In this document: positions 1 through 64,000 of the stretch, one piece after another
Numbering within the stretch: the stretch's first letter is position 1
Layout of the letters: each line of letters opens with the position of its first letter
Assembly: GCF_041381155.1 (NCBI RefSeq)
Contig: NC_091140.1
Location: 19,868,864-19,932,863, forward strand
DNA length: 64,000 bases
Reading direction: 5' to 3'
From: Argopecten irradians
Taxonomy: Eukaryota > Mollusca > Bivalvia > Pectinida > Pectinidae
Translations under genes and position numbers: made by a program
The notes under the pieces: generated by a model
Told to the model about the DNA's origin: nothing
Seen by the model: only the letters and a program-made list of their open reading frames with translations
Databases searched by the model: none

Positions 1-2639
1 TTTCACGCATTTTATTCTATCTGTGTAATGAAATAGACTTTCAAATGACCGTCATGGACGATGTGGTTCCATCGAACTATACAATGTAATAAATGACAAA
101 ATCAGCGTTTTCCCGGTAAGGACAAAATTATTGATTGTCTTAGTTCTAAATCTTTTGTCTTAAATCTCGATAACGTTTCTTCCTCTCATGACACTCCCTA
201 TATAATGTAATACGTACGTACCCTTCTCATGACACTCTCTATCTGTCTATACCTATACACTGTGCTATGCTCCCCCTATCATGATATCCCATATACAATG
301 TAACGTGTCCCACTTTTATGGTATTAACTATACCATTTAACACATTTATATGTACCCTTCCGTGGCATTCCCTATATAAGTTATAATGTGACCCCCTTAC
401 ATGACATTCCCTATACCATGTAATGTGTCACACTCTAATGACATTCCCTATACCATGTAATGTGTCACACTCTAATGACATTCCCTATACCATGTAATGT
501 GTCACACTCCAATGACATTCCCTATACCATGTAATGTGTCACACTCTAATGACATTCCCTATACCATGTAATGTGTCACACTCTAATGACATTCCCTATA
601 CCATGTAATGTGTCACACTCTAATGTGTCAACACTCTAATGACATTCCCTATACCATGTAATGTGTCACCTCTAATGACATTCCCTATACCATGTAATGT
701 GTCACACTCTAATGACATTCCCTATACTGTAATGTGTACACAATGACATTCCTATAATGTAATGTGTCACCCCTTAATGACATTCCCTATACCATGTAAT
801 GTGTACACTCTAATGACATTCCCTATAATGTATGTGTCACCCTCTAATGACATTCCCTATACATGTAATGTGTCACACCTCAATGACATTCCCTATCAGT
901 AATGTGACCCCTTACATGACATTCCCTATAGAATGTAATGTGTCACCCCTTACATGACATTCCCTATAATGTAATGTGTCACCCTCTAATGACATTCCCT
1001 ATAAATGTAATGTGTCACCCTTAATGACATTCCCTAATGTATAGTAGTACCTCTAATGACATTCCCTATACATTGTAATGTGTACCTCTAATGACATTCC
1101 CTATAGAATGTAATGTGTCACACCTCTACATGACATTCCCTATACCATGTAATGTGTCACCCTCTAATGACATTCCCTATACATGTAATGTGTCACCCCT
1201 TAATGACATTCCCTATAATGTAATGTGTCACACTCTAATGACATTCCCTATACCATGTAATGTGTCACACTCTAATGACATTCCCTATACCATGTAATGT
1301 GTCACACTCTAATGACATTCCCTATACCATGTAATGTGTCACACTCTAATGACATTCCCATAAATGTAATGTGTCACACTCTAATGACATTCCCTATACC
1401 ATGTAATGTGTCACACTCTAATGACATTCCCTATACCATGTAATGTGTCACACTCTAATGACATTCCCTATAGAATGTAATGTGTCACACCTCTAATGAC
1501 ATTCCCTATACCATGTAATGTGTCACACTCTAATGACATTCCCTATACCATGTAATGTGTACACACTCTAATGACATTCCCTATACCATGTAATGTGTCA
1601 CACTCTAATGACATTCCCTTAAATGTAATGTGTCAACCCTAATGACATTCCCTATACCATGTAATGTGTCACACCTCTAATGACATTCCCTATACCATGT
1701 AATGTGTCACACTCTAATGACATTCCCTATACCATGTAATGTGTCACCCTCTAATGACATTCCCTATACCATGTAATGTGTCACACCTCTATACATACAT
1801 TCCCTATCAATGTAATGTGTCACCCTTAATGACATTCCCTATACCATGTAATGTGTCACACCTCTAATGACATTCCCTATACCATGTAATGTGTCACCTC
1901 TTACATGACATTCCCTATACCATGTAATGTGTCCCACTCATGACATTCCCTATAAATGTAATGTGCACCCCTTACATGACATTCCCTATACAATGTAATT
2001 GTCCCCTAATGACTCCTATCAATGTTACACCTCTATGACATTCCCTATAAATGTATGTGTCCACACATCTAATGACATTCCCTATACCAATGTAATGTGT
2101 CACACCTTATGACATTCCCTATACATGTAATGTCACATCTAACATTCCCTATAGAATGTAATGTGTCAACCCTCTTAATGACATTCCCTATACAATGTAA
2201 TGTGTCACCTCTCATGACATTCCCTATACCATGTAATGTGTCACACTCTAATGACATTCCCTATACCATGTAATGTGTACACCTCTCATGACATTCCCTA
2301 TACATGTAATGTGTCCCACACTCTAATGACATTCCCTATACCATGTAATGTGTACACCTTTCATGACATTCCCTATACAATGTAATGTGTCACACTCTCA
2401 TGACATTCCCTATATAATGTAATGTGTACCCACTTCATGACATTCCCTATACAATGTAATGTGTCCCCACTCTAATGACATTTCCCTATAAATGTAATGT
2501 GTACCCTTCATGACATTCCCCTATACAATGTAATGTGTTCACCCATCTCATGACATTCCCTATATAATGTAATGTGTCACCCTTTCATGACATTCCCTAT
2601 ACATGTAATGTTCCCATCTCATGACATTCCCCTATAATG

Positions 2640-3560
2640 TAATGTGCACACCTTTCATGACATTCCCTATACAATGTAATGTTTCCCCAATCTCATGACA
2701 TTCCTATATAATGTAATGTGTACCGTTTCATGATATTCCCTATACAATGTAATGTTCCCCAATCTCATGACATTCCCTATATAAATGTAATGTGTACCGT
2801 TCTCATGACATTCCCTATACAATGTAATGTGTCCCAATCTCATGACATTCCTATATATAATGTAATGTGTACCCGTTTCATGATATCCCCTATACAATGT
2901 AATGTGTTCCCCAATCTCATGACATTCCTTATATAATGTAATGTGTACCGTTTCATGATATCCCCTATACATGTAATGTTTCCCCAATCTCATGACATTC
3001 CTTATATAATGTAATGTGTACCGTTTCATGATATCCCCTATACAATGTAATGTTTCCCCAATCTCATGACATTCCTTATATAATGTAATGTGTACCGTTT
3101 CATGATATCCCCTATACAATGTAATGTTTCCCCAATCTCATGACATTCCTTATATAATGTAATGTGTACCGTTTCATGATATTCCCTATACAATGTAATG
3201 TTTCCCCAATCTCATGACATTCCTTATATAATGTAATGTGTACCCGTTTCATGATATCCCCTATACAATGTAATGTTTCCCCAATCTCATGACATTCCTT
3301 ATATAATGTAATGTGTACCCTTTCATGATATCCCCTATACAATGTAATGTTTCCCCAATCTCATGACATTCCTTATATAATGTAATGTGTACCGTTTCAT
3401 GATATCCCTATACAATGTAATGTTTCCCCAATCTCATGACATTCCTTATATAATGTAATGTGTACCGTTTCATGATATCCCCTATACAATGTAATGTTTC
3501 CCAATCTCATGACATTCCTTATATTATGTAATGTGTACCCGTTTCATGATACCTATACAT
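2640..3560. repeat. 74-bp higher-order block inside the minisatellite
   Basis: Two diverged 37-bp variants alternate: one with CCCAATCTCATGACATTCC and TTATATAATG, the other with CGTTTCATGATATCCCC and TATACAATG. The period is therefore 74 bp (TTTCCCCAATC at 3127 and 3201). The dimers are nearly identical to each other, showing recent homogenisation of the pair as one unit. Confidence 0.85.
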
Positions 3561-3589
3561 GTAATTTTCCCCAATCCTTATACATGTAT

Positions 3590-4300
3590 TTCAATGGACC
3601 CTTACATGACATTCCCTATAGAATGTAATGTTTCACCCCTCTACATGACATTCCCTATATATGTAATGTATATGTACCCCTTACATGACATTCCCTATTA
3701 ATGTAATGTGACCCCTTACATGACATTCCCTATAGAATGTAATATGACACCCCTTACATGACATTCCCTATAGAATGTAATATGCACCCCTTACATGACA
3801 TTCCCTATAGAATGTAATATGACCCTTTCATGACATTCCCTATAGAATGTAATTTCCCCTCATGACACCCTATAAATGTAATGTATGACCCCATAATGAC
3901 ATTCCCTATAGAATGTAATGTTACCCTCTTACATGACATTCCCTATAGAATGTAATTCCCCTCATGACATTCCTATATAATGTAATGTGTACCTTTCATG
4001 ACATCCCCTATACAATGTAATGTTTCCCATCTCATGACATTCCTATAGAATGTAATATGTACCCCTTACATGACATTCCCTATAGAATGTAATCATGACA
4101 CCCTATAATGTAATTGTACCTTCATGAATCCCTATAGAATGTAATTGCACTCTTACATGACATTCCCTATAAATGTAATGTACCTTCATGCATCCCTTAC
4201 AATGTAATTCCCCTACATGACATTCCCTATAGAATGTAATATGCACCCCTTACATGACATTCCCTATAGAATGTAATATATGCACCCATCTCATGACATG
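3590..4300. repeat. third minisatellite subfamily (TATAGAATGTAAT type)
   Basis: Units here share CCCCTTACATGACATTCCC followed by TATAGAATGTAATATG, with spacing of 36-37 bp and several short units. The variant also occurs sporadically in the first block, so the three blocks are subfamilies of one satellite. Confidence 0.75.
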
Positions 4301-6902
4301 CCCTATGCAACGTAATGTTTCCCCAATCTCATGGCATTCCCTATATAATGTTATGTGTACGCGTTTCATGATATCCCCTATAACAATAGTAACATACTCC
4401 AAACAACAGAAATCACCGAACACAGGCTATCATCGTCTACTATTTGTCATCATCATAGTAATATATGATCTGATGTTATTATAACTGTGTGTGAGTGTTT
4501 TAACAAATAAGTCATCACCCGTCCTGAATAACTGCATCTTATCAGACTCCTATTATGTTCTTCCAGATGGCAACAGTCAGTGGTCATATGTCTGTGTAAG
4601 CTGTGTAATGAGAAGTCCGTCTTAGTGCTGCTGGAGAATTTCATATCACAATATCTTCAATCGAGCCTCTGTCAGGGACTTAAACACTTTAATTGGTAAT
4701 AGAAACACGATGTTATATTAGTCATTAGGTAGGTGGCTGCTTGTTTTTGTTTAACATCCTAGTAACAGGTAAGGGCAGCAGTCCTTGTATACGAAGTGTT
4801 GTTATTGTGAGTGTATACTGTGGAAGACTGTTAGATGTTGGTCGACTCATGACATGGACATATTTTGCAATTAGCTAGGATATTGTTTATTTTGTATAAA
4901 TAATTACAGGTATTCTGTGTAAGTAAGTGTGTTGAGACTGCCACAGTCAACAGCGTCCTGTGATAATATTAAATCTGGGGTGATAAGATGATTCATTTTC
5001 CATTGCATTGCCAATAAAACTGCAATTTATCAGTATCTAGACATACAGCTGATACCTGCTGAACGCTAACAATGTCACATAGTTGTAAAGTTTATGTTTA
5101 ACGTAAACCATCTATGATCAACTTTGTTAAATTAGTAAATATTTATTCCTTGCACGTTTCTTCACTTTGGGGCTCTGGAAATCCGTTGGACGAAAATATA
5201 TATCTCACAATTAGCCACAGTTCGTTCAAACATTTTGTTCATATTTGTATTACATTATTTATTCCGATGAAAATACTTTCAAGTTTCTATTTTACAAAAT
5301 ACCCCAGTTTTTGTATCAGCATGAAGTGTTTGACGTAGATTGTACATTTATTTTTATAATTTATAATCCAAGAAGAGTTCAAACAAAATATCGTCTGCCC
5401 ATCGTTAGAAACGCAAGGGGCTGTCTCAGAAACGAATTTTGAAAAAAAAATCATTATTTTTTTTTAATCTCAGCTTCAAACCTGGTTAGGTACATATTTC
5501 CATAAAAGATGCAATTTAATGCATGTTTGTAAGTCAATAGACATTTGATGGGAAACATGACAGAAGTTTGAAAGGCTTCCTGATAAGTCTGATCTTAACA
5601 AGTTAAAATGTAAAAGAAACGGAAGTGCTTCCTGCTCCGATATTGCTATCATTATTGGTGATAATGTCTTTCGTTTGTTCTTATTTGAAGACCTGTATGA
5701 TAAACCGTTATACATCAAACAATTATAATCTGTTTGAAAAGCTTGTGTAACAGTATGTTTTGCGAAATTTGTTTATAGGAATGGTCCGACATTCTTTTTA
5801 TTTTTATTGTTACAAGATTTTCCAATATCTGTATGGTTTTGTCTAAATATCTTAATCCCTTTTTTGATTATTGAAGGCTTTTGACATAAACAGTATTTGT
5901 CTTTGAAAAAAACAAGCAAATGGCAGAGCTTAAGCTATTGGTGGCCATATTGGTTTTTATTAATGAGAGTGTTTGTGGATAATGTTCATCAAACTTATGC
6001 ATCCATAAAACACATGTTAATAGTTTGTCATTGTATTTGGTGTAAATATCAGTGGCTTTGTTATTGCGAATATTTCTCTCAGCGCTATCATTTATGAAAC
6101 CCTGGTTATATATGATTGGGTATAAAAAATAATTGTATAACTTGCTTCTTTAGAATTCTTAGCAACGGAGTTTGCGCGAGATGCTTGACGTTTCTTCTTT
6201 ATCTGTACGTGTAGATACAAATTACAATATCACGGGTACACATCAAAATATTTCTTTTGAAACGTCCTCTCAGACTGTTCAGTGAATGAGATAATACCTA
6301 CTCCATGTACGTTGAACATTTATGATAGTATGGACCTCTGTACCACAATGACACCCCAACAGATTATATAGAATTATAAAATATCGACAGCTCTATGAAC
6401 ATTCTGACCTTTCTTTACTGACGATTTCTCATTTTGATTCCGAGTCTATCAAGTAATAATAGGTACACCGCTATTCCATTTACTTACACAATTAGGATAC
6501 ATAATCGTATTGATATATTCTCTCGACCATCGGATACTTAAGCCAACTAACAAACAACTGTAAATACTGATATAGCGATATTTATTTGGATATATAAACA
6601 CCACTAGGTATGGCAATCACTGTTGTTGTCTGATATGTATTGTATTGTTAGCAAATTACGAAGTTATATCCTCTTGCGGTGAGGAATTGATTGCTACGTC
6701 ATGTGTTTGTGAGTACAACGCCGTATTTATACAGAAAACCTACTTATTTTCATGCACAAACTTTTGAAGGAAAAATCAATACCTTCCCCACAGCAGATAT
6801 TAACAAACGTATTTTCAAGATGATATATTGGTCGCCTAAATTTCTCAAATACTTTAGTCCTCCATATCGCTATCGAGGCACCATAGGTTCGTGTATTTGT
6901 TT

Positions 6903-7070
6903 GATTAATTAACGTCCAATTAATAACCAGGGTCATATAAGGACGACCTCCCATGTATGCGATGTGTAGCGTGTGTGTAGTGCTAGGTGTGTGTTTTGGG
7001 AGACTTTGGTATGTTTGTGTTGTATCTTCTTGTATAGTGGAACTGATGAATCATAGGACGAAATACTGTT
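6903..7070. repeat. fragment of a dispersed mollusc-type repeat
   Basis: Contains AACGTCCAATTAATA, CAGGGTCATATAAGGACG and CCTCCCATGTATGCG, a string I recall as a common interspersed repeat of bivalve genomes. The family match is from memory. No ends or target duplication are visible. Confidence 0.4.
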
Positions 7071-8348
7071 TTTAAATGTGATTTGTACCTCATAGCACGA
7101 ATAGTTTGTTGAGACGAAACTTTGGATGTATCCATTTCAATGCAAAACTAGGACACAGGGTAACTTTTATTTAAAATCTGAGACATATCCCGTTAGGGGA
7201 AAAACATTGATTAAATAAATTTAAAAAAACCCACACAAAACAAAAACAAATAATACAGTAGTAGAATAATTTATTACCAAAATGAACCACGAATACTTCT
7301 ATCAGCGGAAGAATATTATGTATTTAAAATTCTGGTGTCTTACATAATTTCGAGGGTCTTTTCCATAAGCATTTTCAATACACCGAGAGTGTCAATCGTT
7401 AGAGTTGACAGGTTCTTCAAGACCTGATTCTATGAACACAGGTAATACCGCAGGGATTTAAGCCAATATTTATATGAATATTACACGGTGGTAAAAGTGT
7501 CTTATCTCCACCGCCTAGTTGATTTAGCCCGTATCCTTATACAAAAGGACATAAATGGTCATTTTGTAGGATGATTATCATGAAAACAAATACGAGATGC
7601 GATAAAACACCGATAACATCTCAGACACGCCCAATCTACTGGCAGCTATTGTCTGTATAACATCAGTTCATAACAAAATGGCATTTATTTGAATGACACA
7701 AACGGATATTAAAAGGCCATGTTTAAAACAAACGTATTAAGGGCCGGAACTACTGATGTTGTTCCTGAACCTGGACAATAAGTCTCAAAAATAAAACCTT
7801 CGATTATTTAAAACGAAAAGAACGCCATATCAACAAAGTCAATACACTGATAAACATTCCGTACCTTTTAAAATTAATAAACATGAATTTGCAGTACAGA
7901 ATTAAACATGTTTTTGTCGTTCAGCCTCGAAGTTGCTATTTAAATATTTTGAAAGCAAACACTAGGAAAATATGGCTATATACTCAACTGCATAATATAC
8001 ATAACAAATGCTCATAAGAGAACTTCGTTGTTCCTATAAACTGTATGATATTTGATCAATATTAAAGCTCAACATATTTCCTAATCTAAACAATAACCAT
8101 ATTTTAAATTACTTGTCTTTAGATAACAAAGGTAATTCTACTTACACTATCTAGACCAAATATATAAATGCCATCCCACATTCACTACTGAGCAATACAT
8201 AACCTTCTGCCTTTCGTTAAGATTTTAAATAATGCATATACTGTATATGATAACCTACTTTCACTTTCTAATCACAGGGGGCAAACTCGATGAAACTGGA
8301 TGTTGATTAACTGATGAATATATATAAGTTATTGGGTGTTTTTTTTTT

Positions 8349-8453
8349 AAAACGAGATTTGAAAAATTACTTTAAAAAATCGGGATGCTAACTATATCTT
8401 TGTTTATTAGTAAATATCCCGATTTTTTTATATATATTTTTCCAATCTCGTAT
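8349..8453. repeat. AT-rich inverted repeat (hairpin)
   Basis: Left arm 8349-8390 (AACGAGATTTG ... AAAAAATCGGGAT) pairs with right arm 8413-8453 (ATCCCGATTTTTTTA ... CAATCTCGT). Arms are about 40 bases with a few mismatches around a roughly 22-base loop. Probably a small palindromic transposon remnant. Confidence 0.6.
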
Positions 8454-10274
8454 TTTCTGGAAAGAAAACCGTATGACTGTGATATATGTATTCATTATTC
8501 CATCAACAAAATACAAAAAATGTATGACAACATCTACTTTCATTGAGTTGGCGCCCTGTGTTTCTTATGAAAACTTAACGATGAAAAAGAGCAGGACAAA
8601 GCGATGACCTGCTTGGGTTTTAATGAGAAATAGATATTATTCTATTATCAACTTCAATAAATTTTTATGTTATGGAGATATAAAACAAACATTGTAGTGT
8701 ACTCTAACTATTCCGTGATCTTATTCTGAATTTTGTGTTATAGTCTCATCAATATAAAAAATCTAGTCTTAAATGATATAAATTCCATGTCGGGTTTAAA
8801 AAGTAAATGTAGGATATTTACAGGAATTCCATATTTCCTCACAGACTCTTCTATGAAATCCTTACGCCATTGTTTCAGTGAAGCTAAGGCGACGTAACAA
8901 TCAGCGACCTCATTTTCTACGTTATGACATGATAATGTAATTTCTTAAGCCAATTGATATCAACCTTACAAGCAGGATTGGATTATCTTATGTTTAGGTG
9001 ATTTTGAAGAGTAAATCAAGTTTTCTCACTGTTAACTTGTCCATTTGAACAAAATCTGCATCAATTGTGAGCATGTCTCATGGTCATCCAACTGTTATTC
9101 CTTACTGTTGAAAAGTAATTAGCATCATAATAAATGTAATTTCAAGAGAAAAACTGTATCTCACCAGTATCATATCAGGATTAAAAAGCGTTAAACTTGT
9201 GTTTACAGTGGTGTGAATGCAGTTTGATACAGATATATCTACGAGTACAATAGCGCGTCATTAAGCAGTTCTATTAACTAGTATTTATAACCGGTATTAA
9301 TAGTCTACCTTTAGTCTGTTCCAATGTGTGATGTTTTAAAAACTTAAATATTGATGTATGTTTGGCATTTAAATATAAATGACAAATACAAAATGTACAG
9401 TACAAATGTCATACAAAGAGAGGCATTCTAGTACTAACATTCATTCACACATATTAAATGATATTAAGATACCTGGACTAAGTTTAAAAATGTATGTTTC
9501 AGACGAAACTGAACATGCATGGTTTTCTCTAAATTAAGTGAATATTGTTTGTTTAACCATTCCTAGTTTTTGTATTGGTGCGGAATAATCTACAGTAATA
9601 ACATTATGTAGTCGTTCTAACCATTTTGACAAAATAATAATATTTATAAAAAAATGATCAAAAAATATATTGCGACAGTGTTCAATAACAATATCCAATC
9701 TTTAATCTTTAAAGCTAGTTTTAGTATTGTGTTTGACGTTATAAAATCTAAGTACACTTCTAGGAATTGGTTAAACGATATAACAGTTAATCACGATTTG
9801 AGGAAAAACTATGTAAACATTTAATACATATTGTAACACTATTTCTACATTGGCGCCATACATGTATATTTATTTGACATCAGAGAGATATTTAAAACAA
9901 TGATACTTTCAATTCCAATGTTGATTTGAATTGCATTTTGCATTTAATCTAATTGAAAAACGGTTTTTACAGATTATATATATGACGCTTCGGGCCTGAA
10001 CCTAATTCTTTTTTATCGATGTATTTCTGCGCATGTCAATAGCGGTTATATAAGACTACACGTCTTATTTCGTTGAAAAGCTGGTGAAGCGGCATAATCA
10101 TGAATATACAACATTAATAGGCGAAATTAACTAATTAAGTACTATTTATCAAACACTATAACTATGGAGCTTTGCAGCAGATTTATAGAAACGACATTTT
10201 ACTAGGAAACACAGTCATTATTTATCCATCGAAATAGACAATAGTTCACGATACGGTCTCCTTAGAATGTCCTG

Positions 10275-11390
10275 TCAAGTCCTCATGGTTGTCTCTGTGT
10301 GGATACGGTTTCGTTTCTTGGAGCAGAGAAAGAATGCAATGAAATGCTTCCTGAATCTCTGGCTGTTGTACGCATACAGGAATGGATTCAACGCTGCTTT
10401 GGTCCAAAGGAGCCAATTTAGGAACTCATACAAGTCATCATTAACACAAGTCTCACACGCCGATATGATAATGGTGGCAATCGTGTAAGGTGCCCAGGTG
10501 GCAGCAAACACAATCACCAATAGCCCCAGACTTTTCGCGGCTTTAGTTTGACTCCGGATAGAACGAATCCTTTTAGCATCCATGGCTTTATTTGAAGCCG
10601 ACTCTCCAGCATATTGCTGTCGTGGTCCGTCGTTCCCAGGGTAGTTGGCACTCGAACTCGTTGCCTGGATACCTGGAGGTTGATTCTTTGGTATAACCTT
10701 AACATCGTCCTTATGTCGTATGCGTTTCCGTATTTCCAAATATATGATAAGGTTCAATACACTTAAACATATAAAAGGGATACCGAACTCGATGACAGCC
10801 GTAGACATTGTGAAACTGAAATCATATGCGAATTGTACATCACAGTCTCCTGGTGCGTTTGTATCTTCACCTGTCCAAATGTCCCAGCCAATTATCGCTG
10901 GACTGTACAACAAGAAGGATATGACCCACGATATTGCAATTTTAACACATGCAACGGTATTTGTCTCTTTATACATGTATTGGGGCCCTAACTTCAGTAG
11001 CAAAAGCCGATCCAAGCTGAGAATGATCATCACAACAACTGCCTCAAGACACAAGGTGAAATCTATAACCATATACGCCTTACAGAAGTGGTAGCCAAAT
11101 GGCCATAGGTGTGTCCTCAGGGTGTACACAGCATAGAAAGGCATGCTTATGCATCCCAAAAGTAAGTCTGTCACCGCTAAATTCACGATGTAGATATTGT
11201 AAGCCGTTCGCAGCTTTCTGTCTTTGAAGAATACAGCAATTGTTAACAAGTTTCCAACAATAGCTACAATGATAACTATTGCTATTGTTATCCCTAACGG
11301 GATGATAGTTCTGAGTCCGAATAGCTCATCATCGTCTTCTTCCTCGCTTGTTACATTACTTGTAAGGTTCATCGATATGTTTGCCATCAT
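10275..11390 (-). CDS. Class A GPCR, histamine H3-like aminergic receptor
   Basis: Intact intronless frame of 371 residues encoding a seven-helix plasma-membrane receptor. The open frame runs 22 codons further upstream without an ATG. The first ATG is at 11390, and the second (11387) has the better context (A at -3, G at +4). The N-terminus has three N-glycosylation sites (Asn4, 8, 12) and an acidic stretch. Class A landmarks are N47 (1.50), D75 (2.50), C103 (3.25), D110 (3.32), R128 (3.50), W155 (4.50), P205 (5.50), W299 (6.48), P301 (6.50) and NPFLY at 335-339. D110 binds amines across the family. E201 sits at 5.46, as in H3/H4 histamine receptors, and the WLLW segment (326-329) matches H3. 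The DRY motif reads DRL. The third intracellular loop (about 221-283) is short. H3-like coupling (Gi/o) is inference. A muscarinic-like or invertebrate orphan amine receptor is the alternative. Confidence 0.88.
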   Translation of the reverse strand: MMANISMNLTSNVTSEEEDDDELFGLRTIIPLGITIAIVIIVAIVGNLLTIAVFFKDRKLRTAYNIYIVNLAVTDLLLGCISMPFYAVYTLRTHLWPFGYHFCKAYMVIDFTLCLEAVVVMIILSLDRLLLLKLGPQYMYKETNTVACVKIAISWVISFLLYSPAIIGWDIWTGEDTNAPGDCDVQFAYDFSFTMSTAVIEFGIPFICLSVLNLIIYLEIRKRIRHKDDVKVIPKNQPPGIQATSSSANYPGNDGPRQQYAGESASNKAMDAKRIRSIRSQTKAAKSLGLLVIVFAATWAPYTIATIIISACETCVNDDLYEFLNWLLWTKAALNPFLYAYNSQRFRKHFIAFFLCSKKRNRIHTETTMRT

Positions 11391-14300
11391 TAACAAAAAT
11401 GTTTTCAAAATAATGGAAAACCTATTAGATGCCTTTCTAGTACTAACGATCTCCAAGGGATAGTAGCGATGTTCTGAGCCTCATACTTCGTCGGCAACAC
11501 TTATCCAAGTATTGCTACCCTGGTAAATGTTAATGGTTGAGTCAGGTGGAATCACGTCATAACTTGTTGACAGCTCCGGTCAGTGTTCTTTTAATAAGTA
11601 AACCACATCAGCCAAGAAACCTTCATTAGTAATCAAACAGATAAATGGCAATTAACCTAGTAAAAATTTATTAATAAGTTAATGCTTATGTAATCAAGGG
11701 TTGTTTATATACATATTTAATTAGATGCTTTTAAAATGACGATGACCATTACTTTTATCTATTTCTTTTCTAATAATCCATAAGTCTTCTGTAAACAAGA
11801 ACCACTAAATACCTTATAAAATGAAGCAATGACGGATCTATCTTAATCTACCTTAAGTCTTTTGAAATACCTCGTGAAGAGTACGATCAAGAAAAGATTA
11901 AAAACAATTTTAATTGAAACCTTTATCATATCTTTTTTTAATATTATGTAAAAATGATGTTTTGTTTGATGCTTCGTCAAATGATCCTTATGATTAAGAA
12001 AGCAATTTGTGTCTAATAACGTTGAGAAAACTTCTTACCTTGAACCACGGTATTTGTCCATTAGGGAGTGGGTTATATATAGATCACAGAGATTTGCCCT
12101 TAGGAAATCTTGTTACACGCAGTAGCCATGCAGTGTCCAAACTGCTACTCATCCTAACAGAAGTGCTATTTTCGGCCTGCTTTGTCTGACTAACACAAGC
12201 ACCAACAGTTGATAGTTACCTAACCAATTATTGAATGAAACGATGAGCCTGACGCTTCCATAGGGTATTGCTGTATCACGTGTTAATCTGCAGGCTAACG
12301 TACACAAACTACAAATGTATTCAAAGGGGATAATGATGGAAGGTTGATGAGAGTTAATAATCACGTCGTTATCACGTGACCTTATCTCAACCTAGCATCA
12401 AAACTCAAACTATCCATGTAGACTTCAGCAAACATTCTCTATATAAAATATTTTCTTTTATTAATAAGAAAAGATTTAAAATAACGAGGAATTATCAAAC
12501 CATCATAAGACACATAAACTGACTTGAATGATGTAACCATGGAAAATAATTAATAAAGCACAACATAAGATATAAACTAAGCAGATCTATAAAGTCTACC
12601 TTGCTCGTTACTTTTAATTCGATTTGTACGCATTTTAGTTACAATCTTATTTTGTACCATATCAGTTTGTGGACAACAAAAAGGTATAACACTCAGCACA
12701 AACGTATATATTCGGAATGAAGGAAAACTGGTGAATGTAGAATTATCGGAGTACATTACGTGTTAGGCAAATCTGTGTGGAAGAAAATAGTGTACGTCTG
12801 GTTATTTTTGTTGATAGAATGTCTTCGCGATTTCACGGAACACTAATAAGATAAAGATTGCATGAATACTCCATTGAATCATATAGAGCCATCAAATTGA
12901 AGCCACTGTAATTTAATACTCTAAATTATATCTAAAGTCGCGAAAATTTGGACCCCGGGAAATAATTGGGCATACGGTATTTAAAAGTGGACAATTAACG
13001 AAACATTTCAAAAATTGTATTGCGCCAATTTAGTCTAACGTATTCGACCTTATAAGCGCACAACATGTTACAAAAAACGAAAATTGGCGACCAATAGGAC
13101 TAAATTTCACAAAATTTTTAACCGAGTAAGCCGTTAATCAATTTAGAAAAAAAAGCCAAAAAGAGAAAGCTACAGAGTTCTTTTTTGTAGTTCAAGTCTG
13201 TATTAACTCAATGTACGTGAAATTTTGACATCGAAAGGCACCCTTATAGGGGCGGGGGTGATTATTCGGTCGAATCCTGTAATTACGTAATCTTGTTGGA
13301 ACACATCGGTAGTCCGAACCCAGTTAAGATAGCATGCGACAAAGCATAATGGTAATTGAATTGATTAGAGAATAAACGATTTACTCAATTAATACTATTA
13401 ACTTCACTTTATAGAATTATAACAATTCTTTATGTGATAAGAATAATAGTTTAAAACTAAAACCATTACTGTTTTCCGCAATTCATTTAAACTGTATTAG
13501 GAAAGATATCAATGGAAAATTGTAATAAAATATGTATGATTTATTTGATATAAGGTCACCGTAAACCATTTCCATGTTTTCATGATTTACATTTTGACGG
13601 CAAATATAAATAAAAGCAAAATATATAAATAAAGAAATACATTTAAAAAAACGATGTTTATGGTGTTTTATTTTCTAGGTCTGTAAATGCGCACGAAAAG
13701 ATGTAAGAATTAACAACCTTACTTGATGTGGTTACATTGTAGCACATACCAGTTTTATCAAATATCTACAATGTATTCCCCGTATTGATTCACAAAGTCA
13801 CATATTCTCTACCTATTTACAAAGACTCTACATCGACTAATAAATGCCTGTTCCGGCAGGCGGCAGCCATGTATAGTAGTACTGCGTCGATAGTTCAACG
13901 CAACCGGAAACGACGGAAAACAAACCGGATTTTGCGAAATGTATCTCTAACAAAGCAGGTGAAAAGTTGAATGCTGTATCAGTTGATATAACCCAAATTT
14001 AATCACTTTGAACAGGAATTTCACAACACGTACATTAACGGCAATAAGATGTTCGATACAGCATCAGTTAAAGTGATAATGACTAGAAAGTATCCGGTCA
14101 AGAAGTAAACGCTCTATTGTGACGAAACTGGGTCACCGGTAAATTCATTATCATCATGTTGAATAAACACATTCAATCAACAAACAATTTAAAGGAAATG
14201 ACATTTGACGGATACAATACATATGACCTTGTTATGATGAAAGTACAATTGTATGTGAAAGATACATCAATGTGATCTATTGTAGATTTTTACAAAGCAT

Positions 14301-16100
14301 ATTTTCCTCAAGATACCGTAACCTAGTCACCATGACTCCTATCATGTGATCAGAAAATGACAACTGTAAGGTAACTACAAGGTCATTTCAGAGGTTTTAT
14401 TAGGCACGTGAACCCGTGCTATGGAATATTTCGAAATAGCATTATACAAAATGGTTATGATAGCAATTGATATAATTTCATAAGCATTTTGTCTGGTTAC
14501 TTTGATTTTTTATTTGAAACGTTGGGTGATAAAATTTCTGTTTTATTTTGTTAACCACACATCTATCTTTATCTTGGTTTATTTTTCAATTCTCCTCGGC
14601 TTAACCTGATGGATCTAAAGTCAGGTGTATTTAATAACGAAGTCAGTTTCTATTTCAAAAAAATGTCATCATTTGTTTGTGAGTATGTGAACGTGATCAA
14701 AACATCCATTGCTTCAAAAAGTCACGAAATGCAAGAAACTATGAACGGCTGTAAGAAACCCTGTAAGATTTAGAAGAATAGTTTCAAGTTTATTGTACGA
14801 TAAGTTTTGAAATAAATGTACAATGTACATAAAAAACATAAAGAACCTCATAAAACCTCTTTCTGCTAAATTGCATGTTTCTATATTTCAAGTACATAAA
14901 AACAGCAAGAACCGATATATTGGTATATTTAGTCGTTAACCCCCTCCTTGCTTCAGCATTGAACATAACTGTCGTGAACAACTTTTTTGCTATTGCAAAT
15001 AGGTTGCTTTAATGTATTGGAATGTAAACAATAACTCCGGAATCAACTTTGTATTACTACCTTGCGCCATACCAAGGTATTCTTAGTAATTAATTTTATT
15101 CAGATTTAACCGTCAGATTCGCACTGCACACAAGGGCCAATAACAGGTTTGTGCAAACAGATAAGCAACATTATTAAATTAGCATTGGTTTTCTTTTAGA
15201 TACATTGCTTACAGAGTTATTTAAAAACCTATTTACGGATAATGTGCTAATTAAATTGATTGGAAAACCATTGATCTGTTCCTGTTTAAAATATCAAATG
15301 TACGAAATATTACAAAACACGAGCACTTTATTTTTAAATACAGCTGTTTAATTCAATTTTATTTTAGATTAACATGAAGTGATATTTGCCTCATGTAGTT
15401 TTTAGTTTTTCCGCAGGTAATAAAATCACGTTCACGTTAGTTTATTGTAGAAAACTATTATTATCTTGATTCTATATACATAATGATACCATAGATGATC
15501 AGTATCAGTACATAAAATTAAGGTGTTATAATTGTATTGCGCCATACAATATCCTGAAGGTACTTAAAACTCAATGTTTACATGTCCCTAGAATTACCAT
15601 TATCAAATTGTGTTTAAAAGATCGCTGTTGGAAACTGTCTCTAGATGTTTAAGCAAAAAATTTACCTGACTAGTGTTGTACGATAACAACGTACATTAAT
15701 TTCACTTCTATTATTGATATAAGTTAACGTCAATTACGGTATAGACAATACTCGAAATGTCCTAAATGTATTTAAACCGTAACCTTTGTCGGTAGATATT
15801 TTGATTAGAGTTAGTACACTGCAATACAGCCAGCTACGTCAACACGTTGTCCACCTCCGTCAAACTGACCAACACTAACATGAGACAATGCAGAACACCA
15901 TCAGATAGGGCCCATCATTCTCCCCTCAAGGTATCACCAAGCAAGTCGTGTTCCATTCGAACGCACTCACCACCTCTGGCCTATATCAGCCATTGTTCCG
16001 TACCTCGTGACTCAGATTTTGGTATCTCGCGGGCGTTTGAAAATAACGTCAGTTCAATGAAGCGTTTTAGACTTTTCGAATTGTTTCAATATCTGTCCAG
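11391..16100. other. intergenic DNA between GPCR and modular gene
   Basis: AT-rich sequence with only short frames lacking family resemblance (for example 12149-12364 minus and 14790-14981 minus). The part next to 11391 must hold the GPCR promoter and 5' UTR, but I see no clear core promoter motif. Confidence 0.5.
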
Positions 16101-16107
16101 TATAAAT
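16101..16107 (+). promoter_or_regulatory. putative TATA box of the modular secreted-protein gene
   Basis: TATAAAT lies about 150 bp before a strong splice donor (CTCAG|GTAAGT, donor at 16249). A start about 30 bp downstream would give a 5' UTR exon of roughly 120 bp. Inferred from spacing only. Confidence 0.4.
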
Positions 16108-16130
16108 CAAACTCACAGTGGAATAACTTT

Positions 16131-16248
16131 CGAATACACACAGGTAGACAAACGCAGAACACTTTTCTTTGACAGAAGCTATTTAGAAGTAAGAAGGATG
16201 TGATTCTTGGTTTAACTTTTCGTATGAAAGCTGAATCTACAAACTCAG
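16131..16248 (+). other. exon 1 (5' untranslated) of the modular gene, start approximate
   Basis: The donor CTCAG|GTAAGTTTG at 16249 is close to consensus, and the next downstream acceptor in a good pyrimidine tract is at 17101, six bases before the initiator ATG. The 3' end is firm. The 5' end is set only by the TATA-like element. Confidence 0.5.
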
Positions 16249-17101
16249 GTAAGTTTGATTGCTACAAAAATATCATTTGATAAATTACACTATTACCATA
16301 TTATGCTTTTTTTGGGGAAAACTATTTCCGTTCATTTTTACTGAAATCATACAAAAAGAAATATGAAAATATTATATAAATCACTGCGATAATAACGGAT
16401 AACAAAAGACTTTATTTTGTTCTCATATCGTCGCAGACAGCTAGTTTTTATAACCTGTCTAGAATCCCAAGTTCCCTTGTTCTTTACTTAGGATTTACTA
16501 TGGATGTTTCTGTATGCTCTGAGTAAAATTTATGGAATTTAAGAAGTGGCATATAGCTAAGCAAATTGAACATCAATTGAGGGTATTGTAATTGCGAAGT
16601 AAACATGATCGTATATTGTTTTAACAAACCAAACCCTTAAATTGGTGTTTATTTCATCGCAATATACTGTAACAATACTTATTGTTGAGTTTAATCTAAT
16701 TTCGCGAATATCACAATGATTTTCAATTGATGAAAATAAATCGTCTTAAAAATGCTACAAATTCAGGTAAAACGCTTGTTTTTAAAAACTATAACTAGTG
16801 AAAATGTATTGGCGTAAGAAGCCGTTTGGCATGGGAACGTAAATCTAATTTCAATAGAAATGCCATGAAATTAAAGTAGAAACTTTTAAGACGTGCACTA
16901 TAATTATTTTATTTTGTTGCATGTAGGATCGAAGTAAGACACTTGGTCTTTCAGATTCCTTGTATGACATTATCTACATATTATTGTAAGAAAGTTTCCA
17001 TACAAAAATGAAAGATTTTTTTAAATTTTAAACATTGCCTTTAAACTCTGTCTAATAGTTCATTTAAATAGAAACTGTAATGAGATAGTCTTTATTTTCA
17101 G

Positions 17102-17186
17102 TCGACGATGCATCTATTTTTAACTACGTTAACCGTACTCCTACCAGGGCTTATTTATGCTGTTCCGATCAACCGGGAGAGTTTTG
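17102..17186 (+). CDS. exon 2: initiator and signal peptide
   Basis: The acceptor TTATTTTCAG is followed by six bases and then ATG at 17108. The first 18 residues, MHLFLTTLTVLLPGLIYA, form a typical signal peptide with likely cleavage after Ala18. The donor G|GTGCGT at 17187 leaves phase 1. A second GT at 17191 would break the frame into exon 3. Confidence 0.85.
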
Positions 17187-20100
17187 GTGCGTAAGCGACA
17201 TACAATTGTATATAACTTTCAACCATTGTTTACACATGTATCAGACAAATGCCTGCATCAAAATTTTACATAATTATAAAAATACCCAGTCATGTTACTT
17301 TATGATTTGACTACTAAATTATACTTATACGCTATACATAATGTTACATATCAATAATAAACATGTTATAACCTCTTTTATAGATTATTATGTTTATGCG
17401 TGTAACTACAATTTAAGCATAAGCAGGAACAAATCTCAAAATACATGCAAGTATAAATGTAAAAAACTGACATTATAAAGCTGAACATGGTACTATTTGT
17501 AAAGTGTAGCGTTATAATAACATTTCTCACGATTATCTCCCCTTCCAAGGTCTGAGATGCGATCGGGAGGTATCGCCAAAGGGAGATAACTACTTCGTGT
17601 TGCTGGTGTTTAACACTAAGATCGATATGCCGTGTCCACCCGGTACCCTGTATAACAAAGCCGTGTGTGACTGTGACCTTCCTCCTGTCGGTGAGCTTGT
17701 TACATACCATTATGTTATGCTGTTTGTGATGATAATGATTTCACTGATTTTGGAATATATCATATATATTGATATGCCATATATATTTATTGGAAAGATG
17801 AAGATTTTTCTTCTATAATTATATAACAATATACATGTATATGAATTATGTAAAATTATAATACCAGATTATTGCCCCTTATTTGAACTTTCTAATCGGA
17901 GAGACAATTATCATCAGGCCAAATATTTGCAATGATTTTTATATATTCTACAATAATGGCGAATCGTTGAGATATGCTTTAACTACCAATTCAGCTTTGA
18001 TATATCCTATGGTAAACTACTAGAAAAAAAGTTGTTTTTTATTGCCAGAAGGCATTTATACAACTATTGCATTGCGTTTGGATTGGTTATTTAGAACCAT
18101 AGAAAAGTATAATCTTTTAAGCATGTTGGGTTTATACAGAGGTGGTCCCTACGGCGGTTTGTTAATTTATTAACACCATCAACAAGATGTATCATCTCAA
18201 ATTTCAGGTCAGACAACAAGCAAACCTACTGTTACCCCGACCCAGTCAACGGCAAAATTAAACAACGTCATGACAGTTGCACCAGAACAAACATCAGAAG
18301 AGAAAATTATAACATCTACATCGGTGAAACCAACAACAGAAACAACAACATCAGTAACGTCCACTACAACCACACCGACAACAACAGAAATGAAAACAAC
18401 AACGACACCAACAACAACAATGAAGCCAACAACGCTTCCGACAACAACAACAACAACAACAACAACAACAGCACCAACACCAACGATTACTACGACGACG
18501 ACAATGAAAAGCACTAGCAAAACCACTATTACTTCTACCACTCCTAAGCCAACAACGACTTACAAAACGACAGAACCAACAAAAGCAACAACAACAGTCG
18601 CGCCCACAACGGAAAGTACGACTCCAGTGACTGTGCCCCCGTCGACCGACACCACAGGTATATAAATGTCATGTTCACTATCAAGTACAATTTAGGCTTA
18701 ATGAACACGACCCGCTTTGTCAAAATTACAGATCTTGCAACGTCTTATGAGATAACTAACAATGGAACCAGTTGTTTCAGGCGTGGTAGCGTTATTCCTA
18801 CTATTATGAATACACCAACTATACTTTAAAGTCACATTTTAATTCGTTAAAACCCAACTAGTTTAGGTAAAATTGATAGCGTTGAAAAAACTTTAATTCA
18901 CTTTCTGATTAATACCACCCGGAAGGCAGTGTAAACGCCAAATATGTTATGCATACTCGTGTTGATTGCTTCCTGTGTCATGCCACATTTAAAGATGCCC
19001 ACCGCCGACAAATGGTATTTTTTCACTATCAAAAACAGAAGAAGACGATTTAGTATTTTTTCTTCAGTTACAAAAGTTACTTACTTTACACCATTACCAA
19101 CATTGAAAAGTATGAGCTTCTAATTTTACTTCAAGTTAAAATTATGAAAAATTCCTTGGCACTATATCCTATATGGAATGAAGTACTGATTGCGCATGCA
19201 CCAAAGGCAAAAAAAATCATTTATATTATTTTTTGTGTTAATTAGACATATATATATATACGATAATACACCAATTATTATTCAAATAATGAATATCATT
19301 TATGCTCTGTCGGCGGTGGAGCATCTTTAAAGCATGTCGATTTTCCCTAGACGTACTTATATGTCGTTGCCAAATAAAACCTATTTAACTGATATATCAA
19401 AGGTGAGACATGGAATTTGTTTTATGCATTACACTCTTTAGATTATATCAACGTTCATTTGTATTTATATATTTTACACCATTACGCCATGACAAGGGAA
19501 ATCTCCCTTATACTGTCTGCCGTGCCCGATAAGGATATTCCCCGGGGGTTACGGAAATAACCACCGTTGTTCTGTATACCTGTATAGTCTGTTCCCCGGG
19601 GTGGTTTGTTGTGGTTTACAGAGATGTGTATCTGTTAGCATTGTAATGTTTACAAAATGAACGACGGTATGTATGTAGGAATGGCTCTATGACTCATATA
19701 AACTGAGTTTAATGCGATACATTGATTCCAGATGTACAGTCATATCATGTCCTGAATATTAATGTATTTGAATATTTCATATCAAGAATCCAATGACGCC
19801 GTATATTCTGTGCAGCAAACAAATCATTTCAGTTTTCTATAATGATAAATCGGATATATGTTACAACCGCTACAGTTTTTACCTTCACGTTGGATATTAC
19901 AAATACAATACTTAAGAAAGATCATTGATATTTGACTGCTTATTTTTTTTTTTTTTTTTTTTTTTTTTTTGAAGTTTGTTTAATTAATGTAATACTGTAC
20001 CCTCAGCGTATTTGTCTCTTTATATTTTTTAAAACTACTTTTTCTTCTTCTTTATTTTAAAAATAGATATATTTAAACAACACGACATAGACAACGGATA

Positions 20101-23100
20101 TTTGATCCGCAGAAATCATTTCAAATAGAAAAATATAATGTTTAAAATTATGTATTTCTTGATATGCATGTATAGTCAAGTTCACGTATTTTCACATTTC
20201 TGTGTACATTCATAATGTGCGATTTTTTTGTTTTGACATTGTTTACTCAGATGATGCCTTAAATGTTGTATACTTTGACAAAATAACAACTGATTCTATT
20301 ATTGTTGTTTTTTAAAGAAATTATTTAGTATCGCGAGACCAAAATAATTTTCAGAATAAGGATAAAGAGGAAGATGGCATCCATGGTATATTAGATAACA
20401 TTTAGTGTTCTCTAACAGGAGGTTCATTAAAGATAATCATGTACAATCTGATTAAAACCATGCAATACTTTTCACATTTTTAAATTTCTTTATTATTTGT
20501 CTAGTTTTTAATATAATAGGTCAAAGGTTATGTTTTTCTGCATTCATTAGTATGTCCATTCAGGGCCGACGGGAATGGGTTTATTGAAAATATCCCTGGA
20601 TTTGGAGATATTTACAGCGAGTGTGGAAGTGGGTTGGAATTCATTCAGTTCAAATGTGGATGTTTCAAGAAAGGTATATGAGATGATATTTGATATGTAT
20701 AATTAATGTACAGGTTATGTAGTTATCGTTTGGGTTGATACATGTATATCAATACCATTATAAGTTTAAAAAAATGTACAACAAAACAGTATCCCAGTCC
20801 TGATACATGTAAATTGACCAATCGTCAGACGTACATAACCATGCGTCGAGCTCGCACGCGCTCGTTTTTGCATCAATTGTAGGAACTAACTTTAATTCGT
20901 AACATACACAAAAATGCACGTGCAGTTTGATCGACAGTTAGTGATCAGGCTATTTGAATGCATGTCTCTCGTTTTCATTTAAAATAAAATGTTTCATGCT
21001 TCAAACTATTAATACAAAACTGCTAATCCGCATTAAGGACCAGAACAACACAGTTTTGTCAGAATATAGTCTGTACCTGTTGATATTACTCCAGAATACA
21101 TGGCGATAATAGATAATGAGGTGTTGAACAACATCACTGTAACCCTTTGATGTCCCACCTATTAATGCCTAAGTAATGTCATGTGAGAATATGCGATTAT
21201 ACCAGTAATTGGCGACTTGCTCATAGAAATCAATATTCTTTGAAATACCATTATCTATATTTGCTATTTACTTTGAAGGTGTGTTTACTGATCCCACATC
21301 AACACCGGTTACCACGGACACAGGTAAATATACTTGGAATTTGTATCACTTAGCAAAAAATCTGCAAATGTAATGGTGCAATCATGTTTTAGTGCAAATA
21401 AGATCTGGAACATATAACCCGAAATGGTAAATTTGCGCAATTACTATACTGACTAAATTAATAACAATTCATCCATGTAACCCTGGCACGAAAAAGTCTA
21501 AAACAAGATTACCGGTAAAATATTACTTTAATGCATAATTCATATGGCTCCCTTTACTTAGATACGGAATTTACAAACAATATTTTAATAACAATGTCAC
21601 AATATATCAATTACGTCAATAATGTCAATTGTCATTTTAATATATGGTAAATACTTAGAGAAAAAAACATCAATTATTATTGAGCTCAGCTACACTTGTC
21701 CAGTTCCACACTATTTAAAAGAGTAACCAGTGGACCCCAAAAGTTTTCATATACTAATGCGTTTTGATTCAAAATAAAAAAATGACAATATACAAGATAG
21801 TAGCAGCACCATGATTTAATCTGAAAATCGATAAATCACTGTCTAATAGAAACAATGCTTGGAGACCATTTATAAATGTCTAAACGGTATAGAGCTAAAT
21901 GCTTCTGAAGTGAAAGTGTCATCAATATCTAAGATATGAGATTCATGAAATTATCTTAGGATTATGTTGTTTGTAAAAAGACGTATCTATGAAGATTAAC
22001 AGAGAGCGACACTCAATTACGATGTCATACAATATACCGTTATTTGATTCTTTTCATGTACATCAAAGAATCAAACTACTTTCCCATCCGAAGTATCTTC
22101 AGGCATATGATTGGTCAGTTGTTATCTTCTGAACTTCTTTCAATTTTGCAATGACGATGTTCTATTAATTCTGCAAATCTGTCTATTCAGTGTGTCGTTC
22201 CCGAAGACAAGGAACAGGCTACGTGGAGGATACTCCGGGGATAGGGAAGGTTTGGCATAGCTGTGGAAAGGACCAACTTTTCCTGAACGCTGCTTGCAAG
22301 TGCGTTCCAAAAGGTAAGCTTGATTAATGATCATTGACTCATGTCGGCCGATTGTCTTCACGGTCGAGTTCCAGAAGGTGTTCCAACTTTATAACTGTAG
22401 GTTTTTTTTTAAATCATTCCCAGCCTTAATACTTACAAATAAAATGTATTTAATTTACTAGTAACCGTTTTAGATGTTCAATCTTTTTTTTACTACAGAT
22501 CAAATGACAGAAACAGAGCCAACGACGAAAGGTGTGTATAGAATTTCTTGTTAACCCGCTTTATTACACACAGAAAAAAAGTTCTTTACTTATCGACATA
22601 CCATTTTTTGTTGTCTATAGCGCTGATCGATTTGATGTCAATCTGCCTAGAATTCAAAGGTTCTAAAAATTGCAATGGGTAATATTGAGTTTGAATTACT
22701 TTCAACTTGATCGAAAAAAAAAGAAATTTGTACCATGTTCATAGACATTTCCAATAGTAAGCGTGAACGTACTACGCGCGCGGACTCGGACGCGTACCAG
22801 GCGATTTCTGGGGATCGTCTCTAAAGGAAAGTTGCATTATTTGTATTTGCAATGAACGTAATTTAAAACAGGGCTCTGAATTTATTAATTATAATAGAAT
22901 CAATTTTGAATTATAATTCAGACATTCTTCAGTCATTACGTTGTTTTGTCAGTATAAAATTGAGACCGACTTGCAATGTATTATACTTCATACACGATAT
23001 GCAGATTACATACGTTGCAGTTGATATTGTACCTCATGTTATAAATTTGCATGTGATCAATCGTATTTTCTCTGACCGCCCATCTCTCACACGAAATCCA

Positions 23101-26100
23101 CCCACTTTCGATAATATAATGTAGACAAACTTGTTTCTGTGTAGTACAGGCAGTACATTTATGCCTACATACAATGTTCGTCTTCACTTCTGAACATTTA
23201 GTATCAACCATTAACAAGCATTTACTAATAAATGTAAAGTAATATATTTTGTGATATAAAACAATAATTAATACCCCGCAATTTACTGGATTCTCTATAT
23301 ACGTAATTTGATTGCGGTAAGAGATTCCGTCGGCTAATGGTGTCGTAAAACTCAACATTCCAAAATATGCGGTGTGTTTTCTTTCGTATGTCGTACGATC
23401 ACACAACTGTGTATACTCCTGCCAAATAATCAACAAACTATTGTATTCAAGTTTAAGTCCATTTCAGATTCATTTCATTATTGACGACGTTGAAAAGATA
23501 TCAATTGCCACTGAGGAAATAGTAGATCAGTTAAAGTTCAACGTGTTAGCCAATCAGAATGCGTACAAAGTTTATACAGTACCCGACAACCTATTCATCA
23601 TGAGCAATTAGCTTTATGTCCACCAAGAGGTCAAACTGTATAGATCTATAGGCACACTTTTGTACCATCCTAGGAACACAAGTCAACAAACTGTCGACGT
23701 TTGTGAAGTTATGGCTTTCAGACAAAATAAACTGTTTTCGTAAAACATAACAATAACTATCGTCACCAATGCTATATCGTAGGTTTGAATGGCTCGCTCA
23801 GTGCACGTGATTGTTACCGTTTGAACTCGCATATTATAATAATACATTCTTACCGTGCGTGTAGCAGTGAAGTATGGGTGTCTGTTAAATGCCAATAACA
23901 GATAGAGATTTATGTGGGTAGACGTAAGATTTACTGGCAAAATTCAAACAATCATTAGTGTTAATGCAATGGTAATGAAGGCAATTAATTGTTTCTGACA
24001 TCTAGCATACAAAACCATTGTTACAAATATCTATCATATATTTCTTTCAGCAGAGATTCAGTAATGTATTATGCTTTAATTACTTTAAACTGAAACCCAT
24101 ATCATTTTACCGATATTGCATGTATTGATAGATTTAGTCAGATGAATTTTGGTCTTCAGGTACATTGCACTGTGGTTTAATCGTAAGTCATAATCACTCT
24201 TCACATCATACCCTGACAACCGTAATGAAATATAATCAAAAAGTTATTGCAGGTTAAATACCATTAATTTATATATGGTTGTATAAATAATCTCTTTCAT
24301 TTACCAAAACTTAAAATAAGTAGTATACTAGTAATGTATGCGTCATTTATAAATATTGATGTTAGGTATGTATAATGTACATTGTCTGAGATTAGGTAGT
24401 ACATAATGTATGTAAATCTCAGGCGTTGTGAAAACTCAAATGTTTCTAAAGAAATCCTGATATCGGTTTTTTTTCGGGATGAATATGATCTCAATAATAA
24501 CATTTTCCTATTGTTCATTTGTTTTTTACAGATTTTATTTTGAGACGACCCCAAGAAATCGCCTTGTACTTGTCCGAGTCCGCGCGCGTAGTACGTTCAC
24601 GCTTACTATTGAAAATGTCTATAATACCCGCTCTTCTCTTCCATAATATACTAGAGCAACTGGCTTTTTGGACATTGCAATGCAATTAATTCAAACAGAT
24701 TCTTTCCTTACTTGTGTTTATGTCATTAGTTTATCTTGTGATCTCTATAGATATTATGACACTTCAATTTTCATTCAGATATGATTACATCTACAACAGC
24801 ATCACCCACTACTACTGCTGCTACCACCATTTCCGAAAGTACAACACAGGACAACACTGCCCGTAAGTATGATGTTTTAAAACCACTGTATATCGTGACA
24901 TTTACGCTGGTTCATATCTTCACAAACTGAAGTAAATACGCGCAAATTAAGAATAAGTAGTTTTAAATTTTCGCGTTCTGACTTTTAGGACTTATATGAG
25001 TCAACTAATTTTCGATATTTTGCAAATACAATTTTCGTGATAATTTCGATGTTCGCGAAATCGCGGAAATATCATCCTGCGAGGTTAGCTGGTTACTCAG
25101 TAATTCAAAGACACTGAAGTTAAACATACCAGTCGGCACTATAATCAATTGATTCTTTGATATCTGGTTTACATAAAAATAATAAGATAAAAATAACAAA
25201 TATATCTTAATATCTTACTTATCGTCTCTGTCTTTATTGAGATAGATTTTAAAAGAAATAATATGCTACACAATTATGATTGTTGTATATATGACATGTT
25301 TAAAACTTTTAGGTTGTAATGATCGTATCAAAGAGGCTAATGGATTCAAAGAGTACAATATCGTCATAATGGACTGGGTGTTCTATGAGTGTTCCCCTTC
25401 ATGGGTGTTCAGTCTCAGTCATTGTGACTGTGTGGATCCAGGTATGTGGTATATTCTATGAAGACCATGAATATTTCAGCATTTTTTAGATGGTTTGAAT
25501 GCTAATATAATATAAGATACGGTCAGTCTAATAGACAGGGTTATCTCAACCCAAATGTAAGATTTTGGCAGGTAAACACGAGGCTTGCAGAGTGTTGACC
25601 GGTCATAATGACACACTTGAAATTATAGTAGTATCCAAGCATTTTCATTGCGCTTCATCATAGAAACCTGTAATGCGGTACATGTAGCCTTAAGACGATA
25701 TCATCAACTTGTCTTGTTATTTCCCTTGCAGCCACGGGATAACCCTTTATAATAAAGTAAATGCATCATCATTGATGACAATATTCAAATTAAGCAACGA
25801 ATGCAAATTAATTAAGATAAAACTAGACGAATGGCAGCGTATCAGTTTTACCTCTTACAATATACAATAATTATTACACACTGGATATATATTTACTTTC
25901 AAATTGATATTTTGCTTTAATCGCTGCTTAACGACTAATTATCTCTTACATCCCCCTAATAATGTGTACAGTACTTTACTTATGTATACTGGATACTTAT
26001 TAAAATTGTCATTTTCCTTTGATCTCTGATTCACGACTAATAAGGACACGATCTTCAAACCGATCGGATGTCAGTATCAATAGTAACGGAAAGTGTCGTC

Positions 26101-29100
26101 GCCTGTCTGTGACAACAGGAATAAAATCAATAAATCAATCATCTTTTTGTAATAGAGATTAATCGTGCAAGGAATTCAGCTTTATCTAAAACTCATTAAG
26201 ATGTACATATGTGGTTATATATGTTTCCCTGTTTTTCATTGAAGGAACAAATCCCGTTCCACCACGCGGACCACCTAAAGGTTTGTATATGTATGGTACT
26301 ATTTTACTTCAAAGACCATAAACTAGATCATATTTTGCATCATCCTCAATACTATAGGAGTTACTATCACTGTATGACTATGTCATAACAAAACTGGATA
26401 TGTGAACGACAACAGATGAAACAGGTAGTTTGGACCTTTGAAGTATTTTGTCCATGCTATTCAAAGACAATGATATTGTATTTCATGTTATGTATATGCA
26501 ATACTGTAACATTTCATATTATTCATAGACTTTTGTTTTACTATTTCATGTTATCCATGTACAATGTTGTATTATCCAATGCTGTTCAATGACAATGCTT
26601 TACTATTCCTTGTTATACATAGATAATGCAATACTAGTATATATGGTAGGTATGCGACTCAGTGTTTCAAGACATTAGATCACATTTGATATTTATAATT
26701 AATTTATTGCATTCATACTTCGATGTATACAATTTCATTTCATAATTGTTTCAAAATAATGTAGATCTGCACTCTGATACCATTTAAATATTGTTTCATC
26801 TAATGCAATCCTTTCATAATAATCGCAATAGATCGTGACAACATCTTAACAAATCAGTGTTCAAAGGGAAGTAACTCATTAACTCATCTTCAAACGAGAT
26901 TCGGGTTAAAGTCTTACTATGCGCTTATTGTTATGAACAGTTTGTATGTAAACTGTAAGTCACATCAATTCGATTGAATTTAATGGATTGTTTATATGTA
27001 CTTTCATAATTGTAAACTTACTTTTGCGCACTTTATAATCAAACTAAACTCGCGAAAGGTTTCAACTATTACATTTTAGTTTTCTACGTTATATTTGAAA
27101 TATTTCATTGCAATCATCCGCTAATGTTAGTATTCGTAAGCTTTTTTAATTTCCTAACGTACGCTGTTTCCATTATTTTCAATTTGAAAAATGATTAATT
27201 TCATTGGGTAAATTTGTACTTGTGTGAACATGTTGTATTATATAAACCTTGTGCTTATGTTACAGAAGTTGTTTCGACTTTATCTAATCTTCCAATTTCA
27301 GTTAGTTTCTTTTATCTGTTACATGTAATACCGTTCCATTTATATCCAGATTGTAGCAATTTTGAGATAAAAGGAACAGGATATATTGAGCACATTGCTA
27401 ATTTTGGAGCTGTATATCACAACTGTCCCCCAAACCAGATATTCAGCATGAGAGTATGCGATTGTACAGGTAGGTACTATATATATGTATTTTAGACACG
27501 TAAAATAAATCACGTAATATCTTTGAGTTAATGTCGGAGATTTATTTCGTCTTTTTATTTGCATTGCAAAATTACTATACAGCATCGGAATAGTTTGTTA
27601 GATATTTGAAATAATTTATTTTTAGGTGATTTTATTTGTGAAATATTGTTAGAAGATTTACAGAGAAAAAGATAGAAGTTTATATTATTCTATTAGTGAT
27701 AACACTGAAGTATCATAAGTACTTTTAAAAATTTGATAACAACTATCTACCTTTTGCTAATTTAGCTGGGTATATTTATATACTTTTACTCCATTAACTA
27801 ATTATTCATGTTTAGGTGGTGGCAGTGAACATACAGATGGACATACTAGAACTGATACTATTAGATTAACGGACGCAAACAAAGTCGGTAAGTAATTACT
27901 CCGAAATTCAAATAATCTTGTGTTAAATGAAAATAATAAAAACTGTACGTCTGTCTTAATTTTCGGAATACATGTTTAACATCTTTTAATTAAAATAGCG
28001 GTATCATTTTCTATTATAGCCTTACAAAAAGGTCTTCAACATAACAAATGTTTAGTTTATGTGAAAAAATATCAATGAAATCATTAATCATTATGATTTA
28101 TATTACATCGGTAATTTAATTTCAGTTTTTTGATACTGCTTGAAAATGAAACAATATTTTCATTTAATATTAGTTCAACATATTATAAGTCAGCACTATG
28201 ATAAGATCATACACTAATGTAACCTGTTATTTGGTTGCAGATTGCAGTTTCGAGGCGCAGGGAGACGGGTATATAGAAAACGTCCCGGGGGTAGGGGATG
28301 TATACTATACATGTGCAAATAATCACAGATTCGTCAATGGACTTTGTCGTTGTATAGATAAAGGTAAATTTGATTTCTTTGGCGATAATCATCATAACAG
28401 AATCCTCAAAGTCACAAACACAGACTTTTGAGGGTCTACACATTGCAGCACTAAATTTGTTTATTTACTTTTCATTGTCATTCCTTTTTGGTATAATTTT
28501 GTTAAAATGAAATTGAGTATCAATAACAATGTATAATTTATGTTTTGTTTAACAAAACTAGATACGATTGGTATTCATGTATTTATCAATTATCGTCATA
28601 TTACCACCATATTTTATTCTAATCTTGAATTCTTTTACTGTAGGTATAACGGTTATTGATGAGACAAACAACAATCCGAAAACTACACTCAGCCCCACTG
28701 CAACTTCCAACAGAGCAGGTTGGTTAAAATTTCCAAAATACATTCCAGTGTGTACCTTTTCGATAGAGAATCATTTGGTCCTTCAAATAAGTTTGTCTTT
28801 GACATAAGTCTCCGCATATGGCATAGCAAGAGACACGCGCCTTTCATCTGTCAAATTTGTTTCGAAAATACATAATGTCACTTGCTAGTAGAGAGTGCGG
28901 CGAAAGCGCCGAAGGCCAATTCGTGTAGCGAACACTTGTGACAGAGGTGTCTCGGTATCGTTAATCTATGTCAATCATTTAAAAAGAAGCTATACTTTGA
29001 AAAAATTCGAAATGAAAACATTAGTGAAATATGAACATTCCAATTTATTCTTAAAATACCTGAATCTTTACTTAAAAGCCGTTTAACGTGACCATTCGCT

Positions 29101-32100
29101 TCGGAATTTTCCGCCTGGCAACGGATCGGAGAATGACGTTGAGATATGTTTTGTTGCCGCAGTTACGTATATTTGCATAAAGTGAAAGTAATAGTATCCT
29201 GTGTTCAATATTGTTTTTCGTGTTATAAGCTCAATGCCAGTAATTCAGCAAAGCAATGATTCTAATAATTGATGATTCTAATCATAGTTTCAAGCAGTAC
29301 AATTAGTCAGTAATAAGCAATAAGAACAAAGCACAAGACTGGGCTGAAGTTGGTTCCGAGTTCCAAGTTCCGTTTAAGCTAAACGGAACTCGGAACTGGT
29401 TCCGAGTTCCGTTTTACTTAAACGGAACTCGGAAAAAATGGGAGTTGAAAAATTGGGAGTTGATCGAAAACTAAATTAAAGTGGATTTACCAATATTAAT
29501 CCATTAAAAAAGCCAACAGGCAAGATTTCTAATATGTCCAAAGCACATTGACTTTTTCATCTGAAATGATAGAGAATTTCTTTAAACGGAATTCGGAACT
29601 GGTTCCGAGTTTCGTTTTACATAAACGGAAATAGATGTTATTTGGAAACGTATTTAAACTAGCTCTATCACAAATTATCCATAAAAAACGCACCAGAGAA
29701 CATTTGTAATATGTTCAAATTACATAAACTAAAATTTTTAAATTTTGTTTTTAAAAACAAAATCCTTAAACGGAACTCGGAACTCGGAACCAACTTCAGC
29801 CTCCCCAAGACTGAATGGTCAGATGAGATATCTTTCCGCTGTTAGAAATCCTTTATTTACATGACATATTTCTATTTAGTAACAGTTAAAACAAACCAAC
29901 AATCAAAATAATGGATTAACTGCTGCGTTCTCAGATAGGCTTTGCCTGAAATTATATTATGACAAATAATACTGCACAAATGCCATATCAAGTTTTCACA
30001 AGCATCCATTGTCTTATTTTCCTTGTATAGATTTGACGACAATAACATTCCTAGCCACAACCACTTCAATCAACGATGGATTCCGTGAGTACTGTTTAAT
30101 ATTGTATAACAAGAAATTATAGTTGTGAAGAAACGTTCGTCACCGCGAATGTTAAAGGCCCACTACCTTTCAGGAGCAAAAAATAAAGGTTCCTTAAAAA
30201 CAATAGTAACATTAGAAAATACATATCGATGGCATAAGATGAGGTAACAACACAAAACATATGCAAGATTTCAAGCGTAATATATGATAAATGTAGAGAT
30301 TCATTTCGCTTTTTTGCCGTCTGGCGCAGTGATAGTCAACTACCGATCGGTATGTAGGACGACGGCGAAAAATTAAAAAATTTCTTTATTTTAATTTAAT
30401 TCTTTAGAAGATGATGATTGGTCATATTAACGATAAGTTAATAACTTTTGCGACTCTACAAAATTATCGATCTCGTTTAACTTTCGCATTTTAAGAATTA
30501 AAAGCCGTTTCGGAAAGGTAGTGGGCCTTTAACAATAATGACATAATTTAATACAATAATGGAATCAGTGGGACAACGATGAATCAATGTTTTAGTCCAA
30601 GAAATACTAAAAGAGTTCTAAACAACGAAAGACAAAACCTGCAAATATTTTATGATATATTGCAACAGTAAATGAATTATATGTCTGATCAATCAACTTT
30701 AAGAACAAAAGTAATGAGTATGATCAGTTTCTGACGGGAAAAATATTTATATTGTTTTAATATATGCACTTCACATATGATTTCAGAATGTAAAAACAGA
30801 AAGAAATCTGGACATGGATATTTAGAATATTTTGAATCTTTGAGTGACTGGGTGTTCTTTGGGTGTTCTACCAGACAAGAATTTAGCATCACAGAGTGCG
30901 ACTGTGTTACCAAAGGTGAGTATCAAGCACAGTGAATCCTGGTTTTACCGACACTCTATGGGACCGAGAACATGTAAATGTGTCGGATAAGACAGGTGTC
31001 GGTAAAATCAGTGGCCGGTGTTATTCAGAACTCGAGATCATGAAACAGTCTTAGACTGAAGTTTTTGCTTAGCCAATAAAATGATGTCATATTTTTGTAA
31101 CGTCATCTGTATTTGGCTAAGGACTAAGTCTAAAAACTTAGGACTCTTTTTTTGGAGTTAAGTCAAACGTTACATGATCTTGGGGTCAGGCTTTGTGTTT
31201 TCACTGTAACGCATATCAAAAGGACATACCGTTGTTCCCAAAACGCTGTGTAAAATGCTCCTTTAAAATCAAAGACTACTTTTTAATAATACTAGTTGAG
31301 ATATATTCTCATCATTTATGTCTAACATATCAAAAATGTTAATTGGTTAATGCAAAAATGCACCTTATACCTCCAATAAGAGTTAATTCTATTCACTCCT
31401 AAACAAATTTTACCTCTCTTTAATGTTGTTTCTAGATATCTCGTAATGTGTTTATACTATTGTAGCATCTTTTTACTGTTTTAGAACATATTGTGTCAAT
31501 CAAGTTTTCAAGAAAGCTGATTCTAGTAAAATACGTTTAGGTAATTATTAAATATTTATTTACGCAAGTCAGTTGGTCAGACACATTATGTATAATGATA
31601 TGTTTTCTAAAATTATCGTCTTTTTCAAATTTTAATTTCAGGTGGAAATGTTGCCATACCAAAGCCAACTACAGGTAGGGTCTCTGACTGCATCACATAT
31701 ACTTTTAGAGTTTCCATATCGGGATAATTAATGTATACGTTGGAATAAGTGTCTTTAGAAATATACACAACTCTCAAACATGTTATCAAAATATGAAAAT
31801 ATTAAAACTGTTTGCAAAATATTCTAACCTATTAGCATTTTGTAGATTGTAATCTGGAAAGCAAGAGGAAATGGATTTGTAGAGTATATTCCGGGATTAA
31901 TATGAAAATATTAAAAATGTTTGCAAAATATTCTAACCTATTAGCATTTTGTAGATTGTAATCTGGAAGCAAGAGGAAATGGATTTGTAGAGTATATTCC
32001 GGGATTAGGAGATGTTTACAGTGACTGTCCTCCGTCACAGCTGTTTTACTCCTCTTTGTGCGCGTGTGGAGGTTAGTGACACAGTAGCGATTGTCTGGAT

Positions 32101-35100
32101 CTACATATATACATACATTGACAATGCAGATCGAATTTCTATTTAATATAAGATATTGCGATTTAAGTCTGACACTCTATCATGCAAAGTTAGAGGACAT
32201 CAATAACGCTACTAAAATCGGCATTTGACTATCGGCCCGAGAACATTTGATTTGCATCTGCTTTTAAAAAATAGATTTAAGATTAAAATAAAAACCATAA
32301 CAGACTATATATCGAAATAAATTATGTGAAATAAATAGAAATCTATTCCCAACTCACATTACGAATATGAAAGTTGGTTATATTTATGTTTCTTGGTATG
32401 TTTTAATCAGGATGTATTTTTATTTCTTTTCATATGTCATCAACAGCAATTGGATCTGGCAAAAATGATATTGTCATCACTATAACCGACCAAAACCGAG
32501 TTCAAAGTAAGAGATTGTTTTACTAATCTCTTTTCGATGAAGTCAATATTATTTCATACAAAACAATATTTAGTCAACATAAACTGTTGAATTTATCTTT
32601 ATCCAATCTAATACAAATGACAAGTTTGTGTTTTTCATATTAACGTTTGTTTAATTGTTTTTTCTAAAATGTAATATTTAACAGGTTCGATTTAATTGTT
32701 TTTTTTTTTTAAGTTTTACCATAACACTATCTTGTAAAACATATTATATTCATATTGCGTTCTTGAAAGTAGATAACATCAATCGATTTATTACAAGACA
32801 CTATTCACTTGTATCAATTATGCTTTGTTTCAAAGATAGGATATATATAATACTGTAATTAAATGTCCTCAGTTGTTGTGTCAATATAACATGTTAGCTA
32901 AACAACTACAGATGTCACAGCCAATTTCCAGTACTTACCACGTACAGCCTATCAAACGCCATCTGGCATTCCATAGTCAGATAGCATATTATTCTTGTGC
33001 CATCGGGTGATGACGTAGTCCTCGAAGACCTAAACTTTCAATTGACGGATCGCCAGCGGTCAATCAAACTGCCCATATATTACACGAGACGTTGTATTTT
33101 GTATTGTAAATGTTACGACGCTTGCTCAGACATTCCAGGTGAATGTGCACTTCTGATTACGAGGCGTAACTAGATACTGTACTGCCTGGCGATTGGTCAA
33201 TACAGTTTTTTGCTTTATTTCATTACATTTTATAAAACAAAATCAATGAATTGTCATCATATTTCGATTTATTGCAATTACAAAATCGTCATCTTAAAAA
33301 AGCAGTAACAGCTACGAAACAACTACAATAACGCGTTAAGATATTTGGGAAAACTTATGCAAATTTATCATTTATTCATATTTGAAGAGTATCTAAGTGG
33401 GGTATACCGACAGTTTGACAGATATCTAACAAACGTGGTCTTCCAGAAGGTGAAATGTTTTAAAGTCTAAAATATTTTTGTGTACAATATCACTTCAATC
33501 AATACCCATTTCAGAGGCTTTCTGAGTCATGAAATAATCAAGGTTATTTTTTTTTTGAACTTATAATGCTCGTTGTTTGTATAGATGTTTTTCAGTATTT
33601 TTTTTTCTTTATAAAATTTTCTTTGTACATCACAGACTGTGCATTCGAAGAGCGTGGGGACGGATTCGTTGAACATGTCGTTGGACTTGGTCTAGTTTAT
33701 CACGACTGTTCTGGAAGTGAACGATTTGTATCTGCGTTGTGCAAGTGTATAGACAAAGGTACGCTTTTCAGAGACATATTATACCAAAGAACATCAGTGA
33801 TGTTTATCATCATTTCGATGGAAAATCAAGTATATTAATTGTTTACATTAACACAAATCAAGGATTAATAAAAATATAAACTTTTAATTTATTTTTCATC
33901 GAAAAACATTTATACTGTTATGAATCACTTTTTAGATATGAATCACGTTTCTTAAAGTGGCCGAAGAAAACTCACGTGTAACCCTTGACTTTCTTACGTC
34001 TGTGCGGGATCGACCCGGTCTGTGAAAAGTTATCTACAAACCCGACCACAGCGGGGGAACAGTTTTAACTTTACAATTACATATTATTATCATATTTTGG
34101 TGACATTGTTTACAGTTAAAGCATCATTTAATAATCAGATTTACGACCAGTCATTAAGTCAAATCCTTTACGGGTTTGTTCATGTTATATAATTATTTTG
34201 TTTGTCTATATAAGCTGTTTTCTCGACAGTATTACCAAATGGTTTATGGTGATTCATTTTGCGTATGAGTTTTGAGAAAAAATCAGTATTGAAATAAGAA
34301 CAAAACGTCTGCCTTTTTTATTCGATTGTAATTGTCCAGAGAGTAAAATTGGATCGATTTTACTTGATTAATATTATTCTGTTGTCTTTGTTTCAGATAC
34401 TAAAATCATTGATAACTCTTCCCCATCGAGGACTACAACTACACCAAAGAGTACTGCGGGTAAGAGTTGGTAAACGATTTTGTTAGCATGTAGTATGTTG
34501 TATGGTAATCCATTTTAGACGCATATGGTGAATATAGAATTAATAATTTTGATTCACTGAAACAGTCGTAATTATCAAGCGTAGCGATACTGAAAGGAAA
34601 TATTCAACTGGAACACAATACGATTAAAACTTCTCCGTCACCCCTTAATCTATTTTCCTCATCCTTTTAACATTATTGTAAATATTTGTACTTCTGTTGT
34701 TGTTTTAACTCTGTATTGTGTCATGTTTCCATCAGCGAGTACTGCAGCTACTACAGATCAGACTACGACCAGGCCAGGTAAGATCCTCAATCTAGTTGCA
34801 TTTAGTTATGTTTTATTTTACAATTGATGTTAAATCCATATAAATGCACTAATTATTTGAAGCATTTAAAGTTCTTGATGTGTTTAAACTTAAATATCTA
34901 CAAACTAGATATAAATATAAGATAAATATATACTCTTATCGATACAGCCTACTGTAAACATAGAAGTTTACGCGAGCGGGATATATACGGTAATTGCGCA
35001 AGGGTCGCTTTATCTAACGCGAAAGTTTAATGCAAGTAAATCGCGAAGTTAAGCGCTCGTAAAAAAATCCACGTTTACAGAATACGACGAGGAAATATAA

Positions 35101-37202
35101 AACCACTACAAAATATAATGTATATTGAATCAATTATAAGTTAGTTTATTTATCCGCCATTGCTCTACAAAGCTAATAATAGTTTTTTTTTTTTTTTTTT
35201 TTTTTACTTTGTTCTTACTTAATTAACATAGAGTTCTCTACGGTTCCACCAACCTCCACAGCAAGTCCACCGTCTTCTACCGGTACTGTTATTACCAATA
35301 AAGGTAAGCTGTTTATTGTATGGTACCTGTTATTATAGGGTCAAGGCACATGTAATATACGCAGTATTGAATTAAATCAACTAAAGTTTCGTTTAGTAAA
35401 TATGAAGTTGTGTTCACGTAACTCAAATTTCTTTCAAATAACTACGCTACTTAAAAGTGTCAAAATACAATGAAATCCATATTAAATCACTTTTCTTCGA
35501 ATTCCAATCCATTACATTACGTTTTCAACCAAACTAATATGTCGATGCCAAATAAAATGCATCGAGTCGGTCATCTTTGATCATAGTACATGTAGTCCAT
35601 TTCAACAACGAACCATTAGTATTGTTCGGTTGACACAACGTATACCGTTACAACTGATACGAACCTGCAAATGAAACGCGTGGACAGTATATTGATGGTG
35701 ATTTACTATTGACCTTTTATAGATTGTATATATGAGCAAGTTCCCGGTGCTAGGCGTGAGTTCCGGACACCGATGGCGTGGATGCCAGGGCAATACATGT
35801 ACTTTTCGTGTAACATAGGACAAGAATTCGACATTACGGCATGTAGCTGCGTAGACGAAAAAGGTATCCGACACTGTAAACTGATTGAACAGAAATTTCA
35901 AATAGGATAAGAAAGAATGCCATATCATAATACAATCTCTTTAATTGCAAAATAGCATATACTACACTCAAAGAGAACAATATCCTATTAACCAAAAACA
36001 TCTATTATCTCATATAATGGTCTATTTCATTTCATCTTCTAGCCAACTATGTAAATGTGTATTCAAAAGTGCTTGTTCATAACTTTTGAAACTTCCTGGT
36101 TGATGGTTACTTACAAAGACGTCTACACTGTTTCCTAGAAGAAAGCTAATTGAGTAGCCGAAAAATTGAAAGTAGAGACGTTTTGAAGTTACACGTTAAA
36201 AAGGAGATACACGTGTATATTTGAAACAAAACTTGATGGTTAAAACATCTGATATTTTACCTGAGTGAAATAGTTGATACAACTACTTGTTAATGTGTCT
36301 AGTTTCCAAAATGTTCTGTGTAAATTATGTATCAGCACTGCCCTGTGTAGAGGTGATCATTATTAATATTTTGTACATTATATATGCCTAATGCATAATG
36401 TTTGATTTTATTCCAGTTACGACGACACAACCCACTATCAATCCAGGTAATTAAGGCCGTGTATTAAACAACTATAAATGCCTAAAGTATAAATATATAT
36501 GTAACAAATAATCTGTATAACTCTTTGCATTTTATGCTTGCATGTAATATTCCTTACGTTTTGCAAATTAATTTTAAGTTGATACATCGAACATTTTTTG
36601 TAACGCAGATTCATGATGCTAGGATCAGGTGTTATTTGCTACTTCAAAACATTATAATTATATATCTACGCCAACAAAAAATATATCATCCCGGAAATGT
36701 TTGGAGAGCTAACACAACAGGATAACAAACAATATGTAGATACTAACTTGAACAAATATAATCTGCTCTCGCATGATTTTTTTAAAAATATTGGGTGCAA
36801 TTATGTATATTTATGTAGGATTGTTAACGACAGAATAAGTATACCAAAACATTGTATTCCATCTTTTGTTTCCACATGCATCAATTGTATTGCATGATGG
36901 TTTATTGTATAGTTGTTAATTTCGAAAGTGTCGCATTTCGCGATTTGCTCATTGCAATTTATTGGCGGTGATTTCTTTGTAGCCCATAAAAGCGTCATTT
37001 GCTTATTATGACAAAATAACACATGGCTTTTCAGCTTAGGCGTTGCTTTTTGTTTACACCGATAGATTGTCCCTTTCTTCCGTCTGCTATCGGCGACAAT
37101 TACTTCCGCTTTTTGCTTTTTGGAATTGGATGGGTTGAGTTCAGCTGTGCCACAGGACAACGATATGATTATAGCATGTGCTTATGTGTCAGACGTACCT
37201 AA
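17108..37202 (+). CDS. Modular secreted mucin-like protein with eleven 4-Cys domains (26 coding exons)
   Basis: I joined 26 exons, all with GT-AG sites: 17108-17186, 17550-17690, 18208-18657, 20551-20673, 21279-21323, 22191-22313, 22499-22531, 24779-24862, 25313-25441, 26245-26280, 27350-27469, 27816-27887, 28241-28363, 28644-28718, 30031-30084, 30787-30915, 31642-31674, 31955-32071, 32447-32506, 33636-33758, 34397-34459, 34736-34777, 35232-35303, 35723-35863, 36417-36446, 37066-37202. The total is 2634 nt, 877 residues and one TAA. Every junction is phase 1, so all internal exons are multiples of three. Order: signal peptide, Cys1 (27-73), Thr-rich mucin segment (74-223), then Cys2 to Cys11 separated by linkers of 10-42 residues rich in Thr, Ser and Pro. 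All eleven domains fit C-x(22-27)-C-x10-C-x-C, and most have G-x-G-[YF]-x-E and V-[YF]-x-x-C. I recognise no named family. The second half resembles the end of a chitin-binding type 2 domain lacking some cysteines. A secreted, O-glycosylated matrix or mucus protein is inference. Small phase-1 exons may have been missed. Confidence 0.85.
17550..17690 (+). CDS. exon 3: Cys domain 1
   Basis: 47 codons. Spacing C-x25-C-x10-C-x-C with GDNYF before the second cysteine. The end, CPPGTLYNKAVCDC, is the copy most like the C-terminal part of a chitin-binding type 2 domain. Closest relative within the protein is domain 11, which shares the 25-residue spacing and GDNYF. Confidence 0.8.
18208..18657 (+). 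CDS. exon 4: Thr-rich mucin segment
   Basis: 150 codons, mostly Thr with Pro, Ser, Lys and Glu, and no cysteine: a dense O-glycosylation substrate. It includes a run of ACA triplets at about 18440-18472 giving consecutive Thr, so copy number may vary between individuals. The valine-rich frame on the other strand (18209-18541) is its shadow. Confidence 0.85.
18993..19326. mobile_element. TTAA-flanked MITE, family A copy 1
   Basis: Terminal inverted repeats start AGATGC[C/T]CCACCGCCGACA at both ends and are flanked by TTAA at 18989-18992 and 19327-19330, the target site of piggyBac-type transposases. Non-coding, 334 bp, in intron 4 of the modular gene. The same interior (GCACTATATCCTATATGGAATG, followed by TGCGCATGCA) recurs inverted at 41377-41732 and, truncated, near 40058-40337. 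Confidence 0.8.
19943..19970 (+). repeat. poly-T tract
   Basis: 28 consecutive T in intron 4 of the modular gene. A similar 22-base tract lies at 35184-35205 in intron 23. Confidence 0.9.
20551..20673 (+). CDS. exon 5: Cys domain 2
   Basis: 41 codons, C-x22-C-x10-C-x-C, with NGFIENIPGFGDIY before the second Cys. The acceptor is the AG at 20549-20550, because the AG at 20562-20563 would break the phase-1 frame. The 5' breakpoint of the 29-kb duplication falls inside this exon, near 20617. Confidence 0.8.
22191..22313 (+). CDS. exon 7: Cys domain 3
   Basis: 41 codons, C-x22-C-x10-C-x-C with GTGYVEDTPGIGKVWHSC. Strong acceptor CTATTCAG and donor AAAG|GTAAGC. Linker exons 6 (21279-21323) and 8 (22499-22531) flank it. 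Confidence 0.85.
22741..24622. mobile_element. 1.9-kb DNA transposon with about 80-bp terminal inverted repeats
   Basis: The left end 22741-22821 and right end 24542-24622 are inverse copies over about 80 bp, starting ATAGACATTT and including a CG-rich core with GTACTACGCGCGCGGACTC. The flanks give at most a TA or ATA duplication. No transposase is recognisable inside, so it looks non-autonomous. One protein-like frame (about 23467-23611, plus) is noted under findings. It sits in intron 8 of the modular gene. Confidence 0.8.
25313..25441 (+). CDS. exon 10: Cys domain 4
   Basis: 43 codons, C-x24-C-x10-C-x-C with DWVFYEC and CDC. The upstream linker exon 9 (24779-24862) ends in C rather than G, so the residue before the first Cys is Arg. 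Exons 16-17 share this odd junction and the DWVF motif, marking domains 4 and 7 as a pair. Confidence 0.85.
27350..27469 (+). CDS. exon 12: Cys domain 5
   Basis: 40 codons, C-x23-C-x10-C-x-C with GTGYIEH and NCPPNQIFS. It ends directly after CDC with Thr-Gly and lacks the DKG tail of other copies, as does its pair, domain 8. Confidence 0.85.
28241..28363 (+). CDS. exon 14: Cys domain 6
   Basis: 41 codons, C-x22-C-x10-C-x-C, with GDGYIENVPGVGDVYYTC and the tail CRCIDKG. Strong acceptor TTGGTTGCAG. Paired with domain 9 (tail CKCIDKG). Confidence 0.88.
29342..29805. mobile_element. MITE with nested palindromes and 7-8 bp target duplication (hAT-like)
   Basis: Both ends carry GGCTGAAGTTGGTTCCGAG followed by TTCC[A/G]AGTTCCGTTTAAG in opposite orientation. 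CAAGACTG flanks it on both sides (29334-29341 and 29806-29813), as expected of a 7-8 bp target duplication. The interior repeats GGAACTCGGAACTGGTTCC-type palindromes three times. About 465 bp, non-coding, in intron 15 of the modular gene. Confidence 0.85.
30156..30528. mobile_element. TTAA-flanked MITE, family B
   Basis: Perfect 16-bp terminal inverted repeat AGGCCCACTACCTTTC, flanked by TTAA at 30152-30155 and 30529-30532. 373 bp, non-coding, in intron 16 of the modular gene. TTAA targeting suggests mobilisation by a piggyBac-type transposase. Confidence 0.85.
30787..30915 (+). CDS. exon 17: Cys domain 7
   Basis: 43 codons, C-x24-C-x10-C-x-C, with GHGYLEYFESLSDWVFFGC and CDC. Same spacing and DWVF motif as domain 4. 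The exon before it (30031-30084) also ends in C, giving Gln before the first Cys. Confidence 0.85.
31021..31185. mobile_element. hairpin-type dispersed repeat, copy 1
   Basis: Contains GATCATGAAACAGTCTTAGAC and TTGCTTAGCCAATAAAATGA, and ends near GTTACATGATCTTGGGG. An inverted relative lies at 37490-37625. Ends pair as CATGATC...GATCATG. In intron 17. Confidence 0.6.
31790..32008 (+). repeat. 110-bp tandem duplication covering an acceptor and half an exon
   Basis: Copy 1 (31790-31898) and copy 2 (31899-32008) are near-identical, each with the intron end, the acceptor TTTTGTAG and about 55 bases of exon 19. Copy 1 has one extra A (CTGGAAAGC against CTGGAAGC), shifting the frame. Copy 2 continues into the full exon 19. 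Copy 1 is therefore a decoy acceptor with a dead half exon. Confidence 0.9.
31955..32071 (+). CDS. exon 19: Cys domain 8
   Basis: 39 codons, C-x22-C-x10-C-x-C with GNGFVEYIPGLGDVYSDC and CPPSQLF. It ends CACGG without a DKG tail, like its pair, domain 5. Confidence 0.85.
33636..33758 (+). CDS. exon 21: Cys domain 9
   Basis: 41 codons, C-x22-C-x10-C-x-C with GDGFVEHVVGLGLVYHDC and the tail CKCIDKG. The preceding linker ends in A, so the residue before the first Cys is Asn. A close copy lies at 52387-52509. Confidence 0.88.
33955..34070. repeat. degenerate dispersed repeat in intron 21
   Basis: Weak match to 52725-52840 in the equivalent intron of the duplicated copy (AAACTCACG... against AAACCCACG...). 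The insertion therefore predates the duplication. Confidence 0.4.
35723..35863 (+). CDS. exon 25: Cys domain 10
   Basis: 47 codons, C-x27-C-x10-C-x-C, the longest first spacing. GQYMYFSCNIGQEFDIT precedes ACSC. Three linker exons (22, 23, 24) separate it from domain 9. Confidence 0.85.
37066..37202 (+). CDS. exon 27: Cys domain 11 and stop
   Basis: Acceptor CACCGATAG, then 44 codons after the split Asp and TAA at 37200. Spacing C-x25-C-x10-C-x-C with GDNYFRF and GQRYDYSMCLC. The chain ends four residues after the last Cys. Linker exon 26 (36417-36446) precedes it. Confidence 0.82.
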
Positions 37203-37305
37203 CCTGCGGCACTCAAAGGTAAATTGGGGATCGGATAGAACAGATAAAATAATTTTCACGTTCTTAAATTTATCTCAAAATTCCAGTTGAAATGCATTAT
37301 ATTAG

Positions 37306-37311
37306 ATTAAA
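37306..37311 (+). terminator. possible polyadenylation signal ATTAAA
   Basis: ATTAAA lies about 104 bases after the modular gene's stop codon. The first AATAAA I see is about 810 bases after the stop (near 38012), so ATTAAA is the nearer candidate. Confidence 0.35.
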
Positions 37312-37489
37312 TTTGTAAATGATATTATGATATCTTATGCATGTATATTATGTTTTAAAGAAGAGGAAAGCTAAATATAGATTATATCTTCGAAACAAAT
37401 CCCGTTACTGCTTTGTATCTATTCGTGTTTCCTTTTACACCAAAGGAACTAGTTAAAGTCACAATGCCTTATATCATATTCAGGTCATA

Positions 37490-37625
37490 GGATCATTAAA
37501 CATTCTTAAGTCTATAACAGTTTTAAGTTTAGACTTAGCCAATCACAGATGACTTTACAAGAAGTTACGTCATTTTATTGCCTAAGCAATAACTGAATTC
37601 TAAGACAGTTTTACAGGTACTGCGT
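37490..37625. mobile_element. hairpin-type dispersed repeat, copy 2
   Basis: In inverse orientation it matches 31021-31185: AGACTTAGCCAATCACAGATG, ACGTCATTTTATTGCCTAAGC and TCTAAGACAGTTTT. Lies just downstream of the modular gene. Confidence 0.6.
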
Positions 37626-38931
37626 ACAGGTATAATAGATGCATAATGAAGTATAGTCTGCAAGTTGCAAGTCTTACTATGTAGATAAAGCTGTTATTAC
37701 ATATAGTATGGGTTGACCTAAAATTATATTTCGGGAATGACTCATGAATTGTCGGTTGCTGTTGTTACTGACACAATTGCAAACTGAGTGACATACTTGC
37801 AATATTTCTTAGTTCTTTTTTGTTAAATTTGCATTGATTTCCTTTTGTTTTGACAGCCTAAATATTCCGTCCTGCAAAACAAGAAGAGTTTTCATTCGTC
37901 GGAAATCCAAAAATCAGAGTTATATTTTGTGTTTTTCTGTAACGTTTGTGATTTATTTTCGTGTGTCCTTGTCCATTGAACCAAATTATATACAAAGTTG
38001 CCATTAAAACAGAAATAAAGACATACATAACTAACTCAGTTCTCATTTTTATGTAATTATAAAATGTTTTGGAATTGGTTTATGTTGATTTCAGTATATT
38101 CTTTGCTATTTAAATTGAATTGTCCTACTGTGGCATTCTTAAGCTGAAGTATGAAAGAAATATCAACCTACTTATAAATCCATTCTGTACGCGTTTATTT
38201 CTTTTTCTAAACGTTTTAAGCTTGTTTTTGAAGGAATAAATGTAATGTCACAATTCATTGTAAATCTACAAGGATAAAAAGACTTATTAATGTAACAGAA
38301 CTACACCTCATAAACCAACGAGAACAACCATTAACGCTTATACACGTTTATTTACATATTTGACTAATGAAAACATCGTGAAATTATCATAGCAATAAAC
38401 AAATTATTCACCGTGTGCAAAGGAAGCTACAACAGCAGCTGCACTATTACTGATTCGGAAAGGTAATGTTAATATAAAATCCAAACCCCCATCCGCATAA
38501 ATTGTAGGTCATGTCAAACATCGTACATGAGATTTTGTGAAAAACGTAATAGCAAAACCGTTAGACAATATTGGTTTATAAACCAAGTTCCTTGAAACAA
38601 TAAACAATAAAAAAATTAAATATGATAGGCAAGGCAATTGTGGGGATTGAGTGATACACTTTTTTCTCCCACTATTATCTGAAGATTTTTCACTAGTTTT
38701 AGCCGTCAGAGATTTTCTTCTCAACCCCTAGGGTTAGCGCCCGCTAACCTTTTGAACCTGATTACAATTACGTGACATTATGACTTAATGCTGCGTAACC
38801 GTGGCGTGCATTGTCGATGACGTCATCAATATTGACGTGTAGTCGACAAAACAATGTTCATGTCGCCGCGAGAATGCTTCTGTTAATTAAGCCGTTATCT
38901 CGTCTCTTTTGTTTATGGGAGGAAAATAACC

Positions 38932-39069
38932 ATTCCCTATCTATGAACGTGTGACAACGAAATCACAATCCCAAGAGGTAATTCATGAAGCCTAGGTATG
39001 GACGTTCATGAATTACCTGTACCTGCTACCGGGTTTTGATTTCGTTGTCACACCAACTGGGTAGGGAAA
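38932..39069. repeat. near-complete palindrome (138 bp)
   Basis: Left arm from ATTCCCTATC with GTGTGACAACGAAATCACAA and GGTAATTCATGAA. Right arm is the inverse with TTCATGAATTACC and TTTCGTTGTCACACC. About 60-base arms around a 12-base centre containing CCTAGG, typical of a fold-back MITE. Confidence 0.75.
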
Positions 39070-39162
39070 TATTCTATTATTCAAAATGCAGGTTTGCATT
39101 ACCTACATATTTGACACTCAACATCACGATCTATATACCTAAACGGAAACCAAATTGTCCCT

Positions 39163-42100
39163 TTACTTGGTACACAACTCTTTATGGCCGAATAAGATGA
39201 ACCGAGCTACCGTACCGAGAGTGCAGTTAAGTGTTCTGATAGACGTCAAGCTATATACCTTCTTGTAATACCGCATAAATAAATGTATAGCGTAATTGTT
39301 GGACCAATCAAAATTATTCTGAAATAAATCCTTTGTGTGACCAGCGTCCGGCCGAACAAATGTTTTGTTCTCTACGTGGATCATATCTGGATAGATTTTC
39401 GATAGCTTTGCTGGCATAATTGTTGAATGATAGCCCCATTTGTTTGGATCATATGTGTCGTAAGCTTTGATCCAGATATTCAGGAAACCAGCATCTCTTG
39501 CAGAAAGAATAAGACCATTGCTAAGGTTGAAATCGAAAGCTTTACTAAGGGTGAATTGATGTTTTCTTAGGGGATCCAGTTTCCGTAACAGTATTTCATC
39601 CGTGTCCATGTATATACCACCATACTCTGAAAGTAATAAAGGCAGGTGCAATGTATTTACGTCAACAAAAAAATCATTGCGATTGTCCTATTCTGTATTT
39701 GCGTATTATCTGCTATTTGTTTTTATAAAAAATAATTGTGAAATCATGAGCGTAATGTCATAATTTTCAGCAAAGGGAGGTAACTCTGTTACATTCAACG
39801 ACGGAATACGCCTATATTAAAATTGACGTAATTTTCGAAACTTTTATACCTTAAATGAGACAAGATTAAACGTTCCCTACTGGTATTAAAAGAAAAACAT
39901 AAATAATAGCAAGCACGACACAAATTATTATCTGGTTTCATCTCTATGAATTCCAGTTGTTTCCAATAACATAGTTTGCGTTTTGTTAAGAATGTTCCAT
40001 TGCCGACAGAGCATATACAATGCTCATCATTTGAACAATACCTGATGTTAAACCATGTAAATATGTGTCTAATTAGCACAAAAGTACTTATACAATAATT
40101 TATTTTGCTCTTGGTGTATGCGCAATCAGTACTTCATTTCATATAGGACATAGTACCATGGATTATTTTCGGAACACAATTTATTATTTTCAATATTTTT
40201 ATCCTAAAATAAAATAAGAAGCTCAAACCTTGCAATAGTGGTAATGGAATAAAGTAAGTAACTTTTGTAACTGATTCGTCAATTTATTCCTGTTTTTGGT
40301 AGCGAAAAATACCAAAACTCGTCAGCGATGTAGCATCTTAAGTTAATGTCATACTTAAAATGCATTGCATTGCACAGCTGCTAATCTACTCTGTCATAAC
40401 ATCAAAATGAAATAAATACAGAACAGCTACATCTTAAATACGCAATAAGGACTGAAAATATTGATTCGAAAAATAAGCTGTATCGATCTAAATTAGTACA
40501 AGAAGATGTAAATGGCGAATATACAACACGATTAACAGGAAAAAGACATCAAAGGTGAAACAATGAATAAAAAACAATATATTAGATCAGATTGTGTGTT
40601 AACCATGTGCCCAATATTAAGTTTAGACATAAACATGCATTTGATAATATCATAATGCAAATATTTTCTTTACAATGTATAACACCGACTATGTTACTAT
40701 GTTGAAGCTACTGGTCATTTACTTATACTACCCACCTTTCAGTACATTCAGCCGTGTTATATCCGCTTTGTGTTCGATGTGCAATATGGTCTTGTTTGCA
40801 ATTTCAACCGGAGGGATTTGTTGTAAAAATAATATATTAGGAACAATTTTCAGCAGAAAGTTCCAGTATTCTCCCGTTGGCATAAAATCTCCGTGTATAA
40901 ATATCACACAAGGTTTCTGTATTTTGAACACACTGTAAACACTAAGGAAATGATAAAATCGCATAGGGCGCATGTTATACCATACATAGTGAACAATATT
41001 TGGCACGGGGAAGTTGCTGGAGCAGTTCAGTCGTAAGAACGTTCTTATACATGGATGTTGGAACTGCAGTACTGGAGTACTGTCTGTGACTTGCGTCGAT
41101 TCCCTGACAAGATATCCTTTGTCTTGGTCACATACAGGGACTAGTTGGACACGGCTAGGTGAATCGAACGTCATATTGATCGCTCTGCAATTGTATTTGC
41201 ATTGCAATGTCCAGTCAGAAATGTCTCCCATTTTGGGACAATTGTCATTTACAGGAATAGGCTTCTGAATGACAGTACTCTTAAACATCTCATCTTTCAG
41301 TATGCCGCCTAAAAAACGGTGTATTCAAATTAATGGATTAACATAGAGTATAAGCTGTCTATAAAGACCACTTTAAGATGCACTACCGCCGATTAAGCAT
41401 AGGCGATACTAATCAATGGAACATTAATTATATATAATATTTTGTATAATCGTGTATATGTATGTCTAATTACACAAATTTAATATGAAATCATTTATTT
41501 TGCTTTTGATGCATGCGCAACCAATACTCCATTCAATATAGGTTATAGTGCCACGGAATTTCTTCATGATGCAATTAATTATTATCAATATTTTTGTCTT
41601 GAAGTATAAACATTTCAGTGGCAGTAATGGTGTAAAGTAAATAAATTTTGTAACCGAAGAAAAAATCTAATTCGTCTGCTCCTGTTTTAATAGAGCAAAA
41701 TACAGTGTACCACTTGTCAGCGGTGGAGCATCTTAAATGGACAGACGGAAAAGAGCTAGAGCTAGGTAGAAGTATTGTAGCCTTGATAAACAAGTGGACT
41801 TGTGTTGAAATTGGTCATTTAAGGAATGTGGTCTTATTAAGCAGGTGGTCTTTACACAAAGTTGATCGCTAAGAGGGGATTTACTGTAATTGCAATTGAC
41901 ATGTCCAGGAAATTCTAATAGAAAATTAAAATAAGAAAATATCTTATTGTAAGTAATGTTGACTTGCACGTACTCGTTTTTAATCTTCATTGGGGGTACT
42001 ATTGAACAAGCAAATCATTCTTAACCTTCGTATTCAATTCCATTAAATATACTTTTGATATTATCTTAATTAATATCGAAATTATTAACTATACTTTATC

Positions 42101-42340
42101 AATGTTTTGAAAGCCAAAAAAAATGTTATGTTAATTTCGGATTTTTTTTAAAATACGTCTGACAAATGCTACAAACAACTTACTGTCTTCATCTGCGTGC
42201 CCTCGTATATCTTCAGAACTTACTTGATACATTAAACTTTTAGTTATAATGACTGCATTTTCTCCCAGGAAGACACAAACGAAAATTAACCACAGCAAAC
42301 AAATGGAAATTATACACGTGTATTTCCTCTGTAAGTCCAT
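39163..42340 (-). CDS. GT32 / A4GALT-like Golgi glycosyltransferase (three exons)
   Basis: Exons on the minus strand are 42340-42184, 41308-40736 and 39626-39163. Joined they give 1194 nt, 397 residues and a stop, with consensus sites (A|GTAAGT, TTTTTTAG|, G|GTGGGT, TTACTTTCAG|). The product is a type II membrane protein: short cytosolic tail, signal anchor at about 9-25, then a lumenal catalytic domain. Exon 2 carries the IVHYVWY entry motif typical of sugar-binding DXD (GT32) transferases. The exon 2-3 junction restores LKEYGGIYMDTDE, with the metal- and nucleotide-sugar-binding motif D251-T-D253. The C-terminal part (AIHLF, with a final Cys-rich stretch) fits the alpha-1,4-glycosyltransferase region of A4GALT/A4GNT. 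The family transfers Gal or GlcNAc to glycolipids or mucin O-glycans. Which sugar is used here cannot be read from sequence. MITEs sit in both introns. Confidence 0.85.
40058..40337. mobile_element. TTAA MITE family A, truncated copy
   Basis: Shares TGTGTCTAATTA, GCGCAATCAGTACTTCATTTC and the end GCGATGTAGCATCT|TTAA (TTAA at 40338-40341) with the copy at 41377-41732. The left terminal repeat is missing. In intron 2 of the glycosyltransferase. Confidence 0.65.
41377..41732. mobile_element. TTAA MITE family A, copy 2
   Basis: Ends GATGCACTACCGCCGAT and its inverse (CAGCGGTGGAGCATC), flanked by TTAA at 41373-41376 and 41733-41736. Interior matches 18993-19326 in opposite orientation. In intron 1 of the glycosyltransferase. 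Confidence 0.75.
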
Positions 42341-45321
42341 GTTAAGATAATGATGATACGCTGCCCATATAGAAGTTTGTCATCCAAATGTCTGTGAGGT
42401 CGTATTTGATTTTGATTTTGATGAGATTGTGTTATCAAGTTTTCAACATGCACACAAACATGCCATCCAAATTAACTGATATCCATACATTAACTAGCTA
42501 ATATGTAAAATAAAATTGATTTGTTCACACATAAATTTCTTGATAGTGTTCCCTCCACATGTTACACCTAACACTGATCAATTACTAAAATAAAGGCTAT
42601 TTGTGGTATGCTCAGTTTACATCCTTAGTTCGTAAGTGATCAAAGGATAGCAATGTTTGGCAAGCTATGTAAACATCAATACGTTTTACAATTCTTAATG
42701 GTATCATTTATCTTACTATTCATTTTGTCATTTTATGATAATTCGCAGGTTTTACCTTGTGTCTTTACAAGGTAGATTTGTACCTCGAGACATTTCGTAT
42801 AATGCGTTCCTTTCAAAGGTAAAGATCAGCTTTTACTTGGTTCCTCGGGCTATTTTGCCGTTGATGGGAACTTCGTATATTTAATATCCACTGTGTTATG
42901 TATACGTGCGTGATATAGATGAATGTGGCGATTTGTAAATAAGCGAAATCCAGTGGTGTCACTTCTTGAATGTAAGGACTGACCAGAAGCAGACAATGTC
43001 AATTGTTTAATGTTGGTATATCTAAATCAAGGGGCAAAGCCTAACATAATGAATGTCTAACAGAAAGGTTGAAAGTAAGGTGAAAAGGAGACAATGACAT
43101 TATATTCAGCGGTAAAGGAAAATACATGTTTACGATCCACCTTGGAAGCATCCAGTATTATTCTTATAATTTGATTCTTAACATTATATTTTTGTGTTGT
43201 ACCTGTTCGATTTAAAGAATCAGTGGTTTATTTCAAAATTGATATTGCATTGATAATGGGTTTTTTTTCTCTTTCTACACAATTATCTATCGCTATGTTA
43301 TAGATATGACACCAAACTCTTTTTTGTTAGACAACTTGAGATCGATCCCAAATGGCACATTATTTTCCATGTTCCTATAGTCAAGGTACGTTATTCCGGA
43401 ACACGTTTTAGATGTCAATGGTCGCCTATACGTAGTAGGAACTATCTCTATAAATATGTCTTATCCCTATTTGGTGTTTCTTTGTATGTGTGTGCTTTCA
43501 GTGTTATCTATGAATAATTAACTTTCACAAATTGCCGTTAAGGAAAATCATATTCAAATGTCCTGACAAAAATGTGATAGTAAACAAATATAGAATTTTG
43601 ATGAGGTCGATACATGGTTATATCAACATATCGACAAAAGAAAAAATATTGACCGAGGACGTATTTTTCTGGGTTTTTTTACATTTTGAAATGAGTGTGA
43701 AACCAAATAAGCATCGCATTGTAAATTCTGCTCGTGATGACAGTTACAATCTTATGATTTTGTAACAAGTTTGATTTAACTACAACATATGAAAACAGTA
43801 TCAATTGATGCACTTCACCATTTTATTACATGCACCCGGTGCATGCGTGTTTGTTAACTGCCAACATGTACATGTACGCCATTACACCTGTAGCTCTATG
43901 TCTTAAGGACACATTCGATTAAATGTATAGTTTGTTCTCCGTTGAAAAATCTACTTCGACGTCAAATATATATTAACAGATTCAGATTGGCAATAAAATA
44001 AATTCACTCTCTTATGCTTAGTACTCCATTCCGTAAAACAAAAATCGTATACATACAGTAGGATTAACCTATGCCTAATGTTGTAACTAGCCCAGGTTGA
44101 ATTTTTAAAATAAACACTAAACGTATTCACTATTCAATAGCTCCAGATGCTTAATAAACCTTATTCGATTATTTAAAACTATCCCACCGTGTTTATGTTG
44201 AAAATTAAAAGTTTAAATTGTAGTAATCAGCTGGAAGTCATCATCATCTTTGATAGAAACCGAAACAATACACGTCGTCTGTCGCATTTGGTGGTTAAGC
44301 TTCATACTCTGGTCATCTGTCAGTTATAAGACGAATTGCAGTTACCTGTTTCTTTACATATTGGTAAACGTAATACAATCACTAATCGACAATGTGAGCT
44401 AGCTACGATGACCGAGTTGTTTTAATAGGTATTCCGACATGTTATCACTAGCCCTTCACCTCTGGTTTTTGAATTCGCAATAGGGAAGCTACATGTACCA
44501 GGTGATTGTCATAGGTCGATGTGTTCTAAAGAGCTTTCTGGCTTTCCTCTATATCCTAAAGCTGACAAGTCCGTTTAATTACCTTGGCATGTCTATAGTT
44601 CGTTGTCATGTATTACTGTTTTGCTATTATGATGATACTTAAGATATGTAATCAGTCAAGTGCCCATATAAACGTATATGTTTAGTGATATGACAGGAAA
44701 TAGAAAAAAAAACAAACAAACAAAAATGTCAGCTTTCCTGATTGATGGTAAATGTTTACCTCCCTAAACGCATTCCGATGGAGGTATAGGGATGGGCCGC
44801 ATTTTTATTGCTAATGCCTTTCGTCGATGTTTTCTGGTGTATTTAGCAAATACATGATTATATACATCGAAAGATATGTTGCTAATCTCGAATTGAAAAA
44901 GATTCTGGTAGAAAAATACTAATTAGCGAGTAACTATGGAAAACCTTTAACTGTGTTACTATAAATAGACGCTATTAAGTTGAACACACACCTATTTAAG
45001 TTAGCTTTCCTCTACGATTTCAGCTTTTGTAGAACATTGGTAAACAATAAACATTGAAATATATTATACAAAACTCCAATGAAAAGATTTTGAAAGCATT
45101 AACCTTATTCATTAGCGAGTAAAGTGGGGAAGTTTAATTTGTGATTGAAGGCTATAAATAGACACTACGTATACAATTTACGTGCTCCGTGTACCGTATG
45201 CTGCACCCGATCCACATTTGATACAGTCGACTCAATGAATAAAGGTTTTTCCGTATATTCGAATTCAAAATTGAAAATCTTATTTTTATTTCCGAACTTT
45301 TTAAAACCTTCAGTAAGAACT
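42341..45321. other. intergenic, duplicated at 55.5-58.0 kb
   Basis: No supported gene. Long stretches (for example around 42740, 44460 and 44650) recur with substitutions and small indels at about 55900, 57400 and 57610, as part of the large duplication. Confidence 0.6.
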
Positions 45322-46735
45322 ATTTATGCATCCTCCATCTTGTCACATAAACATCAAAAAATAGTATTATATGAAATGGCCACCGTATGGTGACATTTAA
45401 TATTACACAAAATATATAGACAAACAAATAAAAAGTCATACTGACTAAGGCATAGCATTATACATATCAAACAAAGGAGACACTTTGTAAAATAAAGAAA
45501 AGCATGAGTGGGGTTTACCAAAACTCTGCCAAACATAAAATTTAAAACAAAAAAGCATAACTAAATAACTTACTTGAGTAAAATAAAAGATCATGGCTGG
45601 AAATATAAATTTATATAAGTGTTCAAAACAGAAATTGTGTTCCACAAACGATAAATTTAGGGTGGAAGAGGGTGGGTAATTGCTAAAACTCGACATTGGA
45701 GCTCGCACTTTCTCATGATAATAGCGCCTTGATTTTTTTTTCTGCCCATGATCCTTTACTCCTATCATTAAGGGAAGTAATCCTTACAATAAATTTGGGT
45801 ACTAGATCAAAGAGAGAAAACTCCTATAAAATATATGTGCAAGTATCGGTATGCATAAATTAAGCTAAGTACTTAGCTGCCTTTTATGCATCCTCCATCT
45901 TGTCACATAAACAACAAAAAATAGTTTTATGTGAAATGGCCACCGTATGGTGACATTTAATATTACACAAAATATATAGACAAACAAATAAAAAGTCATA
46001 CTGACTAAGGCATAGCATTATACATATCAAACAAAGAAGACACTTTGTAAAATAAAGAAAAGCATGAGTGGGGTTTACCAAAACTCTGCCAAAAAACCAA
46101 GATATTGAAAACATCTAGGTAAGGCTGAAAAACTACAATCTTTTCTTGTACCGATGGGTCATTTTCAAGTCTGGCAATAGTCGCGCCGCCAACACCTAAA
46201 AAATCTATTTCACACTGAGAAAGCTTATAAGTGTGCAGGTTCTGTTCATGCAGGTAAGAAAAAAGTCTACGGACAAAACTATGTCCTAAAACAAGAACAC
46301 GGGGTAAAAACGAACTCATGCCGAATCACAATGAAATTGTCAATACTTAAACTTGTACTGTAGATCACCCGCTCCGAGCTGGGGTACTGGATTGACAACC
46401 CACTAAGACTCGAGCTCCTTTCCGCTATTAAGCGATGTTTTTCCCTCCACTTTAGGCTGACAACTTCTTACATAGTTCGTATGGAATGAATGGCACACTG
46501 AAAAACCTTCTTCTTATCTCGTAGACACTTTCTATAATTGCTAAAATTCAAAATTGGAGCTAGCACTTTCTCATGATAATGGCGCCTTGAAAATTTTACC
46601 CATGAACCTTTACTCCTATCAGTAAAGGGAAGTAATCCTTACAATAAATTTGGGTACTAGATCAAAGGGAGAAAACTCCTATAAAATATATGTGCAAGTA
46701 TTGGTATGCATAAATCAAGCCTTATATATGTATAA
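45322..46735. mobile_element. broken retroelement-like fossil with direct repeats
   Basis: A block of about 210 bp occurs at about 45329-45536 and 45888-46095, and a second of about 190 bp at about 45660-45860 and 46540-46720, in the same order and orientation. The whole segment is absent from the paralogous position near 58010 in duplication unit 2, so it is an insertion into unit 1 or was lost from unit 2. It carries a fragment of an SGNH-hydrolase-like domain (46085-46319, minus), a domain known from tyrosine-recombinase retroelements of the Ngaro type. Family assignment is tentative. It is clearly broken. Confidence 0.5.
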
Positions 46736-48191
46736 TATTTTAGATACACAACATCACTTTTAAAGCTAATTTAACCACAAGTGTTAGTTTTTGATAGTAT
46801 CTAAAAATGAATTTATAAAGGTTTATTTCTGAAGCTTGCAAAGATGTAGTTACATTAAGAGCCAAATATACGATTACACTAGTATAGTCTATATGTGGAA
46901 TTTGATGACATTCATATACACAAATTCCTGAATTACATTGCTGCAATCTCATAAAGGCAATAATTGAAATAAAAAAAAAATCCCGGCCTCAGTGTTTTGA
47001 TTGATGGCTTTACATATTAGACTGTTGTGTATCGCACTCCCTCTAATAAGGCACTAGCCAGAACACCTTTCATCTGCCATTACCCCCTTATTTTCATTAA
47101 ATCAGTTGTAGGTAAATGAATTCAAAAATTCTAAAATAAGAAACATTTGGCAATGGCCAATATTTCTTGACTAACTGTTGGTGATAACAGTTGAACATAT
47201 CATTTTAACATAACTATTGAAACATTGTTTAGAATCAATTATATATGATAATCGATTCCTTAAATCCTGGGGTCGTGTAGATAAATATGACAGCATTTTA
47301 ACATACAATTTGACAGGATTGTTCTGTTGTTACATGTATTGGACTACAAATTGACTACCAAGTCTACCTCACAGAGTGAACTGTGTTTGTACACGAAGTA
47401 TTTATAGGCTAATCGATGGTTCACAGTATATGTCTAGTTAAGATAACATGTAGCATATTTTGTACTGGGTAGGACATCCGCGATATTCCACTCTGGTCAT
47501 ATCCACCCAGGCTTATGCCTTGGTAAAACTGAAATATATGTGCTTGACAACATGTAAGAAAAGTAGATTTTGATGTACATCAAATGTCTAAATAACGGTA
47601 TGATAAACTGTATGCCTTTGAAATTAGGATGTATCGCTTCCTCATAGGAAGTATCTGTAAGGCATACGACTGGTTAGGTTTTTACTCCATAGTTTTGCTA
47701 TGTCATAGTCTAGGGTACGACAGTTTACACTGTGCACTATCGATGTATCGAAATCAATACATTCACCGTGACCATTGCATTGTGAAGATAACGTAGTGAA
47801 TTTAATATTTGTAACTCGACAGGTCTGTCAGGATGGATTGTGAGCCCAATGTCAAACAGCTTATATCCATGTCTTTATTTCTAGCATGATATGATCAGTA
47901 TATGAATGGTGTTAGCAGGTCCGGAATGGGCGAATGGGCGAACTCGACTAAAATCATGTATTCAGACTGAAAGACCTTCATCTAGTAAAATTATACATAT
48001 TATATATATGTATATATATATAAAATAAAAACCATTACGACCGTCTAGTACGTCAAGTTGATCGATACGTACATGTAGATAATATATATAAAAAAATCTA
48101 AGTCAAGACGATCGATCTATAAATATATGAATATAATAATGATACTATTATTATGAATTAATTCTAATTGAACATATTGTTATACATTTAG
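46736..48191. other. intergenic upstream of the HSPA12 fragment, duplicated at 58.0-59.7 kb
   Basis: No gene seen. Conserved stretches shared with unit 2 include 46750, 47000 and 47470. A TA-rich microsatellite lies at about 48001-48022. Confidence 0.6.
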
Positions 48192-48222
48192 TGTGAGTAA
48201 TCCCCGTCATACTCCACACAAA

Positions 48223-49074
48223 ATGTCGTCCAATTACGAGGTCGTCGTGGCTATCGACTTCGGGACAACCTATTCAGGGTATGACTTCTCCAGGACAGAC
48301 GAATAAAACAAGGTACATGTACGATAAAGGAAAGACTGGCTGAATGGAACATATCTTATTGTTAAAGAACAAAACAATTAGACGTGATCGATATATCACC
48401 TCATTCAGTCATTCTTAATGATACACGTTATAATATGATATACAAGCATCACATGATAATAACAAAATACGACAAAGAGAGAGAGATAATTGGAAACCAA
48501 CGTAATAGGACGTGACAGAATAATGTATAGTTTTTATTAATTTCTAGAATAACAATATAATATTTACACTCCATCTATTTTCATTTTTCATTATCAAGTT
48601 TGAATTGAGCGTGATCTTTTGCGTCGTAGTTTCTTTTGTTGCAACAGGATACAGTAAGCAATTTGGGTTTTTTAACATTACAAATATTGTATTCCCCCGA
48701 CTGAAAAGTATATCGTGTATACAAATAGGCATCTGTGTCTTGTTATTCGTCTTGGTCTTATTTCTGAATGGATCCAAAGACGTTCGATGACATAATAAAT
48801 ATCAAGAAACTGATTTTGAAATGATAAATTACATTGTCCAGTATAATTTTGTTTGTAGGACCCAATGAAAATATCGACCAACGCATCATGGCCAGCCAGC
48901 ACAGCAGCGTTGATGTCGATGAAGTGTCCTAACTGTATTCTGTTTGACAAGGACAGAAACTTTGTCAATTTTGGCTACGAGGCCGAGGACAAGTACTCAA
49001 ACCTTTCCTTGGACAATCTTCATCATGAATATTACTTCTTCAAGCAGTTTTAAATGTCTTTGCACAAGAATACG
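48223..49074 (+). pseudogene. HSPA12-like Hsp70 gene, truncated 5' copy
   Basis: Exon 1 (48223-48312) starts MSSNYEVVVAIDFGTTYSGY, the phosphate-1 loop of the actin/Hsp70 ATPase fold in HSPA12 style. Exon 2 (48859-49074) encodes 72 codons including FGYEAEDKYSNLSLDNLHHE, a typical HSPA12 segment. Splice sites are kept in phase 0. Both exons carry an in-frame stop absent from the copy at 59745: TAA in place of the Tyr codon near the end of exon 1, and TAA in place of Lys near the end of exon 2. An Ala-to-Asp change follows the phosphate loop. No later exons follow. This fits a copy cut off in intron 2 by the tandem duplication and decaying since. Confidence 0.8.
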
Positions 49075-49369
49075 GTATGTAATTCAGAACTATTCCCTAG
49101 TTTAATTGTTAATTGTGTTACTTTGTAAATATTTTCGGGGTTAATAGCTTTTTTCATGGATAAAAAATACATGTCAATTGTTTTCAAGTTGTATTTCTTG
49201 TAATTTTCACTGAAACGATATGTCGTTTTAACATTTGATATTTGAACATGGTCATGTATCTTGATGATTAAGCTCCCCAAAACCATATGTCAGCCTATAA
49301 GAGAGCCGAAATCTCGGGATCATAAATTCCTGGGATTGAATAAAACTCCTTCAATCACCACTAAAATAG

Positions 49370-49430
49370 TGTACATCAAATGTGTAAAAATACATGTAAA
49401 TTGACCTATCATCAGACGTACATAACCATT
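49370..49430 (+). other. fragment of modular-gene intron 5
   Basis: ATACATGTAAATTGACC followed by CAGACGTACATAACCAT matches 20803-20840 (intron 5 of the modular gene) and 50060-50095 in the truncated copy. It lies directly before the second HSPA12 exon 2 fragment, so a secondary rearrangement moved it. Confidence 0.65.
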
Positions 49431-49437
49431 ATTGCCA

Positions 49438-49649
49438 ATGAAGATATCGGCCAACACATCATGGCCAGCCGGCACAGCAGGACTGATGTCAATGAAGTGT
49501 CCTACCTGTATTCTGTTGGACAAGGATAGAAACTTTGTAAATTTTGATTACGAGGCCGAGGACAAGTACTCAAACCTTTCCTTGGACAATCTTCATCATG
49601 AATCTACTACTTCTTCAAGCAGTTTAAAATGCTTTTGCACAAGAATATG
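49438..49649 (+). pseudogene. HSPA12-like exon 2, second fragment
   Basis: Starts MKISANTSWPAGTAGLMSMK and follows the intact copy at 60154 closely, but the acceptor and first two codons are replaced by modular-gene intron sequence. One inserted C (GAATCTACTAC against GAATACTAC) shifts the frame in the last third. Its following intron runs to 49848, where modular-gene exon 5 sequence begins. Confidence 0.8.
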
Positions 49650-49851
49650 GGTATGCACTTCAGAACTATTCACTTTTTAATTGTTAATTGTGTTGCTTTG
49701 TAAATATTTCCGGGGTTAATAGTTTTTTCATGGTTAAAAAAATTACATGTCAATTGTTTTAAAGTATATCACTTGCTTACAGACATTAAATTTCTATTCA
49801 GGGATTTAGTAATACTGTGCAGAATTATTGTCAGTTAAATCAATTATTGCT

Positions 49852-52800
49852 GCGAGTGTGGAAGAAGGTTGGAATTTATTCAGTTCAAATGCGCATGTTT
49901 CAAGAAAGGTATATCAGATGATATTTGAAATATATAATTTATGTGCAGGTTATGTAGTTATCGTTTGGGTTGATGCATGCATATCAGTACCATTATATAA
50001 GTTAAAATAATGTACATCTAATGTGTAAAAATTAGAAAAAAATAGTATCCCAGTGCTAATACATGTAAATTGACCAAGACGTTCATAACCATGCCTCGTG
50101 CTCGCACGCGCTCGTTTTTGCATTCAATGCTGGAGCTAACTTTAATTAGTAGCATACACAATACAAAATGCACGTGCAGTTTGATCGACAGTTAGTGATC
50201 AGGCAATTTTTATGCATGTCTATCGATTTCATTTTAAAACTTGTTTCATACTTCAAATTTTTAACACAAAACTGCTAATCTGCATTAATTATCAGAACAA
50301 TGCATTTTTGTCAGAATATATTCTGTACCTGTTGTTTAAGTTGATATTATTCCAGAATACATGACGATGATAGATAATGAGGTTTTGAACAACATTATTA
50401 CCCTTTGATGTTCCATTAATTATTGCCTAAATAATATCATGTGAGAATATGCGTTGATGACAGTATCTGGCGACTCGCTAATAAAAATCAATACTCTTTG
50501 AAATACCATTATCTGTATTTGCTATTTACTTTGAAGGTGTGTTTACTGATCCCACATCAACACCGCTTACCAAGGACACAGGTAAATATACCTGAAACTT
50601 GTATCACTTAGCACAAAATCTGCAAACGTAATGGTGCAATTACGTTTTAGGGCAAATATGATCTAGAACATATAACGCGAAATGTTGAATTTGCGCAATT
50701 ACTATAATGACTAAATTAATAACAGTTCATCCAAGTAACCCTGACACGAAAAAGTCTGAAACAAGATTATGGCTACAATATGTACGTTAATGCACAATTC
50801 ATATGGTTCCCTTTACTTAGATACGGAATTAACCAACAATATTTAAATTACAAAGTTACAATTTATTATTTACGTCAAAGTCAATTACTAATTTAATGTA
50901 TAGTAAAATAAAAAAAAAAAACATCAGTTACTATTGAGCTCAGATACACTAAACAAGTTCCAGGCTAAATAAAATAGTAACCAGCGGACCCTCAAACGTT
51001 TTCATATACTAATGCGTTTTGATTCAAGATACAAAAATGGCAAGATACAAGATAATAGCAGGCTAGCAGCAACATGATTCAATCTGAAAATCGATAAATC
51101 CCTGTCTAATAGAAACAATACAAAGATTAAAATAAAATCCATTACAGACAACATGTACAATATGTAGGGAAATAAATTATGCGTAATAAATAGAAATCTA
51201 TTCCCTGCTCACATTACCAAAGTTGATTATATTTAATGTTTTTGGTATTCTTTAATTGGTTTGCATTTTTATCTCTTTTCATGTCATCAACAGCAATTGG
51301 ATGTGGTAAAAATGATGTCGTCATCACTATAACTGACCAAAACCGTGTTCAAAGTAAGGTTATGTTTTTCTAATCTATTTTCGTTTTCTTACAAAATCTT
51401 AAGCCAATTTAAACCTATTGAATTTACCTTTATCCAATTTAATACGAATGACAAGTCTTTGTTTTTCATATTAACGTTTGATTTTATATGTTTGGTTCGA
51501 TTTAAATTTTCGAGTTTTACCGTAACACTATAATTACCTGTAAAACATATCATATATATATTGCGTCCTTGAAAGTAGATAAAATCAATTGATATCTGAC
51601 ATGACACTATTCAATTCAAAGATAGGATACATTGATATGTATAATACAATATCAAATGTCCTCAATGGTGGTGTCAATATATTGATGTAACAACAATGAT
51701 GTGACACAAACAACTACAGATGTTACAGCCAATATCCAATACTTACACCCTATCAAACGCCATCTGGCATTCCATAGTCAGATTGCATTTTGTCCATTGT
51801 GCTATTGGGATTGCGACGTATGATATAAACTTTCAATTGACGGATCGCCAGCTGTCAATCAAACTCCCATATATCACCTGAGACGTTGTATTTTATATTG
51901 TGTATGTTACGACGTTTGCTCCGACATTGCATAGATGCACGTGCACTTGCGACCATGTAGCTTGACTAGATATTGCCTGGCGATTTTTCAATACAGTACT
52001 TGCTTAATTTCCTTACATTTAATGAAAATAATCAATGAATTATCATTATATTTCGATTTGTTGCAATTACAAAACTGTCATCTTAAAAACGCAGTAAAAG
52101 CGAAGAAACAGCTGCAATAACAAGTTAAGAGAATTAAAAACGCTTTATCATCATTTATATTGGAATGATATCTAAGTTTCTATAGAAATGTGTTCTCCAG
52201 AAACTGTAATTTAAAATCAAACATATTTGCTTGTTTGTTTTCGTGCTTAGAAAAATAACGTTTTGTGCAGTATGTTTTAGAGGAAAAAAGATGTTGAATG
52301 TACAATGCTAATTTTTAGTGTAAATTTTTTCAAATCTACTTATTTGCTATTCAGTATTTTTTATGAATTATTTTTGTAAACCACAGACTGCGCATTCGCA
52401 GAACGTGGGGACGGACTCGTTGAACATGTCTTTGGTGTTGGTCTAGTTTATCACGATTGTTCTGGAAGTGAACGATTTGTATCTGCGTTGTGCAAGTGTA
52501 TAGAAAGAGGTACGAGTTTTTCAGAGACATCATACCAGTGAACATCAGTGATGATAAATCATCATTTCGATAGAAAATCGAATGTATTGATTTTTTACAG
52601 TAATACAAAACATTGATTAATACAAAGATAAACTTTATTTAGTTTACATCGATTGCGAAAAAAGACATGTACTTTTATGCAAATCACTTTCGATGGCCCA
52701 GAAGTAATCATGTTAGAGATCTTAAAGTGGGAGGAAACCGGAGTGCCCGGGGAAAACCCACGGGATAGTTTAGGTAGCTCTTGATCCTTTCACGTTCATG

Positions 52801-53610
52801 CTGGAGTGTCGATCTCCAGCCGGCAAGGTGAATGGCGAGTGGACTAATCACTATAACACCCAGCAACAGCAATTAATAGGGAGGGTCAGTTATCTAACTT
52901 TATCAATTGCATATGAATATAATATATTGATGACATTGTTTACAGTCAAAGCAGCATTTAATAATTATATTTACCACTAGCCTTTATGGCAATTATCTAT
53001 GTATGTTTTCTAGTTTTTATTTTGTATTTCTCAGGAAACATTTTTTCTCAATAGTATTACAAAATGGTTTAAAGAGAGTCTTGTTCCGTATGAGTGTTAA
53101 AAAAAACACATTATTGAAATTTAAAAAAATATTTTTATTCGCTTGTGATGGTCCAGAAAGTAAAATGTATCGATTTTAATTGATTGATAGCATTGTGTTA
53201 TCTTTGTTTTAGATACTAAAATAATTGATAACTCTACCCCATTGAAGACCACGACTACACCAAAGAGTACAGCGAGTAAGTGTTTAGTAAACAACTTTGG
53301 CAATATGTCATGTCATCATGGCAATCCAATATACACGCATATGGTGAATAGAAAGTCAGGAAAAATAATTTATTATTTTGATTCATTGAGACAAACTTAC
53401 TTACCAAGCGCAGCGATGATAAAAGGAAACACATATTCCAACGGAACACAATATGATTAAAACGTCCCTCGTCACCCTTTAATCTATTGTCCCCATCTTC
53501 TAACGTCACTGTAAAGATTCGCACTTCTGTTGTCGGTTTAATTCGGTAATGTGTCATGTTTTCTTCAGCGACCCCACCAGTTACTACAGACAAAACTGCG
53601 ATCAGGCCAG
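49852..53610 (+). pseudogene. 5'-truncated copy of the modular Cys-domain gene
   Basis: Contains exon 5 from its middle (49852-49908), exon 6 (50537-50581), exon 20 (51294-51353), exon 21 (52387-52509, Cys domain 9), exon 22 (53213-53275) and exon 23 (53569-53610). All keep GT-AG sites and phase 1, and all are open. Homology jumps from intron 6 to intron 19 near 51118, a deletion of about 10.4 kb relative to the parent. Homology ends near 53880 in intron 23. It has no start codon, signal peptide or last exon. Transcription could come only from read-through or a new promoter. I call it a pseudogene because of structure, not because of stops. Confidence 0.8.
52725..52840. repeat. dispersed repeat fragment
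   Basis: GGAGGAAACCGGAGTGCCC, GGGGAAAACCCACGGG and GTCGATCTCCAGCC resemble a repeat I recall as very common in bivalve genomes. From memory, not checked. Confidence 0.4.
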
Positions 53611-53880
53611 GTAAGATCCTCAATCTAGTTTCATTTTCTTGTATTTTAATTTTCGGTTGTTGAACTCATATAAATGTATTTTTGGAGCAAAATTTATAAA
53701 AAAAAATTGAAAGTTAAATATCTACAAAATAACAATTATAAATGTATACTCTTATCGAAACCTTAGATATGAACCACTACAAACAGCCGTGTAATTTATT
53801 TCACATAAATATGGAAATTTAATGAATTTTTTGTTATTCTATTAATCCGCCATCGGTCTACATACCTAGTAATAGGACTA

Positions 53881-55334
53881 TTTACAATAAGCTGTATACG
53901 TATACGCATAAGTATACGGATACGTATTTAAGGAGGAGCAATCATTATTTGTACTTTTTTTTCTAAATTTAGAATAAGACTTATGATATCGTCACAGGAT
54001 AGCTACCTGCTTGAACAAAAATGCACTATCATTTCGTGGCACGTGTGTACCTTGGTGAACTTGTATGTACGCTAGTAATTAGTGTGGTTCATTATGGTGG
54101 CTGATTTCGGTCATGTCGCTTGACGAGCCCGCTATGCGACAGTGAGCCAAGTGAATGAGCAATTAGAATTACACACTGTCGCATGACGCATTATCGCTCT
54201 TCGCATGTCGCACTATCGCATGGCGCTTTGTGGCCAGTTGCGACCCCGCCTTCAACAATGCACCATGCGAAGAGCGATACTACAACAGTGTGTCAAGCTA
54301 AGAGTGTCAGTTTTGAAAGTTTGCCAATACGTCATGCGGCAAGGCATCATGTGATAAACATATTGTCATATGGTGTACTGTGGCTCTTCGTACGGCGATT
54401 TGTTGCCAGTGGCAACCATGCAATGAAACAGTGCGACGATGTGCTATGCGACATTGTGACAATTGGTCATGTAACAATGCACTAAGTGAAGATCGACAAT
54501 TTGCCATGCGACAACGCATTATCGCACCAACGTCTCTTTGCTTGCAGCATCAATGGGGACAACCTACGTCACCGGAAGTGATATCGGGCACACAAAAACA
54601 ATGGAAAAACGCCCGCTTCAAGATGAAAATCGGCTGAAAATATGACATAAAAGCAATGCATCTTCTAAATCTATCGTGCGTCAAAAACAGTGTATTGTTA
54701 GAGATTCTATGAAGCTATTAAATATCGTCAAAGTAGCTCAGATAATGCAAACACCTCGACATAATATTTTTCGACAGCAGGGATATCGGTCACATTTTAT
54801 TCAATAAAACGTTAAAAGTTGTAAATAAATAAAATTTGCTGTCATACAACCGTCCCGTTTACTAATACGTAATATATGACTGTTGAAAGAAAATATTTCA
54901 TTCATAACATCTGCTAGTGGAGAAACATAGACGGTGCTTAATTAGAAATTATGAAAGTGATATCGGTCACACTTAGAACTTTAGGGGTAACGGTCACATC
55001 CATTTTTTTCTTTGTAGATCCAGTCTGCTGATGTTAACCACGTTTTGTTTATGAAAATCGATTAAACTTAATTATTAATTATTTTTTACTTTTATAATTA
55101 AAAATATTTCAAGTGCTGCAGCTTTATAAAAAGGTGTTAAAATTAGAAACTTTAAACCTCAGACAGACGGAGAAAAATATACTTAAACAGTTTTCATTAT
55201 GACAAAAAAGAGCGAAAGTGATAGACCGTACTACTTTAATTTTGGATTATTTTAAAGTACATGTGTACCCCTGACAAAATGTTACTTTCGGTATAATACA
55301 CAGAGAATAATTATTTGATGCTACAAAACCTTAC
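53881..55334. other. sequence unique to duplication unit 2
   Basis: Replaces the end of the modular gene and glycosyltransferase exons 2-3. It holds a CG-rich inverted-repeat island (54110-54540) and three copies of GATATCGG[T/G]CACA (near 54580, 54782 and 54959). No gene is supported. Confidence 0.55.
54110..54540. repeat. island of GCGACA/TGTCGC repeats with a 16-bp perfect inverted repeat
   Basis: TATCGCTCTTCGCATG (54192-54207) and its exact inverse (54264-54279) lie 56 bases apart, with ACACACTGT and ACAGTGTGT extending the symmetry outward. CATGCGACA/TGTCGCATG-like words recur many times. The long open frames on both strands here follow from the repeats. Confidence 0.65.
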
Positions 55335-55497
55335 CGTCTTCATCTGCGTGTCCATGTATATCTTCAAAACTCATTTGATACACTAAACTTTTAGTTATAA
55401 TGACTGCATTTTCTCCCAGGAAAACACGGACGAACATGAACCACAATAACAAAATGGACAATATATACATGAATGTGCATCTCCTCGTTAAGTACAT
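55335..55497 (-). pseudogene. orphan copy of glycosyltransferase exon 1
   Basis: 54 open codons plus one base and a good donor (G|GTAAGG), matching 42184-42340. The shared core is VFLGENAVIITKSL, and HGHADED (HGHADED against RGHADED) precedes the donor. Catalytic exons 2-3 are absent downstream (53.9-55.3 kb), so at best it encodes a signal anchor. Its sequence is still open, suggesting a recent loss or use as a leader exon. Confidence 0.75.
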
Positions 55498-58400
55498 GCT
55501 GATAGTGATGTTACACTGTCCGCACACATAGAAGTTTGTCATCCAAATGTCTGAAGGTCATAGAATGTATATGATATTGATTTTGTTGCGAAAGTGTTAT
55601 AACGTTTTCAACATGAAAAGACATGTCGTACAAATTGATCTGATATCCATACAAAGGCTAGCTATTATGAAACCTGATTTCTTCGCTTACAAATCTCTCG
55701 ATATTTCCTCCATATGTTACATCAAACACTGATCAAATAACGGCTACCTGTGGTGTACTCAATTTACATCATTAATAAGTAGATGATTAAAGGATAGCAA
55801 AGTTTGACAAGCAAAGACTTAGATGAACACATCGACATTTAATATTGTTTTATTTTATAATTATTATCATTTATCTTACGATTACGTCTTGCCATTTCAT
55901 GATAATTCACAGGTTTCACATTGTATCTATACAAGATACCCCGACACATAATATATAATGCGTTCTTTTTACAGGTAAAGTTCAACTTTTACTTGTTTCT
56001 TTGGGTTATTTTGCCATTGTTGGATACTTCGTATATGTATTATCCATGATTGTGTTATGTGAACGTGTGTGATTTGGATGAATGTGGTGATTTGTAAATA
56101 CGCAAAATCAAGGTGTGTCACTCTTTAAATGTAAGGAATGACCAAAACAGATACTGTCCAATGCCTTATGTTTGTAAATCTAAATCAAGGGACAAAGCCT
56201 TAATTTTCCAAGACGAATTGGGAATTACCAAAACAGATACATAAATTCATTATTCAGTTTATATTGGGTTTTTTCATGTGTGTGTTCAAATTTATCAATG
56301 AATGCTCAGCTTCTTAAAGTTAATTAATCATTCAGTTGTCCTTACAAAAATACATGTGATAACAAAAAGATTTTAAATCTCCAAATATCCATGCATAACT
56401 GATGAATTAAGTGATGAATTTACTTTTGATAGGTATTATAACCATACCTGTATTACGCACGACTAGATGCATTTCGGGGTACGGCACTTCCCCGTTTTCG
56501 TACCATCTGACTCGTAATTCCGAGAAATGTATACCGTACGCGTGTCAATATCGACAGCCTTGTACTAGAAGGTCGTCAGCCATATTGATGATATTGTCTC
56601 GACACAACAAGCGACCTGGTCGGATCAAACAGGTAACATAAACAATACAAAACACGCATATTTACTCTAATATCTACACATCTATTAAAGGCACTCATTT
56701 AAAGTATCTAATGTGTATTAGACAAATCGGTTTTGTTGTAAATGTTTGATTTATATGTCTTCCTTGTAAACATCGTAAGCTCGGCATGGCCTACTTTCGT
56801 TTTAGGTTAAAATAATACTGCGATGAAATTGAGCTGATTTTCATATCAATTATTGTGTAGTTGTCTTTTATTACTGTCGAGAACCTATTGCATTCTTAAC
56901 TGCCTGTAACATATATGCTGAAAATACTAGTATGCGAAATACATATAATTATCATAGTTGAAGGGTGCGCATATGGTCGATATAGAAACCGAAAGCAGGA
57001 AAACAGGGATGACGAAATTCTGTACTAGTGAAATATTAAACTTGTTAAATTAATTGAACTGTTCTATAAGAGGCAATTTTTGTATTACTACTATTTATTC
57101 TTACCGCATGACCATGTACATGTTGTATAAAATAAAGTATCATACAATGAAAAGACTTCTTGGTTCTAGGTTGTTTTGAAAGATTTGAAAGGGCTTATTC
57201 GCTGGTCATTTTCAATGAGAAACAGTACTGTTAAGTATAAGATGAATTAAAATTACCTGTCTGTTTATACATTGGTAAACGTAATATAATAAGCGCACTA
57301 ATCGACATTGTGTTTCCCTTGCCTCAGAGCAAGCTACGATGACCGAGTTGTTTTAATATGTGTTCAGACATGTTATCACTAGTCCTTCACCTCAGGTTAT
57401 CGACCTAGCAATATGGCAGCTACATTTACCAGGTCATTGTCTTAGGTCGATGTGTTCCAGGGTTTTCTAGCTTTCCTACATATCCTAAAGCGGACAAGTC
57501 CTTTTAATAACCTTGACAAGTCGATAGCGAGTCTCCTTTGTTATTTGTTAGACTGGTTTGATATTATGTTGATACTAAAGCCATGTAAGCAGTCAAGTGT
57601 CCATATAAACGTATATGTTTAGTGATATGACAGGACATAAAATTAAAAAAAAACAAAGTTATATCAGCTCTCCTGATTGATGGTTTTTATCTCTCTAAAC
57701 GTAGTCCAATGAAGGTACAGGGATGGGTCGGGATCCAATTTAAAAGATTTTGATAGCCTTAACCTAATTCATTAATGAGTAACGAGGGGGAACTTTAATT
57801 TGTGATTCACGGCTATAAATAGACACAGCGTATACAATGTACGTATACTCTATGTGTCGTGGATTCTCCGTAAGTTCGTGTATTGTACAGTGCATCTAGA
57901 TCCCATTCAAATTTGATACAAACGACTCAATGTATAATGTTTGTCCGTATATTCGAATTAAAAATTGAAAATCTAATTCTTGTTTCCTAAATTTTTATAA
58001 CTTCAATAAGAAATTGTTGATACATGACATCACTTTTAAAGCTAATTAAACTACAAATATTAGTTTTTTATAGTATCTAAAATGGAATTTATTAAGATCA
58101 TTTTTCGGAAGCTTGCAAAGCTGTAGTTACATTCAGAGTCAAACATTTTGATCAGGGTCGTGTGACCATACAATGACACTAGTATAGTCTATATTTGAAA
58201 TTTGATGACAGTCATACACACAATTACTGAAATACATCGCTGCAATTTCATAAAAGGCAATATTTGAAATGGAAAAAAAATTCTTTCTAAAAAGCATTTC
58301 TATAAACTGTTAAGATAACTTGAATAATAGAATAATGGATATTACTAAAGTAAACTCTTCATTACGAATAAGTTGCCAGAGACCGGAATTTCACGGTTGA

Positions 58401-59712
58401 TTACGGCGTGCACAAGTATTCTTAAAATTGTAAAGAGGCTTTTCAACATTTAAATTTTTCAAAAATCTATATGGAAAAAAATATTCACACTAACAACGAT
58501 AGTCCTAGGCCTGTTACAGGTGATATGGGTCCGAGTTCGGGTTTATTTGACGTGTCGTACAATGTACGTAAATGTCTATTATTAATTGTGACATTTCCCG
58601 TTCGATGTTTAGATTTGAGGAAACCTAGCCAGAGTGCGTTTACAGTATTTATGGCTTTACCTATAAGACTGTTGTGTATCGTACTCTCTTTGATAAGGCA
58701 CTAGACAGAATACCTTCCATCTATCATTACCCCTTATTTCCATTAAACCAATTGCAGGCTAATGAATTCGAATTCACAGCATACATAAGAATAATTTGCG
58801 CTGGCCGATTCTAGTTTAATGTTCTCTACGCAGTGATAAGTACGTCATGGATTTCAAAGCAGCATTGGGGGCATAAACTTCTAGATATTAGATATACATA
58901 AACTGTTCAAACATTTCATTTATGTATTTTTTCATATCATTTCTAACAGAACAATGAGCACATTGCATAGTATCATTTATATCCGTGATAATCAATTCCT
59001 TAAACGTCAGTGTCGAGTAGATATAAATATGACAGCATTTTAACAAAAAAAAATTGACAGGAATACTCTGTTGTTATTTAACGACAAATTATCTACCAAA
59101 TCTACCTCGCAGGCTGAACTGTGTTTGAACACGAATATTTAAAAGTTATAATCGATGGCTCACAATACATGTTTAGTTAAGATAACATGTAACATATTTT
59201 GTGCAGGGTAGGATATCCGCGATATTCCACTCTGGTCATATCCACCCAGGATTATGTCTTGGTAAAACTGAAGGTTCTGTGCTTGGCACCATGTAAAACA
59301 GGTAGATTTTGATATATATATCAAAGGACTAAATAACGGTATGATAGATTGTATGGCTTCCAAAATGGAAGTATATGTTAGGCATGCGTTGGTAAGTGTT
59401 TTCCTCCTGAAATGTCTACAGTTTTGCTATGTCATAGTCCAGGGGTACGACAGTTCATACTGTTACATTATCTGTGGATAGAAATCAATACATTCACCAA
59501 AACCATTTCATTGTGTAGATAACGTGGTCAATTTGTTATTTATAACTCGACAAGTATGTCAGCATTGTAAGACGACAGGTGAACTCGACCAGAATATTGT
59601 ATTCAGGTTGAAATAGCTTCATTCACTAAAATTGTGTATATATATATATATGAATATAATCATGATATTATTATTAATTAATTCTAATTGAACATCTTTG
59701 TTATATATGTAG
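55498..59712. other. intergenic, paralogous to 42.3-48.2 kb
   Basis: No supported gene. A signal-peptide-like frame at 56411-56638 lies in a part without a clear counterpart in unit 1. TA microsatellite near 59635-59652. Confidence 0.55.
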
Positions 59713-59744
59713 TGTGAGTGAATCCCCGTCATACCCCCGACAAA

Positions 59745-60369
59745 ATGTCGTCCAATTACGAGGCCGTCGTGGCTATCGACTTCGGTACAACTTATTCAGG
59801 GTATGCCTTCTCCAGGACAGACGAATACAAGAAGGTAACATATCATCATATAGCGGCAACAAAATACGACAATGACAAAGATGATTGAAAACCATCATAA
59901 TTGAATAGGATGTAAAAATATATAGTTGCTGTTACTTTCTAGAATAACAATTTGATATTTAACAGCATCTATTGTAATTTCTCTTAATCTAGTTTTTAAG
60001 AGTTATCTTATGCGTCGTTGTTTATCAAGATACAGTTAGTAATTTATGTTTGTCTTATTTATTGATGGCCCAAAGACGCTTGGCGGCATAATACATATCA
60101 AGAAACTGATTTTGAAATACTAAATTACAATTCCAGTATAATTTCGTTTGTAGGACCCAATGAAGATATCGGCCAACACATCATGGCCAGCCGGCACAGC
60201 AGGACTGATGTCAATGAAGTGTCCTACCTGTATTCTGTTTGACAAGGACAAAAATTTTGTCAATTTTGGCTACGAGGCTGAGGACAAGTACTCAAACCTT
60301 TCCCTGGACAATCTTCATCATGAATACTACTTCTTCAAGCAGTTTAAAATGTCGCTGCACAAGAATACG
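59745..60369 (+). CDS. HSPA12-like Hsp70 family protein, first two coding exons (partial)
   Basis: Exon 1 (59745-59834, 30 codons) reads MSSNYEAVVAIDFGTTYSGY and continues AFSRTDEYKK, the phosphate-1 loop of the ATPase. It is preceded by an acceptor at 59711-59712, so an upstream untranslated exon exists. Exon 2 (60154-60369, 72 codons) carries SMKCPTCILF and FGYEAEDKYSNLS and ends HHEYYFFKQFKMSLHKNT. Both exons are open and phase 0. HSPA12 proteins are atypical cytosolic Hsp70 relatives of over 600 residues, expanded in bivalves. The remaining exons should lie beyond the window, because a 578-bp MITE and a transposon-like gene fill the rest of the visible intron. Confidence 0.8.
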
Positions 60370-60553
60370 GTACGTAATTCAGAACTATTACCTGTTTTTC
60401 CGGTGTTGATAGTTTGTTTAAAACATATGGAGAAACATGTTACATGTCAAACCTTTTTAGTACATCGCTTGCTTACAGACGCTCTATTCCCATTTTATGG
60501 AATTGGTATTACTGTGCAGAATTATTTTCAGTTAAATCAATTATGGCATTATA

Positions 60554-61131
60554 CAGGGTGTCCCCAAAAAAACATGTACCGAGTTTGACGCTTTATAAAA
60601 ATGTTGTGATAGACGGAGGAACTCGATCTTTTTGCCATTAAAAAGGTAGTGATCTGCTCTGTACAACGATATATACAAGAGAAAGTCATATTTCGCTAAT
60701 TTTGCGATTTTATTCAGAAAATCAACAACGTTCAGTTAAAGAATGGGTGCAAGGTATGCGAACTTCTTTTCGATGACATGATGAATTCTGCCCCTGAAAT
60801 TCCTCACCACCTGACAATTTTATAAATTTGCTTCCTGCAGATGGAATGCATACCAGGATGACATTTTCAAAACATTTCATTTACTAAAGTAGGGAATTTC
60901 CGACCTCATTGTAGAGTTCAATAACAGCCTGAATCTTCATGGTGCTGGACAGTTACCAAAATGTGACATCATCGATGATGTCATCGTTTCTATTATGACG
61001 TCATCACACATGATGATGATGTAATCTGTACATTTTTATTCAATTAAGTTAGATTTGGATACTCCTGCTTTCCAAATCATTTTGAATTTTGAAAAAAAAT
61101 AGAATCGCAAACGTTATAACATGTCACCCTG
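60554..61131. mobile_element. mariner-like MITE with TA target
   Basis: Ends CAGGGTGTCCCC and, inverted, CAGGGTGACATG, flanked by TA on both sides (60552-60553 and 61132-61133). CAGGGTG ends and TA targets are typical of Tc1/mariner elements. The minus strand shows a short transposase-like start (MKIQAVIELYNEVGNSLL) near 60938-60885 that soon stops. A palindromic GATGATGTCATC tract lies at 60964-61024. Inserted in HSPA12 intron 2. Confidence 0.75.
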
Positions 61132-61542
61132 TATTCTGGCATCTAGTGCATTTGAGCCGCCGGCTGGGATTTAGGTCCTTAACTTCTAGCCAATGAAAAG
61201 GGAGAAAAATGGGAATTCCGTCAGACGTAATATTTTTGTACTATTTCCATTTCGCGCGAAAATGGAAACCTCACTTGCGTCATAAAAACGAAAAATACTC
61301 TTGATATGTCTATTTATGCATATACCTCAAATAGTTATTTCGAAACCTTATATATGTCAGTTAATTTCTCAAACAATAACATTGGCCGTTAATGTTAATA
61401 AAAGTATTTAATCAACAGAAAATATCGAAGCGAATGGGGTTTTCCCGTTTTCTGCAGAACACACTTCCGGTAGTTTGTTTACATTCGCTACGAACATGTG
61501 ACAGAACGAAAGTGTTGATTGTAAGGCACGGGGAAGTTTACC

Positions 61543-61605
61543 ATGTCTGTTCCACCAAATTTTAATGTTGTTGGATGCGATAGTAGAGATAGATACCGAT
61601 TTTAG
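61543..61605 (+). promoter_or_regulatory. upstream ATG overlapping the start of the next gene
   Basis: ACCATGT at 61543 has a better context than the ATG at 61565 and opens a 20-codon frame in another phase, stopping at 61603-61605. It would reduce initiation at 61565. Confidence 0.45.
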
Positions 61606-63922
61606 CCATTTTTTCCCATCTACGAGCCGGGGAAACAGTACTGATGAAGTACATGCATCGACTCAGGTTAGCGGTGATCATCAGTTCCAGGAAGATGAGT
61701 GTGATTTCGACATTGGAAGTGATGAGGAGGACAGCGAACAGTACTACGGTAAATCAGTAACACACTCACCTATTTTGAATACCAGAATGAGAATTTTCGT
61801 CAGAAATGGTAGTGAAAGGGATATTGAATCTGATCAAGAAACATGTGTTAGTGGTGACGATAATTTTGAGGATGATACGGAACAAGAGTGTGACACAACT
61901 CGTATGTGTAGCAAGGGTTGCCAAGCAAAGTTTCGAAATAGTGACATTGTGGAGAATAGACTGAACATACAGGGAATGGACAGAGATGTCAGAGACATGT
62001 TTATAATAGGCCAGCTTCAGGCGTGTGGTACAACAAGGAGTATGGATGGTGTATCTAGGCCTAACGTGAAACGACATCGGTTTGACTACCAGTTCCAGAA
62101 CACAAATATTTGTAAGTCATGTTTCCTCTACATCAACAACATCAATGGACATTATCTTAAAAATATCAGAACCCATTTTATTAAGCATGGTGCGGTTCCT
62201 AGGATACATGGAAACACAGGGAAAAAGCCCAAGAATGCTGTAACATATGACCATGTACAACAAGTAGTACAGTTTATTTCAAGGTATGTATAGTGTATTT
62301 ATGCACATGATGTAATTTATAGTTATAACTCAATGTCCTCCTATAAACTACAGTATTCGTAGATGAAAAGCAGAATATTCAAATACAAATGTACTCTATG
62401 TACATGCAGAATTAATGAAATGCTCTGAATTATTAATTTTAATTTTATTTGATTTAAGCAAAAGTAATATTACAAATCATAGACTATTACATTATAAATC
62501 ACTTGTCATTTAACTTAAAAATTTGACATAATTTTTTTTTCATCCGTAAGGTATGCAGATAAAATTGGATTGCCTCAGCCTGCTGCCCCACGTGGACGAG
62601 ATAGCTTTCCGCCAATTTATCTACCTGGCAGTGATACTTATATATCTGTTCATAAGAAGTACACTCAAGTTTGTCTGTGAGTATTAGATGAACCTCATAT
62701 CTGGTATTTATTAATACTAAAACTCTAATTAATGAATAAATGTCACCATATACGTATCCTCGATACCCCAGAGGTTCCGATCACTTACAATCTCTATACC
62801 CCTGAACTATCTCATAGTAAAATTGAGAAAAAAATCTGAACCAATCACAGGCCTGCAAAATTTCCTTTGAAGACTACAGAGAGAGTGATGCCCAACTTCA
62901 AAGCCACACAGTCAACAACAGTGTATCATTGGACAGCTCTTTTGATTTACAGCAAAGGACTAAATTGTATAACCTGTTCTGTTCTGTTGCCTACAGTTTT
63001 ACCATGAGATAGTCCATAGGTGTAGAGATTGTAAGTGATTTGAACCCCTGGAGTATCGAGGATGCCCTGTACCATATATAATGTATAATAAAAAATTATA
63101 TTACTGTATCATCCTTAGTGTGCTTTTGTCTACTCAATGGCTAGAACACAATATCTTTTAAAAGTTTTGCTAAATTGTTTAGGCATAAGAATAATAATTC
63201 AAATTTACTACTCTATATCGTTTCGCACAATCATGAATCTTAAAGATAAAATGATGGAATCTTTTTTATCTTCAACAGTGAAATAGGAAATAGATGTCTT
63301 TCCGAGACAACATTCAGGAGAATTTGGCATCAGTGTCTCCCTCATATTCAATTTATGTCCTGTAAGACTGATGTTTGTCACAAGTGTGAATCCTTCAGGA
63401 ATCGCATACAGAAGGTATGATAATTATTGCTATGCATATATGCAAAGTTATTTATAATATCATAATACATGTACTTCCTTGTGATACAGGTACCATGTTT
63501 TAACTAAAAAAATTCTTATAAAATGAAATAAGAAATGAAAATCAAAAGATGGTTTTGTGAACAAAAGAAATTATTTAATTTTTTTTTTTTGTGTCTAAAT
63601 TAGTCAACTTGCTAAAAATGAAATATTGTAAAATATAAAATAGGTTTTGACAAGATTTTGGTACATTAAAGGCTACCACAGAGACGGACAAAATGGAGGC
63701 CACTACAGACTTTGCTAACCACATTTCATCAGCTCAAATGGAGAGAGATTATTATCGAGAAAGGTGTCAGGCTGCTATTGCAGGTCTCTGAGATCACCCC
63801 AAGTCACATGTTGCTATTCCTCCAGCGTCCCTAGACCTCGATGATGTCCACTACACCTTTGATTTTGCCCAGAGTGTACTTCTACCCACCCATTGTAGAC
63901 AGGAAGGTGCTTTGTACTTCAG
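61565..63922 (+). CDS. transposon-like multi-exon protein, unnamed family (partial, one in-frame stop)
   Basis: Four exons: 61565-62283, 62551-62676, 63279-63414 and 63672-63922, continuing beyond the window. 61565 is the first in-frame ATG after a TGA at 61499. The product starts with an acidic, Ser-rich region (about 1-120), followed by a Cys-His cluster CKSCFLYINNINGHYLKNI and then RTHFIKH, a zinc-finger-like motif. Exon 2 has YADKIGLPQPAAPRGRD and exon 3 CKTDVCHKCESF. Exon 4 has ERDYYRERC and HYTFDFAQSVLLP. I recall this combination from a repeated family in cnidarian, fish and mollusc genomes with a possible RNase H-like transposase core. The name and class are uncertain. Acceptor 63671 was chosen because it alone gives the family-like IQK-ATTETDKMEA. 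An in-frame TGA at 63789 (CTCTGAGAT, possibly from CGA) breaks this copy. Confidence 0.65.
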
Positions 63923-64000
63923 GTAATTTTGTTTTATTAAATGCAAACTGTACACCTATATTTGAGTTGAATGAGAGGAAATCATTCAGTGACTGTGTTT

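What the first reader, a model, noticed from the sequence alone, without database searches (positions are those of the whole stretch)
17108..37202. Unnamed four-cysteine domain repeated eleven times in a mucin-like secreted protein
Eleven separate exons encode C-x(22-27)-C-x10-C-x-C with an invariant 10-residue middle spacing and recurring G-x-G-[YF]-x-E ... V-[YF]-x-x-C. I know no family with exactly this pattern. The GYIE..PG.G.VYY.C core and CPPGTLYNKAVCDC resemble a chitin-binding type 2 domain that has lost cysteines, so a derived chitin/matrix-binding domain or a new small disulfide domain are both open. Together with the Thr-rich segment, it may be a mollusc mucus, byssus or shell-matrix component.
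Basis: partly seen in the sequence, partly recalled or inferred. Interest (0 to 1): 0.8.

Follow-up and report, generated by a model that had tools for sequence, protein, structure and literature searches.

The report
Amplified derived chitin-binding modules, mucin-like
A predicted secreted, mucin-like protein in what looks like a mollusc genome is built from eleven copies of a small module that is not a new domain but a worn-down descendant of the common animal chitin-binding domain, of the kind also found in the Pif-like genes of the same genome.

Summary
Eleven exons at 17,550-37,202 (+) encode C-x(22-27)-C-x10-C-x-C; the motif occurs 12 times in the window against a mean of 0.03 in 60 shuffles. 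A 26-exon model gives 877 aa with a signal-like start, no internal stop, Thr-rich linkers, and all 24 internal exons in phase 1-1. Pfam finds no domain in it at E<=1.

The module is most likely a derived CBM14 (peritrophin-A type), not a new fold. The predicted structure of module 1 has CBM14 structures as its top 14 Foldseek rows. Similarity to CBM14 profiles beats 200 of 200 Cys-preserving shuffles. Fourteen other loci of this 846-Mb genome carry the same four-Cys module; nine have a CBM14 within 20 kb upstream on the same strand, and four have a Pif/BMSP laminin-G peptide downstream. It fits the 'CB-like' module of Pif/BMSP genes, amplified here without VWA, CBM14 or laminin-G in the model.

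The aromatic that chitotriosidase needs for chitin binding is absent in 11 of 11 copies, so chitin binding is uncertain. Best reading: a multivalent, glycosylated matrix or mucus protein working like a peritrophic mucin. New variant of a known kind.

The parts
17108..17186 (+). exon 1: start codon and signal-peptide-like sequence MHLFLTTLTVLLPGLIYA, donor phase 1
   Evidence: signal peptide judged by eye
17550..17690 (+). module exon D1, nearest to the modules elsewhere in the genome (CPPGTLYNKAVCDC); phase 1-1
   Evidence: weak Pfam CBM_14 match E 0.0098 below cut-off; CBM14 fold
18208..18657 (+). large Thr-rich mucin-like exon T1, phase 1-1
20551..20673 (+). module exon D2, phase 1-1
21279..21323 (+). 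linker exon T2, phase 1-1
22191..22313 (+). module exon D3, phase 1-1
22499..22531 (+). linker exon T3, phase 1-1
24779..24862 (+). linker exon T4, phase 1-1
25313..25441 (+). module exon D4, phase 1-1
26245..26280 (+). linker exon T5 (not Thr-rich), phase 1-1
27350..27469 (+). module exon D5, phase 1-1
27816..27887 (+). linker exon T6, phase 1-1
28241..28363 (+). module exon D6, a typical copy; phase 1-1
   Evidence: fold model pLDDT 88.6
28644..28718 (+). linker exon T7, phase 1-1
30031..30084 (+). linker exon T8, phase 1-1
30787..30915 (+). module exon D7, phase 1-1
31642..31674 (+). linker exon T9, phase 1-1
31955..32071 (+). module exon D8, donor GTTAGT, phase 1-1
32447..32506 (+). linker exon T10 (not Thr-rich), phase 1-1
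33636..33758 (+). module exon D9, phase 1-1
   Evidence: 92% identical to its duplicate at 52,387 against 74% in noncoding flank
34397..34459 (+). linker exon T11, phase 1-1
34736..34777 (+). linker exon T12, phase 1-1
35232..35303 (+). linker exon T13, phase 1-1
35723..35863 (+). module exon D10, a divergent copy; phase 1-1
36417..36446 (+). linker exon T14, phase 1-1
37066..37202 (+). last exon: module D11 and stop codon
52387..52509 (+). module exon D12: duplicate of D9 in a downstream segmental duplication, outside the main gene

Best explanation
The locus is one gene for a secreted, mucin-like protein of about 877 residues: a signal peptide, then eleven CBM14-derived modules of about 40 residues, each separated from the next by one to three linker exons that are mostly Thr/Ser/Pro-rich. 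Supported by computation: the two modules modelled (D1, D6) resemble the CBM14 fold, and the modules belong with a four-Cys module that follows CBM14 domains at other loci of the genome, some with Pif/BMSP laminin-G peptides. Inferred: a module of that kind was copied here on a phase 1-1 exon and multiplied by tandem exon duplication, with linker exons of the same phase between. Compared with six-Cys CBM14 the module keeps one canonical disulfide: by spacing and structural offset its second and fourth cysteines correspond to CBM14 Cys4 and Cys5 (C-x12-C; chitotriosidase Cys450-Cys463), while the first and third would form a new bond. The protein would work as O-glycosylated beads on a string: the compact modules give many weak binding or cross-linking points for an extracellular polysaccharide or matrix, and the Thr-rich linkers give hydration and reach, as in insect peritrophic mucins. 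Binding to chitin itself is inferred and uncertain, because the aromatic after the last cysteine is missing in all eleven modules.
Confidence: 0.6

Rival explanations
1. The modules keep the CBM14 fold but no longer bind chitin or any glycan; they are compact disulfide knots that space, protect or cross-link a secreted mucus glycoprotein, or bind other matrix proteins.
For: A chitotriosidase construct lacking W465 and N466 loses chitin binding (PMC4844120, passages); the residue at the W465 place (last Cys +2) is not aromatic in 11 of 11 modules (D2 has a Phe one place earlier). C-P-x-G after the second cysteine is kept only in D1.
Against: An aromatic three residues before the second cysteine is present in 9 of 11 modules and G-x-G-[YF] in 7 of 11; these fall on strands 2 and 3, where chitotriosidase also has exposed aromatics, so another sugar face is possible.
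Confidence: 0.3
2. A new, unrelated small four-Cys domain that resembles CBM14 by convergence.
For: Four rather than six cysteines, no Pfam family over cut-off, weak profile scores, D6 Foldseek list led by other folds.
Against: Top fold matches of D1 are all CBM14; similarity beyond cysteine spacing exceeds 200 of 200 shuffles; the same module follows CBM14 at other loci.
Confidence: 0.06
3. The locus is a decaying or unexpressed gene, or two genes split within the interval.
For: Degraded copies of D2, D9, D10 and D11 lie in segmental duplicates downstream; a truncated copy of exon D8 lies at about 31,841-31,900. Other start or terminal exons inside the interval were not searched for systematically.
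Against: 24 of 24 internal exons keep phase and frame; D9 exon 92% against 74% flank identity in the duplicate pair.
Confidence: 0.08

Closest known systems
CB-like domain (CBM_14L) of Pif/BMSP shell matrix proteins
   Same: A four-Cys module between CBM14 and laminin-G peptides at Pif/BMSP-like loci of the same genome; same Cys pattern, hhalign E 1.5e-12 to the window modules
   Different: Here it occurs eleven times with linkers, and the model has no Pfam match and no laminin-G peptide. That the published CB-like domain is this four-Cys module is inferred from position; the main text of the paper has no 'cysteine'.
CBM14 / peritrophin-A chitin-binding domain (PF01607)
   Same: Predicted fold, C-x12-C pair, core aromatic six residues after the second module cysteine in 11 of 11
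   Different: Four instead of six cysteines, C-x-C ending, no aromatic at last Cys +2, below the Pfam cut-off
Human chitotriosidase CBM14 (5hbf, 6so0)
   Different: Has six cysteines and W465, needed for chitin binding (PMC4844120, passages)
Insect intestinal mucins and peritrophins
   Same: Secreted alternation of CBM14-type modules and mucin-like stretches (recalled; one search gave a search listing only)
   Different: Their modules have six cysteines (recalled); the modules here are of the four-Cys type

Membership tests
CBM14 (PF01607) | Six conserved cysteines, three disulfides | tested here: not met
   Four cysteines in 12 of 12 window modules
CBM14 (PF01607) | Score over the Pfam gathering cut-off | tested here: not met
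   1 of 12 window modules matches, 16.4 against 22.1 bits; of 10 of 13 genome relatives scanned, two match below cut-off (19.7, 16.3 bits) and a third only in its neighbouring CBM14-like part (11.6)
CBM14 (PF01607) | Distorted beta-sandwich of three plus two strands | tested here: met
   Predicted models of D1 and D6 have five strands; CBM14 tops both VIA lists; prediction only, two of eleven modules
CBM14 (PF01607) | Sequence profile similarity beyond cysteine spacing | tested here: met
   0 of 200 Cys-preserving shuffles reach the real hhalign score in each of three tests
CBM14 (PF01607) | Exposed aromatic after Cys5 (W465 in chitotriosidase) | tested here: not met
   Second residue after the last Cys is not aromatic in 11 of 11 modules
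CBM14 (PF01607) | Chitin binding | not testable with these tools
   needs protein and pull-down
Pif/BMSP CB-like four-Cys module | C-x(about 20-27)-C-x10-C-x-C profile shared with modules next to CBM14 and laminin-G peptides | tested here: met
   hhalign window against genome modules E 1.5e-12; context
Pif/BMSP protein family | VWA, CBM14 and (partial) laminin-G in the same protein | tested here: not met
   No Pfam match in the 877-aa model at E<=1; no window match to the two published LG peptides at E<=10. Window sequence outside the model was not scanned for VWA.
Peritrophic-mucin type architecture | Signal peptide, repeated chitin-binding modules, mucin-type Thr-rich stretches | tested here: inconclusive
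   Order of parts fits; signal peptide judged by eye, splicing predicted, chitin binding untested

The most novel reading that the evidence does not exclude
A disulfide-rewired CBM14 module (Cys4-Cys5 kept, Cys1-Cys3 and Cys2-Cys6 lost, a new bond gained) has become an independent unit in molluscs: once placed in Pif/BMSP shell proteins next to laminin-G, and separately amplified elevenfold into a stand-alone mucin, with a ligand other than chitin.
Probability: 0.35. Interest if true: 0.55.

Novelty: new variant of a known kind. Interest (0 to 1): 0.4.

Why it matters
Pfam reports nothing in this 877-residue protein, so such proteins would be left as uncharacterised. Recognising the four-Cys module as a derived CBM14 gives a profile to find them, ties a mucin-like protein to the module set of Pif/BMSP shell proteins, and poses a testable question: does a CBM14 that lost cysteines and its key aromatic still bind chitin, or another matrix sugar?

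Tried and rejected
New domain: disfavoured on fold, profile and genomic context. A first mapping of module C2/C3 to CBM14 Cys4/Cys5 from the x10 spacing (in a note) was dropped: the structural offsets (D1 1-45 on 5hbf 424-468; D6 2-40 on 426-466) and the x12 spacing put CBM14 Cys5 at the module's fourth cysteine.

Phage protein search: no match. NCBIfam: nothing relevant. Laminin_G_3 in the genome: 28 matches at E<=0.01, none near the four-Cys loci; laminin-G was found there only with the Pif-specific peptides. A try at the species through a myosin peptide gave one match at 50% identity and was dropped; a paper search on one candidate's chromosome number did not help. Paper searches that could have listed a tandem or mucin-like use of such a module showed none in their listings; papers seen: passages of PMC11291548, PMC4844120 and PMC6128652. 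Genome searches score only the best candidates, so locus counts are lower bounds. Rows dropped before the 13-row genome alignment: L042 (peptide same as L041), L049, L055, L035 and L036 (CBM14-type, not four-Cys).
Full report
Observation. Eleven + strand exons between 17,550 and 37,202 encode C-x(22-27)-C-x10-C-x-C. The motif is found 12 times in the window, the twelfth at 52,389-52,499, against a mean of 0.03 (maximum 1) in 60 dinucleotide-preserving shuffles; 11 of the 12, and none in the shuffles, also pass a simple phase 1-1 splice-site test. A model of 26 exons from 17,108 to the stop at 37,202 gives 877 residues with no internal stop, and all 24 internal exons are in phase 1-1. The fourteen linker exons total 369 residues, 37% Thr, 9% Ser and 11% Pro; without the big T1 exon, 220 residues with 30% Thr; T5 and T10 are not Thr-rich. 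The first exon reads as a signal peptide by eye. Splicing is predicted, not shown. The model gives no Pfam match at E<=1, although D1 alone touches CBM_14 at E 0.0098, below cut-off.

Constraint. Downstream of the gene lie segmental duplicates with remnants of D2, D9, D10 and D11. In the D9/D12 pair the module exon is 113 of 123 bases identical (92%) and the linker exon 55 of 63 (87%), against 894 of 1209 (74%) in aligned noncoding sequence, which supports these as coding exons; gene conversion is not excluded.

Relatives in the same genome. The window lies in an 846-Mb genome. Single modules D6, D7, D1 and one relative (the C8:10.4 Mb module) were used as queries. Outside a cluster of about 84 kb on C7 (the window locus and its downstream duplicates), D6 finds one place (E 1.04) and D7 none, so the derived subtype is local as far as these searches reach. 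D1 and the relative together find the four-Cys module at 14 other loci on seven contigs; several had single-sequence E-values of 0.2-2 and were accepted because the open frame shows the Cys pattern. The majority consensus of 13 of these with D1 and D11 is C...Y-x-x-x-V-x-G-x-G-W-x-x-x-P-C-A-P-G-T-x-Y-x-x-x-x-C-x-C. Window (12) and genome (13) modules are one family by profile comparison, E 1.5e-12.

Link to CBM14 and Pif. A search for CBM_14 gave 144 matches in the genome at E<=0.01. Nine of the 14 four-Cys loci have one within 20 kb upstream on the same strand; 0.024 were expected (which was given 16 of the 144 rows, chosen by me on the contigs concerned). Four of the nine lie under 1 kb away. 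Not all are independent: two C9 loci share one CBM14, and the C8:33.1 Mb and C13:7.5 Mb loci are duplicates. In L043 and L045 a CBM14-like part and the four-Cys module share one open frame. The two laminin-G peptides used by Shimizu and colleagues (PMC11291548, passages) match downstream of the modules in L045 (E 8e-6, 50% identity), L043 (E 6e-4 and 0.016), L041 and L042 (E 0.015) and weakly, for the C16 locus, in L026 (E 0.11); E-values are for the fetched loci only. [quoted passage not shown] The four-Cys module fits the CB-like domain by position; this equation is my inference. I did not test these loci for VWA.

Cysteines and binding. In chitotriosidase the pairs are Cys420-Cys440, Cys450-Cys463 and Cys460-Cys462 (PMC4844120, passages); in Avr4 four pairs are reported, among them Cys40-Cys70, Cys64-Cys109 and Cys86-Cys101 (PMC6128652, passages). 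The structural offset of D1 (1-45 on 424-468) puts module C2 on Cys450 and C4 on Cys463, C3 near 461 and C1 near 425; this is read from the range ends, not from a residue table. The module's C2-C4 spacing of x12 is also that of CBM14 Cys4-Cys5 in most of the sequences. So the module would keep one canonical disulfide and, by inference, gain a C1-C3 bond. A chitotriosidase construct lacking W465 and N466 loses chitin binding; the equivalent place is not aromatic in 11 of 11 modules. Aromatics are kept three residues before C2 in 9 of 11 modules and six residues after C2 in 11 of 11. Chitin binding is therefore open.

How it works. Most likely a secreted O-glycosylated string of small beta-sandwich beads that binds or cross-links an extracellular matrix or mucus polysaccharide through many weak contacts, as peritrophic mucins do (recalled). 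Shell, byssus or gut cannot be decided here. Origin by duplication of phase 1-1 exons from a Pif-type module is inferred: the acceptor phase matches at the two loci looked at (L012, L032), their 3' ends were not examined, and L043 and L045 do not have the module on its own. D1 scores highest with genome modules (best 87 with L044, mean 52, against a window mean of 23), while D2, D3, D5, D6, D8 and D9 resemble one another more and D4 pairs with D7.

Verdict. Well-formed predicted gene; most likely not a new domain; a stand-alone, elevenfold amplified, cysteine-reduced CBM14 derivative of the Pif/BMSP CB-like kind. New variant of a known kind. The listings showed no description of such a stand-alone protein; they cover open-licence papers only.

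Noticed in passing
49,734-61,153 and beyond the window to about 113,200 in window numbering (loci L013-L018): Repeated segmental duplications (98.8% identical over 11.4 kb in one pair) downstream of the gene carry broken copies of module exons; another set carries the neighbouring glycosyltransferase region.
   Followed up: partly
39,163-41,288 (-): Open frames of a glycosyltransferase-like gene (one with Pfam Gly_transf_sug E 5.6e-7, DXD region) next to the mucin-like gene; the region recurs downstream at about 97-98% identity.
   Followed up: partly
31,841-31,900 (+): Truncated, frame-shifted tandem copy of the start of module exon D8 with its acceptor, just upstream of the intact exon.
   Followed up: no
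10,275-11,456 (-): Single open frame of a rhodopsin-family GPCR, 393 aa (7tm_1 E 2.9e-51).
   Followed up: no
171-4,392: Region of dense internal repeats; GC skew about -0.39 over the first 4 kb; not analysed.
   Followed up: no
48,752-49,189; 49,435-49,850; 60,049-60,547: Dispersed repeat, 80-90% identical copies, with an open stretch MKISANTSWPAGTAGLMSMKCPTCIL at two of them.
   Followed up: no
L043 and L045 (C8:20.09-20.10 Mb of the genome): Two Pif-like loci about 8 kb apart on opposite strands, each with a CBM14-like part and the four-Cys module in one open frame.
   Followed up: partly
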